From Bacteroidota bacterium (GTDB lineage Bacteria > Bacteroidota > Bacteroidia > AKYH767-A > OLB10): a stretch of 64,000 nt of DNA. Positions within the stretch are counted from its first letter, which is position 1; every line of letters starts with the position of its first letter. The stretch is from NCBI GenBank assembly GCA_024643795.1, contig JAHEMF010000004.1, positions 1-64,000 on the forward strand, written 5' to 3'. The notes beneath the pieces were generated by a model. That model worked only from the letters and a program-made list of their open reading frames with translations, ran no database searches and was not told the origin of the DNA. Below, in pieces: positions 1 to 64,000 of this stretch. The position numbers and the translations under genes are program-made.

Positions 1-735
1 AAGGATCTTTAAAGTTTGATAGTTATTCAAAAGCGAATCTGATCTGTTTCGCAGTGAAAAATGCATTGAAGCCGACCCACCAGTGAAATTATAGGTTGTC
101 CCACCAAAACCGTAATTCCTGTGTACAGTCCTATTTGATGACAATCCATAAGAAATGAATTTTTGCCAGTTATCAGACTGAGTTTGGTTTACAGTATATG
201 AAGGAACCAGAGGTAATGGCACAATTAATCCAGGCCCACCACCTCCGAATTTCTTCTGAAGTTCAGACCTGAGAACCTCTGTCATACGATCCATTTCAAT
301 CTGCGAGTCTCCATAATGAAGAATCCTGAAATTCTTTTTATTGTTATGTGAGCGTTCAAGTTCAACAAATAATCCTTCCCAATAGCTTCTGTCATTTTCA
401 GGCAACCAGAACCTTATGGAGTCATAATCAGCCTCTGTTTCAAGGATTCTGATCGAATCACCACTATTGGAGATCTCTGCCAATATTGCTGCTTTACGTG
501 CGGCTTCTTCAGCTGCCATAATTGAATCCTGACGTATCTGCTCCTTTTCATCAACATAATCTCTAAATCCCAAAACATCTTCAGGGGTAAAATATTGAAG
601 ACAGAAAGGTAATGCCAGGATACTGTTACAGTACTTGGCATTATTACCAGAAAATTTATCCAATAAAAGCGAAAACGCACCTATAGAAAGTGCACAAAAG
701 AAAATAAAAGCGAATACCTGATAGGGTTTCAACAT
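1..735 (-). CDS. SGNH/GDSL-hydrolase-like exported protein (partial)
   Basis: The reading frame stays open from an ATG at 735 to the window edge, so only the first 245 residues are present. Residues about 5-25 form a hydrophobic signal anchor. An Ala/Glu-rich stretch follows, and then the motif HYGDSQIE near residue 140, in which GDS is block I of the SGNH/GDSL hydrolase fold. In Bacteroidota, proteins of this type often accompany MBOAT acyltransferases in acylation of surface glycans; no MBOAT gene is visible because the window ends. The family call rests on one motif plus the general layout. The exact reaction is unknown. Confidence 0.65.
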   Translation of the reverse strand, partial: MLKPYQVFAFIFFCALSIGAFSLLLDKFSGNNAKYCNSILALPFCLQYFTPEDVLGFRDYVDEKEQIRQDSIMAAEEAARKAAILAEISNSGDSIRILETEADYDSIRFWLPENDRSYWEGLFVELERSHNNKKNFRILHYGDSQIEMDRMTEVLRSELQKKFGGGGPGLIVPLPLVPSYTVNQTQSDNWQKFISYGLSSNRTVHRNYGFGGTTYNFTGGSASMHFSLRNRSDSLLNNYQTLKIL

Positions 736-848
736 TCAGGCAAATTTACCCGATTGAAATAAGTATATAACCTATGAATTCAAAAACAATTAACAAATGA
801 CTCTTGATTATCTCGGCTCAAAAGATCAATCCCAACCAGCAAATGATT

Positions 849-2045
849 TTATGCCTGTTTTAAAACCCCAAGCTCACTACCAATTTTTGAAAATGCTTCA
901 ATGGCCTGGTCTAAATGATGTTTTTCATGACCTGCTGAAATCTGCACCCTTATCCTTGCATTTCCTTTCGCAACAACCGGATAGAAAAACCCGATCACAT
1001 AAATACCCTCATTTAATAATCTGGAGGCAAATTCCTGTGCAAGTTTAGCATCGTACAACATGATCGGAACTATAGGATGCACTCCCGGTTTGATATCAAA
1101 CCCGGCAGCAACTATTTTTTGTCTGAAGTATCTGGTATTCTCCCATAATTTATCACGTAATTCATTGGTAGAGCTCAGAAGGTCAAATACAGCAATGGAT
1201 GCACCAACAATTGATGGTGCCAGTGAATTTGAAAACAAATACGGACGCGAGCGCTGTCTCAACATATCTATTACTTCTTTCCTTCCGGATGTAAATCCAC
1301 CCAACGCCCCACCTAACGCTTTGCCTAAGGTTCCGGTGATGATATCTATACGCCCCATCACTTCGCAGTGCTCATGCGTGCCTCTTCCATTCTTACCCAT
1401 GAATCCTGATGCATGACACTCATCGATCATTACAAGTGCTCTATACTTATCTGCCAGATCACAGATCTTATCGAGCTGTGCAATAGTTCCATCCATGCTA
1501 AAAACACCGTCAGTAACAATAATGCGGTTACGCGCTGATGAAGCTGCTTTAAGTTGCTCCTCCAGATCGTTCATGTCATTATGTTTATACCGATAACGTG
1601 AAGCTTTGCAGAGCCTTACTCCATCAATAATAGAAGCATGATTCAACTCATCTGAAATGATAGCATCCTGGTCATTCAGCAGTGGCTCAAAAACTCCGCC
1701 ATTGGCATCAAATGCAGCAGCATATAGAATGGTGTCTTCAGTACCTAAAAAGTCCGCAATACGTTGTTCAAGAGTTTTATGAATATCCTGAGTCCCACAA
1801 ATAAATCGCACCGATGACATTCCGTAGCCATGCGAATCTATCGCTGCTTTAGCAGCCTGGATAACTTTTGGATGTGAAGAAAGTCCCAAATAATTATTGG
1901 CACAAAAATTAATTACTTCCTTTCCATCATTAAGTTTAATATCAGCACCTTGCGGAGAAACAATTATTCTCTCTTCTTTATACATTCCGGCTTCACGGAT
2001 CTCTTTGAGCTCATTTACCAGTTGTGGTTTCAATGTTTCGTACAT
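849..2045 (-). CDS. kbl: 2-amino-3-ketobutyrate CoA ligase (glycine C-acetyltransferase)
   Basis: This PLP enzyme cleaves 2-amino-3-ketobutyrate with CoA to glycine and acetyl-CoA, the second step of threonine breakdown. At 398 residues it matches the family length. The PLP lysine is K242 in [10 protein letters not shown]; the cofactor-binding D208 and H211 lie in MIDECHASG, close to their known positions in the Escherichia coli enzyme. The N-terminal substrate-binding element [11 protein letters not shown] is intact. Its pathway partner, an SDR-type threonine dehydrogenase, is encoded about 54 kb away in this window rather than beside it. Neighbours are dprA upstream (21 bases away) and an unrelated exported protein downstream. 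Confidence 0.95.
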
Positions 2046-2066
2046 AACTAATCAGTTTAAAGAAGC

Positions 2067-3188
2067 TCAAAGATATAATTTAACTGCCTCATATGTTTTT
2101 CCTGGCTGCATTCTGATCACACCTCTGAGTTCCATATTCAGCAGCACTGCAGCTAGTTTTCCATGGATCATGCCTGTTTTATCTGATATCGCATCAACAC
2201 CCAATTTTCCGAAATCTGTAAGTGCTGTATATACCAGTTGTTCGTCATTTGACAGCTCCGGCATCAGTGAGCTTTGAACCGGCTTCGGGTTCTTTTGCTT
2301 ATCCCATCCCATAATGTATATGAGGTCTTCCACCGATTGCAACAGTGCAGCTTTGTGGATTTTGATTAGCATATTACAACCTTCACTTAACTGTTTGTTC
2401 AGATCACCGGGCACGGCAAAGACATCTCTGTTGTATGAATTGGCAATTTCAGCAGTGATAAGCGCGCCGCCTTTTTTTGCTGCTTCCACAACAATAACCG
2501 CATCTGACAATCCTGCAATTATTCTGTTACGCTTTGGGAAGTTTTCCCTGTCGGGGATAGTTTCCGAAAAATGCTCCGTTACCCAACCCCCATTCTCGAG
2601 CATTTGTATCGCTATCTTTTTATGAACGTGTGGATATATCCTATCTAAACCATGTGCCAGAACCGCTACTGTGGATATTCCTTCATTTATACACTCCTGA
2701 TGTGCATTTATGTCTGTGCCATATGCAAGTCCGCTTACAACACAAACATCTGTTTCTTTCATGGATCTTATTAGCTGTGTGGTCACCAACCTGCCATAAT
2801 CACTGGCATTTCGGGTACCTACAACCGCAACAACCCTTTTAGGATTAACCTGCACCTCACCTTTTGAAAATAGAATGAGTGGACTATCTGAGCATTGCTT
2901 TAACCTTTCAGGGTAGTGCTCGCTGGTAAAAGAGCAAACTTTGATGTTGTTTTTTTCGCTGTACTCAAGCTCCATTTCTGCCTTTTTAAAATCGTTAAAT
3001 GATGCCAAGGAAAGTGCTCTTGCAAGTCCTACATCGGGGATCTTCTGCAGCGATCTCCTTTTTTCATGGAATACATTTTTTGCAGAACCACAATGTGCGA
3101 TCAGTGATTTTGCGATTTTTGGACCAATATTTTCAACCAGCGACAATGCCATGCGGGAAAAAAGTTCGTCCGCGTCTTCGAAAAACAT
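2067..3188 (-). CDS. dprA: DNA-processing protein DprA
   Basis: DprA binds incoming single-stranded DNA and loads RecA during natural transformation. The 373-residue product has an N-terminal SAM/HhH-like region (about 1-70), then the Rossmann-type DprA core with GTRNASDYGR and VSGLAYGTDINAH, and the RNRIIAGLS / GGALITAE segments around residues 215-245. A winged-helix-like C-terminal domain follows (about 305-370). All core motifs are present, so it looks functional. It is encoded just upstream of kbl with a 21-base gap and may be co-transcribed, although the functions are unrelated. A TonB-dependent receptor is divergent from it across a 55-base gap. Confidence 0.95.
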   Translation of the reverse strand: MFFEDADELFSRMALSLVENIGPKIAKSLIAHCGSAKNVFHEKRRSLQKIPDVGLARALSLASFNDFKKAEMELEYSEKNNIKVCSFTSEHYPERLKQCSDSPLILFSKGEVQVNPKRVVAVVGTRNASDYGRLVTTQLIRSMKETDVCVVSGLAYGTDINAHQECINEGISTVAVLAHGLDRIYPHVHKKIAIQMLENGGWVTEHFSETIPDRENFPKRNRIIAGLSDAVIVVEAAKKGGALITAEIANSYNRDVFAVPGDLNKQLSEGCNMLIKIHKAALLQSVEDLIYIMGWDKQKNPKPVQSSLMPELSNDEQLVYTALTDFGKLGVDAISDKTGMIHGKLAAVLLNMELRGVIRMQPGKTYEAVKLYL

Positions 3189-3243
3189 AAAAAAGTTAAT
3201 TTAAAAAGTAACTTCATACAAAATTAACAGATATCGCGTAAGT

Positions 3244-5514
3244 ATGAAATCAAAACTGCTGTTATTAATGATATTTTTTTATTGTACAGGAGTCAACTTT
3301 TTGGCAGCGCAAAACAATGCTGTTTTATTAGGAATAATCATTGATACCGAAACTTCTGAGCCGTTAACAGGGGTTACGGTCGTGGCCGATGACACTACAG
3401 GTACCAGCACTGATATAAAAGGCTTCTACACCATATCATTGACTCCGGGTGAACATAACTTACAATTTAGTTATCTGGGATACAAGACCACCTATCGATC
3501 TGTAAAGCTCAATGAATCCCAGGCCTTAACAATGGACATAAGGCTTCAGCCAACTTCAGCTTCACTAGGAACGATCGTGATCAGCGCAGGAAAATTTGAG
3601 CAGAACATCAGTGTTGTTCCTGTTTCCATGGAAGTACTTAAGCCTACTTTGATCGATAATAAAAACACAACAACCATTGAAACTGCTATAGAACAGGTTC
3701 CGGGAGTTAGCGTTATTGATGGTCAGGCTAATATCAGAAGCGGCAGCGGTTACAGTTATGGCGCAGGTAGCAGGGTGCTTATGTTGGTTGATGGCATTCC
3801 GGCCCTTGCTCCTGATGCTAACGATATAAAATGGACATTCATACCAGTAGAAAGTGTAGGGCAGATTGAAGTACTCAAAGGAGCATCATCGGCATTGTAT
3901 GGCTCATCGGCTATGAACGGAGTTATCAATGTTCAGCTTGCAAAACCTTCAGACAAACCGGAAACAAAGATCGACCTGTTTTACGGTTGGTACGGCAACC
4001 CTAAACGAAGTCAATTAAAATGGTGGGGCGATGAGGTTCAGGAGTCAAATGGGCTTTCATTTTCACACAGAGAAAAGGTAAAACAATTCGACCTTGTATT
4101 GGGGGGGCAGGCGTTTCAGGATGAAGGTTACAGGCAAGGTGAAAATGAAAAGCGATATCGCTTCAATGTCAATGGACGATATTCATTCTCCAAGGTAAAA
4201 GGGCTATACGCAGGCCTCAACACCAACTTTGTATTTGGCAGTGGAGGAAATTTCTTTTTGTGGGAGAATGACAGCACAGGAGCTTACCTTCCACAGGGAG
4301 GCCTAGTTGACAGCACAACTACGATATCACTATATGAAACGGTACGGATGGGAATTGACCCTTATATAACTTACACCACATCCAATGGCACAAGTCATAA
4401 ACTAAAGACACGATTATATCAAACCGATAATCGGAATAATACAGATCAGGCATCAACAGGTACTATGTATTATGGTGAATATCAATTTCAGAAAAAACTT
4501 ATCCCATCTCTTACTTTTTCGGCAGGGCTTGTTGAAATGTATTCGGTTGTTACCAGCGAATTGTATGAAGATCACTATTCGAACAACACAGCCCTCTACG
4601 CTCAGGGTGACCTTGAAACAGGACCCTGGAATATTTCTCTGGGAGCTCGCTTAGAATCAAGTTCGATAGATGATGAAGATAAAGTTGTTATCCCGGTCAT
4701 TCGTTCCGGAATAAGTTTTCAAACAGCAGAATACACACACCTGAGAGTATCTTATGGCCAGGGTTACAGATATCCATCAATAGCAGAAAAATATATAAGC
4801 ACAAGTGTTGGAAGTATTGTTATTTATCCAAACGACAGCATTGATCCTGAATCCGGCTGGACCGCCGAATGTGGCATACGGCAAGGAATTCGGATCAGGG
4901 GTTGGAAAGGACTACTTGATATTGCAGGTTTCTGGAGTGAATACCAGGATATGCTTGAATTTACATTCGGACTCTACGGTCCGTTCGCACCTCCATCCTA
5001 TGGACTTGGATTTAAATCGGTGAATATTGGCAATACTGTCATCAAAGGTATCGATATAAGCCTTTCTGGCACGGGCAACATCGGCAAACTACCGGTAAGC
5101 ATACTGGCCGGTTATACATATTCTGATCCCAGACAAAAGAATTTTAATGCGGCTGAGGATACACTTAAAAATTCCGCCAACTACAACATATTAAAATATC
5201 GTTACCGACATTTATTCAAAGGAGACGTTGAATTTGATCCGGGCAATTGGATGTTTGGTTTCAGCACCCGGTATAACAGCTTTATGGAAAATGTTGATGC
5301 AGTATTTGAAAGTTTGATACCGGGGGTAAATCATTACAGAACCAAACATGATTACGGCGATTGGGTGTTTGATCTGAGGGTCGGCTACCGCCTTGACAAA
5401 TCAATCATGGTATCCTTTATATGTAACAATGTGTTTAATCATGAATATATGAGCCGACCGGCTGATATGCAACCACCCCGAAACTATGCTCTGCGCTTTA
5501 GTTTCAACTATTGA
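3244..5514 (+). CDS. TonB-dependent outer membrane receptor with carboxypeptidase-regulatory-like domain
   Basis: A signal peptide of about 22 residues ends FLAAQ. A CarboxypepD_reg-like beta-sandwich follows (about 27-110, with TGVTVVADDTTGTSTDIKG), then a plug domain (about 118-235, with VLMLVDGIPAL and ALYGSSAMNGVINV), and a beta-barrel to residue 756 that ends in an aromatic residue (FSFNY), as expected for outer membrane insertion. The protein takes up a ligand across the outer membrane using TonB energy; the ligand cannot be read from the sequence. No SusD-like partner lies beside it, so this is not a canonical glycan-import pair. Its stop codon overlaps the convergent gene downstream by 7 bases. 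Confidence 0.9.
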   Translation: MKSKLLLLMIFFYCTGVNFLAAQNNAVLLGIIIDTETSEPLTGVTVVADDTTGTSTDIKGFYTISLTPGEHNLQFSYLGYKTTYRSVKLNESQALTMDIRLQPTSASLGTIVISAGKFEQNISVVPVSMEVLKPTLIDNKNTTTIETAIEQVPGVSVIDGQANIRSGSGYSYGAGSRVLMLVDGIPALAPDANDIKWTFIPVESVGQIEVLKGASSALYGSSAMNGVINVQLAKPSDKPETKIDLFYGWYGNPKRSQLKWWGDEVQESNGLSFSHREKVKQFDLVLGGQAFQDEGYRQGENEKRYRFNVNGRYSFSKVKGLYAGLNTNFVFGSGGNFFLWENDSTGAYLPQGGLVDSTTTISLYETVRMGIDPYITYTTSNGTSHKLKTRLYQTDNRNNTDQASTGTMYYGEYQFQKKLIPSLTFSAGLVEMYSVVTSELYEDHYSNNTALYAQGDLETGPWNISLGARLESSSIDDEDKVVIPVIRSGISFQTAEYTHLRVSYGQGYRYPSIAEKYISTSVGSIVIYPNDSIDPESGWTAECGIRQGIRIRGWKGLLDIAGFWSEYQDMLEFTFGLYGPFAPPSYGLGFKSVNIGNTVIKGIDISLSGTGNIGKLPVSILAGYTYSDPRQKNFNAAEDTLKNSANYNILKYRYRHLFKGDVEFDPGNWMFGFSTRYNSFMENVDAVFESLIPGVNHYRTKHDYGDWVFDLRVGYRLDKSIMVSFICNNVFNHEYMSRPADMQPPRNYALRFSFNY

Positions 5515-6608
5515 TGGCTTCGCAAAAGTATTGAACCCAGAAACACATTTCTTTTATACACTTTCAATGATTCCAGATCACAGACCTGAATTTGGTTGCT
5601 AACTGAATGAGGGAATCTTAATCGGCTTTCAACAAACTCTTTATACCCCGCAAAAACATCATCTAACGATGCTATGACCTGATCCGGTGTTGAACTGTCA
5701 ATTAAATGATCCTGATCACCATTTTGGCACGACGTAGTTTGCAGCCATCGTGTTAAACTGCTTCCACCTCTTAAGTCTGCTTGAATCTCTGTGTTAATTT
5801 CACTATTTACCATTGATTCAGGCCTGAAATATTTTTGAAAAAGTAAAAATGTTTCTTTATCATCGAACTTCTCTGCAAAGTACAATACAGCCAGTGAGCT
5901 AGTTGTTAACTCCGGCAAATCATTAGCACAATTTTCTATAACATTATATGCAATTCTGTTATCTTTCCCTGCCACAACAGCCAAACACTGTCTCTCAACA
6001 TTCCCTCTCACATCATTTTTGGGGTAGTTCAAAACAGATCCAAGATCAGGGTCATCATATAAATACCAACCGGGAATTGCACCGGTATAAAGGCCTGCAT
6101 GCATCATCAACTCGTAGCATTGCCAGCTGCAGAAAATATCCGATTTTTTGTAGTATTCAGAACAGATATATTGTTTGTATGAGTTAATATCATCTTTGGT
6201 GACGGCTGATATCAATGCACAATTAAATATATCGTCCCCTAATCTTAAAAAATCTAAAGTCACTTCAACTCCTGATAAGTTCACCTTTCCTGCACGCCAT
6301 ACAGATTGGATCTTAAAAAGTTTTTTTTGTTGTATCTCCAAAAGCACCTGCCAGCAATCATCTACAACATTTAGGCGAGAGCTGCTATCATCTTCCGACA
6401 TGTACGATTTATGATAGATCAGGCTCTTCAAGCTAAGATATTCTTCAACAAAAGCACTAACAGATGCCGAATCAAACCTCTTGAAAAAAATTTGTATTGA
6501 CAGATTCTCATTCAATTGTTTTCTGAACTGTGATTTCTTTGCGAAAAGACCGGATTTATATTTTCCGGATGAGCGATTGTTATGATCTGCCGTATTTCCT
6601 TGTCTCAT
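5508..6608 (-). CDS. Unrecognised 366-residue cytoplasmic protein
   Basis: I do not recognise this family. The product has no signal peptide or membrane segment, begins with a basic Lys/Arg/Asn-rich stretch (about 1-35), and then appears mostly helical. Cysteines occur in the middle part (ICSEYYKKSDIFCSWQC, about 165-185). The 3' end overlaps the convergent TonB receptor gene by 7 bases. The open frame is long and the sequence is not of low complexity, so I think it is a real gene. It has no operon partner that would suggest a role. Confidence 0.7.
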   Translation of the reverse strand: MRQGNTADHNNRSSGKYKSGLFAKKSQFRKQLNENLSIQIFFKRFDSASVSAFVEEYLSLKSLIYHKSYMSEDDSSSRLNVVDDCWQVLLEIQQKKLFKIQSVWRAGKVNLSGVEVTLDFLRLGDDIFNCALISAVTKDDINSYKQYICSEYYKKSDIFCSWQCYELMMHAGLYTGAIPGWYLYDDPDLGSVLNYPKNDVRGNVERQCLAVVAGKDNRIAYNVIENCANDLPELTTSSLAVLYFAEKFDDKETFLLFQKYFRPESMVNSEINTEIQADLRGGSSLTRWLQTTSCQNGDQDHLIDSSTPDQVIASLDDVFAGYKEFVESRLRFPHSVSNQIQVCDLESLKVYKRNVFLGSILLRSHQ

Positions 6609-6770
6609 ATTAATTCCTTGATCCTTATGAACGAATCATCCAATTTTGAGTTCCAATTATTTTTATTTTTTATTGTAAGAATTGGAAATATATTGCACTT
6701 GAATCTTTGGCAAGCATATTGTAACGTCATCCAGGTTACTATTTTTACTAAACTTGCATAAAGTTGTCAC

Positions 6771-7202
6771 ATGAAACAGATTATAATATTACTTCTCACA
6801 CTTAGTATATCCTGCTTTGCAACTGCTCAGGAAAGGACTCCAACTACAGCTGCCGAATATAATTATGGAGCAGTAGGTTACAGAATACAGCTGCAAGCTG
6901 GCATGGGAGATAAGTCAGGGTACACCATCACCAAACTTGAGGAATATGAAGAACCGGAAAGGAAACTGGAAATGATGGGGATGTATCGTGATGGTGAATC
7001 TCATCCATGTGCTGTAATAATGGTATATACCAGGATTCGTACAGCACCGTTATATTTCTGCATGCCTACAAATGATGCACCAGAAGAACTCTGGACCGAG
7101 TTTTATAAAAGTCTCTCAACCGGGACCGACAACCCTCAGGATCAATTGCAATTCTTTGGCAAGTGTATTGCAAGACTTTGTATGAAATTTGCCTGGGAAT
7201 AA
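6771..7202 (+). CDS. Small exported protein of unknown function
   Basis: The 143-residue product begins with a clear signal peptide (MKQIIILLLTLSISCFATAQ), with predicted cleavage after Ala and Gln as the first mature residue. The mature part of about 123 residues has no motif I recognise; it carries three cysteines after the signal (positions about 77, 95 and 132). The stop codon directly abuts the kdsB start codon with no spacer, so the two genes are very likely co-transcribed and may be translationally coupled. That could hint at an envelope role, but this is inference only. Confidence 0.7.
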   Translation: MKQIIILLLTLSISCFATAQERTPTTAAEYNYGAVGYRIQLQAGMGDKSGYTITKLEEYEEPERKLEMMGMYRDGESHPCAVIMVYTRIRTAPLYFCMPTNDAPEELWTEFYKSLSTGTDNPQDQLQFFGKCIARLCMKFAWE

Positions 7203-7955
7203 ATGAAAATACTTGGCATAATACCGGCACGTTATAATTCTTCCCGATTCCCCGGCAAGCCTCTGGCCAATATACTGGGGAAATCGATGATCCGGCGTGT
7301 GTATGAACAGGCTTCAAAAGCTATACTGACTGATTTAGTTGTGGCTACCGATGATTCAAGGATTTTTGATCATGTGAGTGAATTTGGTGGAAAGGTCATG
7401 ATGACCTCTGATCAACACAACAGCGGAACAGACAGGTGTGCTGAAGTATTAGCTGACAAGCAGTATAATGATTTTGAAGCAGTAATAAACATTCAGGGTG
7501 ACGAACCATTTATTCTTCCTGAACAAATAAATGAAGTAGCAGAGCTTTTTCAGGATCCGGAAATAGTGATAGGAACCTTGGTAAAAAAAATAGATGAAGC
7601 AAGTGTGCTAGCCAATCCCAACATACCAAAAGTGGTGATTGAAAAGTTTTCCGGAAAAGCATTATACTTTTCGAGGCAGCAGATACCTTATTGTGATCCT
7701 TCAATGATAAAGAAATTCATGGAGGAGGGTTTATTTCTCAAGCATATTGGGATTTATGGGTACCGGGCTATAATCTTGCCCCAGCTTACCCACATGGCTG
7801 CTGGAAACCTTGAAGTTGCCGAAAAATTAGAACAACTCCGTTGGCTTGAAGGCGGATTCCCTATTCATACCCGAAAAACCGTTCATGAAAATATAGCGGT
7901 TGATGTTCCGGATGATATTTCAAGGATTGTTGAATTATATGGCCAGGGCAGCTGA
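7203..7955 (+). CDS. kdsB: 3-deoxy-manno-octulosonate cytidylyltransferase (CMP-Kdo synthetase)
   Basis: KdsB activates Kdo with CTP to CMP-Kdo for lipid A core assembly in the cytoplasm. The 250-residue product has the usual N-terminal nucleotide-binding signature IIPARYNSSRFPGKPLA (residues 5-21), the downstream VVATDDSRI segment, and the metal/substrate motif NIQGDEPFI near residue 97. Length and motifs match the family. The ATG follows the TAA stop of the preceding small exported-protein gene directly. It confirms that the host has a Gram-negative, Kdo-containing outer membrane. Confidence 0.96.
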   Translation: MKILGIIPARYNSSRFPGKPLANILGKSMIRRVYEQASKAILTDLVVATDDSRIFDHVSEFGGKVMMTSDQHNSGTDRCAEVLADKQYNDFEAVINIQGDEPFILPEQINEVAELFQDPEIVIGTLVKKIDEASVLANPNIPKVVIEKFSGKALYFSRQQIPYCDPSMIKKFMEEGLFLKHIGIYGYRAIILPQLTHMAAGNLEVAEKLEQLRWLEGGFPIHTRKTVHENIAVDVPDDISRIVELYGQGS

Positions 7956-8014
7956 GCAGCTTAATTGTTGATTTCTTGTGCATTTTTCTTGATAAGTTGG
8001 CTCCATTCTGGCAT

Positions 8015-8042
8015 TTGAATCAGGCAATAAACCGTAATTTAG
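8015..8042 (+). promoter_or_regulatory. Candidate Bacteroidota promoter of the SPOR-protein gene
   Basis: A TTG at 8015-8017 is separated by 17 bases from TAATTTAG at 8035-8042, one mismatch from the Bacteroidota -7 consensus TAnnTTTG. The start codon is 13 bases downstream, giving a very short leader. This is a pattern match only. Confidence 0.4.
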
Positions 8043-8055
8043 CAGCACAATCTTC

Positions 8056-9180
8056 ATGAAAAAGCTAGACCCCTATATCAACGATCTCTTATACGATCAC
8101 GATTGCGTTATCGTAACTGATCTTGGTGGATTTATCGGAAAATATCACCCTTTTTCATTAAACCCCTCGCTGAGCATTGCTGCCCCTTCTAACAAACAGA
8201 TTGCATTTAATGGAAGCCTGAAACATAATGATGGTCTTTTAGCATCATACATTTCACAAAAGGAAGCCTTGAATTATGCGGAAGCCTGTGAGGTAATCAA
8301 AGATTATGTTGATGGAGCTACCAAGAGTTTGGAAAAAGGCCAGAAGATACATATCCAAAATATTGGAACACTTTTCAGAAACAAGGACTCCAAGCTAGAA
8401 TTCACGCCCGAAAGCACTTCTAATTTTTTACCTTCCTCGTTTGGGCTTACTCCTGTTCATGCACCTGTCATCAAAAATGCTGCTTCTACAATAGCCGTAA
8501 GTAAGAAGTCAAATGAAACAGAAGCCTTTACAGGCGATTCTGAAAAGCACACAACCAATGTTTCCAAATGGAAAAAATGGAGGTTGTCAGAAGTTGTCCC
8601 TGCAGCTGCAGTTCTTGCAATGCTAATGATAACTCCACCTGTCCTCGACAGATTCAATGCGGAACTGGGCACCTTGATACCTTTTTCAAGGATGAACGAG
8701 TTTTACCATGAAAAGATCAAAAAGGATGTAGTTGAACAACCACCTTATCAATTGGATATACCTTCTCCTTTTAATGTGTCCAAGAGATCAGTAACTGCTG
8801 ACGAGAACACTGATGGCATTTCAGAACTTAGCGTTGATGTTTCAATAGAATCATCAGACACTCCTGAAAATACCTCTTTAGACAACAACCATCCATCTAC
8901 CTCAACTGCTATAGCCACCCCAATTCTTGACAATATGTTTGAGAACGAAGGGTACAAACAATATCATGTAATAGGTGGATGTTTCCGAGAGCTGGAAAAT
9001 GCTGAAAACTTTGTTATCCGCATGTCATCTATGGGTGCGAATGCAAAAATAATTGGCCAAAATAATAACGGTCTATACATGGTAAGCCTTTTTCATTCGG
9101 GGTCTGTTACAGCCATTCACGATACGCTTACAAATATCAGGCAGGCATTTATTACAGGCGCCTGGGTTGCACACAGATAA
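8056..9180 (+). CDS. HU-CCDC81 and SPOR domain-containing envelope protein
   Basis: Residues 1-70 and about 75-145 resemble the paired HU-CCDC81 domains found in Bacteroidota (YINDLLYDHDCVIVTDLGGFI; then EKGQKIHIQNIGTLF). A basic/aromatic stretch and one membrane-spanning segment follow (about 179-197), then an acidic Ser/Thr-rich linker, and a C-terminal SPOR domain (about 296-372, starting YKQYHVIGGCF). SPOR domains bind denuded peptidoglycan strands in the periplasm at division sites, so the protein likely links a cytoplasmic HU-like module with the septal wall. That link is inferred from domain order. The gene is a single transcription unit ending in a strong terminator. Confidence 0.85.
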   Translation: MKKLDPYINDLLYDHDCVIVTDLGGFIGKYHPFSLNPSLSIAAPSNKQIAFNGSLKHNDGLLASYISQKEALNYAEACEVIKDYVDGATKSLEKGQKIHIQNIGTLFRNKDSKLEFTPESTSNFLPSSFGLTPVHAPVIKNAASTIAVSKKSNETEAFTGDSEKHTTNVSKWKKWRLSEVVPAAAVLAMLMITPPVLDRFNAELGTLIPFSRMNEFYHEKIKKDVVEQPPYQLDIPSPFNVSKRSVTADENTDGISELSVDVSIESSDTPENTSLDNNHPSTSTAIATPILDNMFENEGYKQYHVIGGCFRELENAENFVIRMSSMGANAKIIGQNNNGLYMVSLFHSGSVTAIHDTLTNIRQAFITGAWVAHR

Positions 9181-9200
9181 AATTTATTCTTTGAAAATAA

Positions 9201-9227
9201 AAAAGGGGACGAAATCGTCCCCTTTTT
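9201..9227. terminator. Bidirectional rho-independent terminator
   Basis: A perfect GGGGACGA/TCGTCCCC stem with a two-base loop is flanked by A-rich and T-rich arms. It lies between two convergent genes ending at 9180 and 9249 and can serve both strands. Confidence 0.9.
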
Positions 9228-9248
9228 TATTAACCTGATCATCCAATA

Positions 9249-10217
9249 TTAACGAACGATCAATTTGCCTTTTTTAAGCGACTCATTGCCTTTCTTCATA
9301 TCATAAAAATAAGCACCCTGGGTAAGGGAACCTCTTTCTACAGTGAATTGCTTGTCAGTAATATTCTGCATCTCACGAACTACATTGCCGAGAATGTCAT
9401 ACATAACGAAAGTATAAGTTTCGCCAGGAGCAAGATTTTGATTATTAACTGTAACAGTTGTATTAGTAGCCATTGGATTCGGGAAAACAGTAACAGCATT
9501 GTTAATGTTTGCTTCATTTATTCCGGTAAGGATTGTACCTACTACCTGGAATGGGAAACCAACAGGACCTACATCAGTTAAAGCATTCCATGCTGTTGCA
9601 GCCGGGTCATACTGTAAAGCATTTCCGGTTGTTGTAACACCAGCAATGTTAATTGGAGGTGCCCAAGGACCTGAAGCACCTGAACCATCAGTTTGCCAAT
9701 CTAACCAATAGGTACCAGCAGGGAACATCATTCCAACTGTGATAACATTTCTCATGATCGGACGCGCATCACATGTAGTAGGATCACAAGCTCCTCCAAA
9801 ATCACCAGTTCTGTATATACCTGACCAGTCAGTTTCAATCATAAAGTTTGAAACACCGTCACCAAATACAACTGTACTGTTAGGATCATCAGGAGAACCA
9901 TCCCAAATGTTGATATTTACACCAGTTATTGTTGATACAAGACCTGATCCGGTTTGATAGGCATAGAATGCGATTGAGTCAACATACCAACCACCAGTGC
10001 TTGAAATAACAACATCATCAGCGATACGATATCCGTTCAGCTGTTGATGCCCTGTTCCGTAACTGGTTTGTCCGTCATGAAGGTGTGATACATCAGCACC
10101 TCCTACACCGCCACCGGCAAAGATCACCTGTGGGCCATTTTCATAAATCACAGTTTGAGCTGACGCAACAGATCCAGCCAGAACAACTGCTAAAAGAGTA
10201 AGTAGAGTTTTTCTCAT
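9249..10217 (-). CDS. Secreted T9SS cargo protein of unknown function
   Basis: The 322-residue product has a signal peptide ending ASAQ with Gln at the predicted +1 position. A beta-rich Gly/Thr/Asp-rich region follows (about 22-235), with two cysteines in the short segment GGACDPTTCDARP. The C-terminal 85 residues form a T9SS type A sorting domain, with VFPNPMATNTTVTV, the MYDILGNVV strand pair and the terminal KKGKLIVR. The protein is therefore expected to cross the outer membrane by type IX secretion. The N-terminal domain is not assigned. A good promoter match lies upstream, and the gene stands alone. Confidence 0.85.
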   Translation of the reverse strand: MRKTLLTLLAVVLAGSVASAQTVIYENGPQVIFAGGGVGGADVSHLHDGQTSYGTGHQQLNGYRIADDVVISSTGGWYVDSIAFYAYQTGSGLVSTITGVNINIWDGSPDDPNSTVVFGDGVSNFMIETDWSGIYRTGDFGGACDPTTCDARPIMRNVITVGMMFPAGTYWLDWQTDGSGASGPWAPPINIAGVTTTGNALQYDPAATAWNALTDVGPVGFPFQVVGTILTGINEANINNAVTVFPNPMATNTTVTVNNQNLAPGETYTFVMYDILGNVVREMQNITDKQFTVERGSLTQGAYFYDMKKGNESLKKGKLIVR

Positions 10218-10259
10218 AAGTTATTGTTTTTTGGAAAATTTTCTTGGTTTAACTAGACA

Positions 10260-10291
10260 CAATAGTAGTAATTTACCTTTGAAAATACAAA
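10260..10291 (-). promoter_or_regulatory. Promoter of the T9SS cargo gene
   Basis: On the minus strand TTTG (10291-10288) is followed after exactly 20 bases by TACTATTG (10267-10260). This is one mismatch from TAnnTTTG and has the classic Bacteroidota -33/-7 spacing. The leader to the ATG at 10217 would be about 35 bases. Confidence 0.6.
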
Positions 10292-10316
10292 CAGAACTAC
10301 CTGATTAAGAGAGTAG

Positions 10317-10559
10317 TTATTGGCTTCCTCCTGTTAATTTGTCTATTGATGAAGCTAATTGCCTGTCTTTTTGAGTAATTATATCTCCTTCATCATGAGT
10401 GGATAGTGAGATGACCACCTTGTTGTATGTATTGTGCAATTCGGGGTGATGATCCATCTTTTCTGCTAACAAGGCCACTTTGGTCATAAACCCAAATGCT
10501 TCAACAAAGTTTCTGAATATGAATACTTTAACTAATTTATTTTGTTTTTCTTCCCACAT
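10317..10559 (-). CDS. phhB: 4a-hydroxytetrahydrobiopterin dehydratase (pterin-4a-carbinolamine dehydratase)
   Basis: This enzyme dehydrates 4a-hydroxytetrahydropterin, recycling the cofactor of aromatic amino acid hydroxylases. The short 80-residue product carries the complete active-site pattern: EKMDHHPE (H37, H38, P39), then STHD (H55) and D64 at family-typical spacing. It is shorter at the N-terminus than many homologues of about 95-110 residues, but the alpha-beta core is complete. No phenylalanine hydroxylase gene is in the window. An ECF sigma factor lies upstream and is separated from it by a terminator, so phhB is probably its own unit. Confidence 0.92.
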
Positions 10560-10608
10560 GAAGCACTATTAGGTTTGTGAATTTATTAAACTAATCAAGC
10601 AATAAAAA

Positions 10609-10628
10609 ACCCTGTTATTAAACAGGGT
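10609..10628 (-). terminator. Rho-independent terminator of the sigma factor gene
   Basis: A perfect 8-bp stem (ACCCTGTT/AACAGGGT, four-base loop) is followed on the minus strand by a run of six T. It lies 17 bases past the sigma factor stop codon. Confidence 0.88.
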
Positions 10629-10644
10629 CAGATCTTGGTTTCTT

Positions 10645-11172
10645 TTAAAGTGCCGGGCTACTTTTGCTTGGGTCATAGTCCATCAATGCCTTTTTAAGTT
10701 TTTTCCTTGCATTATGGATGCGGATCTTAACTGTTCCCAGCGGCACTCTTAGATGCGATGCGATCTCATCATACTTATAACCTTCAAATGCCATTAGAAA
10801 GGGTATCCTAAGATTATCAGATAATGACTGGATCGCTTTGTTTGCATCCTCTAACACTATCTTTCTTTCGCCTAGATTGCCGGTTTTTGAAGAGTAGGAA
10901 TTAAGATAATATTGATTATCTGTGTCATCGCTAACTACTTGATTATTAATCATTTTTCGATAATTATTAATAAAGATATTCTTCATTATCGTATATAGCC
11001 AAGCCTTCAAGTTGGTGCCTTCATGAAATTTCTCACGATTGCTCATGGCACGCACCATGGTTTCCTGGGTAAGATCCATTGCGTCCTCTAAATTTCGAGT
11101 TAACCGTAAGGCGAAATTCCTTAGAGGATTATACTGGTCTTTTACTTTATGGTCGAATTCAAATTGTTTCAT
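10645..11172 (-). CDS. ECF-type RNA polymerase sigma factor
   Basis: Sigma-70 region 2 lies at about residues 18-85 (core-binding DAMDLTQETMVRAM; region 2.4 LKAWLYTIMKNIFINNYRK). Region 4 lies at about 115-165 (LSDNLRIPFLMAFEGYKYDEIASHLRVPLGTVKIRIHNARKKL in pieces), with the helix-turn-helix GTVKIRIHNARKKL. I prefer the ATG at 11172 (MKQFEFDHK), giving 175 residues; an in-frame ATG at 11205 would add 11. No anti-sigma factor gene is adjacent, which is unusual for ECF factors in transport or stress circuits but common for the Bacteroidota housekeeping ECF-like type. It has its own terminator and a likely promoter with an inverted repeat in the leader. Confidence 0.92.
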   Translation of the reverse strand: MKQFEFDHKVKDQYNPLRNFALRLTRNLEDAMDLTQETMVRAMSNREKFHEGTNLKAWLYTIMKNIFINNYRKMINNQVVSDDTDNQYYLNSYSSKTGNLGERKIVLEDANKAIQSLSDNLRIPFLMAFEGYKYDEIASHLRVPLGTVKIRIHNARKKLKKALMDYDPSKSSPAL

Positions 11173-11220
11173 AATGTTTAAAGATATAAATAAATGTTTA
11201 AACACTAACTCACATTATCA

Positions 11221-11237
11221 TGTCATTGGTCATGACA
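11221..11237. repeat. Inverted repeat in the leader of the sigma factor gene
   Basis: TGTCAT and ATGACA face each other across five bases. The repeat lies between the candidate -7 element (11268-11275) and the start codon at 11172, so it would be in the untranslated leader or act as an operator. There is no direct evidence of a binding protein. Confidence 0.4.
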
Positions 11238-11267
11238 ATGTAAAATGTGGTTGATTAATTTCCTAAA

Positions 11268-11275
11268 CAAAAGTA
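11268..11275 (-). promoter_or_regulatory. Candidate -7 element for the sigma factor gene
   Basis: The minus strand reads TACTTTTG, a perfect match to TAnnTTTG. No clean TTG is found 17-23 bases upstream. The leader to the ATG at 11172 would be about 90 bases. Confidence 0.4.
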
Positions 11276-11354
11276 ATTTACGAGAATGAAGCGAAAATGA
11301 ATTTCAATAGCATAACAAAAGTGTAATTCCTTTATTAGCAGCTTCTTACGAATT

Positions 11355-11831
11355 TTATTTGAGGAAAATGGGGTTCTCAATTGCATTTAGAAAGGAAAAA
11401 TAGCGGACACTCGTCCTTTTGGGGGGATGTGATTCAGGTGGAGATTCATGAAAATACAATTCAATCGAATGAGATGCAAGAACTTTTCCAATATCATCCA
11501 GTTGAGCACGCCATTTATCTTCAGGATTATTGAATGCGCCATTTAATTGAGATCTGGTAACAACTCCCTTGACCTTAAAAACTCTTGCAAGGGAGGGGAT
11601 CTGTTTTTTTACATTCCCAAATAAAACAACCAGATTGCCTCCCTGAACCTTCAAGCGTGACCTTAAAACATCAATACTACTTTGGAGGTGTATTATATCT
11701 TGTTCTGTTTGCTTTTCTATACTAAGCACCGGAATCCATTCATCCTGTTCATTCCCATGGCTTTGAACTGCTGCATACATGTAGCTGAGGTCAAAATGAT
11801 TCCTAAACCAATAAAGATACGTTTCAGGCAT
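11355..11831 (-). CDS. Orphan photolyase/cryptochrome N-terminal (antenna) domain protein
   Basis: The 158-residue product resembles only the alpha/beta antenna-binding domain of DNA photolyases and cryptochromes: LYWFRNHFDLS at residues 5-15 corresponds to the WFRNDLRL opening, WIPVLSIE to the next strand, LQSSIDVLRSRLKVQGGNL to the helix that follows, and LVVLFGNVKKQIPSLARVF to the next strand-helix unit. The conserved Asp and Arg of the opening motif are changed. The stop codon is followed by only 149 bases before the sigma factor start, so there is no room for the roughly 300-residue FAD-binding domain. It is either a decayed photolyase or a standalone domain with another role. The assignment is by eye and not certain. 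Confidence 0.6.
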   Translation of the reverse strand: MPETYLYWFRNHFDLSYMYAAVQSHGNEQDEWIPVLSIEKQTEQDIIHLQSSIDVLRSRLKVQGGNLVVLFGNVKKQIPSLARVFKVKGVVTRSQLNGAFNNPEDKWRAQLDDIGKVLASHSIELYFHESPPESHPPKRTSVRYFSFLNAIENPIFLK

Positions 11832-11891
11832 AATAACCTAAAACATATTAAAAACCTTTTTGGTTTGGTCTTTAGAGGTAATGGTGAAAGT

Positions 11892-12083
11892 TTACTTCTT
11901 ACGCCAGATCATTATGTAGCCTATTCCTGCAATTATCAGAACCGAAAAGAAGAGGTTGGTCAGTAATAAGAACATGTCATTACCATCCAAACTGCCTCTC
12001 TTGAGGTATATGATCCCTGCAGAAAGTAAGGTGCCAAATAACACGGAAAATGTAATTAAAAAAGCACGTCGCTTATTCGTCAT
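11892..12083 (-). CDS. Small two-helix membrane protein
   Basis: The 63-residue product has a basic start (MTNKRRAF), a first hydrophobic helix (about 8-27), a polar loop KRGSLDGND and a second helix (about 38-58), ending in basic WRKK. I do not recognise a family. It lies 10 bases downstream of the small haem-binding protein gene on the same strand, which suggests co-transcription. Both might act in the inner membrane or periplasm, but that is inference. Confidence 0.6.
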   Translation of the reverse strand: MTNKRRAFLITFSVLFGTLLSAGIIYLKRGSLDGNDMFLLLTNLFFSVLIIAGIGYIMIWRKK

Positions 12084-12093
12084 CAGGTAGTAG

Positions 12094-12543
12094 TTAATTT
12101 TTGATCGTGAGTTTTTTAATAACCGGCACCGGTCCGGGACAATGCTGTGAGTGGCACGCGATGCACGATGCGATCATATTGTTATATTTCTCAACTCTCA
12201 CCTTTTTATCCGAACCAATATAATCTTTCACTGACCCCATGTATAAGTTTGCAAAAGTATCATACATTTCACTCTTTTCCATACCCTGGCTTATAGCAGC
12301 AGTTTTCAATGAGCTGAATCTATCCGGCATAGGCGAGGGTAAACTTCCTTTTATAACTTTTTCACGTTCTGCACCAGAATAAATCTGCATCTCTCTCATC
12401 AATGATGCCAATTCACTGGTACCATTGGGATTCACATAAATAGAGTCGGCAGTTGTCTCTGCTATAAACCGTACTTCTGTGTTTATTTTAAGAGATAAAA
12501 CTACTCCCAATACCGTCAATAGTATTATTAACCTGACTTTCAT
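12094..12543 (-). CDS. Exported c-type cytochrome-like protein
   Basis: From the ATG at 12543 the product has 149 residues. An N-terminal hydrophobic segment (about 3-18) works as a signal or anchor. A single haem-c attachment motif CIACH sits at 127-131 near the C-terminus, a layout like cytochrome c-prime and related four-helix proteins, in which the middle part is helical. Another cysteine follows closely (QHC, residue 135). An in-frame upstream start at 12579 would add 12 residues before the signal and is less likely. No haem-lyase or oxidase genes are adjacent. The specific electron partner is unknown. Confidence 0.7.
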   Translation of the reverse strand: MKVRLIILLTVLGVVLSLKINTEVRFIAETTADSIYVNPNGTSELASLMREMQIYSGAEREKVIKGSLPSPMPDRFSSLKTAAISQGMEKSEMYDTFANLYMGSVKDYIGSDKKVRVEKYNNMIASCIACHSQHCPGPVPVIKKLTIKN

Positions 12544-12633
12544 GATACGATAAATGTTGATTGAATTATCAGCCCTCAAACTTACATTATTTTATGTACC
12601 TTTTTGGATTCAAAACAATGACAATTTAAATCC

Positions 12634-13569
12634 ATGAAATTCCTGAATTCAATAGCAGTCCTAATCTTAGTTTCAACAACCTGGAGTATGGGGCAAAATC
12701 TTGTAAGCAACCCGGGGCTTGACCAGTTCATTTCCTGCCCGGGATTTGGGCAATTTGGTCCTACCTGGATTCCGGGGTGGAACAAACCTACTATTGCAAG
12801 TTCTGATTATTATAATTATAACTGTAATGGAATAATTCCATCTAAACAAGCTCCTTATTCCGGTGAAGGATATGCAGGAATCATCTGCTACAACTTTGGC
12901 ACAGAATACCGGGAATATATTACAGGTGAACTTTTATCGCCATTAATTTCCGGAACAAATTATCAGGTTGAGTTTTTTGTAAGTCTGAACGATGGATATA
13001 TTCAGGCAATAGAAGAGGTAGATGCATACTTAAGCGCATCTGCACCCGGACCATTTGCCAATGCACTTCATATATCAGTTACACCCCAGATAGTAAATAC
13101 AAATGGGGCATTAAATGATACCAGCAGTTGGGTGAAAATTGCCGGGACATTCACCGCATCGGGTGGTGAACAGTTTATAACAATCGGTAATTTTAATGAT
13201 GACCAAAATACAACGATTACCCAGCCGGGTAGCAGTGGATCATTTGGAGCATATTATTTTATTGATGACGTGAGTGTTGTACCTGTGAGCACCACATCAC
13301 TGTATGACAATTCAACCGGCTTGTCATTTCAACTTGTTCAAAAAGGAAATGGCGAAATAGTTCTGGTATTTTCTGAATCTTTCAATGCTGATCAAGGGTA
13401 TTTCTATTCTACATATGACTTTTTGGGCAGAACTCTAAAACAAGGGTATGCTAATGAGCATAACCACAGCATCAACTTCGACAACAATGCCCCTGGCATC
13501 TATTTCATCAATGTCTTTGACCTGAGCCACAAACCTTTAGGTACACAAAAGTTTATGCTCTGTGACTAA
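12634..13569 (+). CDS. Secreted protein with T9SS-type C-terminal domain
   Basis: A signal peptide ends WSMGQ, and the mature protein starts with NLVSNPGLDQF, the usual opening of a Bacteroidota beta-sandwich, carbohydrate-binding-like domain (about 21-212). The paired aromatic strands and the late FIDDVSVVPV segment are typical of this fold. Residues about 220-311 look like a T9SS type A sorting domain (YSTYDFLGRTL; then APGIYFINVFD), although the final strand ends in CD instead of the usual basic residues. It likely goes to the cell surface or medium. It is the first of three successive plus-strand genes with similar tails. I infer no enzymatic activity. Confidence 0.8.
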   Translation: MKFLNSIAVLILVSTTWSMGQNLVSNPGLDQFISCPGFGQFGPTWIPGWNKPTIASSDYYNYNCNGIIPSKQAPYSGEGYAGIICYNFGTEYREYITGELLSPLISGTNYQVEFFVSLNDGYIQAIEEVDAYLSASAPGPFANALHISVTPQIVNTNGALNDTSSWVKIAGTFTASGGEQFITIGNFNDDQNTTITQPGSSGSFGAYYFIDDVSVVPVSTTSLYDNSTGLSFQLVQKGNGEIVLVFSESFNADQGYFYSTYDFLGRTLKQGYANEHNHSINFDNNAPGIYFINVFDLSHKPLGTQKFMLCD

Positions 13570-13631
13570 TTCCATCATTTGGCAAATACAAAGCCTCAAT
13601 ACTGTTTATAATGATTCAATAGGAAATAATA

Positions 13632-13662
13632 TTTGTATTATTCAAAGATTCGTATACTTTTA
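13632..13662 (+). promoter_or_regulatory. Promoter of the 13693 gene
   Basis: TTTG at 13632-13635, then exactly 19 bases, then TACTTTTA at 13655-13662, one mismatch from TAnnTTTG. It leaves a leader of about 24 bases before the ATG at 13693. This argues against the earlier in-frame start at 13633, which lies inside the promoter. Confidence 0.6.
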
Positions 13663-13692
13663 ATTGTTCGTCGAATTTTTAAATCCATTCAA

Positions 13693-15090
13693 ATGAAAAC
13701 GTCTTTACTACTCCTAGTCTCCCTGGCTATCTCCACGCAAATGTTGGCAACACACCTTATGGGAGGAGAAATGACTGTTGAGCATATAAATAACAACAAC
13801 TATATCATTCATTTAACTGCATATAGAGATACCATCGGTATCCCATTTGCCACCACTGCCAATTTCAAGATCTTTGACAGCAATATGTCCCTGATACAGA
13901 GTGATACTGTGGTACAGGATCCGGGTTCAGGAAATCTGATGGCTGGATACCCTTATGGTGTTGAAGTTTATTTCTTCCATGACACTATTTCAGTTCCGGG
14001 AAACGGAACCTATACTGTTGAATGGCTGAATTGCTGTAGAAATGCAGCTATTCAAAATTTAAATGCTCCACTTAATGAGAATATGTCACTATCCACCTCA
14101 TTTACTCATTTCAGCGGGCCTAATTATAGCTCTACTCCGGTTTTTCTGGCGCCTCCGGTTACATATTTACCTATAAACCAACCATGGCAATACAACTCAC
14201 TACCATTTGATGTTGATGGAGATTCATTGTCATGGACAATTGATACCCCACTAACTGATATAGGCTTATATGCCACTGGGTGGAATACCCCATCTGCAAA
14301 TCAATCAGGCCCATTCTCACTTGATCCCATCACAGGACAAATTGACTGGACACCTGATATGCTAGGTAACTTTGTAGCATCAATTCTTGTTGAAGAATTC
14401 CGTTCAGGAAATAAGATTGGCGAGATAAGAAGAGATTATCAAATGATCGTGATACCTGATACTACTAAGTGCCCACGCATAAGCAACTTTAATATATTCC
14501 CAAAAGATAATAACGGGCATGCATATATGAACTTATCAGCGAACACCCCTGTAAGTATCATCATGATAGCCGAAGACCCGGAAGGCGAACAAGTTTACTT
14601 TTCTGCGTTTGGGGAACCGCTTCTGCCATCTCAAAATCCGGCAACATTTACAGTAAATCCCTACAACATCACTGACATCAGTGCTACATTTAGCTGGACT
14701 CCAGACATATCTCAGTCCAGGGCAAACCCCTATTTAGTTGTTTTCAGAACTCAGGATTCAAAATTCTCTTTCGATGAAACCGTGATGTTTTACGTTGGTA
14801 ACACCACAACAGGAACTGCGGAACATTCCTATTTTGAAAGTGAAAACATTTATCCTAATCCTACAACTGGATACACGCACTTACCCGTTACTCTTTACAA
14901 ACCTGCTAAAGTTGACATCGCAATCTACAACACACTGGGAGAGCTTGTAACAGAGTTCGATTTAGGCAGATTGGATTCAGGTGAACACCTGGTAAACTTC
15001 AACCTGAAAGCAGAAAATGGGATCTATTTTGTTATGATTTCCACAGATGGGATCTTACAAACTACACAGAAGGTAACTCTCAACAAATAG
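13693..15090 (+). CDS. Secreted T9SS cargo protein with ATHxxGGE-type repeat domain
   Basis: The product has 465 residues from the ATG at 13693. A signal peptide is followed by ATHLMGGEMTVEHI, the typical start of a Bacteroidota surface domain (ATHxxGGExxY...) seen in gliding or adhesion proteins. Beta-sandwich segments come next, with DVDGDSLSWTI and ITGQIDWTPDMLG, which resemble cadherin-like/PKD-type surface repeats. The C-terminus (about 390-465) is a T9SS type A sorting domain with IYPNPTTGYTHLPV, IYNTLGELV and a final QKVTLNK. It is probably a cell-surface or secreted adhesin-like protein. The next gene starts 11 bases on, so they likely form an operon. Confidence 0.85.
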   Translation: MKTSLLLLVSLAISTQMLATHLMGGEMTVEHINNNNYIIHLTAYRDTIGIPFATTANFKIFDSNMSLIQSDTVVQDPGSGNLMAGYPYGVEVYFFHDTISVPGNGTYTVEWLNCCRNAAIQNLNAPLNENMSLSTSFTHFSGPNYSSTPVFLAPPVTYLPINQPWQYNSLPFDVDGDSLSWTIDTPLTDIGLYATGWNTPSANQSGPFSLDPITGQIDWTPDMLGNFVASILVEEFRSGNKIGEIRRDYQMIVIPDTTKCPRISNFNIFPKDNNGHAYMNLSANTPVSIIMIAEDPEGEQVYFSAFGEPLLPSQNPATFTVNPYNITDISATFSWTPDISQSRANPYLVVFRTQDSKFSFDETVMFYVGNTTTGTAEHSYFESENIYPNPTTGYTHLPVTLYKPAKVDIAIYNTLGELVTEFDLGRLDSGEHLVNFNLKAENGIYFVMISTDGILQTTQKVTLNK

Positions 15091-15101
15091 CTTATAGTTG
15101 T

Positions 15102-15788
15102 ATGATGAACGAGATGTTGAAAAAACTACTTAGGTGTGTATTGCTTTTATTGGCAGTAATAGTCTGCTTCAGCCCCGTCCATGCTCAGTGGATCAATTCT
15201 GTAAGTATCATTCCGGCCAATCCAACATCCTCTGATAGTATCATGGTGGTGGCCGACCTGACCTTCCCATCAGCAAGTTGTGATTCAAAAACAACCAGTG
15301 TAAGCATCAACGGAAACACCATTTTTGGAAATGCATTACATTGCGTGGGTGTTCTAACAGTAATATGCAGCATTACAGATACATTTTATATCAATCCGCT
15401 ATCGGCCGGGACATACACTTTTGAACTTCAAGTAGACGCGGGGGCTTTACCTGCTCCTTGCACACCTGGCATTGTACCGGGTCCAAATAGTTCAACAACC
15501 TTTGTTGTTTCTCCATTAGTATCGACCGATGAAATAGGAAACATCAGTTTTATTCAATACCCTAATCCCGCTTCCAATCATGTGTATTTAGAAATTGATA
15601 ATGGAATTATCCTGCCTCTATATTTTGAACTCTTCACCATTGATGGTAAATTAATTCTGAGACAAGAGATCGTCAGACACAATGATAAAATTTATGTAGG
15701 GTCGCTGGCTGAAGGTAATTATGTTGCCAGGATAATAAATCAAAAAACATCGCTGTCAGAAAAGTTGATCACTATTGATCGACCATAA
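15102..15788 (+). CDS. Small secreted T9SS cargo protein
   Basis: The 228-residue product has a signal peptide (about 1-29) that ends PVHAQ, with Gln at +1. The mature N-terminal part (about 30-140) is a beta-sandwich-like domain with four cysteines, probably in two disulfides. Residues about 145-228 form a T9SS sorting domain (QYPNPASNHVYLEI; ELFTIDGKLIL; GSLAEGNYVARI). An 11-base gap separates it from the preceding cargo gene, so they should be co-transcribed and perhaps act together at the surface. A strong terminator lies 20 bases downstream. Confidence 0.82.
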   Translation: MMNEMLKKLLRCVLLLLAVIVCFSPVHAQWINSVSIIPANPTSSDSIMVVADLTFPSASCDSKTTSVSINGNTIFGNALHCVGVLTVICSITDTFYINPLSAGTYTFELQVDAGALPAPCTPGIVPGPNSSTTFVVSPLVSTDEIGNISFIQYPNPASNHVYLEIDNGIILPLYFELFTIDGKLILRQEIVRHNDKIYVGSLAEGNYVARIINQKTSLSEKLITIDRP

Positions 15789-15807
15789 TAAAAAAATTAC
15801 TGCAAAA

Positions 15808-15832
15808 AAAACCCGGCCAATGGCCGGGTTTT
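15808..15832. terminator. Bidirectional rho-independent terminator
   Basis: A near-perfect stem (ACCCGGCCA/TGGCCGGGT) with a one-base loop in sequence (larger in practice), flanked by A and T runs. It sits between convergent genes ending at 15788 and 15854. Confidence 0.9.
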
Positions 15833-15853
15833 AATTTTTCACTATTACCGAAA

Positions 15854-16087
15854 TTACTCAGCAGTAGCTTCACCAGTTGCTTCTTCAACTGCAGTGGTAA
15901 CTGAATCTGCAACAGCTTCAGTAGTTTCCATCATGTCAGTTGCAGTTTCTTCAACAGCTTCAGCAGTAGCATCAACAGCTTCTGTAGCAGCGTCAGTAGC
16001 ATCAGAAGCAGCTTCCTCAGCTTTTGGTCCGCAAGCAGCAAATGTGAACATTCCGGCAACGGTTAATACAGCAAATACCTTTTTCAT
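15854..16087 (-). CDS. Ala/Glu/Thr-rich small lipoprotein
   Basis: The 77-residue product has a short signal with the lipobox FAAC (Cys19), so it should be lipidated. The mature part is almost entirely Ala, Glu, Thr, Asp and Val in a near-heptad pattern (repeated units such as DATDAATEAVDATAEAVEE), giving an acidic amphipathic helix. There is only one proline, next to the lipid anchor (GPKAEE). Such helices resemble small outer membrane lipoproteins that coat or space the envelope, but no family is certain. A very good promoter lies upstream and a bidirectional terminator downstream, so it is a monocistronic, probably well-expressed gene. Confidence 0.8.
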   Translation of the reverse strand: MKKVFAVLTVAGMFTFAACGPKAEEAASDATDAATEAVDATAEAVEETATDMMETTEAVADSVTTAVEEATGEATAE

Positions 16088-16121
16088 CTTAATTGTTGGT
16101 TTTGGGATTTAAATTTGGATG

Positions 16122-16155
16122 CAAAGATATGTTATTTTAATCATCTAGAAGCCAA
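16122..16155 (-). promoter_or_regulatory. Promoter of the small lipoprotein gene
   Basis: The minus strand has TTG (16155-16153), then 23 bases, then TATCTTTG (16129-16122), a perfect TAnnTTTG. The leader is about 28 bases. Confidence 0.6.
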
Positions 16156-16269
16156 CTCATTAAATTTTATTAACATGGTTTTCAGCCGGCACTGCGAAAA
16201 CAATGGATGCTAATAATTGTTATTTTTACACCTCTCGACCAATCACTAACTATTGAAAAACACTTAATT

Positions 16270-16878
16270 ATGGCTTTTGAATTACCTAAATTACCTTATT
16301 CTTTTAATGCATTGGAACCTCATATTGATGCCAGAACCATGGAGATTCACCATGGAAAACACCACCAGGCATATGTAACTAACCTAAATAAGGCGCTCGA
16401 AGGATCTGACAGTCAAAATCAAGATATTAGCGAGATCTGTAAAAACATCTCCAAATTCCCTGCTGCAGTCCGAAACAACGGAGGTGGCCATTATAACCAC
16501 TCTTTATTTTGGACCATCTTAGGTCCTGACTCCAAAGCTCTTTCCGGCACCCTAAATGACGCCATTAACGCAACCTTTGGGTCATTTGACAATTTTAAAA
16601 CTCAATTTGGCAATGCCGGTGCAACCAGATTTGGATCAGGATGGGCCTGGCTTATTGTAAATGGCAGCGGAAAACTTGAAATATGTTCCACACCTAATCA
16701 GGATAACCCACTGATGGATATCGCAGAAACCAAAGGAGCTCCTATTTTAGGACTTGATGTATGGGAGCATGCCTATTATTTAAACTATCAAAACCGCAGA
16801 CCTGATTATATATCAGCCTTTTGGAACATCATAAACTGGGACGAAGTTGCAAAACGATATGCTCAGTTAACTAAATAA
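16270..16878 (+). CDS. sod: Superoxide dismutase, Mn/Fe family
   Basis: The enzyme converts superoxide to hydrogen peroxide and oxygen. The start at 16270 gives 202 residues, the usual length; an earlier in-frame start at 16207 would add an unlikely extension. The metal ligands are all present: H27 (IHHGKHH), H77 ([10 protein letters not shown]), D163 and H167 (LDVWEHAYY). A Gly in the position before the second ligand block and the Gln in PNQDNP (residue 144) are the Mn-type arrangement rather than the Fe-type, but many Bacteroidota enzymes accept both metals. No signal peptide, so it is cytoplasmic. It is monocistronic with its own terminator. Confidence 0.95.
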
Positions 16879-16884
16879 ACCATT

Positions 16885-16914
16885 AAAAAAGGCTTCAGAA
16901 ATGAAGCCTTTTTT
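16885..16914 (+). terminator. Rho-independent terminator of sod
   Basis: Stem GGCTTCA/TGAAGCC extended by A/T pairs, with a four-base loop and six terminal T, beginning 7 bases past the sod stop codon. Confidence 0.9.
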
Positions 16915-17024
16915 AATAAAACTGTTGATAATTAGCTTCTTAACTAATGAATTTGAAGCAATAATTACCAACTTTTGCCGTTAACATTTTAACCAAATTA
17001 ACGGCTCCCGCTATAGGGCTCTTC

Positions 17025-19523
17025 ATGCGCCGATATCAGAAATTATTTACCTGGCTGGCAGTCACCATCGGATTGGTCCTTACCATCGGACTCATACTGT
17101 CAATTGCATATAAAGATGATGTCCGATCATTCGTTGTTTCAGAGATCAATAAGAATTTAACATCCGAGATAAGTGTTGGCGAGGTTCGGTTTTCATTCTT
17201 GAGATACTTCCCATATGCATCTGTTGAATTCCTAGATGTTTCTGCTCCTGAGCCTCCAGAGTTGATTTCAACAGGCACCGTGCTAAAGGCCGGTAAAGTT
17301 TCTTTACTGTTCAATCCATTAAAGATCTTATTCGACGATTACTCTTTAGAAAAAGTTCTGATAAAAGATGCCACTCTAAACCTACAGGTAAGTAGTGAAG
17401 GAGAAACCAATTATAAAATATGGAAATCAAATAGCGACTCTACGAAGAAATCATTTGTTCTGCAATTACACAATGTGCGAATAGAAAATGTTGATGTACT
17501 GTATTACAATGCAGCAAACCTACAAGACTATCGTTTTATTATAAGGGAAGCTGATCTTGAAGGGAAGTTTGGTCAGGAATATTATACTCTAGAAACAACG
17601 GCAGATCTTTATGCGGAAACATTCGAGATCAATAATGTAAACTACCTTTCCAATAAAGATTGCATATTGAGTTTGAATATTGGTGTTAATGAGACTGAAG
17701 GTGTCTATCATTTTGAACCTTCCGGGATAAAGATTCAGGGACTTAACGCCACCTTATCGGGAGATATCAAACAAAATGATATTGGCAGTCTGCTAGATCT
17801 TACGATCAATTCTGACAACTCTGACATCCCAGCTTTAATATCTGTGCTTCCTGAAAGTATTACTTCTTGGAGTAATGGATTTAATTATACAGGAGCTGCA
17901 GACTTTACATGTAAGATCAATGGAATATCAGGGACTACATCAAAGCCGGAAATAGACCTTCAATTCAGCACTACTAACGCATCCATTAAACCTGACGAAA
18001 GTGATTATAAACTCACCAAGCTCGCATCAAAAGGAAGTTATAAGAGCAGGAAGAATAGTGCCAACAAAGTAGAAGTTCTAAATATTACAGAATTTTCAGG
18101 TGAGCTCAATGGACGAAAGATAGATGGCAGGCTAACAATAGAAGACTTTTCAAGACCATTGATAAAACTTGATGTCAATACCGAAGCAGATCTCAATGCG
18201 ATCAGCAAATTCTATAAACCTGATACACTTGAATTTATTAAAGGCCTTGCTGTTGCTTCAATCAAATTTGTTGGCATCTCAAAAGAAGTTACAACATATA
18301 AGTCAACCGGCAACATCAGACTATCTGGTGTAAGTTTTAAACTTAAGCAAAAAGATCTCGAATTCCGTGACCTGAATGGTTTAGTTCATCTGGAGGATAA
18401 CGACGTAATTGTAGATTCATTAAGATTTTATCATGGTGAATCTGATTTAACTCTTCATGGAACAATAAGCAACTTTATTAACTGGTTAATTAACAAAAAC
18501 ACAAAACTTATAATTAAGGCCAAGGCAAATGCAGGTGTAATAAATTTAGATGAAGTACTTGCTAAAGAGAAGTCTGTATCTTCAAATGAACCAGGATTCA
18601 GATTCTATTTTTCCGACAATCTGGTTCTTGACCTTTCAGTAAGTGTGGGGAAATTTCATTTCAAAAAATTTGAAGCAAGTAACATCATTGGTAATATTTC
18701 TTTACAAGACAAAACACTTCAAACACGATCACTCTATTTTCAAACAGCAGGAGGCGAAGTACGACTTGTAGGGTTAATTAAAGATCTTGTTGATGACAGT
18801 CTGCGAATGGATTATGATGCCGTAGTTGAAAATCTGGACATCACTCGACTGTTCAACGAAATGGGAAATTTTGGGCAAGAAGTGATCACAGACAAGAACC
18901 TGAAAGGCAGAGTATCCGCCGAAGTACTATTCAGATCTAAGTGGAGTAAGGAACTAGAAATTAATAGTAAAAGCATAGTGGCCAGATCCGACTTCACCAT
19001 AAAAGATGGGGAATTGATAAGATTCACTCCTATGCTTGAATTACAGAAATTTTTAAAAGGATCTGACCTTCAATTGATTCGGTTTTCAACTTTGAGTAAC
19101 ACCATCGATATTAAAAACGAAGAGATACACATTCCTATGATGGAGATCAAAAGCTCAGCACTTGACTTACAAGCTTCCGGTGTGCATCGATTTGACAACA
19201 TCGTTGATTACAAACTCCAGCTCTACCTTTCACAATTAATGGGTAAAAAAGTTCGGGCTGCAAATACCGAATTTGGAGTTATTGAAGACGATGGCTTTGG
19301 TAGGCCCATGGTGTTCCTTACCATGAAAGGACCTATTAATTCACCTAAATTCACCTACGATAGCAAAAGTGTAGAAGAGAAGATAACCAAGGATATTAAA
19401 AAAGAGGTTAAGGGACTAAAGGAGATATTCCAAGAGGAATTTGGGGGAAAGAAAAATGATACCGTAAAAAAACCTGATCAGAAAAGGGAGGAACTTCAGA
19501 TTGACTGGGAAGATGCCGAATGA
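17025..19523 (+). CDS. AsmA-like envelope protein
   Basis: The 832-residue product has one N-terminal membrane helix (about 9-29) and a very long periplasmic beta-rich region. The AsmA-type opening DVRSFVVSEINKNLTSEISV with GEVRFSFLRYFPYASVEF (about 35-70) and the late AsmA_2-like part (about 600-780) place it in the AsmA/TamB superfamily, which moves lipids or assists outer membrane assembly. A charged Lys/Glu-rich tail ends the protein (about 785-832). A histidine kinase gene follows after 42 bases on the same strand, which may be co-transcription. The transported lipid is unknown. Confidence 0.85.
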   Translation: MRRYQKLFTWLAVTIGLVLTIGLILSIAYKDDVRSFVVSEINKNLTSEISVGEVRFSFLRYFPYASVEFLDVSAPEPPELISTGTVLKAGKVSLLFNPLKILFDDYSLEKVLIKDATLNLQVSSEGETNYKIWKSNSDSTKKSFVLQLHNVRIENVDVLYYNAANLQDYRFIIREADLEGKFGQEYYTLETTADLYAETFEINNVNYLSNKDCILSLNIGVNETEGVYHFEPSGIKIQGLNATLSGDIKQNDIGSLLDLTINSDNSDIPALISVLPESITSWSNGFNYTGAADFTCKINGISGTTSKPEIDLQFSTTNASIKPDESDYKLTKLASKGSYKSRKNSANKVEVLNITEFSGELNGRKIDGRLTIEDFSRPLIKLDVNTEADLNAISKFYKPDTLEFIKGLAVASIKFVGISKEVTTYKSTGNIRLSGVSFKLKQKDLEFRDLNGLVHLEDNDVIVDSLRFYHGESDLTLHGTISNFINWLINKNTKLIIKAKANAGVINLDEVLAKEKSVSSNEPGFRFYFSDNLVLDLSVSVGKFHFKKFEASNIIGNISLQDKTLQTRSLYFQTAGGEVRLVGLIKDLVDDSLRMDYDAVVENLDITRLFNEMGNFGQEVITDKNLKGRVSAEVLFRSKWSKELEINSKSIVARSDFTIKDGELIRFTPMLELQKFLKGSDLQLIRFSTLSNTIDIKNEEIHIPMMEIKSSALDLQASGVHRFDNIVDYKLQLYLSQLMGKKVRAANTEFGVIEDDGFGRPMVFLTMKGPINSPKFTYDSKSVEEKITKDIKKEVKGLKEIFQEEFGGKKNDTVKKPDQKREELQIDWEDAE

Positions 19524-19565
19524 AAAAATTAATGTAATATTGAATCTTGTTAACTAGTTATTGAA

Positions 19566-20720
19566 TTGAATATATATACTCGAAAACAACGCTGGAAACT
19601 TGCCCTATTAATGGCCGCAATGGCCATTGGGCTGGCGTCTCTCTGGTATACAAACAGACTTGTACAAAAACTTTCTATTCAGGAAAAGAAAAATGTAGAG
19701 TTATGGGCTGGGGCTGTAAAGCAACTTTCAGACTTAAGAATTGATGCAGGTGATGTAAGCTTTGCTCTTGAGGTATTAAGAAGCAACAACACCATTCCAA
19801 TGATATTAACTGATTCATCAGGTAATATCAATTCCATTAGAAATATAGATTCATCATACGCTACAAATTCAGCATATATGCAAGAATTAATTGCAGAAAT
19901 GAGAGAAGCGCATGAACCCATTGAAATTGTATTTGGTCGTGTAAGTGAAAAGAATTATGTCTTCTACAAAGATTCAATGCTATTAAGGCAACTGCGTTAC
20001 TACCCATTTTTTCAACTTGGGGTGATAACACTTTTTTTGCTGGTTTCATACTTGGCATTTAGCAGCAGTAGAAAAGCCGAACAGAATCAAGTTTGGGTTG
20101 GCATGGCCAAAGAGACTGCGCACCAATTAGGTACACCTTTATCATCATTGATGGCCTGGGTAGAGTTTTTAAAATCGAAAGGACGAGAAGATGATCATCT
20201 GGAAGAGATGGAGAAAGATATCTCAAGATTGAATACTATAACTGAGAGGTTCTCTAAAATTGGCTCCGCACCTTCACTTAAAAAGGAAAATATCGTAGAC
20301 GTGATCAACAACTCAATGAACTATATAAGATCCCGTACATCTTCTCGTGTTTCTTTTGAATTAGAAAATGGACATTCTCATGCACTTGAAGCGTCCATCA
20401 ACGCTCCACTGTTTGAGTGGGTACTGGAAAATCTGTTTAAGAATGCTGTTGATGCCATGACAGGAGAAGGACATATATCTGTTAGCATAACAGACCAACA
20501 GCAGTTTCTTTATATTGATATTTCTGATACCGGAAAAGGCATCTCGAAATCAAGGTTCAAAACTGTTTTTAAACCCGGCTTCACATCTAAAAGTCGTGGA
20601 TGGGGTTTGGGCCTTTCATTAAGCAAGCGTATCATTGAAGAGTATCATGGAGGTCATATCTTTGTTAAAAATTCCGAAGTCAACAAAGGCACTACTTTTA
20701 GAATAGTTCTGCCTAAATAA
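19566..20720 (+). CDS. Membrane-bound sensor histidine kinase
   Basis: I take the TTG at 19566 as the start because no ATG exists before the first membrane helix (about 12-29) and an in-frame stop lies just upstream. A periplasmic or sensor region (about 30-145) follows, then a second helix (about 148-166) and the HisKA-like dimerisation box with phospho-acceptor H186 in KETAHQLGTPLSSL. The ATPase domain has the N box (NLFKNAVDAM), G1 DTGKGI and G2 GWGLGLSLSKR. The HQLGTP box replaces the usual Glu after His by Gln, as in one Bacteroidota kinase subfamily. No response regulator gene is adjacent, so it is an orphan kinase. Confidence 0.9.
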   Translation: MNIYTRKQRWKLALLMAAMAIGLASLWYTNRLVQKLSIQEKKNVELWAGAVKQLSDLRIDAGDVSFALEVLRSNNTIPMILTDSSGNINSIRNIDSSYATNSAYMQELIAEMREAHEPIEIVFGRVSEKNYVFYKDSMLLRQLRYYPFFQLGVITLFLLVSYLAFSSSRKAEQNQVWVGMAKETAHQLGTPLSSLMAWVEFLKSKGREDDHLEEMEKDISRLNTITERFSKIGSAPSLKKENIVDVINNSMNYIRSRTSSRVSFELENGHSHALEASINAPLFEWVLENLFKNAVDAMTGEGHISVSITDQQQFLYIDISDTGKGISKSRFKTVFKPGFTSKSRGWGLGLSLSKRIIEEYHGGHIFVKNSEVNKGTTFRIVLPK

Positions 20721-20776
20721 CTTCAAATCACCTATTGGGATTTCTGGTGAACCACACCTCTTAACTATCCGAACTT

Positions 20777-21904
20777 ATGGCAGGTGTATATTTTCACATT
20801 CCATTTTGCAGGCAAGCCTGCACGTATTGCGATTTCCACTTTTCAGTAAACCTTAGCAACATTAGCGAAGTGATTGAAGCCATGCAAAGTGAGATACATC
20901 AACGCAATAAATACCTCCCTGAATCTTCTAATATAGAATCAATATATTTTGGAGGAGGCACCCCCTCTATAGTTGATGTAAAACACATTGAAGGGTTAAT
21001 CGAAAGCATATCTAAACAATATTCTTTGGCTGATAGATGTGAAATAACACTTGAAGGCAATCCCGATGATCTTACACTTGCAAAACTGAAAGAGCTTAGC
21101 TCAATTGGGATTAACAGACTCAGCATCGGTATGCAATCAATTGATAATATTACTTTAAACTTCATGAATAGATCTCATGATGCTTCCCAGTCCATACAGT
21201 CTGTAAGGAATGCATTTGATGCAGGAATAAACAACATATCTGTAGATCTTATTTATGGAGTTCCTGATCGCTCTACTTCACAATGGGAATCAGAACTAAA
21301 AGAAGTGCTCAAACTACCTGTTACACACTTATCGGCATACAGCTTAACAGTGGAAGACAAAACTGTGTTGGGAAAAATGGTGAAGGAAAAGACAGTTGTA
21401 ATGCCGGAAGATGAATTTATATCCAAACAATTTCACATATTAAACACCTTGGCAAGTGAGTATGGGTTTGAACATTATGAGATTTCAAATCTCGCAAAGC
21501 CGGGATATCACTCTGTGCATAACAGCAACTACTGGAATGCTATTCCTTACATTGGAATAGGCCCTGGTGCTCATTCATTTGATGGGTCATCCAGAAGTTG
21601 GAATGTGAAGAGCAATAAAGCCTATACGCAAAAGGTGAGCAAAGGCTCTGGATTCAACACCACAGAATATCTTACCAAGGATCAGATTTTTAATGAATAC
21701 ATAATGACCCATTTGCGAATTGCACACGGAGTGGATCTTGAATTTGTGAAAACTATACTTAATGAAAATGAATTGCGTAAGTTCAATAATATCATAGATG
21801 AGGTTGTAATTGCCGGCTATGCTTCCATTCAGGAAAACTATTTTAAATTATCAATCGATGGTTGGTTAATATGCGATACCATTTCTGTTAAGTTGTTCAA
21901 ATAA
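20777..21904 (+). CDS. hemW: Radical SAM protein HemW (coproporphyrinogen III oxidase-like)
   Basis: The CxxxCxxC radical-SAM cluster motif is C11, C15 and C18 (HIPFCRQACTYCDFHF). The GGGTPS segment (about 59-64) binds SAM, and the C-terminal HemN_C-type region (about 280-365) is present. HemW-type proteins of about 375-380 residues are haem chaperones; true oxygen-independent coproporphyrinogen oxidase (HemN) is longer and has extra N-terminal residues. The length and the short N-terminus favour HemW, though annotation as HemN is common. Downstream genes for a cyclase-type hydrolase and a YjbR protein follow on the same strand. Confidence 0.92.
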   Translation: MAGVYFHIPFCRQACTYCDFHFSVNLSNISEVIEAMQSEIHQRNKYLPESSNIESIYFGGGTPSIVDVKHIEGLIESISKQYSLADRCEITLEGNPDDLTLAKLKELSSIGINRLSIGMQSIDNITLNFMNRSHDASQSIQSVRNAFDAGINNISVDLIYGVPDRSTSQWESELKEVLKLPVTHLSAYSLTVEDKTVLGKMVKEKTVVMPEDEFISKQFHILNTLASEYGFEHYEISNLAKPGYHSVHNSNYWNAIPYIGIGPGAHSFDGSSRSWNVKSNKAYTQKVSKGSGFNTTEYLTKDQIFNEYIMTHLRIAHGVDLEFVKTILNENELRKFNNIIDEVVIAGYASIQENYFKLSIDGWLICDTISVKLFK

Positions 21905-21950
21905 TCCATAATTTTATCGAGCCTGCTGACAAATAATTAAACCAACAAGA

Positions 21951-22700
21951 ATGAAAGTTGAACTACGCATCAGAGAAAAATCATATTCAGCAAATCTTTT
22001 AGAACCAATTGATATCTCTATCCCTCTTAAAGCGGGAACAGACAATGTAAATGCATGGTATAGTCAACCGGTTAAAATAGAACCGGTAAGAATGGGCGAC
22101 TGGATAGGGGATATTGCATCAGGAGGAAATGTAAATACCAGAAATGTGACCGTAAACCCTCACGGTAACGGCACACATACTGAATGTCTGGGTCATATTA
22201 GCAAGTCACCATACAACTTAAACACATGTTTGAAACAATTTCACTTTACTGCTAAGGTGGTAACCATTGATCCTGTGGCTGTAGGAGAGGATAAGATTAT
22301 TAAACTGGAACAAGTTTCTAAGCTGGACTTAAAAGACATTAAGGCCCTTATAATCAGAACCACACCAAATGATAGATCAAAACTAACCAGACAGTATTCC
22401 AACACTAATCCTCCATTTTTATCAAAAGAGGCCAGCGAGTGGATTTGTACTAATGGCATTGAACATTTGCTGATAGATCTCCCATCTGTCGACAAAGAAC
22501 ATGATGATGGGAAGCTGTCTGCTCACCATGCTTTCTGGCAGTATCCTGATAACCCGAGAATAAGCGCAACCATCAGTGAGTTGATATATGTACCTGATGA
22601 GATAGCTGATGGACTTTATCTTTTAAATATACAAATAACTGCTTTAGAGAACGATGCCAGTCCTTCTAAACCGGTACTTTTCAAGCTTAATGAAAAATGA
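21951..22700 (+). CDS. Cyclase-family metal hydrolase (kynurenine formamidase-like)
   Basis: The 249-residue product carries HGNGTHTECLGH (H71, H76, E78, H82), matching the HxGTHxDxxxH metal-binding motif of the bacterial cyclase/arylformamidase superfamily with Glu replacing Asp. A second conserved region, HHAFW, occurs near residue 187. Family members hydrolyse N-formylkynurenine or cyclic amides and lactones; the substrate here is unknown. An ACMSD-like gene of the kynurenine pathway appears at the far end of the window, but 41 kb away, so I draw no link. The stop overlaps the next gene start (ATGA), showing translational coupling. Confidence 0.8.
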   Translation: MKVELRIREKSYSANLLEPIDISIPLKAGTDNVNAWYSQPVKIEPVRMGDWIGDIASGGNVNTRNVTVNPHGNGTHTECLGHISKSPYNLNTCLKQFHFTAKVVTIDPVAVGEDKIIKLEQVSKLDLKDIKALIIRTTPNDRSKLTRQYSNTNPPFLSKEASEWICTNGIEHLLIDLPSVDKEHDDGKLSAHHAFWQYPDNPRISATISELIYVPDEIADGLYLLNIQITALENDASPSKPVLFKLNEK

Positions 22701-23059
22701 ATATTGAAGAAATTCGGAAATACTGTATTTCAAAACCAGGCACATCCGAGTCATTCCCTTTTGATGAGGACACATTGGTTTTTAAGGTGGGTGGAAAAAT
22801 GTTTTGCCTGATAAGTCTAAGCGAATCAAATAACATCAATGTAAAATGTGACCCTGAACGTGCCTTGACGTTAAGGGAAGCTCATGAATTTATCAAACCT
22901 GGATATCACATGAACAAAAACCATTGGAATACCGTACACATTGTTACAGGGGTAAACAAATCGTTCTACCAGGAGATGATTGATCATTCATACGGTCTGG
23001 TTTATAACTCACTACCCAGAAAGATTAAACAAGAAATTTTGGATCAAATTAAACTTTAA
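22697..23059 (+). CDS. YjbR/MmcQ-family protein
   Basis: A 120-residue protein of the MmcQ/YjbR fold, recognised by SFPFDEDTLVFKVGGKMFCL (about 19-38), DPERALTLREAHEFIKPGYHMNKNHW in shorter segments (about 52-75), and the LVYNSLPRKIK end. The fold resembles a double-wing DNA-binding motif, but its function is not established. Its ATG overlaps the stop of the cyclase-type hydrolase by 4 bases, so the two are made together. Its stop overlaps that of the convergent di-haem peroxidase by 4 bases. Confidence 0.88.
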   Translation: MNIEEIRKYCISKPGTSESFPFDEDTLVFKVGGKMFCLISLSESNNINVKCDPERALTLREAHEFIKPGYHMNKNHWNTVHIVTGVNKSFYQEMIDHSYGLVYNSLPRKIKQEILDQIKL

Positions 23060-24228
23060 AATGGGTCAGAGTATTTCGGATCTGTTAGAAAGCTATTATC
23101 GGTAAGGGTATTCAAAAAAGCTATTAAAGCATCTTTTTCAATCTGAGTCATATTAAATACTTCAGGTGCACCGTTTGGGGAATCGCCAACTCGAAGAAAC
23201 CGGCTTAAATTAGGATGGTTTTGGATACCGTTACTGTAGAAGTTTAATACCTGTTGCAGGTTTTGAAATCTACCATCATGCATGTAAGGAGCTCTAACAG
23301 CAATATTTCTTAATGAGTTTGTTTTGAATCTTCCACCACCGGCCCCTTGATCGCTTGTGGTAACTAAGTTCAAACCATTATTTTCAGCCACAATTCCTAC
23401 CTGAACTGCTGTGGTATGACATTGAGCACACGCCAGTGATCTGCCAATTCCACCGGGAAATCCTTGAAATAATTGCAGACCTGTAAGCTCCTGAGATGTA
23501 AGCACACTACTAAATCCCGGGCTTCCGGGAGGACCCATAGTCAATGCCTGGTCATACTTTGATTCAAATGAAACCAAAGATCTGACAAACTGCGCCAGTG
23601 CAAATGAGATCCTGTCAGAAGTTATTGCATCACTTCCAAAAGCATCATCAAATAGTGATGGATAAAATGAGGTTGCGGACAATTTTGTGATAAGATCATC
23701 CAATGTTAATCCCATTTCAACTTCATTTTGAATAGGCATCAAAACCTGGTCCTCCAAAGTTGTAGCTCTCTCATCCCAAAAAAATCTGCCATTCCCGTAA
23801 AATCTTGCATTTGTGAGGCCCATCGAATGCCTGGGTGTAGATTCTCCGTCAAACCCTGTACTAAATTTAAGAGGATCAGAAAATCCAAATTGTTGTTGAT
23901 GGCATGAACCACACGAAATGGTATTGTTTATACTGAGCCGTTTATCGTAAAATAATACTCTTCCCAACTTCGCTCCTTCATTGGAGACGGGATTAAAGGC
24001 AGGTGTATTGTCTGTTGACACAACACTTACTCCCGGTCCTTGACTGGCAATAAAATGCTGTGGAAAAATAGTCCCTTCGTAGTCAAAATTGGTCGTCAGG
24101 TCTGGAACTCCTAGTGTATCTGTTAGCGAAATTACCGCTTGAGATTCCTGATCTTCATCTTTGGAACACGAATACATCAAGACACTTATACATGTAAGAA
24201 CCCATAATTTCTTCATAGAGGTAGTCAT
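23056..24228 (-). CDS. Di-haem cytochrome-c peroxidase (CcpA/MauG family) lipoprotein
   Basis: Two haem-c motifs are present, CGSCH (106-110) and CAQCH (267-271), as in bacterial di-haem peroxidases and MauG. The N-terminal signal ends LMYSC with Cys at about residue 21, a lipobox-like site, so it is probably anchored in an envelope membrane on the periplasmic side. Typical blocks are GRVLFYDKRLS, STPRHSMGLTNARFYG and KTNSLRNIAVRAPYMHDGRF (given in part). The ATG at 24216 is an alternative start. It reduces peroxide or oxidises a partner using c-type electrons; the partner is unknown. The TonB-type receptor gene lies 52 bases upstream on the same strand. Confidence 0.9.
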   Translation of the reverse strand: MTTSMKKLWVLTCISVLMYSCSKDEDQESQAVISLTDTLGVPDLTTNFDYEGTIFPQHFIASQGPGVSVVSTDNTPAFNPVSNEGAKLGRVLFYDKRLSINNTISCGSCHQQQFGFSDPLKFSTGFDGESTPRHSMGLTNARFYGNGRFFWDERATTLEDQVLMPIQNEVEMGLTLDDLITKLSATSFYPSLFDDAFGSDAITSDRISFALAQFVRSLVSFESKYDQALTMGPPGSPGFSSVLTSQELTGLQLFQGFPGGIGRSLACAQCHTTAVQVGIVAENNGLNLVTTSDQGAGGGRFKTNSLRNIAVRAPYMHDGRFQNLQQVLNFYSNGIQNHPNLSRFLRVGDSPNGAPEVFNMTQIEKDALIAFLNTLTDNSFLTDPKYSDPF

Positions 24229-24280
24229 TTGTGATTAAGTGGAGGTTTGACTACTCTTTGAAGATAAGGTTTAATAAAGC

Positions 24281-26782
24281 TTACATGTCTCCATCCATAT
24301 CATTGCGCTGGTAGTCGCCTCTACCTCTGCCCCGACCCCCTCTTTCCCTGAGTTCTCCGAACCGGTACTTGAATCCAAGAGTGAGTATCTGACTTTCACG
24401 TTTCCTGAAAATGTCCTGAGTAAAATTTCTATCCACTACATCTATCCTGAATTCAGCCAAATTGAATGGGTCATTGACTTTAAATGTAATGGTTCCACGT
24501 TCTTTTAATATGCGTTTTGAAAGAGCAAGGTTTAAAAATTGCATAGGCTTGATCAATCCCTGAGGCACGTCAAATTCGGACCGATAAAAATAGGATACCT
24601 GAAACTCACTACTATATGGCAATTTGAAGTTCGTAAAAATCCTTCCATTCCAGGCGTATCCTGAAGACGTTAAGCCTGCAACATTGGAAGCATCGGTTTC
24701 ATTTCTGTAAACACTACCACTTAGAGTAAGATTCCACCATTTTTTAGGACTTCCATTGATTGCCCAGTCGATTCCATAGAATACAGAATTGTCTATATTC
24801 TCATATGTCAGTACAGAAACTCCATCGCTAAGGAAATATTTATAGCGCTGTATCTTATCATAGGTATATCGGTAATATCCAGTAAGAGAAAGTGATATTT
24901 TACCAACATATCTGCTGATCTCAAGTTCCATGCTATTGGAATATTCAGGATCAAGGAACGGGTTTCCTTGTCTCAAATTCAAGGGATCCTCATAATCGGT
25001 AAAGGGGTTCAACTCTCTTGTACCTGGCCTGTTAATTCGTTTACTATAGCTTGCTTTCAACTGCGATTTCTCATCGATCTGCCAGGTTACAAAAGCACTC
25101 GGGTATACTGAAAAATAATCCTGATTATATGATTCAGAAGTAGTGGCCTGTTCAAGCTTTACATTAGCCTGTTCAGCACGAACTCCTATTTGGTAACCAA
25201 ATCGGCCCATACTTTGTCGCCACTGTGCATAAACTGCATTCACAATATCTTTATATAGAAATCGATTGGTTCGGTTTGTATTGATCAAATATTCACCTGT
25301 AGAAATATCGAAATCATTAAAAGTATAGTCGTTATCCAGATCACGATACGTACTTTTTATTCCTGCTTCCAACTGTTTATCCTTTCCAATGGGGTGTTCA
25401 TAATCAGCACTAACAGTATAGATCTTATTATCAATTACTGTTTCATCTCTTTCCAAAATCCTTTCTGACTCAGGATATGCTTCCCCAGAAGGGAAATAGG
25501 CTATCTGATTATAATTATTATTGTTTGTATTATCTTGCAAAGAGGCTGTTGCAAGAATGTTGAGTAGCCTGCCTTCTTCATTGAATTTATGCCTAAAAGA
25601 CAAATCAAAATCTAAATCCAAGTTATCACTACCTCCGTTAGTTGCTCTGGAATACAGGCTGTCTACTGCACCTGAATTATCTGAATATTTATAATTATTA
25701 ATTTCATATTGATCGGAATTACCTGTATTTAAATTAACCCCCGCAGATACCGTACTCTTGGTGTTCACATAATAATCAGTTGCAAACCTAACATTGTGAC
25801 TATATCTGTCATTATCCGATTCGCCAACCTGATCATAATAGTCTTTGACATCATTGAGTGTTGTAACGCTGTAAGTTGTAGCATCCCGCCCCCTGGAATC
25901 TTTAGTATATGAATAGTTGGTACTCAGGTTCCATTTTCCGGTCATGTAATTTATCTGTGCATTTCCAGAATAACCATTATCAAATGATGTTGTTGCTTCA
26001 ACAATTCCGGTTAACCCTTCCAACTTATTTTTCTTAGTTACAATATTGAGGATACCAGCTACACCATCAGGGTCATATTTTGCTGAAGGGTTTGTGATAA
26101 CCTCAATTTTTTCAATCGAAGATGCAGGTATCGACTCTAAAAGTGCAGATCCTCCTGCACCTGTTAAGCCGGAAGGTTTTCCATCAATTAGTATTGTAAC
26201 ATTATCGCTACCTCGCAAACTTACTGTGCCTTCATTATCAACTTCAACTGAAGGTATCACTTGTAAAATATCGTTAACGTTACCTCCAGAAGTTACAGAT
26301 AGCTGATCCGTATTATAAGTTTTCCTGTCAATATTACTCATCATGAAACTTTTATCCGCTACAATTTCAGCAGCCTTCAAAAGTTGTGCTGATGGCATCA
26401 GAGTTACAACACCCATATCGTACAATATTGGTGTTGTACCAGGCTTGAGAGCAAGTTTCGATGAAGTTTTTTCATACCCCAAAAAATCTATTTCAACACT
26501 ATATCCTCCTGGCTTTAAATTTGGAACCTGGAAGTACCCATCGCTGCCAGAAATGGACCCTGTTACATCTGAAGAATCTCGGAGGCTACGAAGTGTAATT
26601 GTTGCAAACTCAAGAGCAGCACCTGTTTTCCCATCAGTTACCATACCCTTTACTGTGAATTGAGGAGCCCCACCTTTAGGTTGCGCTAATGCAGATCCGG
26701 CAATCACAAGTGAAATAATGGTCAAGCAGATTGAAATGTTGCGAATAAAAATGAATGTAAAAGATTTTAATAGATTAATCAC
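24281..26782 (-). CDS. Outer membrane beta-barrel receptor (OMP_b-brl_3 type) with RG-rich tail
   Basis: A long signal sequence ends ALAQ with Gln at +1. A CarboxypepD_reg-like domain (about 43-120), a TonB plug (about 160-240; NDILQVIPSVEV, VTILIDGKPSGL, NPSAKYDPDGVAGILNIVTKK in part) and a barrel to about residue 805 follow. The C-terminus does not end in an aromatic barrel strand; an Arg/Gly-rich tail of about 30 residues (RGGRGRGRGDY...) follows the final strand. The ligand is unknown, but the neighbouring di-haem peroxidase 52 bases downstream suggests an iron or redox role; that is inference. Confidence 0.88.
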   Translation of the reverse strand: MINLLKSFTFIFIRNISICLTIISLVIAGSALAQPKGGAPQFTVKGMVTDGKTGAALEFATITLRSLRDSSDVTGSISGSDGYFQVPNLKPGGYSVEIDFLGYEKTSSKLALKPGTTPILYDMGVVTLMPSAQLLKAAEIVADKSFMMSNIDRKTYNTDQLSVTSGGNVNDILQVIPSVEVDNEGTVSLRGSDNVTILIDGKPSGLTGAGGSALLESIPASSIEKIEVITNPSAKYDPDGVAGILNIVTKKNKLEGLTGIVEATTSFDNGYSGNAQINYMTGKWNLSTNYSYTKDSRGRDATTYSVTTLNDVKDYYDQVGESDNDRYSHNVRFATDYYVNTKSTVSAGVNLNTGNSDQYEINNYKYSDNSGAVDSLYSRATNGGSDNLDLDFDLSFRHKFNEEGRLLNILATASLQDNTNNNNYNQIAYFPSGEAYPESERILERDETVIDNKIYTVSADYEHPIGKDKQLEAGIKSTYRDLDNDYTFNDFDISTGEYLINTNRTNRFLYKDIVNAVYAQWRQSMGRFGYQIGVRAEQANVKLEQATTSESYNQDYFSVYPSAFVTWQIDEKSQLKASYSKRINRPGTRELNPFTDYEDPLNLRQGNPFLDPEYSNSMELEISRYVGKISLSLTGYYRYTYDKIQRYKYFLSDGVSVLTYENIDNSVFYGIDWAINGSPKKWWNLTLSGSVYRNETDASNVAGLTSSGYAWNGRIFTNFKLPYSSEFQVSYFYRSEFDVPQGLIKPMQFLNLALSKRILKERGTITFKVNDPFNLAEFRIDVVDRNFTQDIFRKRESQILTLGFKYRFGELRERGGRGRGRGDYQRNDMDGDM

Positions 26783-26975
26783 CTGATTATTAATTATTTA
26801 CGTTTTTTTTACTATTTTAAAAATCCTGTTATGGCTGGATAGGACAAAGAGGAATAAGAAAAGTTTAACCCAAATTACACCTAAATATTTGAATCTCAAC
26901 TATAACTCAGGCCTGCAAATTTAATCATGCTGAACTCTTACTAACCGATTCAACCTACAATTGTTTTACTCAGGC

Positions 26976-27971
26976 CTAATTGAAAAACTTTTTGAATAGC
27001 CGGGGGATATCCTTAGCTCTTTTCAGGTTAAACAACAAGGCTAATGTCATACTAAATGGCAAAGTAAAATAGTACCAGCCCCTTTGAAATGTTCCTCCAT
27101 TTTTATCAGCTTGAACATATCCATATTGCTTCATAAAGTTACCTGTTATATTCTGGCATAAAGAGATCTCACCATGTGTAAGTCCACCTTGATGCCATCC
27201 GCCAGTTCGTTTAGAATCGATACCATAATCGTTTCCTTTATCCAGAGCATGCGAAGATCCCTTTTGAGGAATGTTAAGCATTTCTAAACTGAATTCTAGA
27301 CTAACATGTTTGCATATTTTATTTACAACTAATTCCGGATCAGCAATCAAGTCTTCAAACTTAATGATCAATAGATTACTGTCATTTTTAACAATTGAAA
27401 TTTGTTTCATAGCTGAAACCCAAAGCTTGCAAATGGTAATGGGGTGATAATTAACTCTTGCCCTTATGCTTTGAAAAAGGGGATAATCCTCCTTAGAATA
27501 TTTTCTTCGCTTCCATTTATTTTTCTGAGACAGCAGTACATCTCGAGGATCTCTTACCATTACTATGAATTTAGATTCAGGTATATACTGCTTCAAAGTT
27601 TCAAGATAAAAGATGTTTTGAGGTGTTTGTGCACATGCGACCTTTTTGCCAAGTTGGCCAGACCGAAAATTGAGAAACAGCTTGTACAACTCAATGGCCG
27701 TAATATTAATTTTATTTTGAAGAGCCTCATCTGCAACACCAGAATATTGTTCTGTATGACGTTTACCATAGTAACCATCAATATCTATGGACAATAACTT
27801 ACAAAATATATCTTTAGCTTTTAACGGCGAAAGGACTCGGTCAGGATGAAACGGGGCAGACAGCTCATCAAAATAATGCAACTCCTGAAAAGTATGTACA
27901 TTGGCGTTACGTCCCAATATTCTACTTACCATTGTGGTACCAGAGCGACTATTTCCAACTACAAAAATCAT
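26976..27971 (-). CDS. PAPS-dependent sulfotransferase (peripheral to the sulfation cluster)
   Basis: The 5'-phosphosulfate-binding loop NSRSGTTMV sits at residues 7-15 immediately after the first strand, and the 3'-phosphate motif MVRDPRDVLLS is near residue 136. Both PAPS-binding elements are intact. The 331-residue length matches bacterial glycan and lipid sulfotransferases. The gene is on the minus strand and divergent from the secreted glycoside hydrolase-like gene across a 105-base gap. It is outside the main operon but next to it, so I infer a role in the same sulfation pathway. The acceptor is unknown. Confidence 0.85.
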   Translation of the reverse strand: MIFVVGNSRSGTTMVSRILGRNANVHTFQELHYFDELSAPFHPDRVLSPLKAKDIFCKLLSIDIDGYYGKRHTEQYSGVADEALQNKINITAIELYKLFLNFRSGQLGKKVACAQTPQNIFYLETLKQYIPESKFIVMVRDPRDVLLSQKNKWKRRKYSKEDYPLFQSIRARVNYHPITICKLWVSAMKQISIVKNDSNLLIIKFEDLIADPELVVNKICKHVSLEFSLEMLNIPQKGSSHALDKGNDYGIDSKRTGGWHQGGLTHGEISLCQNITGNFMKQYGYVQADKNGGTFQRGWYYFTLPFSMTLALLFNLKRAKDIPRLFKKFFN

Positions 27972-28076
27972 GATGCCGTTATTCAGATTTTAATTCCCTA
28001 TTAGTGCTTACCTTGGTACTTTATTATGCATTTTTAAACAATGCTCAAGGTAAAAATATAAATACAAACTCGCAGA

Positions 28077-29582
28077 ATGGCATTTAAACCTTTACTTATC
28101 CTTGTAATCATACTTCTTCAGGGAACCTGTTCTCAAAGCGGGCATATAATCAATGAAAGTATTCCATCCGTAACCATTGAAGTAGGAGTTTCATCCACAA
28201 CCAAACAACTTGGAGCAGAATTTTGGGGTTTCAATACCCAGATGATGAGAGGCCCTTCTTGGAAAACTCCTGGATTTATTGAACAAGTTAAAAGGCTTCA
28301 TCCACAGCTAATAAGATACCCAGGTGGCACGGTGGCTAGTTATTGGGACTGGAGAACAGGATGGCTAAAAGAAGGTATACCCCTCAAAGGGGATTGGGCA
28401 AAAATTCCTAAGAACCCGATAACAATACAAGACCTTAAATGGGCATGTGATCAAACTGGTGCTGCTCCGATTTTTGTTCTCAATATGATGAACAGTGAAT
28501 TACAGGACCAGATCTCATTCTTAAAAGCAGCTGACTCAATTGGATTAATGATTAAATATGTTGAGTTGGATAATGAAATTTATCTAGGTCAAAAATTCTA
28601 TGCCAATAAATTCCCTACAGGTGAAGACTATGCAAAAGAAGCATCGATATGGGCAGAAGCTATTTTAAAGCTATTTCCGGAAGCCAAACTATCTCTTTCA
28701 GGACATGCTGATCGCGGACCCAATGCAGGAAACATCAAAGCCTATCCTTCACGTGGAAATTCATGGAATCGCGAACTGGTATCATATGCTAAAAATTATG
28801 ATGCGGTTACATTCCATATTTATAGTGGCTCTGGACTAAAGTACTTGTCTGATAAAAATAATAACACTACTGAAGCTGAGAACTTTTATAACACCTTACA
28901 AAATCCTAAATCAATAGAATTTATTCTTGGAATTCCATTTACATCCGTTGAATCCTTTCAAGCAATTGACCTAAATTATGTAGAAGTAGATAAAAAGGCA
29001 TGGATAACGGAGTATAATTTGTTTGAAAAAGAAGGTATCCTAGCCGGTACCTGGTGTCATGGGCTATATGCTCTTACACAAACCATTTTAATTGGCAGCT
29101 GTAAGGAAACTGAAATCCTGTGTTATCATAACTTAACTACCTCCGCTCAATTTGCTGCTATTTTTAACAGTTCAAATGGTTTTGAAAAAGCTTATAAAAA
29201 ACAAGAAACTGAATTATTTGGATTGACTGCCGCAGGTGAGTGTCTATCACTATTTGGAGAAGCAATTATAGGGGCAAATCAACTCAGTAAATTAACATTT
29301 TCCCAGAATGAAGAACTAAAAACATTTAAGGGAGGAAAATATCCCTCACTCATTGGCATCCAATTAAAAGGTAATAAGACCAGACTACTAATAGTCAATC
29401 TTTCAGATAGTGAACAAAAATTAAATTGTGCATCATTTTTTAGCGAGCAACCGGCTTACAAATCCATACAAGCTGATCCTGATACTCAGATCTCCAAAAA
29501 TTCGGATGTTAAAAGGCTGGAAGGAAAAGGAACCTCGATCACGCTGTCACCTTATTCTGTAACGCTGATCTCGGGAAACTGA
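28077..29582 (+). CDS. Secreted glycoside hydrolase-like protein (clan A fold)
   Basis: A hydrophobic signal (about 3-17) precedes Cys18; the residues before it (GTC) are not a canonical lipobox, so lipidation is uncertain. The body (about 30-400) has the (beta/alpha)8 signature of clan GH-A: RYPGGTVASYWDW (about 80-92), the acid/base candidate E167 in ELDNEIYL and the nucleophile candidate E312 in WITEYNLF. This resembles arabinofuranosidase and GH39/GH79-type enzymes, but I cannot name the family. Its 3' end overlaps the convergent sulfotransferase gene by 31 bases. Its place beside sulfotransferases suggests trimming or turnover of the same glycan, which is inference. Confidence 0.75.
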   Translation: MAFKPLLILVIILLQGTCSQSGHIINESIPSVTIEVGVSSTTKQLGAEFWGFNTQMMRGPSWKTPGFIEQVKRLHPQLIRYPGGTVASYWDWRTGWLKEGIPLKGDWAKIPKNPITIQDLKWACDQTGAAPIFVLNMMNSELQDQISFLKAADSIGLMIKYVELDNEIYLGQKFYANKFPTGEDYAKEASIWAEAILKLFPEAKLSLSGHADRGPNAGNIKAYPSRGNSWNRELVSYAKNYDAVTFHIYSGSGLKYLSDKNNNTTEAENFYNTLQNPKSIEFILGIPFTSVESFQAIDLNYVEVDKKAWITEYNLFEKEGILAGTWCHGLYALTQTILIGSCKETEILCYHNLTTSAQFAAIFNSSNGFEKAYKKQETELFGLTAAGECLSLFGEAIIGANQLSKLTFSQNEELKTFKGGKYPSLIGIQLKGNKTRLLIVNLSDSEQKLNCASFFSEQPAYKSIQADPDTQISKNSDVKRLEGKGTSITLSPYSVTLISGN

Positions 29583-30577
29583 ACGCCATAGCCAAGTTTG
29601 AAAGCTGTTTCTGACAAAGGTTCTTTTAATAGCGGATGCAGCTCAACCTTTGATCGTACAGGCCTTGTACGAAGTTCACTTTTAGCATAAGTTGTTACAA
29701 CCTTATCCATCTCTAATCCCAGAAAATCAAGGATCCTTTTTATAGTATTTTCAGGTCCAGCAACAAGTTCTTCATAGGCCACAGGCAAAAAATTGTGAGG
29801 TTGCTCATCAATTGCCCTAAGTCCTTTATTCATGGTAACTATCCATTCAACTGCCGCCATATCGGTTTGCTTATCAAAGGCAGCAATTTCATTACAATAT
29901 ATACCAAGATATGGATCATATGGTACTACTTGCTCTACGATCAGTTTCCATTTTCTTTTATTGACACCCCACCAATCTTCAACTCTGCCATTATTTGTAC
30001 TACTGTTCTGTCTTGACCATTCAGCTGTTGAAACAATGGTATCCCATGGATTTCGATATAAGAAAATAAATTTGGGTGATTTGAAAATGCTATTGAGAAA
30101 CTCCGTCCGAAATATCATTTCCGGAAACTTATCAACCACGATCTTTGAACCTGTAAACTTTAAAAATGTTGAATAGATCGACTTTACTTTTTGTTCAAGA
30201 GATGGGTCAAAGTCATCAGAGTAAAGGCTCACAAATGCATCTCCATCGGAATAGCTTCCTGTAATATCACTATTTGGAATGACAGTATGCCATAGAGCTT
30301 TAGGCTCATTTAAAAAGCCAACATCTTTATGAAGTGATAAAATGACGCCAAGAATAGTGGACCCGCTTCTGCCTGTTCCTGTTATGAATACCGGAGAATC
30401 ACTTCCTTTAATTTGCCCTTGCCGGGATGCAAATTTTAATGCTGCAAATGTAACAGGATTAAACCAGCGTCCCTTTGTAGTAGCCGGTCTGCCTTCAAAA
30501 AATAAATAAGAAAAAATACGTGAGAAGACCTTTTGTGGCCTTGCTTTAATATATGCCTTATTTATTTGTGCTATCAT
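29552..30577 (-). CDS. PAPS-dependent sulfotransferase, last gene of the sulfation operon
   Basis: The PAPS-binding loop TGTGRSGSTILG (about 65-76) and the 3'-phosphate motif FLYRNPWDTIVST (about 155-167) are intact. About 60 residues precede the catalytic core, longer than in the other sulfotransferases here. I chose ATG 30577, which overlaps the preceding gene by 20 bases; a GTG at 30598 is possible. The 3' end overlaps the convergent glycoside hydrolase-like gene by 31 bases. It belongs to a distinct subfamily from the two similar sulfotransferases of the operon and may sulfate a different position. Confidence 0.87.
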   Translation of the reverse strand: MIAQINKAYIKARPQKVFSRIFSYLFFEGRPATTKGRWFNPVTFAALKFASRQGQIKGSDSPVFITGTGRSGSTILGVILSLHKDVGFLNEPKALWHTVIPNSDITGSYSDGDAFVSLYSDDFDPSLEQKVKSIYSTFLKFTGSKIVVDKFPEMIFRTEFLNSIFKSPKFIFLYRNPWDTIVSTAEWSRQNSSTNNGRVEDWWGVNKRKWKLIVEQVVPYDPYLGIYCNEIAAFDKQTDMAAVEWIVTMNKGLRAIDEQPHNFLPVAYEELVAGPENTIKRILDFLGLEMDKVVTTYAKSELRTRPVRSKVELHPLLKEPLSETAFKLGYGVQFPEISVTE

Positions 30578-31490
30578 GATTCGCAACAGCAATTCCACTC
30601 ACCCAAGTTGGTATATTAGCCACTTTCGCTGAAACCAGGATCTTGTGTAATTTCTCGTTATAAGGGCGAAAATAGGAATATAAGTTGTCAATAGTTGCAC
30701 GGTCTATATCAGACTTATCAAAAGACTGTCCGTTAATAAAGTAGTAACATCGTAAAACAGCGGATTTTAGCTCAGGAGACCATCTCCATAACTTATTTAA
30801 TATAAGATTCAACCAAACCGCAATACGGTGCATACCTCGATTTTTATAGCTAACCGACCTGTTCTTTACATCAAATTCATAGGCTGTATAAAACTCGGGT
30901 GATATACCTAACCACTTGCAAATATCAGCAAGTAAATTTCCTGGGTCGCTTTTTAACTCATCGAAAAAAACCACTTTTATGTTTTTTCCAAATACATCCA
31001 GCCAAGGTTCAATAAACTCTGAATACCTACTCAAATACACACCAGTATATAGCTGGTTTTCAATCCTATCAAGTTCGGAGCTATTGAATGAGAGACACTT
31101 ATCAATATAATCCTTGAAAGAAAGTTCCTGCGGCAACTGGAGTGTGGATTTTTTTCTGGTATAAAAAGATCGGGTCCGTTCAACAGGATCTTTAAGAATG
31201 ATCAGGATCTTAACATCAGGCAAAGTAGATTTTATGGTTTTAGCCATTCTTTCACCACCAAACATATAGGCAGGTGTTGATTCCATCCGGATCTTATACT
31301 CCTGACAACCACTGAACTGTTTTTCATACTCAGAAATAGGATTCGGATTATCCTGATACAGGATTGGTAAAAAATAACAGGTCTCTTTATCCTTTGAACC
31401 ACAAATTTCTGGATGCGCAGTTAAATAGTGGAATAATGAAGTGCTTCCTGCTTTATTGACACCAGCTATGATAAAATTTGCAACTTTCAT
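30558..31490 (-). CDS. PAPS-dependent sulfotransferase (heparan/NDST-like subfamily)
   Basis: The 310-residue product starts almost directly with the PAPS loop AGVNKAGSTSLFHYL (9-23), followed by HPEICGSKDKE, the typical acceptor-side helix of the Sulfotransfer_1 family. The 3'-phosphate motif ILKDPVERTRSFY (about 99-111) is present. It is clearly related to the 34186-35127 product (shared GSTSLF/GTTSLF loop and DPVER/NPVER motif), so the two look like paralogues with different acceptors. Within the operon it follows the glycosyltransferase after 39 bases and overlaps the next sulfotransferase. The subfamily suits glycan O- or N-sulfation. Confidence 0.9.
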   Translation of the reverse strand: MKVANFIIAGVNKAGSTSLFHYLTAHPEICGSKDKETCYFLPILYQDNPNPISEYEKQFSGCQEYKIRMESTPAYMFGGERMAKTIKSTLPDVKILIILKDPVERTRSFYTRKKSTLQLPQELSFKDYIDKCLSFNSSELDRIENQLYTGVYLSRYSEFIEPWLDVFGKNIKVVFFDELKSDPGNLLADICKWLGISPEFYTAYEFDVKNRSVSYKNRGMHRIAVWLNLILNKLWRWSPELKSAVLRCYYFINGQSFDKSDIDRATIDNLYSYFRPYNEKLHKILVSAKVANIPTWVSGIAVANHDSTNK

Positions 31491-31529
31491 TATAAAAAAT
31501 GGTTATCTATTGCCTTTCAATAAAACATA

Positions 31530-32774
31530 TCAATCAAGACGTATAGCATCCTGATAAATTTTAATTAACCTGTTATAGAAAACAGGGTCATTGAACATTT
31601 CATCTGCCATTGATTTTGCTTCGGCACCCATGCTTACTGGCACTGAAGCGTCTGAACAAATACTTCTGATGCATTCTGAAAGCTCATTTACATTATTGCT
31701 GTGATATACAAACCCGTTTTTACCGTGCTTTATATATTCAGGTATTCCACCCTTATCCGAACCTATCACTGCTTTGCCCATTGCAAATGCCTCAGTCATT
31801 ACATAAGGGAAATTTTCATACCAAAGAGACGGAACCACTACACACAATGACTCTGAAATTGTTTTCTTCAGCTCATCACCAACTACCATTCCTAGAAATT
31901 CAACATTATCACATCCGAGCTCTTTGGCCAATTGCTTTAATCGACTCATATAATTCCCATCACCTGCTATTTTCAGCTTTGCACTGGGTACAAGTTGCAT
32001 TGCTTTTATCAATATATCTACACCTTTCTCATCAGACAATCGACCCATATATAAAATATAATCACCATAAACACCTGATGCCTTAATAGCAGTGGCATCA
32101 AAAGGCTTCCCCAGAAATGCAGTATTAAATTCTTTACCATCCCAAAACTCTCGGGTTTTGTTTAACATGAATTCACTTTCAAATAAAAAGGTTTTAACAT
32201 TTTTTCTGAAAATATCTTTGTAGTCATGGTAATACGATTCAACAGCACTTGCAATACTAACACCGATTGAATGCTTACAACAATTGTTAAGAATGGCCAT
32301 ATAAAATCTGCCACCTTTACAATCCTCGCAAATATGTCCATGATGGAACAGTCTGTAATTTGGACAAAGGTGTTTGTAATCGTTACAAGACATTACAACA
32401 GGAACTCCTTCTTCTTTACACACTTCAAGGATACTTGGAGTTATTGTAACATATATTGCAAAAACATGAACTATATCCGGCTTAAATTCACGCAGCAGCT
32501 GTCTGAATTCCTCTTTATTCTTTTTATTATATATAGTTGCCGGGATTCTACCGAACCGTTTAATGATGTTACCATTGAGATAATCTACATAGTGACCCAA
32601 CTTAACTTTCTGATCATTTACCTTGAAGATGTCCTTACCACCCCCCGGATCAAAGATCGTGCTATAAGCCATCACCTCATGGCCATTAGATTCGAGAATC
32701 CTTATTACATCCTGAAAATACGCTTCCGCGCCCCCGACTTTTTTCCAGAATTTATGTGCCAGTAGAACTCTCAT
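31530..32774 (-). CDS. Glycosyltransferase, GT4 family
   Basis: Residues about 1-190 form the GT-B acceptor domain (VGGAEAYFQDV), and 190-400 the donor domain with ILYMGRLSDEKGVDILIKA and the E-x7-E-type region EAFAMGKAVIGSDKGG. A cysteine-rich insert (C-N-D-Y-K-H-L-C and C-E-D-C, about 130-165) is found in some exopolysaccharide GT4 enzymes and could bind metal. The ATG at 32774 shares one base with the preceding stop (TGATG), showing translational coupling; a TTG at 32777 is less likely. It adds a sugar to the glycan made by the cluster. It is the only clear glycosyltransferase in the operon, so other backbone enzymes must lie elsewhere. Confidence 0.9.
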   Translation of the reverse strand: MRVLLAHKFWKKVGGAEAYFQDVIRILESNGHEVMAYSTIFDPGGGKDIFKVNDQKVKLGHYVDYLNGNIIKRFGRIPATIYNKKNKEEFRQLLREFKPDIVHVFAIYVTITPSILEVCKEEGVPVVMSCNDYKHLCPNYRLFHHGHICEDCKGGRFYMAILNNCCKHSIGVSIASAVESYYHDYKDIFRKNVKTFLFESEFMLNKTREFWDGKEFNTAFLGKPFDATAIKASGVYGDYILYMGRLSDEKGVDILIKAMQLVPSAKLKIAGDGNYMSRLKQLAKELGCDNVEFLGMVVGDELKKTISESLCVVVPSLWYENFPYVMTEAFAMGKAVIGSDKGGIPEYIKHGKNGFVYHSNNVNELSECIRSICSDASVPVSMGAEAKSMADEMFNDPVFYNRLIKIYQDAIRLD

Positions 32775-34189
32775 CAAGTTGTGGTTTGTAATTCTGATTC
32801 ACTTGATGTGGCACTACGGATACGTTTCCATTCAGCAAATACCAAACCAGCCATCATCCAAAAGTAAAATCCGTATGAACGAAACAAGAAGGTTCGCAGA
32901 ATCATAGAATAAGGTATGGAAATTACTACTAAAACAGCCATCGCCAATGCAATGATCTTAAAATACGGATCCGGACTTTTTTTATACACCAGCATTGATG
33001 CTTTAAAAATCAAATAGAGGATATATAGAAAAATTGCGAGGCCTAAAAATCCATAGTAAATTACAAAGGCCACCCAATATACATCGTTTATAACAGGAAG
33101 GTTATTGATCGGTGTATTTGATCCAAACATTTTAGATGCAGCTTTCTCAAGTGCAAAATCCTGGGCCGGACTATACCCAATAATGTTATTTGTTTCCAAC
33201 AATTGACCACCTATCTGTGTTAAGACCAGTCCGCGGGAAAATTGTAGCGTATTATCAACATAATCATCATTAAAGATTGCCAATACATTGGTCAATGGAT
33301 CTGTATATTTCAGCTTTGGATTTATGTAAGGATCCTGACCCTGACTCAGAACGATCATGTTGATCAGAAATGGGCTCAGTGCAATTGCTGATACCACAAA
33401 TAGTATTGCCATTTTTTTACGCTTACCGGCAAGGAACATAAGTAGCGGCATTGTTAAAATTGCAATCAATACTGAACCACGGGAGTATGTGAAGAATATG
33501 GTAAGCAGAATTATTACAGCTAGCACATTAAGTAGTAGCTTTTTATTTCTTCCAAAACGCATTTCACTTTGTAAGGCCGAGAACAACATCACAAATGCTA
33601 TCACCATAAACAGTGCAAGTGGCACTGAATCACCGAAGGTTCCTATACCGGCACCTTGTTCCCTGCCGCCACCAAATCCGGTAGACAGTAATCTAAAGCT
33701 GACCTGTTTACCTCCTATTTCCAGATCACTCGCTCTTGGATACCAAAAATCAGAGATCCCTACATAATGCTGATAAAAAGTGACCAGCCCTTGAAAAGCA
33801 GCGATAACCAAAAGCAGATTAAAATACTTCTTAACCATCCCATGTTCTATTGACACAAATGCCATAACATAGAATAATGGTAAGTATCTGAGCAAGCTTC
33901 TTAACCCTACAAAAGCCTCAAGAACTGGCGCCTTATTGATCAAAGTGATAAGCAGCGCATAACCAATAAAGATCAACAAAGGTTTATCGATTGATGTACC
34001 TTTTGGCAATTTACCTGATTCCAATACTCTTATCAATAAAATGCCGGCAAGTGAATATATTAATACCTCGGCAAGGAATCTCAAATAACCATATACAACA
34101 TCTGAAACCGGCAGGAACTTAAGAAGCAGGATTTCAAAAGGAACAAAAACCACCAGAAAATATATAAGCCATGAAAACTTTATCTTCAT
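32774..34189 (-). CDS. Wzy/O-antigen ligase-like polysaccharide polymerase
   Basis: The 471-residue membrane protein has about 11-12 hydrophobic helices and a large periplasmic loop (about 270-370). The Wzy_C/O-antigen ligase signature TYSRGS is near residue 238. Such proteins polymerise repeat units or ligate them to lipid in the periplasm. The ATG at 34189 overlaps the upstream stop (ATGA), which decides the start over an earlier codon. Its position between a sulfotransferase and a glycosyltransferase, after a Wzx-like flippase, supports a Wzx/Wzy-dependent pathway. Confidence 0.85.
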   Translation of the reverse strand: MKIKFSWLIYFLVVFVPFEILLLKFLPVSDVVYGYLRFLAEVLIYSLAGILLIRVLESGKLPKGTSIDKPLLIFIGYALLITLINKAPVLEAFVGLRSLLRYLPLFYVMAFVSIEHGMVKKYFNLLLVIAAFQGLVTFYQHYVGISDFWYPRASDLEIGGKQVSFRLLSTGFGGGREQGAGIGTFGDSVPLALFMVIAFVMLFSALQSEMRFGRNKKLLLNVLAVIILLTIFFTYSRGSVLIAILTMPLLMFLAGKRKKMAILFVVSAIALSPFLINMIVLSQGQDPYINPKLKYTDPLTNVLAIFNDDYVDNTLQFSRGLVLTQIGGQLLETNNIIGYSPAQDFALEKAASKMFGSNTPINNLPVINDVYWVAFVIYYGFLGLAIFLYILYLIFKASMLVYKKSPDPYFKIIALAMAVLVVISIPYSMILRTFLFRSYGFYFWMMAGLVFAEWKRIRSATSSESELQTTT

Positions 34190-35127
34190 TGCAGCATTTT
34201 TATTGACCAAGGTGGCAGAGTTCCTGTTAGATTTTTAAGTTTAATAATGCTATCACTATAATAAGCATTCAATAATGTTAACCTTTCAGCTGAAAGAGTT
34301 GGAAAATTTCGATCCCCAACCGAACTGTTTAAAATATAATAGGCACCTTCAATTTTCTTACTGGCCGACCTGGCCTTTTCACCAATACTGATAGGCATTT
34401 TATTGACCATTGGCCTTAACCCTCTTCTGACTTTACGAAACCAATTATGAAAAACTGTACTCTTTACAGGAATAGTTTTGTTGTAAACCGGGAAGTCAAG
34501 CGAATCGAAATAACCTTGCTCGATATTCAAAAAGCAGCAAATATCTTTACACACTTTTTGAGGGGATGCTGTAAGATCTTCAAAGTAAATGATCTTCATC
34601 TCTTCCTTAGGGAATATGTTAGCATACATATTGAGGTACTGATAATACCTGCCTTGTTCTAATGCCCTCAAGTGCTGTGGTTTTACAGATAAATCATCAT
34701 TCAGTTGATCCTGTACATAAACTTCAAAACTTATTTGCGGATCCAATAACGCACTCTGAATGGCATAGTTATACCATGACCAGAGTCTTTCAACCGGATT
34801 TCTGACAACAAATAATATCTTTTTTGTTCCGGGAATTTCCCTCAAGGCATTTGCGGAACGTTCGCTATATAAATAGTCAGGGGTGGCTTCCATTCTCACC
34901 GGACGATGTTTGCATCCGTTAAATAAGTCATCATAGTTTTTAAAACCGCCTTGCTTCCCATCTATGGTGATCAAAGGGTAATCATTATACCAGAAATATC
35001 TGGACTCCTTCATTGCACTGGCACAAACCTGAGGGTGGTACTGGAAGTATTTGAATAATGAAGTGGTACCACATTTTGTGCTACCGGCTATGATAAAATA
35101 TGTATGTGGGGGATGTTTGGCATCCAT
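34186..35127 (-). CDS. PAPS-dependent sulfotransferase (heparan/NDST-like subfamily)
   Basis: The PAPS loop AGSTKCGTTSLFKYF (14-28) and the 3'-phosphate motif VVRNPVERLWSWY (about 107-119) are complete. HPQVCASAMKESRYFWY follows the loop, as in heparan-type and bacterial glycan sulfotransferases. The product resembles the 30558-31490 protein over most of its length. It sits directly after the flippase gene (18 bases) and overlaps the polymerase gene (ATGA), so it is coexpressed with export and polymerisation. This order suggests that the glycan repeat is sulfated during its assembly. Confidence 0.9.
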   Translation of the reverse strand: MDAKHPPHTYFIIAGSTKCGTTSLFKYFQYHPQVCASAMKESRYFWYNDYPLITIDGKQGGFKNYDDLFNGCKHRPVRMEATPDYLYSERSANALREIPGTKKILFVVRNPVERLWSWYNYAIQSALLDPQISFEVYVQDQLNDDLSVKPQHLRALEQGRYYQYLNMYANIFPKEEMKIIYFEDLTASPQKVCKDICCFLNIEQGYFDSLDFPVYNKTIPVKSTVFHNWFRKVRRGLRPMVNKMPISIGEKARSASKKIEGAYYILNSSVGDRNFPTLSAERLTLLNAYYSDSIIKLKNLTGTLPPWSIKMLQ

Positions 35128-35145
35128 GTGCCAAAGTTAACTGTT

Positions 35146-36483
35146 TCACTCCGTTTTCAGAGGCCAAAAATAGGTCCTGACTCCAAACTTTTGCTTTATA
35201 TAGATCATTGCTATCAAATTCCAGGTAGCCATAAAAGCTGCATTAGCAATTGCTGAACCCATAATGCCATATTTAGGGATCAAAATATAGCAAAGGAAGA
35301 TATTTATCCCTGCCGAAAAAGCAACTATGTTACGCATCTGTTTTTGATATCCGGTCATATTTAAGTAGTGCCCAACCGAACCGGCAAAGAAGTTAAAAAA
35401 CTGTCCGGCCATTACTATTAGTAAAGCTCCCGAACCCAATTCAAAAGTTTCTCCAAATATCAATAGCAGATATTTTCTGAAAATGATAATAAAAATGAAA
35501 ACCGGTAATGTTGTAAAGAATATTACACTTGCCGTTTTTGATGTATAATTCTTTAACTCTTTTATATCTCCGGCGGCATGTAGCTGAGCAAAGCGTGGAG
35601 CGGAAATACTATTTATTGAAAGTAGAACAAAAGAAGTGAGGGTAGAGATCTTTAATACCACTGAATAAATCCCAACTGTTGATTCACTTTCATATATCCC
35701 CAAAATAATTGTATTAATCCAACCTGATATCAACACAAGCGAACCGGTTAGCATCATCGGCAATGCAAAAAGAACCAGTGAAGAAACAGTGTGTTGATCG
35801 GACCTAACAGTAGTTCCCTGATTTATTCTTTTGTACACCATCACAGATGCAGAAATCATTAATATTATTAGACTAATTGTATAGGCAATGTTAGGAACAA
35901 GGTCATTGTTCATAAACAAAGAAAGCCCACCCAAAATCACCGAACCATATAAGAAATAACTTACATTTTGACTGTATGCATACAATGTGAATTTTCTTAA
36001 CCCTCTATAACATTCAGAAGTAATATATCGCATTACCATAGGCAATACTGCAAATGACATTACTTTTAAATATGGAATCAGCCGAGGTTTGTGGAAAACG
36101 TTAACTGCGATAATATCTGCGCTTAAGTAAAGTATGACCGAAAGAATGAGTCCGACAGGTATAATAACATATAAGGTTTTTATATATACCTCTTTAATGA
36201 TATCAGATCGGTTATTTTGTGCTGATTGTGCAAAATGTTTTACTATAGCAGTATCCATACCCATTCTGCCAATAACAGTAAATATCATGAGCACTGTAAC
36301 TGACAATGTATATGCCCCCAGCACATCTGGGCCATAAAGTCTTGAGATTAAAAAAATAAAAAAGTATCCAACAATGATACCAAGCACCCTTATGGAAAAA
36401 TTGCCGGCGCCCCCCCCAATGATCTCTCTGTAGCTTTTATCATTCAGGATCCTGCTTGCTAAGTTTTTAAATGCGGCAGGCAT
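35146..36483 (-). CDS. Wzx-like polysaccharide flippase (MATE/MOP superfamily)
   Basis: The 445-residue product has about 12 hydrophobic helices of the polysaccharide-transport (PST) type, with a short basic N-terminus and the opening segment GAGNFSIRVLGIIVGY. A second half-repeat is seen after the Lys/Arg-rich central loop (about 215-240). It moves undecaprenyl-linked oligosaccharide units across the inner membrane. It follows cysQ after 7 bases, placing polysaccharide export directly in the sulfate-activation operon. The specific glycan is unknown. Confidence 0.88.
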   Translation of the reverse strand: MPAAFKNLASRILNDKSYREIIGGGAGNFSIRVLGIIVGYFFIFLISRLYGPDVLGAYTLSVTVLMIFTVIGRMGMDTAIVKHFAQSAQNNRSDIIKEVYIKTLYVIIPVGLILSVILYLSADIIAVNVFHKPRLIPYLKVMSFAVLPMVMRYITSECYRGLRKFTLYAYSQNVSYFLYGSVILGGLSLFMNNDLVPNIAYTISLIILMISASVMVYKRINQGTTVRSDQHTVSSLVLFALPMMLTGSLVLISGWINTIILGIYESESTVGIYSVVLKISTLTSFVLLSINSISAPRFAQLHAAGDIKELKNYTSKTASVIFFTTLPVFIFIIIFRKYLLLIFGETFELGSGALLIVMAGQFFNFFAGSVGHYLNMTGYQKQMRNIVAFSAGINIFLCYILIPKYGIMGSAIANAAFMATWNLIAMIYIKQKFGVRTYFWPLKTE

Positions 36484-36490
36484 ACGTTTA

Positions 36491-37309
36491 TCAGTTACGT
36501 GAAACTACGAAAAACGGATTGAGCAGGTCTTCTTTATTATAACCCATTTCAATATCCGTATCATAGATATTGATGGTACATCCTGCAAAAGTAGCTATAG
36601 CATGGCCTGCAGCAGTGTCCCATTCCATAGTTGGCGCCAGCCTGGGGTACACATCTGCTGTTCCATCTGCAACCAAACAGATCTTCAATGAACTACCACT
36701 TGAAATAAATTCAACTTCTCCATGCTTTTCACGAAGACCTTCGATGAAATTTTGAGTCTCGGCACTTAAATGAGACCTGCTTGCTACAGCTGTGAAGGGT
36801 CTGTTCATTTTTTGCACAGGTAACTTCTTACAAATACCTAAAACCGACTGCAGGTCAGAAAAATTTGTGGAACTTGAATGTGTGGAAGCAGATTCCAGCA
36901 TAAAGCTTCCTACATTACCTGCACCAAAGTATAGAGTGTCTTTAACCGGCGTATATATCACACCGGCAATAGATGCTCCTTGATGGATCAAGGCAATATT
37001 TACAGTGAATTCACCATTTCGCTTTATAAACTCTTTTGTGCCATCCAAGGGGTCTATCATCCAAAAATATTCCCAATTTTTCCTGTCTTCATATGGTATC
37101 TGTTTACCTTCCTCACTTAAAATTGGCAATTGAGTCAATAATAAGTCTGACACAATAGCTTGATTAGATCTTTTGTCTGCTAGTGTAAGTGGACTATTGT
37201 CGGCTTTGATTTCAACATTAAAGTTTCCCGAGTTGTAAACATCCATGATTGCCTTTCCGGCCTTTATAGATGCTTTAATAGCAATGATCAGATTGTGATT
37301 GATATCCAT
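36491..37309 (-). CDS. cysQ: 3'(2'),5'-bisphosphate nucleotidase
   Basis: CysQ removes the 3'-phosphate of PAP, the by-product of sulfotransferases and of PAPS reduction. The inositol-monophosphatase-type metal motif WMIDPLDGTKEF (83-94), the upstream EEG (66-68) and WDTAAGHAI (about 228-236) are all intact in 272 residues. The start abuts the cysN stop codon with no gap. Its place between cysN and the polysaccharide genes is telling: PAP inhibits sulfotransferases, so a co-transcribed phosphatase keeps sulfation running. Confidence 0.95.
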   Translation of the reverse strand: MDINHNLIIAIKASIKAGKAIMDVYNSGNFNVEIKADNSPLTLADKRSNQAIVSDLLLTQLPILSEEGKQIPYEDRKNWEYFWMIDPLDGTKEFIKRNGEFTVNIALIHQGASIAGVIYTPVKDTLYFGAGNVGSFMLESASTHSSSTNFSDLQSVLGICKKLPVQKMNRPFTAVASRSHLSAETQNFIEGLREKHGEVEFISSGSSLKICLVADGTADVYPRLAPTMEWDTAAGHAIATFAGCTINIYDTDIEMGYNKEDLLNPFFVVSRN

Positions 37310-38641
37310 TTATCTGATGATCATACCCGCACCTACAGTTTCATTAGTACCTTCATCAATAATAATTACACTACCTGTAACTCGGTTTCTTCGGTAATTA
37401 TCATAAAAAAGTTGGCCGGTGGTCCGGATCTGAATTCTGGCAATATCATTCATCCCGACCTCTTTGTCATTTTCATTTCGATGTAATGTGTTGATATCGA
37501 TCTTATATCTGATATCTTTTATAACACAACGCACATCTTTGATGGTGTGCTTGAGTGAATATTTTCCTCCGGTCATCATTTTTCTGTCGCTCATCCAACA
37601 AACCATAAGCTCCAGGTCCTGTGAAACATGTGGAGCGTTGTTTTCACGAACGATCATATCACCTCTGCTTATATCTATATCTGAATCAAGCGTCATGGTA
37701 ACAGACATAGGTGAAAAGGCTTCATCAATTTTATCTTCAACAGAAAATGAGTGCAAAGGATAAATGGCCTCGATCTTGGCAGAAAACCCTGAGGGTAAAA
37801 CTTTCACAGTATCCCCGGGCTTAAATACCCCGCCTGCTATTCGACCGGCATATCCTCTAAAATCATGGAATTCACGGGATTGCGGCCTGATCACATATTG
37901 AACAGGAAAGCGACAATCAATGTGGTTTTCATCACTACTGATATGTATGTTTTCAAGCAGATACAGCAAAGTTGAACCCTGGTACCACTCCATATTCTTC
38001 GACTTCTCAACTACATTATCGCCTTTCAATGCACTTATTGGAACAAAATGAATGTCTTTTACATCTAATCTAGAAGACAGTTTTTTATACTCATTCACAA
38101 GATGAACAAATGCCTCCTCATCATAGTCAACCAGATCCATTTTGTTTATACAAACAATGATGTGCGGTATCTGTAATAACGATGCAATAAATGAATGCCT
38201 GTTTGTTTGCTCTACTATTCCTTTCCTGACATCAACAAGAATGAGTGCCAGGTTAGCCGTAGATGCTCCGGTTACCATATTGCGGGTATATTGAATATGT
38301 CCCGGTGTATCAGCAATGATGAATTTCCTTCTTGGCGTTGCAAAATATCTGTATGCTACATCAATGGTGATCCCTTGCTCCCGCTCTGCCTTCAACCCAT
38401 CTGTAAGTAAAGCCAGGTCAACATGTTCAAATCCTTTTGCCAAACTGGATTTCTCAACTGCTTCCAGCTGATCTTCAAATATAGATTTGCTGTCATATAA
38501 CAACCTACCTATAAGTGTACTTTTTCCATCATCAACACTTCCTGCGGTAGTAAACCGAAGAAGCTCCATATTAAGGTAGTTGTCTAAGTCACTTGTCATT
38601 TCTTCAACTAAGATATTCTTTTCGAGTTTGTCAAGGTTCAT
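37310..38641 (-). CDS. cysN: Sulfate adenylyltransferase subunit 1 (GTPase)
   Basis: The large GTPase subunit of ATP sulfurylase drives APS formation from sulfate and ATP. The 443-residue product has the P-loop GSVDDGKST (34-42), DTPGH, and NKMD guanine-specificity motifs, followed by two beta-barrel domains of elongation-factor type. It is not fused to CysC, which is encoded separately here. The gene follows cysD after 2 bases. All key residues look intact. Confidence 0.96.
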   Translation of the reverse strand: MNLDKLEKNILVEEMTSDLDNYLNMELLRFTTAGSVDDGKSTLIGRLLYDSKSIFEDQLEAVEKSSLAKGFEHVDLALLTDGLKAEREQGITIDVAYRYFATPRRKFIIADTPGHIQYTRNMVTGASTANLALILVDVRKGIVEQTNRHSFIASLLQIPHIIVCINKMDLVDYDEEAFVHLVNEYKKLSSRLDVKDIHFVPISALKGDNVVEKSKNMEWYQGSTLLYLLENIHISSDENHIDCRFPVQYVIRPQSREFHDFRGYAGRIAGGVFKPGDTVKVLPSGFSAKIEAIYPLHSFSVEDKIDEAFSPMSVTMTLDSDIDISRGDMIVRENNAPHVSQDLELMVCWMSDRKMMTGGKYSLKHTIKDVRCVIKDIRYKIDINTLHRNENDKEVGMNDIARIQIRTTGQLFYDNYRRNRVTGSVIIIDEGTNETVGAGMIIR

Positions 38642-38643
38642 GA

Positions 38644-39549
38644 TTAAAAGTATCCTTGTTTTTTACGGTCCTCCATTGCTGTTTCTGAACGTTTATCATC
38701 GGTACGAGTACCGCGCTCCGTTACCCTTGCAATGGCAATTTCATTAATTATTTCAGTAAGTGTTGATGCGGCTGATTCCACGGCACCAGTACAGGTCATA
38801 TCACCTACTGTTCTGTACCTTACAGTTATAACTTCAGGGTTTTCATTTTCTCTGACCTTTATAAATGAAGAGTTAGCAAGTATTGTTCCTTCACGTCTTA
38901 CACACTCCCGCTGGTGAGAAAAGTAAATGGATGGTATCTCCAGCTTCTCCATAGCCAGATATTGCCACACATCCATTTCGGTCCAGTTACTCAATGGAAA
39001 TACTCTGAAATGTTCTCCCATGTGCTTTCTTCCGTTGAGAAGATTCCACAATTCAGGTCTCTGGTTTTTAGGGTCCCATTGTCCGAACTCATCACGATGT
39101 GAAAAGAAGCGTTCTTTGGCTCTTGCTTTTTCTTCATCGCGCCTTGCTCCACCAAGTGCTGCATCTATTTTTAATTCCTCTATCGCATCGAGCAATGTAA
39201 CGGTTTGTAAAATGTTACGACTTGAATTAGGCCCTTTTTCTTCAACTGCTCTTCCCTGGTCTATGCTATCCTGAACTGATCTTACAATAAGATTAGCCCC
39301 TATTTCCTCAACCATTTTATCTCTAAAAGCTATTGTTTCAGGAAAGTTATGGCCGGTATCAATATGAACAAGTGGGAAAGGTATTCTGGCAGGCCAAAAT
39401 GCTTTACGTGCCAGGTGAGTCATAACTATTGAATCTTTCCCACCGGAAAACAATAAAGCAGGGTTTTCGAACTGGGCTGCTGTTTCGCGTATCACATAAA
39501 TAGCTTCCGCCTCCAGTATACGCAGGTGATTAAGGTTATAAAGAATCAT
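38644..39549 (-). CDS. cysD: Sulfate adenylyltransferase subunit 2
   Basis: The 301-residue PP-loop ATP pyrophosphatase subunit carries FSGGKDSIV (34-42) and the CysD-type block RRDEEKARAKER (about 138-149), ending in RKKQGYF as is usual for the family. With CysN it forms adenosine 5'-phosphosulfate. Its ATG overlaps the cysC stop (ATGA) and cysN follows after 2 bases, so the three are translationally coupled. Confidence 0.97.
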   Translation of the reverse strand: MILYNLNHLRILEAEAIYVIRETAAQFENPALLFSGGKDSIVMTHLARKAFWPARIPFPLVHIDTGHNFPETIAFRDKMVEEIGANLIVRSVQDSIDQGRAVEEKGPNSSRNILQTVTLLDAIEELKIDAALGGARRDEEKARAKERFFSHRDEFGQWDPKNQRPELWNLLNGRKHMGEHFRVFPLSNWTEMDVWQYLAMEKLEIPSIYFSHQRECVRREGTILANSSFIKVRENENPEVITVRYRTVGDMTCTGAVESAASTLTEIINEIAIARVTERGTRTDDKRSETAMEDRKKQGYF

Positions 39550-40148
39550 TTTGCTGGCTTGATCAAGTTCATTACGTATGCTACAACTGTTTCAACTGAC
39601 TGATCAACTGACAACCTGTCTGTAGCAATCTCTATTTCTGCATTTTCGGGAGCCTCAAAAGGTGAACTTATGCCGGTAAAATCAGGTATCTGCCCTGCCC
39701 TGGCTTTTTTATACAACCCTTTCACATCTCTGGCTTCACAAATTTCCAGGGGGCAATTTACGAAAACTTCTACGAATTCCCCTTCACCTACGAGGCTTCT
39801 TACACTTTCACGATCCCTTTTAAATGGGGAAATGAACGCTGTCAGAACAACTATTCCGGCATCCACAAAAAGCTTGGCAACCTCACCAATACGCCGTATA
39901 TTCTCTTGCCGGCCTGCTTCTGTAAAATCTACATTGTTGTTTAACCCATGCCTTACATTATCTCCATCCAACACATAAGTCTTTATACCGGCACCGAAAA
40001 GCTTCTGTTCTACCTGATTAGCAATAGTGCTTTTGCCAGAACCGGAAAGTCCTGTGAACCAAACAATACAAGGAAGGTGTCCATTAGCACCAATCCGATC
40101 CTCTTTTCCAACTTTATATTCCTGTGGCTTAATATTGGTTGATCTCAT
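39546..40148 (-). CDS. cysC: Adenylylsulfate kinase (APS kinase)
   Basis: CysC phosphorylates APS to PAPS, the donor for sulfotransferases. The 200-residue product has the P-loop GLSGSGKST (33-41), DGDNVRHGLN (61-70), FTEAGRQENIRRIGEV (about 75-90) and the late FVNCPLEICEARD block. A separate CysC is needed to make PAPS both for sulfation and for assimilation, but no PAPS reductase gene follows here. It is 4 bases downstream of the permease gene. Confidence 0.97.
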   Translation of the reverse strand: MRSTNIKPQEYKVGKEDRIGANGHLPCIVWFTGLSGSGKSTIANQVEQKLFGAGIKTYVLDGDNVRHGLNNNVDFTEAGRQENIRRIGEVAKLFVDAGIVVLTAFISPFKRDRESVRSLVGEGEFVEVFVNCPLEICEARDVKGLYKKARAGQIPDFTGISSPFEAPENAEIEIATDRLSVDQSVETVVAYVMNLIKPAK

Positions 40149-40152
40149 GAAC

Positions 40153-41955
40153 TTATATTATATCATAAATTAATCCCAAAATTAAGATCACAGATATTAA
40201 ATACAAAAGAGTAAGTGGAATCCCGATCTTGACATAATCCCTGAATTTATAACCCCCGGGACCATATACCATTAAATTGGTTTGATACCCAAAAGGAGTA
40301 ATGAACTCTGCACATCCAGCAAAAGCTATTGCCAGTATAAATGGTGTATAAGAAAGGTCCGGGAAGCTACCCAGTCTCATTTCCTGAACCATAGCCATAG
40401 CGATAGGAAATGAAATTGCAACCGCTGCTTTGTTGGTCACCATCATTGACAGAAGATTAGTGATAAGATAAATTGTAAAGAGAGCGGCGATAGGTGAGTT
40501 AAATATCTCTACAACAGAAAGTAGTCCGTGTGCAAAATAAGTTGCAGCCCCGGAGTTTGTGATTGCCCTTCCTACAGCCAGTGCTAATGCCAATATTAAA
40601 AACATTTCAGCATCAAGATTTGATTTTATCCTATCAAAATCAATTGTTTTGGTTACTGCCAATAAAATCAGCAACACCAATAACCCTTTGAATAAGGCTA
40701 ATGATGTAAATGCAGATAAAAGGAAAACCAACACTGTGCCTCCAACAATAAATATAGATTTCGATTTTTCAGGTTTACTGATATTTGAAAATCCAGAGAT
40801 AGTATAAAAATCGTTGCTATCTTTTATTCTTGGTTTAAAATCATGTCCTGTTACAAGCAAAAGTAGATCTCCTGATCTGAGCTCTTGCTCACCTATACTT
40901 CCGGAAAGCCGTTCGCCGTCTCTACATATGGCAATTATTGCTGAATCATAGATACCCCTGAATCCGGTTGACTTAACAGTTTTCCCGATAAGGGAAGAAT
41001 TTGCTGCAACAACAACCTCTACCATTTCTCCACTTTCAGGAAGGTCTGTTTCGGCCAGATCGGGAAGTTTAATATCCTGACGATTCTTTACAAGCTCAGC
41101 AATAGTTTCTGTGTTACCTGCGAATATTAATATATCACCACCAGTAAGTATTTCATTAGGTTGTACCGGAGCTATGATCTTGCCATCACGAACTACCTCA
41201 GCCAAAAACAAACTTCCCAGATGCCGGAGAGTATCCTCAACCGTACCACCGATCAAACCTGAATTTTCGGGTATGATCGTTTCTATAAGGTATTCCCGTT
41301 TATGTTCTTCATATTCTTTTAGAGGGTCATTTCTATCAGGCAGTAATTTTGGTGCCAGGACCCATAGATATATCAATCCTACAATAGATAACGGCAAGCC
41401 CACATATGAAAAGTCAAATATGTGAAGTGGTTTTATATCAGGGTTCAGGTGAGATGCTTCCACAGCAAGTCCATTAACTACAAGATTTGTTGAGGTTCCT
41501 ATTAACGTGACCATTCCTCCAATAATAGCTGCGTAAGAAAGTGGTATCAGCACTTTTGAAGGTGATATTTTTTTATTCGAAGCCCATTGCCATGTATAAG
41601 GTATCATTATGGCAACCAGAGGTGTGTTGTTTACCCATGCAGAAAAGATAGACACCATAGATGTCATTCGGAACAAGAACCCCCGGTACGACAAGTCGGC
41701 ATGAAAAAGCCTGGAAATGAGCGCATTAAGCACTCCTGATGATTTGATAACATCGCTTATAAGCAATAATAAGAATATGACTGCTATTTGTTCATTGGCA
41801 AACCCATTAAGTGCCTCCCCAGGAGTGATTATGCCACTCACCAACAACATAGCTACAGCGATCATGAACACCAACGAAGGACGTATGAACTCTTTATATA
41901 AAGAGAATATGAGAAAGCACACCACAAAAGTGGTGATGATGACCTGTAAATTCAT
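40153..41955 (-). CDS. SLC13/DASS-family permease with RCK_C domains (probable sulfate importer)
   Basis: The 600-residue product has two blocks of membrane helices (about 3-200 and 395-600), each with a family-typical loop (NNTPLVAIMIPY; TNKAAVAISFPIAMA). Between them lie two RCK_C/TrkA_C domains of about 80 residues (about 215-300 and 305-385). SLC13-type carriers move sulfate or dicarboxylates with Na+. The position as the first gene before cysC, cysD and cysN points to sulfate. A perfect -7 element lies just upstream, and the gene likely heads a ten-to-eleven-gene operon. Confidence 0.88.
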   Translation of the reverse strand: MNLQVIITTFVVCFLIFSLYKEFIRPSLVFMIAVAMLLVSGIITPGEALNGFANEQIAVIFLLLLISDVIKSSGVLNALISRLFHADLSYRGFLFRMTSMVSIFSAWVNNTPLVAIMIPYTWQWASNKKISPSKVLIPLSYAAIIGGMVTLIGTSTNLVVNGLAVEASHLNPDIKPLHIFDFSYVGLPLSIVGLIYLWVLAPKLLPDRNDPLKEYEEHKREYLIETIIPENSGLIGGTVEDTLRHLGSLFLAEVVRDGKIIAPVQPNEILTGGDILIFAGNTETIAELVKNRQDIKLPDLAETDLPESGEMVEVVVAANSSLIGKTVKSTGFRGIYDSAIIAICRDGERLSGSIGEQELRSGDLLLLVTGHDFKPRIKDSNDFYTISGFSNISKPEKSKSIFIVGGTVLVFLLSAFTSLALFKGLLVLLILLAVTKTIDFDRIKSNLDAEMFLILALALAVGRAITNSGAATYFAHGLLSVVEIFNSPIAALFTIYLITNLLSMMVTNKAAVAISFPIAMAMVQEMRLGSFPDLSYTPFILAIAFAGCAEFITPFGYQTNLMVYGPGGYKFRDYVKIGIPLTLLYLISVILILGLIYDII

Positions 41956-41972
41956 GACAGTATTTGAAACCC

Positions 41973-41980
41973 CAAATTTA
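41973..41980 (-). promoter_or_regulatory. Candidate -7 element for the sulfation operon
   Basis: The minus strand reads TAAATTTG, a perfect TAnnTTTG, 18 bases before the permease ATG. No clear TTG -33 box is found at the usual distance, so the promoter may need an activator or the match may be chance. Confidence 0.4.
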
Positions 41981-42014
41981 TCATTTTAAAGGGGAGAATT
42001 ACTGCCGATAGAAC

Positions 42015-42836
42015 TTATAAGATGTTTGGATCAGGTTTTTTTGAAATATTATAAACTGCAGCCGAATAAGATTTTGAAGGTCTGGATTTATTAATAAAAA
42101 GCTCTTTGAACCAGAATAAGTGAGATATTACAGCCGTGATCTTCAGTATAAACTTTTTAACATAAAAGAAAGGGTTTCCCTTTTCTTTTATACCCGGGTT
42201 TGCATAAAAGCTGAAATTAATGAAATAGCCTTCCTTGATTGTATTAAGACCTGCGTTTTTTGTAGCACCGGTCAAAATTTTATGATCAATGATCTTATGA
42301 ATGCTATACACCTTCTTGCTAAAAATTCTTTGAAAAGTTCCAGCAACTCCATTGTGATTCGGCACAGTAGTGATAAGAACACCTCCTGGCTTTAAAAACC
42401 TGGAAACTGCCATGATCGCATTAACAGTATCCTCGAAGTGTTCTACCACCCCAAAAGAACAAACATAATCATAGCTTTCGATCATGTCTTCAGGAGGAGA
42501 GAACATATCCGCATGATGTATGGTTCCCTTTATACCTGCATTCTGTAATATGGCCTCTGCCTTTTTGCATCCAACAACTGAATAATCAAGTCCTGCCACT
42601 ATGAGACCCCATTCTTTATTGAAATATGGTAACCAACCGGAATTTCCACACCCTACCTCCAGTATCTTTTTTCCTTTAACTGATGAACCCATGAACACCT
42701 CGGTGAAAAAGAGGTGGTATGAATACTGAATATAATTGGATGTTGATTTATGGGTTATTTTTTTTGGGTCGGGAATTTTAAAATCTGCCCATTCTTTTTC
42801 CCAATACTCTTCACCGGCCTTATCATTATTTCCCAT
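42015..42836 (-). CDS. Class I SAM-dependent methyltransferase
   Basis: The SAM-binding motif I is ILEVGCGNSGWLPYF (about 58-72), with the acidic residue at the end of strand beta2 in VAGLDYS and the post-motif VCSFGVVEHFED (about 130-141). The FGVVEH pattern is of the Methyltransf_11/ubiquinone-type group. The acceptor is unknown. The 273-residue protein has an extra basic hydrophobic C-terminal part (about 200-260). The gene follows the short aldehyde dehydrogenase gene by 14 bases. It might belong to surface glycan or lipid modification, but the context is not decisive. Confidence 0.85.
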   Translation of the reverse strand: MGNNDKAGEEYWEKEWADFKIPDPKKITHKSTSNYIQYSYHLFFTEVFMGSSVKGKKILEVGCGNSGWLPYFNKEWGLIVAGLDYSVVGCKKAEAILQNAGIKGTIHHADMFSPPEDMIESYDYVCSFGVVEHFEDTVNAIMAVSRFLKPGGVLITTVPNHNGVAGTFQRIFSKKVYSIHKIIDHKILTGATKNAGLNTIKEGYFINFSFYANPGIKEKGNPFFYVKKFILKITAVISHLFWFKELFINKSRPSKSYSAAVYNISKKPDPNIL

Positions 42837-42850
42837 CTTGAAATGTAAAA

Positions 42851-43702
42851 TTAAATCCCAACCGGATGCCAGGAGGTTTTTATTTCTTGCAGATCAGTAA
42901 TCCTGTCAAGTGAAAATGATTTTTTTGAACTCCAGTTCTGATCACTCCAATTAGCAACTCTTTTCACATTTTGAGAAGCTAATGTATGAATCTGTTTTAT
43001 TAACTCTTTATCTGTAGAGTTGTGAACCAGAGCATTGATATCCAGATGCGATGCCAGCACAGAAACTAATTCATCAGCATAACCGGTTAAAACGTTAACA
43101 ACTCCTCCGGGAACATCTGAAGCTATCAAAACTTCACACAGTTCTATGGTTATCATAGCATGATTTTGTGCAGCAAGCCCTACCACCGTGTTCGATCCTG
43201 CAAGAGCTGGTGCTAAACACCCCACTAAGCCTGCCAAACCAGACGATTCCGGAAAGATCATTGCTACAACACCATTGGGCTGAGCAAATGAAAATGAAAA
43301 GTATGGGGCAGATACAGGATTTACCGTACCTGATATCTGCTGGTACTTATCGCACCAGCCTGCATAATATATGAAGGTATCAATTGCATGGTCAACTTCT
43401 TTTGCTGCAGCTGAACGAGTGCCGCCACTTAACTGTACAAGTTTCACAAATTGTTCTTTTCGGCCAGACAAAGTTTCAGCTATCCTATATAGTATAAGTC
43501 CTTTGGTGTAAGGTTCCACCTGGGACCATGCATTCAGTGCCTTCTGAGCTGCAACTACAGCATTTCGAACATCTTTGGGTGTGGCCCTGCAGATATTGGC
43601 GATCTCGTTCGCTTTTGGACTTGCCATTTTGTATGAACGACCCGACTCGGAGCGGGAGAATCTCCCGCCGATAAATAATTTATATGTTTTAGGAATTTCC
43701 AA
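42851..43702 (-). CDS. Short aldehyde dehydrogenase-family protein lacking the catalytic domain
   Basis: The 283-residue product covers only the NAD-binding half of the ALDH fold (KLFIGGRFSRSESGR at the start; NGVVAMIFPESSGLAG; DVPGGVVNVLTGYADEL). The catalytic cysteine and glutamate of the full enzyme are absent, and it ends at TSWHPVGI. I take TTG 43702 as the start because an in-frame stop lies three codons upstream. Short ALDHs next to a full ALDH occur in Bacteroidota and resemble the pseudo-catalytic half of ALDH16-type proteins. It may form a complex with the upstream full ALDH, but a terminator lies between them. Confidence 0.8.
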   Translation of the reverse strand: MEIPKTYKLFIGGRFSRSESGRSYKMASPKANEIANICRATPKDVRNAVVAAQKALNAWSQVEPYTKGLILYRIAETLSGRKEQFVKLVQLSGGTRSAAAKEVDHAIDTFIYYAGWCDKYQQISGTVNPVSAPYFSFSFAQPNGVVAMIFPESSGLAGLVGCLAPALAGSNTVVGLAAQNHAMITIELCEVLIASDVPGGVVNVLTGYADELVSVLASHLDINALVHNSTDKELIKQIHTLASQNVKRVANWSDQNWSSKKSFSLDRITDLQEIKTSWHPVGI

Positions 43703-43740
43703 TTCTGGTCACAAAATATTCAAAAAAGATCAAAAAAAGT

Positions 43741-43781
43741 CCCGCCTTGATCAAGCTTCGATTATTGAACCTCAAGGCGGG
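43741..43781 (-). terminator. Rho-independent terminator between the HNH-type gene and the short ALDH gene
   Basis: A perfect 10-bp stem (CCCGCCTTGA/TCAAGGCGGG) encloses a 21-base loop. On the minus strand it is followed by seven T. It lies 27 bases past the stop of the HNH-type gene, so readthrough into the short ALDH gene should be limited. Confidence 0.85.
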
Positions 43782-43807
43782 ATTTATTTATAAATAAAAT
43801 GTTTTGA

Positions 43808-44374
43808 TCAGTCTACTTCAACATGACTCCAGTTTTCTCCGGACTTGATCCTGTAAAGCTGCATTTCAGAGATATCATACTTTTCAGCGATCTCCCGCAT
43901 GGTTAAACGGCGATTAGGGTTGAATATCTGTTTTTTGATCTGCTTTACTGTTTTAACCGTTAGTTTATGACCTTCATAAATAGGACGATTCATTCGCTCT
44001 TCACGACTTTGAATCACCAATGGGCTTTTCTGCTGATGTTTGTGCATCTCATCCTTGTCTGCCCATTTCAGGTTATTGGTTTTGTTATTCAACTTATCAT
44101 GATCCTTATGAATCACAAATTCTTGTTTACGTCCTCTCTTCAGGAAATTTTCTGCAACCAACTTATGAATATAGTAAGTTTTATTTTCGCCAAATGGCTT
44201 AATATTCAAGGTAGGATAGCCTCCAATTGTAGTTCCGCGAAGAACTTTCCCATCATTGATGTTTTTACTGAAGCTTGCGATGCGACCGAGGTTAGAAACA
44301 GCGTAACGAAACCTTAAAGCTCCTTTAGGCATTTTTAACTCTTTCCACTTTTCATTTTTTAATGCTTTAATCAT
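43808..44374 (-). CDS. NUMOD4/HNH/HTH-domain protein
   Basis: NUMOD4-like N-terminus: W10 and YAVSNLGRIAS (about 24-34). HNH_3-type nuclease core: YYIHKLVAENF (H70 region), VIHKDHDKLNN (H89, H92, N96, N97) and NLKW (101-104). C-terminal helix-turn-helix: TMREIAEKYDISEMQLYRI (about 158-176). The combination resembles phage or homing HNH endonucleases, yet related chromosomal proteins with this length and end (YRIKSGENWSHV) are, as I recall, common in Bacteroidota. It sits 52 bases downstream of the ALDH gene on the same strand. The key catalytic histidines are present. Its role is unknown. Confidence 0.8.
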   Translation of the reverse strand: MIKALKNEKWKELKMPKGALRFRYAVSNLGRIASFSKNINDGKVLRGTTIGGYPTLNIKPFGENKTYYIHKLVAENFLKRGRKQEFVIHKDHDKLNNKTNNLKWADKDEMHKHQQKSPLVIQSREERMNRPIYEGHKLTVKTVKQIKKQIFNPNRRLTMREIAEKYDISEMQLYRIKSGENWSHVEVD

Positions 44375-44426
44375 GATACAATAGTATTTGGGGTTAACAT
44401 ATATGAATAACGTTACTTTGGGACTG

Positions 44427-45911
44427 CTAATTTAAAACAATATATGGAAATAATCCATGCTTACCACCTTCTCTTCCAAAACCACTTTCTTTATATCCAC
44501 CGAATGGTGCAGCAGGATCAAATTTATTATAAGTATTGTTCCATATCACACCTGCCCTAAGTGCAGCAGCAACTTTAAATGCTTTCGATCCTTTGTTGGT
44601 CCATATTCCTGCAGCCAGGCCGTAAGGTGTATTATTTGCTTTACTAACAGCCTCATCTACAGTACGAAAGGTTTGTATGGTCAAAACGGGGCCAAATATC
44701 TCTTCTTGTACCAACGTGCTTGATTGTGAAACATGACTGACTAACGTTGGTTTAAACCAGAATCCTTTTGAAGGCAATTTGATCTGTGGCTGATAGAACT
44801 CGCCGCCTTCATTTTCACCTAACTTACATAGCTTTCTTATTTTATTCAGTTGTTCCTTTGAATGAATGGCACCTATGTCAGTATTCTTGTCTAGTGGGTC
44901 TCCAACCTTCAATGACTGGATGCGTAATTTCAGCCTGTCTATAACGGCCTCATATACAGGCTCTTGCACAAGCAACCTGGAGCCTGCACAGCAAACATGA
45001 CCCTGATTATAAAAGATCCCGTTTACGATGCCTTCCACCGCTTGATCAATGGGAGCATCTTCAAAAATTAAATTTGCAGATTTTCCTCCCAATTCCAGAC
45101 TAAGCTTTTTATTCATTCCAGCTTTGCCTGACAGAATTTTCTTCCCAACTTCTGTTGAGCCAGTGAAAGCGATTTTGTCAATTCCGGTATGTTCTGTCAA
45201 ATAATTACCTGTAACTCCATCTCCTGTAACAATATTAACCACCCCCGGTGGCAGATCTGCTTCAAGCATAATTTCTGCCAGTAACATAGCCGTTAGAGGA
45301 GTGGTTTCAGCAGGCTTAAGTACAACTGTACAACCTGCAGCCAGTGCGGGAGCAATTTTCCATGCAGCCATCAGTAAGGGGAAATTCCATGGAATGATCT
45401 GGCCGGCAACTCCTACCGGTCGAGATCGTGATCCGGGAATTGCATATTGCAGCTTATCAGCCCATCCTGCGTAATAAAAAAAATATGCTGCCGCAAGCGG
45501 AACATCTATATCACGAGACTCCCTTATCGGTTTGCCGGTATCTAATGATTCAATGATTGCAAATTCTTTGGAACGCTCCTGGATCAAACGGGAAATTCTG
45601 AACAGATACTTTCCTCTTTCTGCCGGCTGCAACTTTGACCAGTACCTGTTAAACCCTTTTCTGGCACTCCTTACAGCCTTATCAATATCACTTGCTGATG
45701 CATATGCAACCCTTGCTAAGCCCTCACCGGTAGCAGGATTTATAGTAGAAAAATGATTTCCTGATTCAGGATCCTGGTATTTATTATCAATAAATAACCC
45801 ATATTTATCCTTTAAAAAGATTGAATTTATTTTCTCTTTCGAAGATGAGTAGATCCAATCTGATGTATTAAGGTTGGGCTTTGGGAGTTTGTTTGCTTTA
45901 ACTGTGGCCAC
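44427..45911 (-). CDS. NAD(P)-dependent aldehyde dehydrogenase
   Basis: The full-length 494-residue ALDH has the active-site Glu in LELGGKSANLIF and the catalytic Cys in FYNQGHVCCAGSRL, plus the PWNFPLLMAAWKIAPAL block and the late EEIFGPVL. I accept the GTG at 45911 as start; a promoter match 21 bases upstream fits it. The substrate is not evident, but the best matches by eye are broad-specificity fatty or betaine-type aldehydes. It heads a minus-strand unit with the NUMOD4/HNH protein gene; the short ALDH gene lies beyond a terminator. Confidence 0.93.
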   Translation of the reverse strand: MATVKANKLPKPNLNTSDWIYSSSKEKINSIFLKDKYGLFIDNKYQDPESGNHFSTINPATGEGLARVAYASASDIDKAVRSARKGFNRYWSKLQPAERGKYLFRISRLIQERSKEFAIIESLDTGKPIRESRDIDVPLAAAYFFYYAGWADKLQYAIPGSRSRPVGVAGQIIPWNFPLLMAAWKIAPALAAGCTVVLKPAETTPLTAMLLAEIMLEADLPPGVVNIVTGDGVTGNYLTEHTGIDKIAFTGSTEVGKKILSGKAGMNKKLSLELGGKSANLIFEDAPIDQAVEGIVNGIFYNQGHVCCAGSRLLVQEPVYEAVIDRLKLRIQSLKVGDPLDKNTDIGAIHSKEQLNKIRKLCKLGENEGGEFYQPQIKLPSKGFWFKPTLVSHVSQSSTLVQEEIFGPVLTIQTFRTVDEAVSKANNTPYGLAAGIWTNKGSKAFKVAAALRAGVIWNNTYNKFDPAAPFGGYKESGFGREGGKHGLFPYIVLN

Positions 45912-45931
45912 TGAATTTACTGGTTAGAACT

Positions 45932-45959
45932 CAAAGTTAAAATTTAATTTATCACTCAA
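45932..45959 (-). promoter_or_regulatory. Promoter of the full-length aldehyde dehydrogenase gene
   Basis: On the minus strand TTG (45959-45957), 17 bases, TAACTTTG (45939-45932), a perfect TAnnTTTG. The leader to the GTG is about 14 bases. Confidence 0.6.
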
Positions 45960-45983
45960 CAGCTAATTTTGAAAGGCAAACCA

Positions 45984-46000
45984 GGTTTCTGCAAGAAACC
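45984..46000. repeat. Perfect inverted repeat between divergent promoters
   Basis: GGTTTCT and AGAAACC face each other across three bases. The site lies between the two divergent promoters and overlaps the expected -33 position of the plus-strand gene (its -7 at 46019-46026). It looks like a possible repressor or activator site. Confidence 0.5.
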
Positions 46001-46018
46001 GATAAAGTTAACTGTTAG

Positions 46019-46026
46019 TATATTTG
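46019..46026 (+). promoter_or_regulatory. Candidate -7 element of the SBBP-repeat gene
   Basis: TATATTTG is a perfect match to TAnnTTTG and lies 24 bases before the ATG at 46051. No clean TTG is seen upstream; the inverted repeat occupies that place. Confidence 0.45.
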
Positions 46027-46050
46027 ATATTCAATAGTCGATTTTTAATC

Positions 46051-48987
46051 ATGAAAAAAGCCATCCGAATTTCATTAATTCTTTTTGTTGTTTTTACATA
46101 TGTCTTTAAGACCAATGCACAACAAATTTCTCAATTGTGGGTTTCAAAATTTGAATCAAGATCGCATTTTGAAGACAGAGGATACGATGCAGTGATAGAT
46201 AATAATGGCAACATCATCGTAGCCGGGTCCGAATCAAACGGTTGTACCGGATACGACTATGTTACAATATGTTACAATTCAAATGGAGATACATTATGGC
46301 GTTCTGTTTATTCAGGGGTAAATGATGATCAGGAAGATAGGCCGAGTGCTATTTGCACTGACAATCAAAATAATGTTTATATAACCGGAGCCAGTGATAG
46401 CAGTTATTTTGAATATATGGCAACGGTGAAATATGATCCGTCGGGAAATGAAATATGGTCTGCCAGATTTAACCTGGTATCAGCAGGCAATGATGTAGTA
46501 GCAGATGCAAATGGTAATGTGTTTGTATGCGGATATTCCAAAACATCATCAGACAAAGACCTCATTCTTGTAAAATATAACTCTACCGGTATTCAACAAT
46601 GGGTAAGGACATACAGTAATGGATTCTATGATGAAGGGGTCAAATTGATGATCAATGTAAATAATGAGGTGGTAGTAACCGGCATTTCATCCGGGAGCAC
46701 TTTTGTTTCTAAAGATGTGGTTACCATTGAATATGATCAATCAGGTAATCAGCAGTGGCTGCAAACATGGAATGCACCTATAACACCCAACTACACAGAT
46801 GAGCCGGTAGATATGGGAGTTGATGCTAACAATAATATTTTTATTTGTGTCAATTCATACTATCAAAACTCATCTAACATTGACTATGCCATCCTCAAAT
46901 ATGATATTGATGGCAACTTTTTATGGGCCTCAAATTATGATAGCCCTTATGCAAATCAGGACACACCGTATGAAATGGCTGTAGACAAAGACGGCAACAC
47001 ATACACGATCGGAATCAGCATCCGACCCGGGTTTCAATATGATTATTTAACAGTAAAGTTCAACCCTGACGGACAATTTGTTTGGGCTCAGAGGCAGGAT
47101 TCAACAATGAGGAATGATTATGGACGTACCATTTCGCTCGACACTGCTTCTAATAGTTTGTATGTATGTGGTGATATGAATTTGGGATTCAACACTATTT
47201 ATGAACGAAGAAATTATGTTGTATTCCAATACGACACTTCCGGTGCACTTATCAAAACATTCGGATACCAGGGACCCGGTGATGGATTTGACATCCCATA
47301 TAAACTACTCAGTAAGCCCAATGGCGATGTTTTCATTGCCGGCATGGCAAGTACTTTCAGTAGTGGATACGGTGATGTGGCAACAATAAAATTCAGCAAC
47401 GGATCACTGCAGTGGGAACGTCTTGATAACGGGTACGGATTTGTAGATGACCAGGGTAATGATATGGTCTCCGACTCTGCCGGCAACACTTATTCATGCG
47501 GATTTTCATACTCAAATGAATATACAACCGGTAATGATCTGGTTGTGGTAAAGAATAATGCAAACGGAATAAAATTGTGGGATTACCATTACCGGGGGTT
47601 ACAGGAATTTTCAAGGGACGAAGCAACTCATATATGTATTGATAACGCTGGATATGTATATGTTACAGGCATTACAGATTCGTCGGTGAATCAAAACAAC
47701 ACAGACATCTATATTGCAAAGATAGATCCAATGGGTACTTTGGTATGGGATTACATATATGCCGCACAAGCCAACGGAAATGATAAACCTGCAGGCATAT
47801 TGACCGATGCTAGTGGCAACGTGTTTGTTTCTGCTACATGCGTAAACCCTGTTACAGGTTTTGATGGCACATTGATCTCGTTAGATTTGCAAGGATCTGT
47901 AAACTGGATCAGCGATTTCGACAGAAACAACCTGCCGCAATCATTCAATACTATGGTCAGGGGCAAAAACCAGGAGATCTATTGTGCAGGAACAAACATA
48001 GCTTCCGCCGGATACTATACCGATGCACTGCTTGTTCGATTTGATGCTGCCGGAAGCGCTGTGTGGGATACCACTTATGATTCCAACCCGGGGTCTAACT
48101 TTGACAGAGATTTTTTCAACTGCATTGAAGTGGATTTGAATGGTGATGTGATTGCAGGTGGCGTAAGTGGACTAGATTTTCTTGTAGCAAAATATTCTAC
48201 CGGTGGATCTCCATTATGGATAGAGACTTATGATAATAATTCATTGAGAGATTCTGTTTCTGCCATTACAATAGATCCTTTCAATAATGTAATTGCAACG
48301 GGCATAACAGACCTAACATTTGGCACCGACTATCTTACTGTTAAATATAATTCAACAGGAAATTTGCTTTGGGATAAGAAACTTGCAAATCAGGCAGGGT
48401 CAGAAGATGTCCCGTATGATATACTTACTGATTCAGCAGGCACCATTTACATTACAGGTTACGAAACCGCTAACTTCACTACCAATTATAATTTCTTTAC
48501 CGTGCTATATGATTCTGCCGGAACCTTTAAAGGCGAACTGCTTTACAGCGATTCATTGGGAAACTCTCCCGATTATGGCAAAAGAATAGCCAAAGACAAT
48601 GCCGGCAACATCTATGTGATGGGTAATGCCAATCAGCCTTGCTGGGGTAATACATTTATAAACGGATACAGATTTGATATCACAACCATCAAATACGGGA
48701 CACCTTCATCAACATCATTGGTACAACATGGCAACATCCGGGAATCTATAACCATACTTCCCAATCCATCCAATGAACATGTACTTATCACATTTCCGGA
48801 TGAAATTACCCGAAGTTGTATGCTTCGTATATATAATATTACCGGAACATTAGTATACGAAAACTCTGAATTTAATTCAAATGAATTGATTAATACAACT
48901 GAACTAACCGAAGGGGTTTATTCCATAGTATTGTATGATGCAAATAATACCAATTCATATATAGGCAGACTGGTAGTAATGCATTGA
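46051..48987 (+). CDS. Large secreted SBBP/beta-propeller-repeat protein with T9SS tail
   Basis: From the ATG at 46051 the product has 978-979 residues (a TTG at 46024 is an unlikely earlier start). A signal peptide ends TNAQ with Gln at +1. Then come roughly fourteen to sixteen repeats of about 50-55 residues of the SBBP type: each has a G/N-D-x-A/V-D-x-x-GN-x-Y/F-V-x-G beginning (for example VDKDGNTYTIGIS and TDASGNVFVSA) and a TVKY-x-x-x-G-x-x-x-W end. These form blades of beta-propellers. The last about 80 residues (ILPNPSNEHVLITF; RIYNITGTLVY) are a T9SS type A sorting domain. It should be a secreted or surface protein. Confidence 0.85.
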   Translation: MKKAIRISLILFVVFTYVFKTNAQQISQLWVSKFESRSHFEDRGYDAVIDNNGNIIVAGSESNGCTGYDYVTICYNSNGDTLWRSVYSGVNDDQEDRPSAICTDNQNNVYITGASDSSYFEYMATVKYDPSGNEIWSARFNLVSAGNDVVADANGNVFVCGYSKTSSDKDLILVKYNSTGIQQWVRTYSNGFYDEGVKLMINVNNEVVVTGISSGSTFVSKDVVTIEYDQSGNQQWLQTWNAPITPNYTDEPVDMGVDANNNIFICVNSYYQNSSNIDYAILKYDIDGNFLWASNYDSPYANQDTPYEMAVDKDGNTYTIGISIRPGFQYDYLTVKFNPDGQFVWAQRQDSTMRNDYGRTISLDTASNSLYVCGDMNLGFNTIYERRNYVVFQYDTSGALIKTFGYQGPGDGFDIPYKLLSKPNGDVFIAGMASTFSSGYGDVATIKFSNGSLQWERLDNGYGFVDDQGNDMVSDSAGNTYSCGFSYSNEYTTGNDLVVVKNNANGIKLWDYHYRGLQEFSRDEATHICIDNAGYVYVTGITDSSVNQNNTDIYIAKIDPMGTLVWDYIYAAQANGNDKPAGILTDASGNVFVSATCVNPVTGFDGTLISLDLQGSVNWISDFDRNNLPQSFNTMVRGKNQEIYCAGTNIASAGYYTDALLVRFDAAGSAVWDTTYDSNPGSNFDRDFFNCIEVDLNGDVIAGGVSGLDFLVAKYSTGGSPLWIETYDNNSLRDSVSAITIDPFNNVIATGITDLTFGTDYLTVKYNSTGNLLWDKKLANQAGSEDVPYDILTDSAGTIYITGYETANFTTNYNFFTVLYDSAGTFKGELLYSDSLGNSPDYGKRIAKDNAGNIYVMGNANQPCWGNTFINGYRFDITTIKYGTPSSTSLVQHGNIRESITILPNPSNEHVLITFPDEITRSCMLRIYNITGTLVYENSEFNSNELINTTELTEGVYSIVLYDANNTNSYIGRLVVMH

Positions 48988-49115
48988 CCAGGTTTTGTCA
49001 ATAGACTTTAAATACCTCGCCCTTAAAAGGAGCCATTCCCTAATTATAGGTATTAAGCCAGGCTTCAATTATAAGTTAGCCAGCGGTCATCCTGATAAAA
49101 TCACCTAATTCTTTA

Positions 49116-49823
49116 TCAAGAAGTTGGGGGACGGTACATAAGCAGTTTTTTTATTGCCATTAAATGGAGGGTGTATGCCAACGGAACCAGAATGCCGGGC
49201 AATAAAATAAAAGGAAACCGGGCTAAAATAGCATTGGAAGGCTCTTGCATAAAAACCCTGAACTCGGTTGGCAATGATAAAATGGCAATGGTAACAACGT
49301 TGAGCAGCAAAGCAAGTCCTGCAAAATTCCAAACGAGCACCTGTTTAATACTCAATTTGCCTGCTTTATAAAAGTAGGCAATGAATGGGGCTGACAACCC
49401 TACTAAAATATCAAAATTAAATCCTTCAAAGGTCATTTGTCTCGGCAACAAATAAGAGTCATACATCCAGAATAATAACAACTCAACTACAACTCTGAAT
49501 GCCTGAAGATAAATAAGCCATTCAACAGGTATTACAGCAATGAATCTAAAAATTCCCTTTGAAACCAGAAAGAAGATCACAGTGATCAATGGCACAACCA
49601 ATACGATCATTATTCTTGGTGGAAACCCGGAGAAGTCAGAAAAGAATCCGATTGAACTCAACAGCCAAAGGAAAAATATCCACAGAAAGCTAAAGAACAA
49701 AAACAGGTTAGCACTCTTGTTATAATTTTCTGCACCACTATCCCTGGCAACCTTTCTTATGCCTGCATAAAGTATGAACAGGCAAATGATCACCAGAGCC
49801 AGAAAATATTTCTCAAGTAACAT
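49116..49823 (-). CDS. Multi-pass membrane protein of unknown function
   Basis: The 235-residue product has about six to seven hydrophobic helices (the first at 5-23, the last near 200-225), with short polar loops and no recognisable motif. The N-terminal and C-terminal ends are basic. The gene lies 6 bases downstream of the exported-protein gene at 49830 on the same strand and is probably co-transcribed with it and the DUF4907-like lipoprotein gene. A role in the inner membrane is all that can be said. Confidence 0.7.
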   Translation of the reverse strand: MLLEKYFLALVIICLFILYAGIRKVARDSGAENYNKSANLFLFFSFLWIFFLWLLSSIGFFSDFSGFPPRIMIVLVVPLITVIFFLVSKGIFRFIAVIPVEWLIYLQAFRVVVELLLFWMYDSYLLPRQMTFEGFNFDILVGLSAPFIAYFYKAGKLSIKQVLVWNFAGLALLLNVVTIAILSLPTEFRVFMQEPSNAILARFPFILLPGILVPLAYTLHLMAIKKLLMYRPPTS

Positions 49824-49829
49824 GTATGG

Positions 49830-50696
49830 TTACTTTTTGATGTTTGTATACCAATAGTTGTATTTACTTACAATTGCAGGTACATCTTTTAGTTGGGGTT
49901 TATCATCTATCAACCCTTGCACCAGATCTGTGTCATCCTCAAATAATTTTATAAGATTATTCCTGGGAGACGACCCAATAACAACTCTGGCTTCGCCAAC
50001 AGGTGGTACGATATAATATCCGATTTTAAGTGTTCCATACCAGATTGGAGGATCGCCATATGCATTAACCACAGATTTGGGATATGTTAACGTTACAAGC
50101 TGAAATATTTTTGCCGGACCTTCTTCAATAATTTCGAGGAACATAGCCCCTTCACTACGCTTTTCACATGTGATCTCTTTTTTATATCCTGGATCCATTG
50201 ACCTGTAATGAATAAGATCATATCCATAAGCAACCGCCTCATTGGGAGAATATATTCTACTATCCCCTTTCTCGTCTATCCAGTCAATCTGCAGCTGATT
50301 GAAAGCAATATCCTTTATTTTAACAAGACCGAAGAGTGTATCTCCCGATAGCATCACTATGTAACCCGGCCTAACTTCACCAATATGATATTTTCCCAAA
50401 ATGCCTTCTCTTGAATTTCCGGATGTAATATCCACCACCTTTGCCTTTTTACTTAAAGTATAGGATTGCACTTCCGTTCTTGCAATGGTATAAAGAGTAT
50501 CATAGGCTGCTCCCTTCACTTTATATACAATAACCGAGTCATTCAATTCCACAACGCTGCAGTCAATGACCCTTTCACCATCACGTACCACTATCACATC
50601 CTGACCATGAGCAAAACACACAGAAGCCCATGTGAAAATCAGGATAAGTATTGCTTTTAAAAATTTAGTGTTTGATTCCAATGCTATCCAATTCAT
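49830..50696 (-). CDS. Exported protein of unknown function
   Basis: The ATG at 50696 gives 288 residues with a signal peptide (KFLKAILILIFTWASVCFAHGQ in part) ending before Gln-Asp; an earlier in-frame start at 50777 would add 27 residues before the signal. The mature part has two similar beta-rich segments (VIVVRDGERVIDCSVVELN; GYIVMLSGDTLFGLVKIKD), a pattern seen in Bacteroidota envelope proteins with a repeated 'what does this field store' fold. I do not name the family. The gene start overlaps the upstream DUF4907-like gene by 32 bases. Confidence 0.65.
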   Translation of the reverse strand: MNWIALESNTKFLKAILILIFTWASVCFAHGQDVIVVRDGERVIDCSVVELNDSVIVYKVKGAAYDTLYTIARTEVQSYTLSKKAKVVDITSGNSREGILGKYHIGEVRPGYIVMLSGDTLFGLVKIKDIAFNQLQIDWIDEKGDSRIYSPNEAVAYGYDLIHYRSMDPGYKKEITCEKRSEGAMFLEIIEEGPAKIFQLVTLTYPKSVVNAYGDPPIWYGTLKIGYYIVPPVGEARVVIGSSPRNNLIKLFEDDTDLVQGLIDDKPQLKDVPAIVSKYNYWYTNIKK

Positions 50697-51066
50697 CAAT
50701 TGATACTGAAGGTGGCATAATGTTATTCCTGATCTTATACACCACAAGTTCAGATACTGCTCCGGCATCGTGCTCACTTTGAAATGGCATCATTCCGGGA
50801 ACAGCAGGAATATGTGGTTGATGGATCGTTAATTTACCATTGAGGTAAAGGTTATAACCCCATCCATTAGCAACACCTTCGGGAATAGTATCCGTTCTGA
50901 ATAATCCAACCGTAACATCTCCTTCAAATTTCATGGGTCCGGTACTGCTTAATGAAGTATCAATAACAACGGCTTCATCTGTACTATCAGCAGAGTTGTT
51001 GATGTTGCCTGAGCATGAGACCAAAACCACACTCAACATCACAAGTATTTTCTCACTAATTTTCAT
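50665..51066 (-). CDS. DUF4907-like lipoprotein
   Basis: A lipoprotein signal ends VLVSC (Cys18). The mature domain has WGYNLYLNGKLTIHQPHIPAVPG and ends IMPPSVSIDELDSIG (each in part). These are the marks I associate with DUF4907 of Bacteroidota: a conserved Tyr-Gly-Asn strand, HQP-IPAV loop and PP-x-S-x-DEL ending. The function is unknown. It heads a minus-strand group with two other envelope genes and follows recO after 28 bases. Confidence 0.75.
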   Translation of the reverse strand: MKISEKILVMLSVVLVSCSGNINNSADSTDEAVVIDTSLSSTGPMKFEGDVTVGLFRTDTIPEGVANGWGYNLYLNGKLTIHQPHIPAVPGMMPFQSEHDAGAVSELVVYKIRNNIMPPSVSIDELDSIGIKH

Positions 51067-51094
51067 TTGGAATGTAAATATATCACAACCTGAG

Positions 51095-51823
51095 TTAGGT
51101 TGACATTATTTCGTTCAAAACCTTATGTGATCTTATTGCCACCCCATGTGTTTGGTGAAGCTCATAATACATAACCAGTGCATTCAAAAGTTGGCGTTTC
51201 CGTGAATTGTTTATCTGTATCTCTTTATAATTAGCGTAACCCTCCTTTACAAAAGCATTCAGGTAACCGGCTATTTCTGGCGTTATGAATTCCTGGTGCA
51301 ACGGAGAGCTAGCAGTAAAGACTCCTTCTCTGAGGTCAAAGCAGGTTGACCCTGAAACATATTTACCATGAGGATAAAAGCCCAGATGCTTTGTAAGTTG
51401 TATCAAACACGCAAGATGGAATTTACTACAGTCGGCAAATTCCGCGTCGAGCATTTGAATGCTGTTATGTAAAAATTCAAATAGTGTTGGATTTTTTTCC
51501 TCTTCTTTTATTGACCGGTATAGAACCTCTGCAAGAAAAAGTGCGATAGACGTTCGCACCATATCGTTAGGTATATTATTAAAATGCGGGGCCCATGCAA
51601 TATCAGTGATCCTGCTCATTCCGGAATTGTTCTTGTTCACAGCCACCACCTCAACCAAAGACAACGGCTGAAAAAAATTCATGCTGTGCTTACTTCTTAT
51701 TTTTCTAACACCTCCGGCTATGTATGATTGTGCGCCAAATTGCTCGGTATACGCTTTAACCACAACACTGCTACTGCTGTATTCTGTTGTGTGTAAAATT
51801 ATGGCTCGCGTTTTCTGGCCCAT
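51095..51823 (-). CDS. recO: DNA repair protein RecO
   Basis: RecO, with RecR, loads RecA at ssDNA gaps. The 242-residue product has an N-terminal OB fold (about 1-80; TRAIILHTTEYSSSSVVVKAYTEQFG in part, then IRSKHSMNFFQPLSLVEVV in part) and a helical C-terminal domain with ALFLAEVLYRSIKEEEKNP (about 95-113). No zinc-binding cysteine pair is visible, as in some other Bacteroidota RecO. porZ is 21 bases upstream on the same strand, so the two may be co-transcribed. Confidence 0.93.
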   Translation of the reverse strand: MGQKTRAIILHTTEYSSSSVVVKAYTEQFGAQSYIAGGVRKIRSKHSMNFFQPLSLVEVVAVNKNNSGMSRITDIAWAPHFNNIPNDMVRTSIALFLAEVLYRSIKEEEKNPTLFEFLHNSIQMLDAEFADCSKFHLACLIQLTKHLGFYPHGKYVSGSTCFDLREGVFTASSPLHQEFITPEIAGYLNAFVKEGYANYKEIQINNSRKRQLLNALVMYYELHQTHGVAIRSHKVLNEIMST

Positions 51824-51844
51824 AAAATATATTGAGTGAAGTGC

Positions 51845-54226
51845 TCAATTTATAAATAACAACTTGGTAACGCAAGTGTTGGCGCCATCACTATCTGAAC
51901 TAAAAACGAGGTATACTCCGGTTTGGGCCTTTCTTCCTTCAAAATTATATCCATTCCATATCGCCTGTGTACCATTGGCAGTTGTTTCATAAATAATATT
52001 CCCACTAACATCCGTAATTTTAACATTGCCATTTGGAACCAATCCGCGTATAGCAATAGGACCGGAATAATTCTCCCTCACAGGGTTTGGATATACGAGA
52101 ACATCTCCGCATGCTCCTTCTCCTTCAATTGCATCGCCACGATAAGAAATAATTCCCTTGTTAGTTCCAAAATAGATGTCACCGGTTTTTTGATCTATTG
52201 TGATGGACAAAATGTAATTAGAAAGCAAGGGGCTATTGTCTTCATTAAAATTGAGGATCTGCTTGGTTCCATCGGCAGACATCAAAAATGCGCCACCAGC
52301 TTCCGTTCCAAACCACTTTCTGTTGGCACCATCAATAGCAATTGCTGTTACAACTTCCGTTTCAAGAAGGTATTGGTTAATTCCATCCTGTTTTATCAAC
52401 ACTTGCTGAGCTTCGTAATCAGGATCTGCCAAAGCGGTGGTTGGCGAATATATAACTGCCACTCCTTTGCCGGTGCCTAACCAAATTTCACCATCATTAT
52501 CTTCAGTTATCGCTCTGATGTCTACGCTTGGCAAATTTCCCGTTCCTATTCCCGTGGAAAAGAATCTGGCTTTATCATCTGACTTTACGTCAAGGGTGCC
52601 ATTATCGCTGTAAACCACCAGTCCTGACCCAAGGGGTGCATTGTTCCCTATCACGTTTATCCACTTCAGCCCATAAGAGTCCACCGTCATATCACCAAAA
52701 AGAGGGGCACCTGAAATACCCGGTATTGAAAAAGCATACCATGTGCCGTTAGCAGTTCTTACATTAACGGGTTTGGCAGCCAGTGAGTTCAAAACCCATA
52801 AGTTTCGCTGGTCATCAAATCCCATCCCTACAGCCTGACATTGCGTTGGATTCCCGATCCCGACCTGCAATGTACTATTGGTATCACGGTAGGATGCTAT
52901 AGGTTTGCCATTGAACATCTCAAGAACACCTTGTCCTTTTGAACCAATGAAAACATGGTTTGGATCAGCCGGGTCTATTGCCAGTGTCATCATATCGAAA
53001 TATGAATCTATATCAAACCCTGTTCCGGTGACAGATTTGCTGCTATATGTGAACCAATCCCCATTATTATATCGAGAGAATTTTCCGGGTGTATAAAAAT
53101 TGAACCACCCCTGAGTGCGGGTGGCATGAGTTATCCAAATGTGACTTTCATCAGAAGCCATGCCACTTACCAGTTCACTTCCCGGACCATCAGGATATAT
53201 AAAATTCAGCTGTCCGTTACTTTTGATCCTCACAAGTCCCTGTTCATTATCTGCAATATATTTGGTGCCATCTGTCACTCTTTCACAATCCCTGATTATC
53301 GGATCAGAATAAGTGCCGGCATCATAATACTCTGTTCTTATAGCCACATCGTTAGCAAACACACTTACGCTTGTGGAGTTACACACCACCAATTGTCCGG
53401 AACAGTTCCTGATCGAATAGTTCTTATCTGTGCTACTTCCAAGCGGTCCTGAAGGATCCACCCATGAACCACCGGTATAGAGCTTAATATCATCGGCAGC
53501 AGCCATGGTATAGTTAACGATTAGGTCACCATTGAATTCGGCAAGGAGATTATAATCCCCCGCATTCCCAACATCATCCAGTGAAAGTGTCCACACAGCG
53601 AAATTAGCAAGGTTAGGATCGTTCTCGTCAGCAGAGAACACACCCGATTCTGTTGCTGCAAATATTTTTCCATTTAAGAATGCAACATTGTATACTATGA
53701 TCTCTGTACCTCCGGGGCCAATGATATATGTGTCTTTGATCTCCTCCCGTTCAAGATCGAGAACTACAATTCCAAATCCGCAAGAGAGGTATGCCAGGTT
53801 ATTTCTGAATTCAATGCCATAAATACCTTTATCTCCAATGATATTCTTGCGTTTGATGTCAGGAATGTTGATGATCCTGTTACCCTTAATAAGGTCAAGA
53901 TTTGAATTCGCATAGGCCACTACTAATGCAGAGGAATTGCTATTATACCTTATGGCATTAACACTTAATTCTGAAAGTCCTGTTATCTTTGAAAGCGGTG
54001 TTAATGTTCCGTCTGATGGTGTGTAAAGAAATAAACCTTGTTCTGAAGCACAATAAACTTTGTTACCTGCAACAGCTATAGATTTTGCTTTATTAAAAGG
54101 AAGATGAACTTTCCATTGGCCAAGAGCAAGGTCCTGTGACATACCAAAGAAAGGCAGCAAACAAAGTAAGGATCCAATAAGGCTGATCCGCATGATTCGG
54201 GGGAATTTATTGACCCTTAAACTCAT
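51845..54226 (-). CDS. porZ: PorZ-like T9SS surface component
   Basis: The 793-residue product has a signal peptide ending GMSQ. Two seven-bladed beta-propellers follow (about 30-310 and 330-690), recognisable from PorZ-type segments such as GQWKVHLPFNKAKSIAVAGN (given in part) and from repeated IWLGTGKGVAV and KTGDIYFGTNKG blades. A C-terminal beta-sandwich (about 700-793, with VYPNPVRENYSG and KITDVSGNIIYE) is like a T9SS sorting domain. In Porphyromonas gingivalis PorZ helps attach A-LPS to secreted cargo. The identification fits the T9SS cargo in this window. Confidence 0.88.
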   Translation of the reverse strand: MSLRVNKFPRIMRISLIGSLLCLLPFFGMSQDLALGQWKVHLPFNKAKSIAVAGNKVYCASEQGLFLYTPSDGTLTPLSKITGLSELSVNAIRYNSNSSALVVAYANSNLDLIKGNRIINIPDIKRKNIIGDKGIYGIEFRNNLAYLSCGFGIVVLDLEREEIKDTYIIGPGGTEIIVYNVAFLNGKIFAATESGVFSADENDPNLANFAVWTLSLDDVGNAGDYNLLAEFNGDLIVNYTMAAADDIKLYTGGSWVDPSGPLGSSTDKNYSIRNCSGQLVVCNSTSVSVFANDVAIRTEYYDAGTYSDPIIRDCERVTDGTKYIADNEQGLVRIKSNGQLNFIYPDGPGSELVSGMASDESHIWITHATRTQGWFNFYTPGKFSRYNNGDWFTYSSKSVTGTGFDIDSYFDMMTLAIDPADPNHVFIGSKGQGVLEMFNGKPIASYRDTNSTLQVGIGNPTQCQAVGMGFDDQRNLWVLNSLAAKPVNVRTANGTWYAFSIPGISGAPLFGDMTVDSYGLKWINVIGNNAPLGSGLVVYSDNGTLDVKSDDKARFFSTGIGTGNLPSVDIRAITEDNDGEIWLGTGKGVAVIYSPTTALADPDYEAQQVLIKQDGINQYLLETEVVTAIAIDGANRKWFGTEAGGAFLMSADGTKQILNFNEDNSPLLSNYILSITIDQKTGDIYFGTNKGIISYRGDAIEGEGACGDVLVYPNPVRENYSGPIAIRGLVPNGNVKITDVSGNIIYETTANGTQAIWNGYNFEGRKAQTGVYLVFSSDSDGANTCVTKLLFIN

Positions 54227-54339
54227 AATAATGCGCTATATTTTATGTTTTTAATAAAATTTGCACCTGCAAAATAGTCCAAAAGACAAATTTACCTCAT
54301 ATTTAGCAGTTTATCCTTAATAGGAACCCTGGCATATCT

Positions 54340-55479
54340 GTGAAAATTGCAATAAATACACGACTGCTGATTAAAGACAGATTAGATGGTATTGGCTGGT
54401 TTACATACCATACAACCAGACTAATGTGTCAAAATCACCCTGAGGTTGAATTTTTGTTCATATTCGACCGCCCTTTTGACCCTTCGTTTATTAACTCTCC
54501 AAATATCACCCCTGTATATTCGGGTCCGCCCGCACGTCATCCATTCTTATATTATCTCTGGTTTGAACACTCACTTCCGCGAATATTAAAAAAACACGAT
54601 CCTGATATCCTTATAAATCCTGATGGGTTCATGAGCCTCTCCACTAATATCCCACAAATACCAGTGATTCATGACCTGAACTTTGAGCATTTTCCAAAAG
54701 ACCTTCCATTCTTTTACCGCCACTATTACAAGTTCTTTTTCCCTCGTTTTGCAAGATCAGCAAAACGAATTGCAACAGTTTCAGAATATTCGAAAAATGA
54801 TATCTGCAACCTGTATCATGTTGATGATAATAAGGTAGATGTTGTTTATAACGGAGTTAATGAAATATATGCCCCCATTACTGATGAAGTTCAAACTCTG
54901 ACACGATCAAAAGTCACGGGAGGTTCGCCTTACTTTTTGTTTGTTGGTTCTCTACACCCTCGTAAAAATATTTCCAACATGCTTAAAGCTTTTGATCGCT
55001 TCAGAAAAAGTGTTTCAGATGCATATAAAATGGTAATTGTTGGAAATAAAAAATGGTGGACTGCTGACCTTGAGGAGACTTTTAATAAAATGGAAAATAA
55101 GTCCGATGTGATTTTTCTTGGCAGACTACCTGTGGAGGAACTAAAGCTGGTATCGGCATCAGCTTTTTGTTCATTGTATGTTTCAACATTTGAAGGATTT
55201 GGTGTACCTATAGTTGAATCGATGAGATGCGGCGTTCCTGTAATCACATCTAATGTGACATCTATGCCGGAAATTGCCGGCAATGCTGCATTACTGACCG
55301 ACCCATTCGATCCGGAAGGAATAGCCCAACAAATGCTCATGTTAACAAAAGATCAGGATCTAAGAGATAGCTTGATCAAAAAGGGTATAATTCGTGCTGA
55401 GGAATTTTCATGGCACCGAACTTCATCATTACTTTGGGATTGCGTATTGAATTCCGGAACCAAATTCAAAAACAAATAA
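54340..55479 (+). CDS. Glycosyltransferase, GT4 family
   Basis: I take the GTG at 54340 as start (GTG AAA ATT) because no ATG precedes the first strand IAINTRLLI. The acceptor domain (about 1-175) and donor domain with FLFVGSLHPRKNISNMLKAF (in part, about 200-219) and the Glu-rich motif STFEGFGVPIVESMRCGVPV (about 283-302) are typical of GT4. The 379-residue length fits. It is the first gene of a plus-strand unit with tdh (33 bases), cysS and a glutaminyl cyclase. The sugar transferred is unknown, and the functions in the unit are unrelated. Confidence 0.9.
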   Translation: MKIAINTRLLIKDRLDGIGWFTYHTTRLMCQNHPEVEFLFIFDRPFDPSFINSPNITPVYSGPPARHPFLYYLWFEHSLPRILKKHDPDILINPDGFMSLSTNIPQIPVIHDLNFEHFPKDLPFFYRHYYKFFFPRFARSAKRIATVSEYSKNDICNLYHVDDNKVDVVYNGVNEIYAPITDEVQTLTRSKVTGGSPYFLFVGSLHPRKNISNMLKAFDRFRKSVSDAYKMVIVGNKKWWTADLEETFNKMENKSDVIFLGRLPVEELKLVSASAFCSLYVSTFEGFGVPIVESMRCGVPVITSNVTSMPEIAGNAALLTDPFDPEGIAQQMLMLTKDQDLRDSLIKKGIIRAEEFSWHRTSSLLWDCVLNSGTKFKNK

Positions 55480-55512
55480 CCTTACCTTTGTCCTCATTAT
55501 AGGAGTAAATAT

Positions 55513-56487
55513 ATGCCCGATAAAGATAACATACTGGTCATAGGTGCAGCAGGCCAAATTGGAACGGATCTCGTTCTTCGACTTCGCCAGGAACTTTCAG
55601 CCAGTCAGGTCATTGCAACTGACGTAAAGGATCTGCCTGCAGGTGAACTTTTAGAAAGCGGCCCATTTCAGGTGCTGGATGTTCTTGACTATAACGCAGT
55701 AGCTAAGGTCATTGATCAAAACCAAATAACTCAAGTCTATTTACTTGCAGCACTTTTATCGGCCACAGCCGAACAAAATCCAAAATTAGCGTGGAAGCTT
55801 AATATGGAAGGATTGTTCAATGTGCTGGATATTGCCCGTGAGAAAAAACAATTTAAAATGTTCTGGCCAAGCTCTATTGCTGTTTTTGGCCCAACAACAC
55901 CAAGTAATCTTACACCTCAGCACACTGTAATGGAACCCGTTACAGTTTACGGTGTAAGTAAGCAGGCTGGTGAAAGATGGTGTGAATATTATAATCAAAA
56001 ATATAATATTGATGTTCGTAGTCTAAGATATCCGGGACTCATCAGCTATAAATCGCCTCCCGGAGGAGGCACTACCGATTATGCTGTAGATATATTTCAT
56101 AAGGCAGTACTTGATAAGCACTACAATTGTTTTCTATCTAAAGATACTATGTTGCCTATGATGTATATGCCTGATGCATTGGACGCCACTTTACAGCTGA
56201 TGAATGCAGAATCATCAAGTATAAAAATAAGATCATCATATAATATAAGTGCATTAAGCTTTACACCTGAAATGCTTGCTAAAGAAATTGCAAAACATAT
56301 TTCTGATTTTAGCATTGACTATGCTCCTGACTTTCGTCAAAAAATTGCAGACAGTTGGCCCGGCAGTATCGATGATAGTTTTGCAAGAGAACAGTGGGGA
56401 TGGAAAGAAACTTTCGGGCTTTCTGAAATGACCGAAGACATGATAGCACATATTCAGGAACGTTATGCTTTAGGTGCCAACAAATAA
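55513..56487 (+). CDS. tdh: L-threonine 3-dehydrogenase (SDR type)
   Basis: The 324-residue product is an extended SDR with the NAD-binding motif GAAGQIG (11-17), the catalytic YGVSK (about 152-156; Tyr and Lys) and the distinct RYPGLISYKSPPGGGTTDYAV region (in part) of the short-chain threonine dehydrogenases found in Bacteroidota and other bacteria. It oxidises threonine to 2-amino-3-ketobutyrate, which Kbl then cleaves. A non-specific epimerase is the alternative, but the PGGGTTDY element makes threonine dehydrogenase likely. cysS follows after 2 bases. Confidence 0.9.
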   Translation: MPDKDNILVIGAAGQIGTDLVLRLRQELSASQVIATDVKDLPAGELLESGPFQVLDVLDYNAVAKVIDQNQITQVYLLAALLSATAEQNPKLAWKLNMEGLFNVLDIAREKKQFKMFWPSSIAVFGPTTPSNLTPQHTVMEPVTVYGVSKQAGERWCEYYNQKYNIDVRSLRYPGLISYKSPPGGGTTDYAVDIFHKAVLDKHYNCFLSKDTMLPMMYMPDALDATLQLMNAESSSIKIRSSYNISALSFTPEMLAKEIAKHISDFSIDYAPDFRQKIADSWPGSIDDSFAREQWGWKETFGLSEMTEDMIAHIQERYALGANK

Positions 56488-56489
56488 TT

Positions 56490-57953
56490 ATGAATAAATC
56501 GCTGTATATTACCAACACACTTTCCAAAAAGAAAGAGCTTTTTGAACCATTAAACAGCCCGTTTGTAGGCATGTATGTATGTGGCCCGACAGTATCCGGC
56601 GAGTCGCATCTGGGTCATGCCAGACCTTATGTTACGTTTGACCTTGTTTACAGATACCTCACCCATCTTGGTTACAAAGTCCGTTATGTAAGAAACATCA
56701 CGGATGCCGGACATTTTGAAGAAGAAGGAAGAGAGTCGGAAGACAAAGTCAATATTAAAGCGAAACTGGAGAGAATAGAACCCATGGAGCTGGTACAAAA
56801 GTACACCAACTTGTACCATGACATGATGGATCTGCTCAACTGTGAAAGACCAGGAATTGAACCTACTGCAACCGGACATATTGTGGAGCAGATAGAAATG
56901 ATAAAAATTATCATTGCAAAAGGACTTGCATATGAAGTAAACGGATCAGTTTACTTTGATGTGACTCGTTATGCCAAGGATAATGATTATGGTAAATTAA
57001 GTGGTCGTGTTATTGATGACATGATAGCCGGATCCAGGGAATTGGATGGACAGAATGAAAAAAGAAATGCTGCCGACTTTGCACTGTGGAAAAAGGCTCC
57101 CCCTGAACATATTATGAGGTGGCCAAGCCCGTGGGGAGATGGTTTTCCCGGATGGCACATTGAATGTTCAGCAATGGCAACTAAATATCTTGGTGCTACA
57201 TTCGATATCCATGGCGGTGGAATGGATCTGCTGTTTCCGCATCATGAAAGTGAAATAGCTCAATCTAAGACTGTTTCAGGCAAAAACCCTGTAAAATACT
57301 GGATGCACAATAACATGATTACCATTAATGGCAGAAAAATGGGTAAATCATATAACAACACAATCACTCTTCGAGAAATGTTCTTTGGCGGACATCAATT
57401 ACTTGAAAGAGGTTATGACCCAATGGTTATTCGATTTTTTATTCTTCAAACGCACTACCGAAGTACACTCGATTTTTCTAACGAAGCATTACAAGCATCT
57501 GAAAAGGGGCTTCAAAGACTACTTAATGCTTTTGAGTCCATTGACAAAATCACACCTGCGACAGAATCTTCTGTAGAGCTTGAAAAGATCCGGACAGATT
57601 GTTATAAAGCAATGGATGATGATTTCAATTCTGCCATTTGTATTGCCAACCTGTTTGAGCTGGCCAGAATTTGCAATTCCGCTGTTGATGGTACAGAATC
57701 TATGACAAAGGAAGACATTGATAATGCAAAAGAAATATTTGACACCTTTCTGTATCAGGTTTTAGGAATCAAGGCAATTAAAAAAGATGTTTCCGGTGAC
57801 ATGGAAAGCCTTATGAAAATAATGCTTTCCATCAGAGATGAAGCCAAGCAAAAGAGGGATTTTAGCACCTCAGATAAGATCCGGGACGAACTCCAGAAAC
57901 TTGGTATAGCTGTCAAGGATACAAAGGATGGTGCAACCTGGAGTAAGAACTGA
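56490..57953 (+). CDS. cysS: Cysteinyl-tRNA synthetase
   Basis: A class I aminoacyl-tRNA synthetase of 487 residues with MYVCGPTVSGESHLGHAR (the Cys and HLGH zinc/ATP motif, about 28-45), the HIECSAMA zinc cysteine, the HGGGMDLLFPHHE block and the KMSKS-equivalent GRKMGKSYNN. It charges tRNA-Cys in the cytoplasm. It sits 2 bases after tdh and 9 bases before the glutaminyl cyclase gene, so all three are very likely one transcript. Confidence 0.97.
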   Translation: MNKSLYITNTLSKKKELFEPLNSPFVGMYVCGPTVSGESHLGHARPYVTFDLVYRYLTHLGYKVRYVRNITDAGHFEEEGRESEDKVNIKAKLERIEPMELVQKYTNLYHDMMDLLNCERPGIEPTATGHIVEQIEMIKIIIAKGLAYEVNGSVYFDVTRYAKDNDYGKLSGRVIDDMIAGSRELDGQNEKRNAADFALWKKAPPEHIMRWPSPWGDGFPGWHIECSAMATKYLGATFDIHGGGMDLLFPHHESEIAQSKTVSGKNPVKYWMHNNMITINGRKMGKSYNNTITLREMFFGGHQLLERGYDPMVIRFFILQTHYRSTLDFSNEALQASEKGLQRLLNAFESIDKITPATESSVELEKIRTDCYKAMDDDFNSAICIANLFELARICNSAVDGTESMTKEDIDNAKEIFDTFLYQVLGIKAIKKDVSGDMESLMKIMLSIRDEAKQKRDFSTSDKIRDELQKLGIAVKDTKDGATWSKN

Positions 57954-57962
57954 TCAATTGCC

Positions 57963-58976
57963 ATGAACAGAATCGTAAGTCAATTGCTTCATCACCGTTA
58001 CATCATACTCATATTACTCGTAATTACTATTTGGGGATGCCAGAGCGAAAAAGCAAATGATAAAAAAAGCGATCCGCCATTGTCCACCTATAAGCCGGTA
58101 ACGATCAATGTTCCTCCTTTTAATAAGGATTCTGCATACTATTATGTTAAACATCAGGTAGAATTTGGTCCCCGGATTCCCGGCAGTAAAGCTCATCTTG
58201 AGTGTTCTGAATGGCTTGCAGAGAAGTTGAATTCTTATGGCCTTGATGTAACCATACAAAAAAGTGTGGCCACCACTTTTGACAAAAAGAAATTTGATCT
58301 GTATAACATTATCGGAAGCTACAACCCAAAATCAACAGAACGTATTTTATTATGTTCTCACTGGGATACCAGACCATTTGCTGACCGCGATGAAGGTGAA
58401 AATTATAATAAACCTTTTGATGGCGCCAACGATGGTGCAAGTGGTGTTGGAGTACTGCTTGAGATCGCCCGACAGATATCAATAGCTAAACCTGCCATTG
58501 GGATTGATATCATCTTTTTTGACCTGGAGGATTATGGCAATTCTGCTATTGATGAATCCTGGTGCCTTGGTGCTCAGTATTGGGCAAAAAACCTGCATAA
58601 ACCCGGATATTATGCACGGTTTGGGATATTATTGGACATGGTAGGTGCAAAGGGCGCTACCTTTCCAAAAGAAGGAACTTCTATGTATTATGCATCCGGA
58701 ATAGTGGATAAAGTATGGGGGATAGCTCAGCGCAAGGGGTATGGTGAAATGTTCACAAATCAAACTACATCCCCAACAACCGATGATCATCTTTATGTAA
58801 ATCGCGATGCCAATATTCCTTGCATCAACATTGTGCATTATAATGCCTCAAAAAGAGATTACTTCCCTCACCATCATAGAGTAACTGATAATATGGATAA
58901 TATTGATCCAACTGTACTGGATGCCGTTGGTAATACTTTGCTGCAAGTGATCTTTGAAGAAAACGCAGGTATCTAA
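57963..58976 (+). CDS. Glutaminyl-peptide cyclotransferase (M28 family) lipoprotein
   Basis: A lipobox-like signal ends IWGC (Cys26) and puts the enzyme in the periplasm or on the outer membrane. The zinc-site motifs are intact: SHWDTRPFADRD (H118 region), FDGANDGASG, LEDYG and the late HHHRVTDNMDNID. The 337-residue length fits the bacterial type II glutaminyl cyclase. It converts N-terminal Gln to pyroglutamate in exported proteins. That matches the Gln at position +1 of many secreted proteins in this window. The gene ends 10 bases from the convergent ppk2 gene. Confidence 0.88.
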   Translation: MNRIVSQLLHHRYIILILLVITIWGCQSEKANDKKSDPPLSTYKPVTINVPPFNKDSAYYYVKHQVEFGPRIPGSKAHLECSEWLAEKLNSYGLDVTIQKSVATTFDKKKFDLYNIIGSYNPKSTERILLCSHWDTRPFADRDEGENYNKPFDGANDGASGVGVLLEIARQISIAKPAIGIDIIFFDLEDYGNSAIDESWCLGAQYWAKNLHKPGYYARFGILLDMVGAKGATFPKEGTSMYYASGIVDKVWGIAQRKGYGEMFTNQTTSPTTDDHLYVNRDANIPCINIVHYNASKRDYFPHHHRVTDNMDNIDPTVLDAVGNTLLQVIFEENAGI

Positions 58977-58986
58977 GATCTCTGGA

Positions 58987-59730
58987 TCATTTCATGTTGG
59001 TTTTGAGCTCAGGATATTTTGGATCCATTTCCTTCAGTGTCTCCAGAATCTTTTTCGCAATAAGGTATTCCTTGTACCAATTTTTATCTGAAGGAATAAT
59101 ATTCCACTCAATCTTATTGCATTTTTCAAAAATAGATTCGTATACGTCCAGATAGTCATCCCATTTTTTTCTTGCTTCCCAATCGGCATCTTTATGTTTC
59201 CAGAATTTAACAGGATTAGTCATTCTTTCCTTCAACCTTTCTTCTTGATCATCAAGTGATACATGAAGGAAAAACTTAACAACTTGTATTCGGTTTTCTA
59301 CCAACATAGATTCAAAATCATTGATCTGACCAAATCTTTTTTTAATGACCTTTTCACTGATATAACCTTCAACTGTTGGTACAATTATATCCTCATATTG
59401 AGAACGGTTAAATACATGTATCATCCCGTAAGGAGGCACATTTTGATGAATTCTCCATAAAAAGTCGTGTGCGTATTCTATGGGCGTCGGTTTTTTAAAG
59501 GCGATCACATGGCATCCCATAGGATTCACCTCGGCAAACACTTTTTTTATGGCTCCATCCTTCCCCGCAGCATCCATCCCTTGTAAAACCACCAGAAGGC
59601 ATTGATCTGCCTCAGCATACAACTTTTGCTGGAGTTCGCCAATTGCTGAAATATATTTTGCAGCTTCAGAACGGCATTCTTCTTCATTCACTCCTGATGC
59701 TGGACCTGTATCTGTTTTCTTTAGATTCAT
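58987..59730 (-). CDS. ppk2: Polyphosphate kinase 2 family protein
   Basis: The 247-residue product has the Walker A loop GMDAAGKDG (51-59), the MIHVFNRSQYEDIIVP lid block (about 107-122) and Walker B region typical of PPK2. It uses polyphosphate to phosphorylate nucleoside di- or monophosphates, or makes polyphosphate from them. A single domain of this length fits class I or III; the class cannot be decided by eye. The ATG overlaps the stop of the upstream DUF502 gene (ATGA). Confidence 0.92.
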   Translation of the reverse strand: MNLKKTDTGPASGVNEEECRSEAAKYISAIGELQQKLYAEADQCLLVVLQGMDAAGKDGAIKKVFAEVNPMGCHVIAFKKPTPIEYAHDFLWRIHQNVPPYGMIHVFNRSQYEDIIVPTVEGYISEKVIKKRFGQINDFESMLVENRIQVVKFFLHVSLDDQEERLKERMTNPVKFWKHKDADWEARKKWDDYLDVYESIFEKCNKIEWNIIPSDKNWYKEYLIAKKILETLKEMDPKYPELKTNMK

Positions 59731-60335
59731 TTCATGTCTGTTACACCACCTGAAATTACAAATTTCATCATGTCTGTTCCGGAAGCATTCAGCTTTACAA
59801 TGTTTTTACTTTCAATGATGATCAGTTGACCGTTAAATCCATATGAGAACGGAAGATAAACCGCAACCTTTTCGTCAGGTATTCCTATCTGTGCAAGGTC
59901 ATAGCCCGTCACAAAACCTATTCTCTCAACTTTCGGGTCATTAGCAACTGCTACAAGAACAGGCTGTGTAAATCGTTTTTTCTCTCCCACAAAAGCTTCT
60001 ACCAGGTCCTTTACCGCAGTATAAATGACCTTCAGCAATGGTGTTTGTTCCATCATTTTTCCAACAAAACTGAACAACGGGGTTGCCACCAAAACTGATC
60101 CAAAATAACCGAGCACCGTGATACCGAGGAATAAAACCACAATTCCAACACCTGGAAGTTCAAATTCATGCAAACCCGGCAATTTTACTGGCAGGCTTAA
60201 CGGAATAATGTTGTCAATCCATACAACAGCTTTAATCAGAACAACAAAAGTTACTGTAATAGGAACAATTATCAATAACCCCTGAAGAAAGTAGTTTAAG
60301 ACCTGCTTCATTAATGAGCGTTTAGAATTTTGCAT
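59727..60335 (-). CDS. DUF502-family membrane protein
   Basis: The 202-residue product has two N-terminal membrane helices (about 12-35 and 58-83) and a C-terminal beta-rich part with the family patterns FVTGYDL and AVYLPFSYGFNGQLIII (in part). An internal ATG (codon 9, at 60311) is an alternative start. The function of this family is unknown. It is translationally coupled to ppk2 through an ATGA overlap, so a link to polyphosphate or nucleotide metabolism is possible but unproved. Confidence 0.88.
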   Translation of the reverse strand: MQNSKRSLMKQVLNYFLQGLLIIVPITVTFVVLIKAVVWIDNIIPLSLPVKLPGLHEFELPGVGIVVLFLGITVLGYFGSVLVATPLFSFVGKMMEQTPLLKVIYTAVKDLVEAFVGEKKRFTQPVLVAVANDPKVERIGFVTGYDLAQIGIPDEKVAVYLPFSYGFNGQLIIIESKNIVKLNASGTDMMKFVISGGVTDMK

Positions 60336-60427
60336 TGATTTTTATTTGTTATCGGAAAATTATACGCACCTAATAATTTACGAAGATATGATTTGAGATA
60401 TATTGGCCTCTAAAGAAGCCATTGAAA

Positions 60428-62329
60428 TTAGTATGCCCTCTCGTTACTACCTTTCATGTAGTTAAGAAAAGCCCTGTTAACGACCTTATTGCCACCCGGA
60501 GTTGGATAATCTCCTGAAAAATACCAGTCACCAGAGTGATGAGGGCAGGCTTTGTGCAGGTCCTCAATAGACTGATAAATGATCTCTACATCTGCGTGCA
60601 TGTCTGGAGGAGTAAGACGTACTGCTATCTGTTTGCTAATCTCATCTGCCGTAAAGGGTGCGTATAGTTCCTTCACATAATTACGGATCTCATCAGCAGG
60701 CTTTGACTCCTGCTCCTTACATTTCTGATAAACCTCTTCAATAAGACCTTCCATGTTATTTTTCTCCAGCAGATCAATAGCAGCCTGAAATGCAACAAAA
60801 TCTTTTAGTCGGGCCATATCAATACCATAACAATCAGGGTACCTGATTTGAGGAGAAGAAGACACAATAATTATTTTCTTCGGTTTGGCCCTGTCAAGCA
60901 TTCTTAAAATACTTGTTTTCAAAGTCGTACCTCTTACAATTGAATCATCAATAATAACTAAATTATCAAGGTCTTCTCTTACTGTACCATATGTAATATC
61001 ATAAACATGTGCCACAAGGTCATTCCTGTGTGAATCGTCGGTTATAAATGTCCGAAGCTTGGCATCTTTAACCGCAACCTTTTCGGCTCTGGGCCTGATA
61101 GAAATAATTTCTTCCAACCTTTCAGGCGTGATATTGGGACCTTCTTTCTGGATCTTGGTTATCTTAACTTCATTCAGATAATCCTCAATACCTTTCATCA
61201 TTCCATAAAATGCTGACTCTGCTGTATTTGGAATGTACGAAAAGACGGTATTTTTTAGATCGTAATCTACTGATTCGAGTACAGAAGGACACAATAACCT
61301 ACCAAGCTCTTTTCTTTCGTTGTAAATGTCAATATCACTTCCACGTGAGAAATATATCCTTTCAAAAGAGCATGCCTTCTTTTCACCCGGCTCCCTGAAT
61401 GGAACCATCTCCACCTTACCTGATTTTCTCACAATTAAAACATGTCCCGGTTTCACTTCATGAAGATCCTCAACCTTTAAGTTGAAAGTAGTTTGAATGG
61501 CAGGCCTTTCAGAAGCTGCAACCACAACCTCATCATCAGCATAATACCATGCAGGACGAATACCATTCGGGTCACGCATCACAAATCCATCACCATGTCC
61601 GAAAAGTCCTGAGATCACATAACCTCCATCCCAGCTTTTTGCCGCTCTGGTAAGGATCCGCTGAATATCAATACTGGATGCTATTTTTCTGGATATCTCA
61701 GTATTTGAGTAATCTTCCTGTTTGTATCGTTTAAAAAGCAATTCATTTTCTTCATCCAGAAAGTGTCCGATCTTTTCAAGTACTGTAACCGTGTCTGACT
61801 TTTCTTTTGGATGCTGACCTAATTCCAACAGTTGTCCTAAAAGCTGATCAACATTGGTAAGATTAAAATTACCGGCGACAACAAGGTTCCTGCTCATCCA
61901 ATTATTTTGTCTCAAAAATGGATGACAACTTTCTATGCTGTTTTTCCCGAAAGTGCCATAACGTAAATGTCCGAGAAATAGCTCACCTGTGAACTGTAGA
62001 TTTTCTTTAAGCCATACCGGATCCTTAGACTGCTCGGGAAATTCCTTGATTGCTTCGTTAAAACGGCTGTTTATTGAATTAAAAATATCAGCAATGGGTT
62101 GGGATGCATTACTCCTAATTCTGTTTATGTATGGGCTGCCAGGTGATACTCCCAATTTTATGCATGCAACACCTGCGCCGTCCTGACCACGGTTATGCTG
62201 CTTCTCCATTAAAAGGTATAATTTATTTACCCCATAAAAAGCCGTACCATATTTGTCCTGGTAGTAAGAAACGGGCTTAAGCAACCTAATGAACGCTATA
62301 CCGCATTCATGTTTTAGGGCATCACTCAT
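60428..62329 (-). CDS. purF: Amidophosphoribosyltransferase (PurF family, long form)
   Basis: Class II glutamine amidotransferase domain: nucleophile Cys9 in HECGIAFIR, exposed by removal of eight residues, then EKQHNRGQDGAG (about 42-53). Phosphoribosyltransferase domain: the PRPP motif VIIDDSIVRGTT (about 440-455) and SSSPQIRYPDCYGID (in part). At 633 residues it is longer than the typical 470-510. The additional length is spread over the amidotransferase and C-terminal parts, and similar long forms occur in Bacteroidota. It makes phosphoribosylamine, the first purine step. Motifs are intact. Confidence 0.9.
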   Translation of the reverse strand: MSDALKHECGIAFIRLLKPVSYYQDKYGTAFYGVNKLYLLMEKQHNRGQDGAGVACIKLGVSPGSPYINRIRSNASQPIADIFNSINSRFNEAIKEFPEQSKDPVWLKENLQFTGELFLGHLRYGTFGKNSIESCHPFLRQNNWMSRNLVVAGNFNLTNVDQLLGQLLELGQHPKEKSDTVTVLEKIGHFLDEENELLFKRYKQEDYSNTEISRKIASSIDIQRILTRAAKSWDGGYVISGLFGHGDGFVMRDPNGIRPAWYYADDEVVVAASERPAIQTTFNLKVEDLHEVKPGHVLIVRKSGKVEMVPFREPGEKKACSFERIYFSRGSDIDIYNERKELGRLLCPSVLESVDYDLKNTVFSYIPNTAESAFYGMMKGIEDYLNEVKITKIQKEGPNITPERLEEIISIRPRAEKVAVKDAKLRTFITDDSHRNDLVAHVYDITYGTVREDLDNLVIIDDSIVRGTTLKTSILRMLDRAKPKKIIIVSSSPQIRYPDCYGIDMARLKDFVAFQAAIDLLEKNNMEGLIEEVYQKCKEQESKPADEIRNYVKELYAPFTADEISKQIAVRLTPPDMHADVEIIYQSIEDLHKACPHHSGDWYFSGDYPTPGGNKVVNRAFLNYMKGSNERAY

Positions 62330-62482
62330 AGTGGGTTACCTGAAGTGCAAAGTTACGAATTATAGATGAATCAGATACATCCCTCATAATCGCTAGCTCC
62401 CTAATGATCACGACACTGTGATTTACCCAGGAATGAACATGCTTTTAAACCAAATGGGAGGTGATGCTGATAATATTAAAAT

Positions 62483-63379
62483 TCAACTTTTTATATACCA
62501 CCCTTTAAGGCTGTTACCAACCCCACATGCATTTAAAATCCCGTTTATAGCTGTTTTTGCAACACCTGCCATCCGGTTCGAATCCATGGTAACCCTGATC
62601 CTTTCATCAGAAGTGTCCTGCGAAATATAGTGTCCCGACTGCTTTCCATTCTTTCTCCTTAAACTTTCCTGAATCCGGGTAATGCTGATGCCTGCTGATT
62701 GAAGTTTCAGTTTTTTAAATCCGCATTTTGTTAGTAGATAATTTACAGTCTTAGGTGTATAATATGATAAATGATCAGGGTAATCCAAAACGTTGTAATT
62801 GCTCTTAAGTAAATATCTTTCTAACGCATTGAAATTTGGTGTAGTGAAAAAAAATAATCCTCCCGGTTTCAGGATTCGGTTTATCTTAAGCATCTCGCTA
62901 ACAGGGTCATTGAGATGCTCAAGCAATTCAAATGCTGTAACCACATCAAATGTGTTTTCAGGAAACCAGGTATCATCGAGATCTCCATGGTATACGTTCA
63001 GCCCATTCCTCCGCAACCCTTCAACAGATTCTTTTGAAACCTCATTCCCTGCAGCATCCCAGCCCAGCTCAGTGGCAGTAGCTAGAAAAAATCCTCTTCC
63101 ACACCCAACATCAAATAACTTTTTACCTTGCACAACTGATTGGAATTTTTCTAATAATTCTACATACCTTGACTTGGTTATAGGAGAAAAATATTTATTA
63201 AAGTTATATCCTGCATAATGTTTTTCCAACTCAGCTTCCGTGGGTATACGTTTGCTAAAAACAAAGCCTAATGGATGACTTTGCACCAAATATTGTTTTT
63301 CATAGCCTTTCATTTCGCGAAGATCATTTGATCCGCTAAGTGGGCAACTATTTAAAAATGAAATTTGATCCTGATGCAT
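62483..63379 (-). CDS. Class I SAM-dependent methyltransferase
   Basis: Motif I is LFDVGCGRGFFLATATELG (about 88-106), with VTAFELLEHLNDP (about 141-153) and LKPGGLFFFTTPN as later blocks; these are typical of Methyltransf_11/12. The N-terminal 60 residues with the SCPLSGS start and KQYLVQSHPLGFVFSKRIPT (in part) belong to a cysteine-containing leader seen in glycan or polyketide methyltransferases. The 298-residue protein lacks signals and membrane segments. The acceptor is unknown. Confidence 0.88.
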   Translation of the reverse strand: MHQDQISFLNSCPLSGSNDLREMKGYEKQYLVQSHPLGFVFSKRIPTEAELEKHYAGYNFNKYFSPITKSRYVELLEKFQSVVQGKKLFDVGCGRGFFLATATELGWDAAGNEVSKESVEGLRRNGLNVYHGDLDDTWFPENTFDVVTAFELLEHLNDPVSEMLKINRILKPGGLFFFTTPNFNALERYLLKSNYNVLDYPDHLSYYTPKTVNYLLTKCGFKKLKLQSAGISITRIQESLRRKNGKQSGHYISQDTSDERIRVTMDSNRMAGVAKTAINGILNACGVGNSLKGWYIKS

Positions 63380-63495
63380 TATGATATTCCCCTCACACTA
63401 CTAAATCAATGATGTCTTGTGATAAGATTAAATTAATTATCAGTTATTATAACAATTGTCAAAAATGGTTATTCTTATTCAGTTGAATTGACTTT

Positions 63496-63651
63496 TCAAT
63501 TATTCCTTTTCTTCAAATAGCTAGCCATAATAATACCAAACCCAGTACCCATCGCAAGACCAACAGGGATGTTTTTCAAAGCACTTCCTATTGCTGTACC
63601 AACTCCGGCTCCAATAGCGATTCCCAAGCCGATGTAATTCTTTCCTTTCAT
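63496..63651 (-). CDS. 51-residue glycine-zipper-like membrane peptide
   Basis: An open frame from ATG 63651 to TGA 63496 encodes 51 residues. It starts basic (MKGKNYIG), continues as two hydrophobic segments rich in glycine with GxxxG-type spacing (GLGIAIGAGVGTAIGSAL; VGLAMGTGFGIIMASYL), and ends KKRNN. The glycine-rich helix pairs suggest a small membrane peptide that packs as a helical hairpin or oligomer. I cannot prove expression, as no promoter is evident. Confidence 0.55.
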   Translation of the reverse strand: MKGKNYIGLGIAIGAGVGTAIGSALKNIPVGLAMGTGFGIIMASYLKKRNN

Positions 63652-63760
63652 TATTACCTATCTAAATTTTGAATAGCCCTTTCCGGCATGACTAAGTAAG
63701 CTGAAAAATAGAAACAAATCACACCATTTCTTAAGTAATCATCAATAATAATGATACGAT

Positions 63761-64000
63761 CTATAAAAATTGCTCCTTTTTCATATTTAGCCAGCTAAGA
63801 GCGCTGCCGTGAAACAGCAACTCTGCAGTATGCTCATCAAATCCGGTATCAGCTATCAATTTACCTGGCTGAAGCTCTCCTAATGGAAATGGATAATCAG
63901 TACCTAATGCTATCTTCTCCGCACCTATCAATTCAATCAGGAATTTCAGCATCTGTTTATCATGTACCAATGAGTCAAGGTAGAATTTGCCGATATAATC
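63761..64000 (-). CDS. ACMSD-like amidohydrolase (partial, C-terminal part)
   Basis: The frame is open to the window edge and ends at 63761, so only the last about 79 residues are seen. The pattern KFYLDSLVHD, followed by IGAEKIALGTDYPFPLGE, is typical of the C-terminal half of the Amidohydro_2 family, and in particular of 2-amino-3-carboxymuconate-6-semialdehyde decarboxylase. The Asp in GTDYPFP is the last metal ligand of this fold. The family call is well supported, the precise substrate less so. If correct, it belongs to tryptophan/3-hydroxyanthranilate breakdown. Confidence 0.75.
   Translation of the reverse strand, partial: DYIGKFYLDSLVHDKQMLKFLIELIGAEKIALGTDYPFPLGELQPGKLIADTGFDEHTAELLFHGSALSWLNMKKEQFL

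Follow-up and report, generated by a model that had tools for sequence, protein, structure and literature searches.

The 26.9-42 kb block of the window (the whole 64,000-nucleotide stretch of DNA that was analysed) contains four sulfotransferase genes, here called ST-A, ST-B, ST-C, and ST-D, among genes predicted to serve sulfate activation and polysaccharide synthesis. From 41,955 downwards the minus strand carries, with short gaps or overlaps between genes, an SLC13/DASS-type anion permease with TrkA-C domains, a probable sulfate importer (40,153-41,955; PF03600 2.3e-56, PF02080, and PF00939 8e-10); CysC, the PAPS-forming APS kinase (39,546-40,148; PF01583 1.4e-68); CysD, the small subunit of ATP sulfurylase (38,644-39,549; PF01507 1.9e-48); CysN, its GTPase subunit (37,310-38,641; PF00009 and PF22594); CysQ, for removal of the by-product PAP (36,491-37,309; TIGR01331 2.8e-74, above the cut-off); a Wzx-type flippase (35,146-36,483; PF01943 2.2e-22 and PF01554 6.6e-23); ST-A (34,186-35,127, 313 aa; PF00685 3.8e-16); a membrane protein of the Wzy polymerase or WaaL type (32,774-34,210); a GT4 glycosyltransferase (31,530-32,777; PF00534 7.8e-38); ST-B (30,558-31,490, 310 aa; PF00685 1.6e-9); and ST-C (29,552-30,577; PF13469 9.3e-24). 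ST-C is convergent with a plus-strand gene for a secreted or lipoprotein-like glycoside hydrolase (28,077-29,582), which is in turn divergent from ST-D (26,976-27,971, reverse strand, 331 aa; PF13469 2.9e-26). The listed ORF of ST-C begins at a GTG at 30,598, but its start is probably the ATG at 30,577, giving 341 aa, since its orthologues start at the same MIAQ. An Rfam search of the window gave no match, and a promoter scan gave a result no better than shuffled sequence.

All four proteins pass the sulfotransferase cut-offs of Pfam, PF13469 being the best-scoring family for ST-C and ST-D, and their ORFs lie at or near the positions in the first-pass annotation, which had proposed four such enzymes in one polysaccharide locus. 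The motifs it named, RNPVER (ST-A) and KDPVER (ST-B), are present, as are the distinct loops TGTGRSGST in the 348-residue ORF (ST-C) and NSRSGTTM in the 331-residue ORF (ST-D); the loop AGxxKxGTTSLF that it ascribed to both ST-A and ST-B is found in ST-A (IAGSTKCGTTSLF), but ST-B reads IAGVNKAGSTSLF, with GST and not GTT. We read the conservation of the active sites from subfamily alignments of 25 (ST-A), 22 (ST-B), 41 (ST-C), and 84 (ST-D) members. In ST-A, K18 of the PSB loop, the catalytic E41, and R109 and S117 of the 3′-PB motif are kept in the subfamily of 25, with K18 replaced by arginine in 4; in ST-C, R77, E98, R182, and S190 (numbered from the GTG start) are invariant in the 41 sequences; and in ST-D, R9, E30, and R140 are invariant in the 84, with S148 in 83 and a gap in one. 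ST-B has K13 of the PSB loop, E36, and S108, and its first 3′-PB arginine is replaced by K100, the sole departure among the window enzymes from the PSB loop, catalytic glutamate, and 3′-PB residues; lysine stands at this position in 2 of 21 relatives and arginine in the other 19. Judged by the 5′-PSB loop, the 3′-PB arginine and serine, and the catalytic acid, and with the lysine of ST-B noted, all four qualify as PAPS-type sulfotransferases whose donor-site and catalytic motifs are complete, and none looks inactive. Since their PAPS sites are intact in the motif alignments, we found neither the inactive sites nor the placement outside sulfotransferases that had been named as counterevidence. 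The proteins fell short of the NodH/NoeE profiles (NoeE 37 and 20 bits, against a cut-off of 500) and of Stf0 (PF09037, 16.4 against a cut-off of 22). A relationship of ST-C to designed repeat proteins (top PDB matches 4rv1 and 4hxt) was rejected, each matching stretch being insignificant.

It is possible, though we doubt it, that some of the four enzymes are accessory or redundant and that fewer than four positions are sulfated. The lysine of ST-B in the 3′-phosphate motif would fit such redundancy, as would the synechan cluster, where deleting xssE left EPS accumulation and bloom formation without substantial change (PMC8205485); on the other side, the catalytic and PAPS residues are kept in subfamilies of 22 to 84 members, the lysine is also found in orthologues of ST-B, and NDST1 itself has an asparagine at the aligned position. 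As the xssE result illustrates, sulfated positions cannot simply be counted from the enzymes: the four sulfated acceptor positions first suggested for this locus are plausible, with one position per enzyme as a presumption.

The pairwise similarities divide the four into two pairs from two families: ST-A and ST-B share 29% identity over 284 residues (E 8e-36), ST-C and ST-D are a weaker pair (24% identity, E 3e-12), and there is hardly any mutual detection between the pairs. The earlier description of two related and two divergent enzymes is thus correct for ST-A and ST-B, but ST-C and ST-D are not two loners. In the tree, in which the subfamily labels were taken from profiles and so are not independent of the tree, the ST-A and ST-B groups are sisters with a joint support of 95/94 (97/93 for the ST-B clade, and a weaker 81/50 for the ST-A clade), and both clades include members of several phyla. 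The two can therefore be called paralogues, as had been suggested, in the sense of an ancient split; a recent tandem duplication is ruled out, each enzyme having its own multi-phylum clade. The other sulfotransferases of the sampled loci cluster with the solved bacterial structure 3rnl, with one long-branch exception. A phylogeny with characterised enzymes, the check first proposed, does not group ST-A and ST-B with NDST or 3-OST: HS3ST and NDST form a separate clade (support 99/96), outside all of these sulfotransferases, and this rules out ST-A and ST-B as heparan-sulfate enzymes proper. HS3ST and NDST belong to the same PF00685 fold family, and their catalytic glutamate and PAPS motifs align with those of ST-A and ST-B; the resemblance to heparan-sulfate enzymes in the PDB search is due to this shared family.

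The hydrolase at 28,077-29,582 matched no Pfam family above the cut-off, GH51 and GH79 included, and its homologues gave only weak matches to PF03662 and PF11790. Its AF2 model (pLDDT 69, pTM 0.76) matched a GH51 structure best in Foldseek (4atw, E 4e-20) and also a GH79 beta-glucuronidase (8ohu, E 1.5e-17), and its profile found GH51 structures in the PDB at 3e-18. E163, E167, and E312 are invariant, and the acid/base and nucleophile glutamates are kept in 15 homologues; the protein has the clan GH-A fold with the NE acid/base and TE nucleophile. This hydrolase group falls between GH51 and GH79, recurs beside sulfotransferases in Poribacteria, cyanobacteria, and Bacteroidota, and is possibly an unnamed glycoside hydrolase family. 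In one Poribacteria locus, a sulfatase with an N-sulphoglucosamine sulphohydrolase C-terminal domain and a dockerin adjoins ST-C (L093:12792-14834).

The Wzy-like gene has its first ATG at 34,189, overlapping the end of ST-A by 4 bp. The protein matches PF04932 at 2.8e-5, below the cut-off, and a PDB sequence search with it gave no match. In Foldseek, its AF2 model (pLDDT 77.5, pTM 0.83) has WaaL as its sole good match (7tpg, E 1.1e-5, TMt 0.70). Wzy and WaaL have a common fold, so this match does not separate a polymerase from a ligase. Because this "Wzy" scores below the Pfam cut-off and its closest solved fold is WaaL, the product could instead be a sulfated O-antigen or a lipid-linked oligosaccharide handled by a WaaL-type ligase, and not a free or capsular polymer. 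We consider this rather unlikely: the top structural match, the name of the Pfam family (O-Antigen ligase), and the single glycosyltransferase at the locus speak for it, but the shared fold makes the match non-discriminating, LPS-core genes were not seen nearby, and an exported hydrolase adjoining the genes fits a polymer better.

The ORFs scanned beside the sulfotransferases include a single glycosyltransferase (the GT4) and no sugar-nucleotide genes; the larger part of the repeat unit must therefore be made elsewhere. Compared with Wzx/Wzy clusters for sulfated EPS, the locus has the flippase gene (by PF01943 and PF01554) and the sulfotransferase genes (four), but not the initiating transferase, several glycosyltransferases, and PCP that complete such a cluster; with one GT4, and with no PCP found in the block among the ORFs scanned around it, we class the locus as working like Wzx/Wzy clusters and not as a complete member. 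The genome assembly consists of 110 contigs, and another of these holds a second polysaccharide locus (L031, C104:23000-42000; 5657-18672), with three more sulfotransferases, a Wzc-like protein (PCP), a flippase, glycosyltransferases, and a Wzy-like protein. Outside the block, a NUMOD4/HNH homing-endonuclease-like ORF (43,808-44,374, reverse strand) lies between aldehyde dehydrogenase genes at 44,427-45,911 and 42,851-43,702, which are directly adjacent in a relative (L037:287-2719); Rfam gave no intron here.

CysC, CysD, CysN, and CysQ are classical assimilation genes, and the PAPS genes could in principle serve sulfate assimilation, with the sulfotransferases as minor users; we regard this as very improbable. 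Sulfite reductase (PF01077) was found in none of the 24 genomes of the window's family, while the same search was positive in 11 of 14 control genomes, and APS kinase is present in 19 of the 24; the activated sulfate of this family is therefore unlikely to feed assimilation, and an assimilatory role of CysC is disfavoured. CysC presence instead tracks the sulfotransferases. The only family genome with a sulfotransferase but without APS kinase is 79% complete, and the four genomes of one genus (G020-G023, genus g10) have neither a sulfotransferase nor CysC, a natural negative control. Across 197 Bacteroidia genomes at least 90% complete, counting a sulfotransferase of either family, 95 of the 102 genomes with CysC have a sulfotransferase against 0 of the 95 without it (Fisher 2e-48, kinship not corrected), as do 63 of the 67 that have CysC and lack sulfite reductase. 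At least nine families include both genomes with CysC and a sulfotransferase and genomes with neither, always concordantly; the association between sulfotransferase and sulfite reductase is weak (p 0.07).

Another genus of the family has orthologues of all four sulfotransferases, arranged in the same order, which argues that the set is not due to chance: in two genomes of genus g5 (L032, L033, and L034) the window genes are in identical order, the hydrolase too. In genus g4 (L037), the run from the SLC13 permease through CysC, CysD, CysN, CysQ, Wzx, ST-A, and Wzy to ST-C is kept. ST-A relatives occur in 20 of the 24 family genomes, many of them forming tandem groups of three to five next to Wzx. 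We also scanned species genomes with the ST-D alignment, finding 240 relatives and keeping 80 loci, which span Poribacteria, Planctomycetota, Chloroflexota, Bacteroidota, and others; as the loci were gathered by ST-D similarity, counts across phyla are biased, but no locus was chosen for its other genes. Among the 78 other loci with a clear ST-D, 60 have at least two sulfotransferases within 10 kb, 46 at least three, and 30 at least four, these being lower bounds because of contig ends. Multi-sulfotransferase loci are thus the rule around these enzymes, and the remark in the first-pass annotation that such a set is uncommon is wrong for genomes; it is fair for the literature examined, where multi-sulfotransferase loci outside cyanobacteria are hardly described. 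The core (Wzx-STA-ST-Wzy, GT4 or GH, then STD/STC) recurs in Poribacteria (STA-ST-Wzy-GH-STD-STC), Phycisphaeraceae (STA-ST-Wzy-GT4-STD-STC-STB), and Anaerolineae (Wzx-STA-ST-Wzy-MT-GT4-STC-STD), and in part in cyanobacteria. The cyanobacterium Waterburya (L079) and Rhizobium sp. L1K21 (L068), the latter with relatives of ST-C and ST-D, are cultivable and hold a portion of the module. In the ST-C tree the sequences group by phylum, most phyla being single groups (with limited support), so recent exchange is not seen; we tried recent transfer of the module between phyla as an explanation and found no sign of it in this tree, which is limited by long branches and by the sampling through ST-D similarity.

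This repeated linkage to Wzx, Wzy, and glycosyltransferase genes across phyla also bears on the acceptor. PF00685 and PF13469 include small-molecule enzymes too, ST-D weakly matches SULT2A1 structures, and a Bacteroides sterol sulfotransferase is a precedent for a sterol acceptor. It is nevertheless improbable that small molecules, sterols, or lipids are the acceptors of these enzymes, with the polysaccharide genes adjoining by chance, given that linkage, the presence of four different enzymes, and the fact that ST-A and ST-B have glycan enzymes as their closest solved relatives among eukaryotes.

Alongside what is established at the sequence level (family membership, intact sites, gene order, conservation across genera and phyla, and co-occurrence with APS kinase), we infer with good confidence that the block encodes the synthesis of a Wzx/Wzy-type polysaccharide, multiply sulfated and either cell-surface or extracellular, and that it also provides the PAPS for this purpose. 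Sulfate would enter through the SLC13 permease and be converted to APS by CysD/CysN and to PAPS by CysC, and the four separate enzymes very probably attach sulfate to the surface polysaccharide, the presumed acceptor: ST-A, ST-B, ST-C, and ST-D would take the sulfuryl group of PAPS and place it on hydroxyl or amino groups as the repeat unit is built. This step would most likely take place on the cytoplasmic face, prior to flipping, the membrane side being our assumption. PAP accumulation inhibits sulfotransferases, and CysQ would clear this by-product. Wzx would then flip the repeat unit for the Wzy-like protein to polymerise (or ligate), and trimming or release of the polymer may fall to the exported clan GH-A hydrolase.

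The combination of PAPS genes and sulfotransferases in a polysaccharide cluster has been described as a hallmark of sulfated polysaccharide synthesis for Vibrio sp. KMM 8419, whose capsule structure was solved (PMC11641403). That capsule cluster likewise has cysC, cysN, and cysD with three sulfotransferases, and its product is sulfated; unlike the window, the cluster is of the ABC-transporter type, spread over 80 genes and without Wzy (PMC11641403). The xss cluster for synechan in Synechocystis sp. PCC 6803 (L131), whose authors knew of no sulfotransferases in other bacterial EPS clusters, is likewise of the Wzx/Wzy type, with two sulfotransferases and eight glycosyltransferases against four and one GT4 in the window; sulfate-activation genes and a hydrolase are not listed for it, unlike in the window (PMC8205485). 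XssA is nearer PF00685 and XssE nearer PF13469, the same two families as the window enzymes, but they reach 66 and 70 bits with profiles in which subfamily members attain at least 200 to 300. This lies far under the subfamily level, and XssA and XssE are therefore not orthologous to the window enzymes. The wps-1 cluster of Actinoplanes missouriensis, in the part of its description available, is likewise Wzx/Wzy and combines a glycoside hydrolase with two sulfotransferases from different families; it differs in its GH26 hydrolase and in having two sulfotransferases, its product is predicted, and that part mentions no PAPS genes (PMC13390465). The GAG-like cluster of Pontiella sulfatireligans has one sulfotransferase with many glycosyltransferases, a gene content differing from the window, and a sulfated exopolymer that was measured (PMC7356697). 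Polysaccharide clusters with PAPS genes and sulfotransferases are thus of a known kind, and the window is an apparently undescribed, richer variant; in the open-access papers searched we found no description of a four-enzyme set with its own PAPS supply, a hydrolase, and multi-phylum spread.

Sulfated polysaccharides of bacteria have recently been called nearly exclusive to cyanobacteria (PMC8205485, PMC13390465), GAG-active sulfotransferases have been stated as not known in prokaryotes (PMC7356697), and no sulfotransferase was found in mat Bacteroidetes genomes (PMC9723792). Here, sulfotransferases were found in 95 of 197 genomes of one class, each time together with APS kinase, and several phyla with few descriptions of sulfated polysaccharides share a multi-sulfotransferase module. 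Sulfated polymers have been measured in sludge granules, their makers not being known (PMC10483923, PMC7356697), and sulfated GAG-like polymers of unknown producer are reported in anammox granules, according to work cited in PMC7356697. The anammox bacterium Candidatus Kuenenia hertensis (L058) has ST-B and ST-D relatives with Wzx and GT4. As a tentative, still doubtful extension, ST-A/ST-B, ST-C, ST-D, Wzx, the Wzy-like protein, and the clan GH-A hydrolase might together form an ancient cross-phylum module for a densely sulfated, glycosaminoglycan-like polymer, the APS kinase of Bacteroidia might exist almost wholly for such sulfotransferases, and the carriers could be producing the sulfated GAG-like polymers measured in sludge and in anammox granules. 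The analysis yields profiles and candidate producers for the sulfated polymers of sludge granules, as well as a set of predicted bacterial glycan sulfotransferases to assay; its main value lies in the cross-phylum module and in showing how APS kinase is linked to sulfation within the Bacteroidia.
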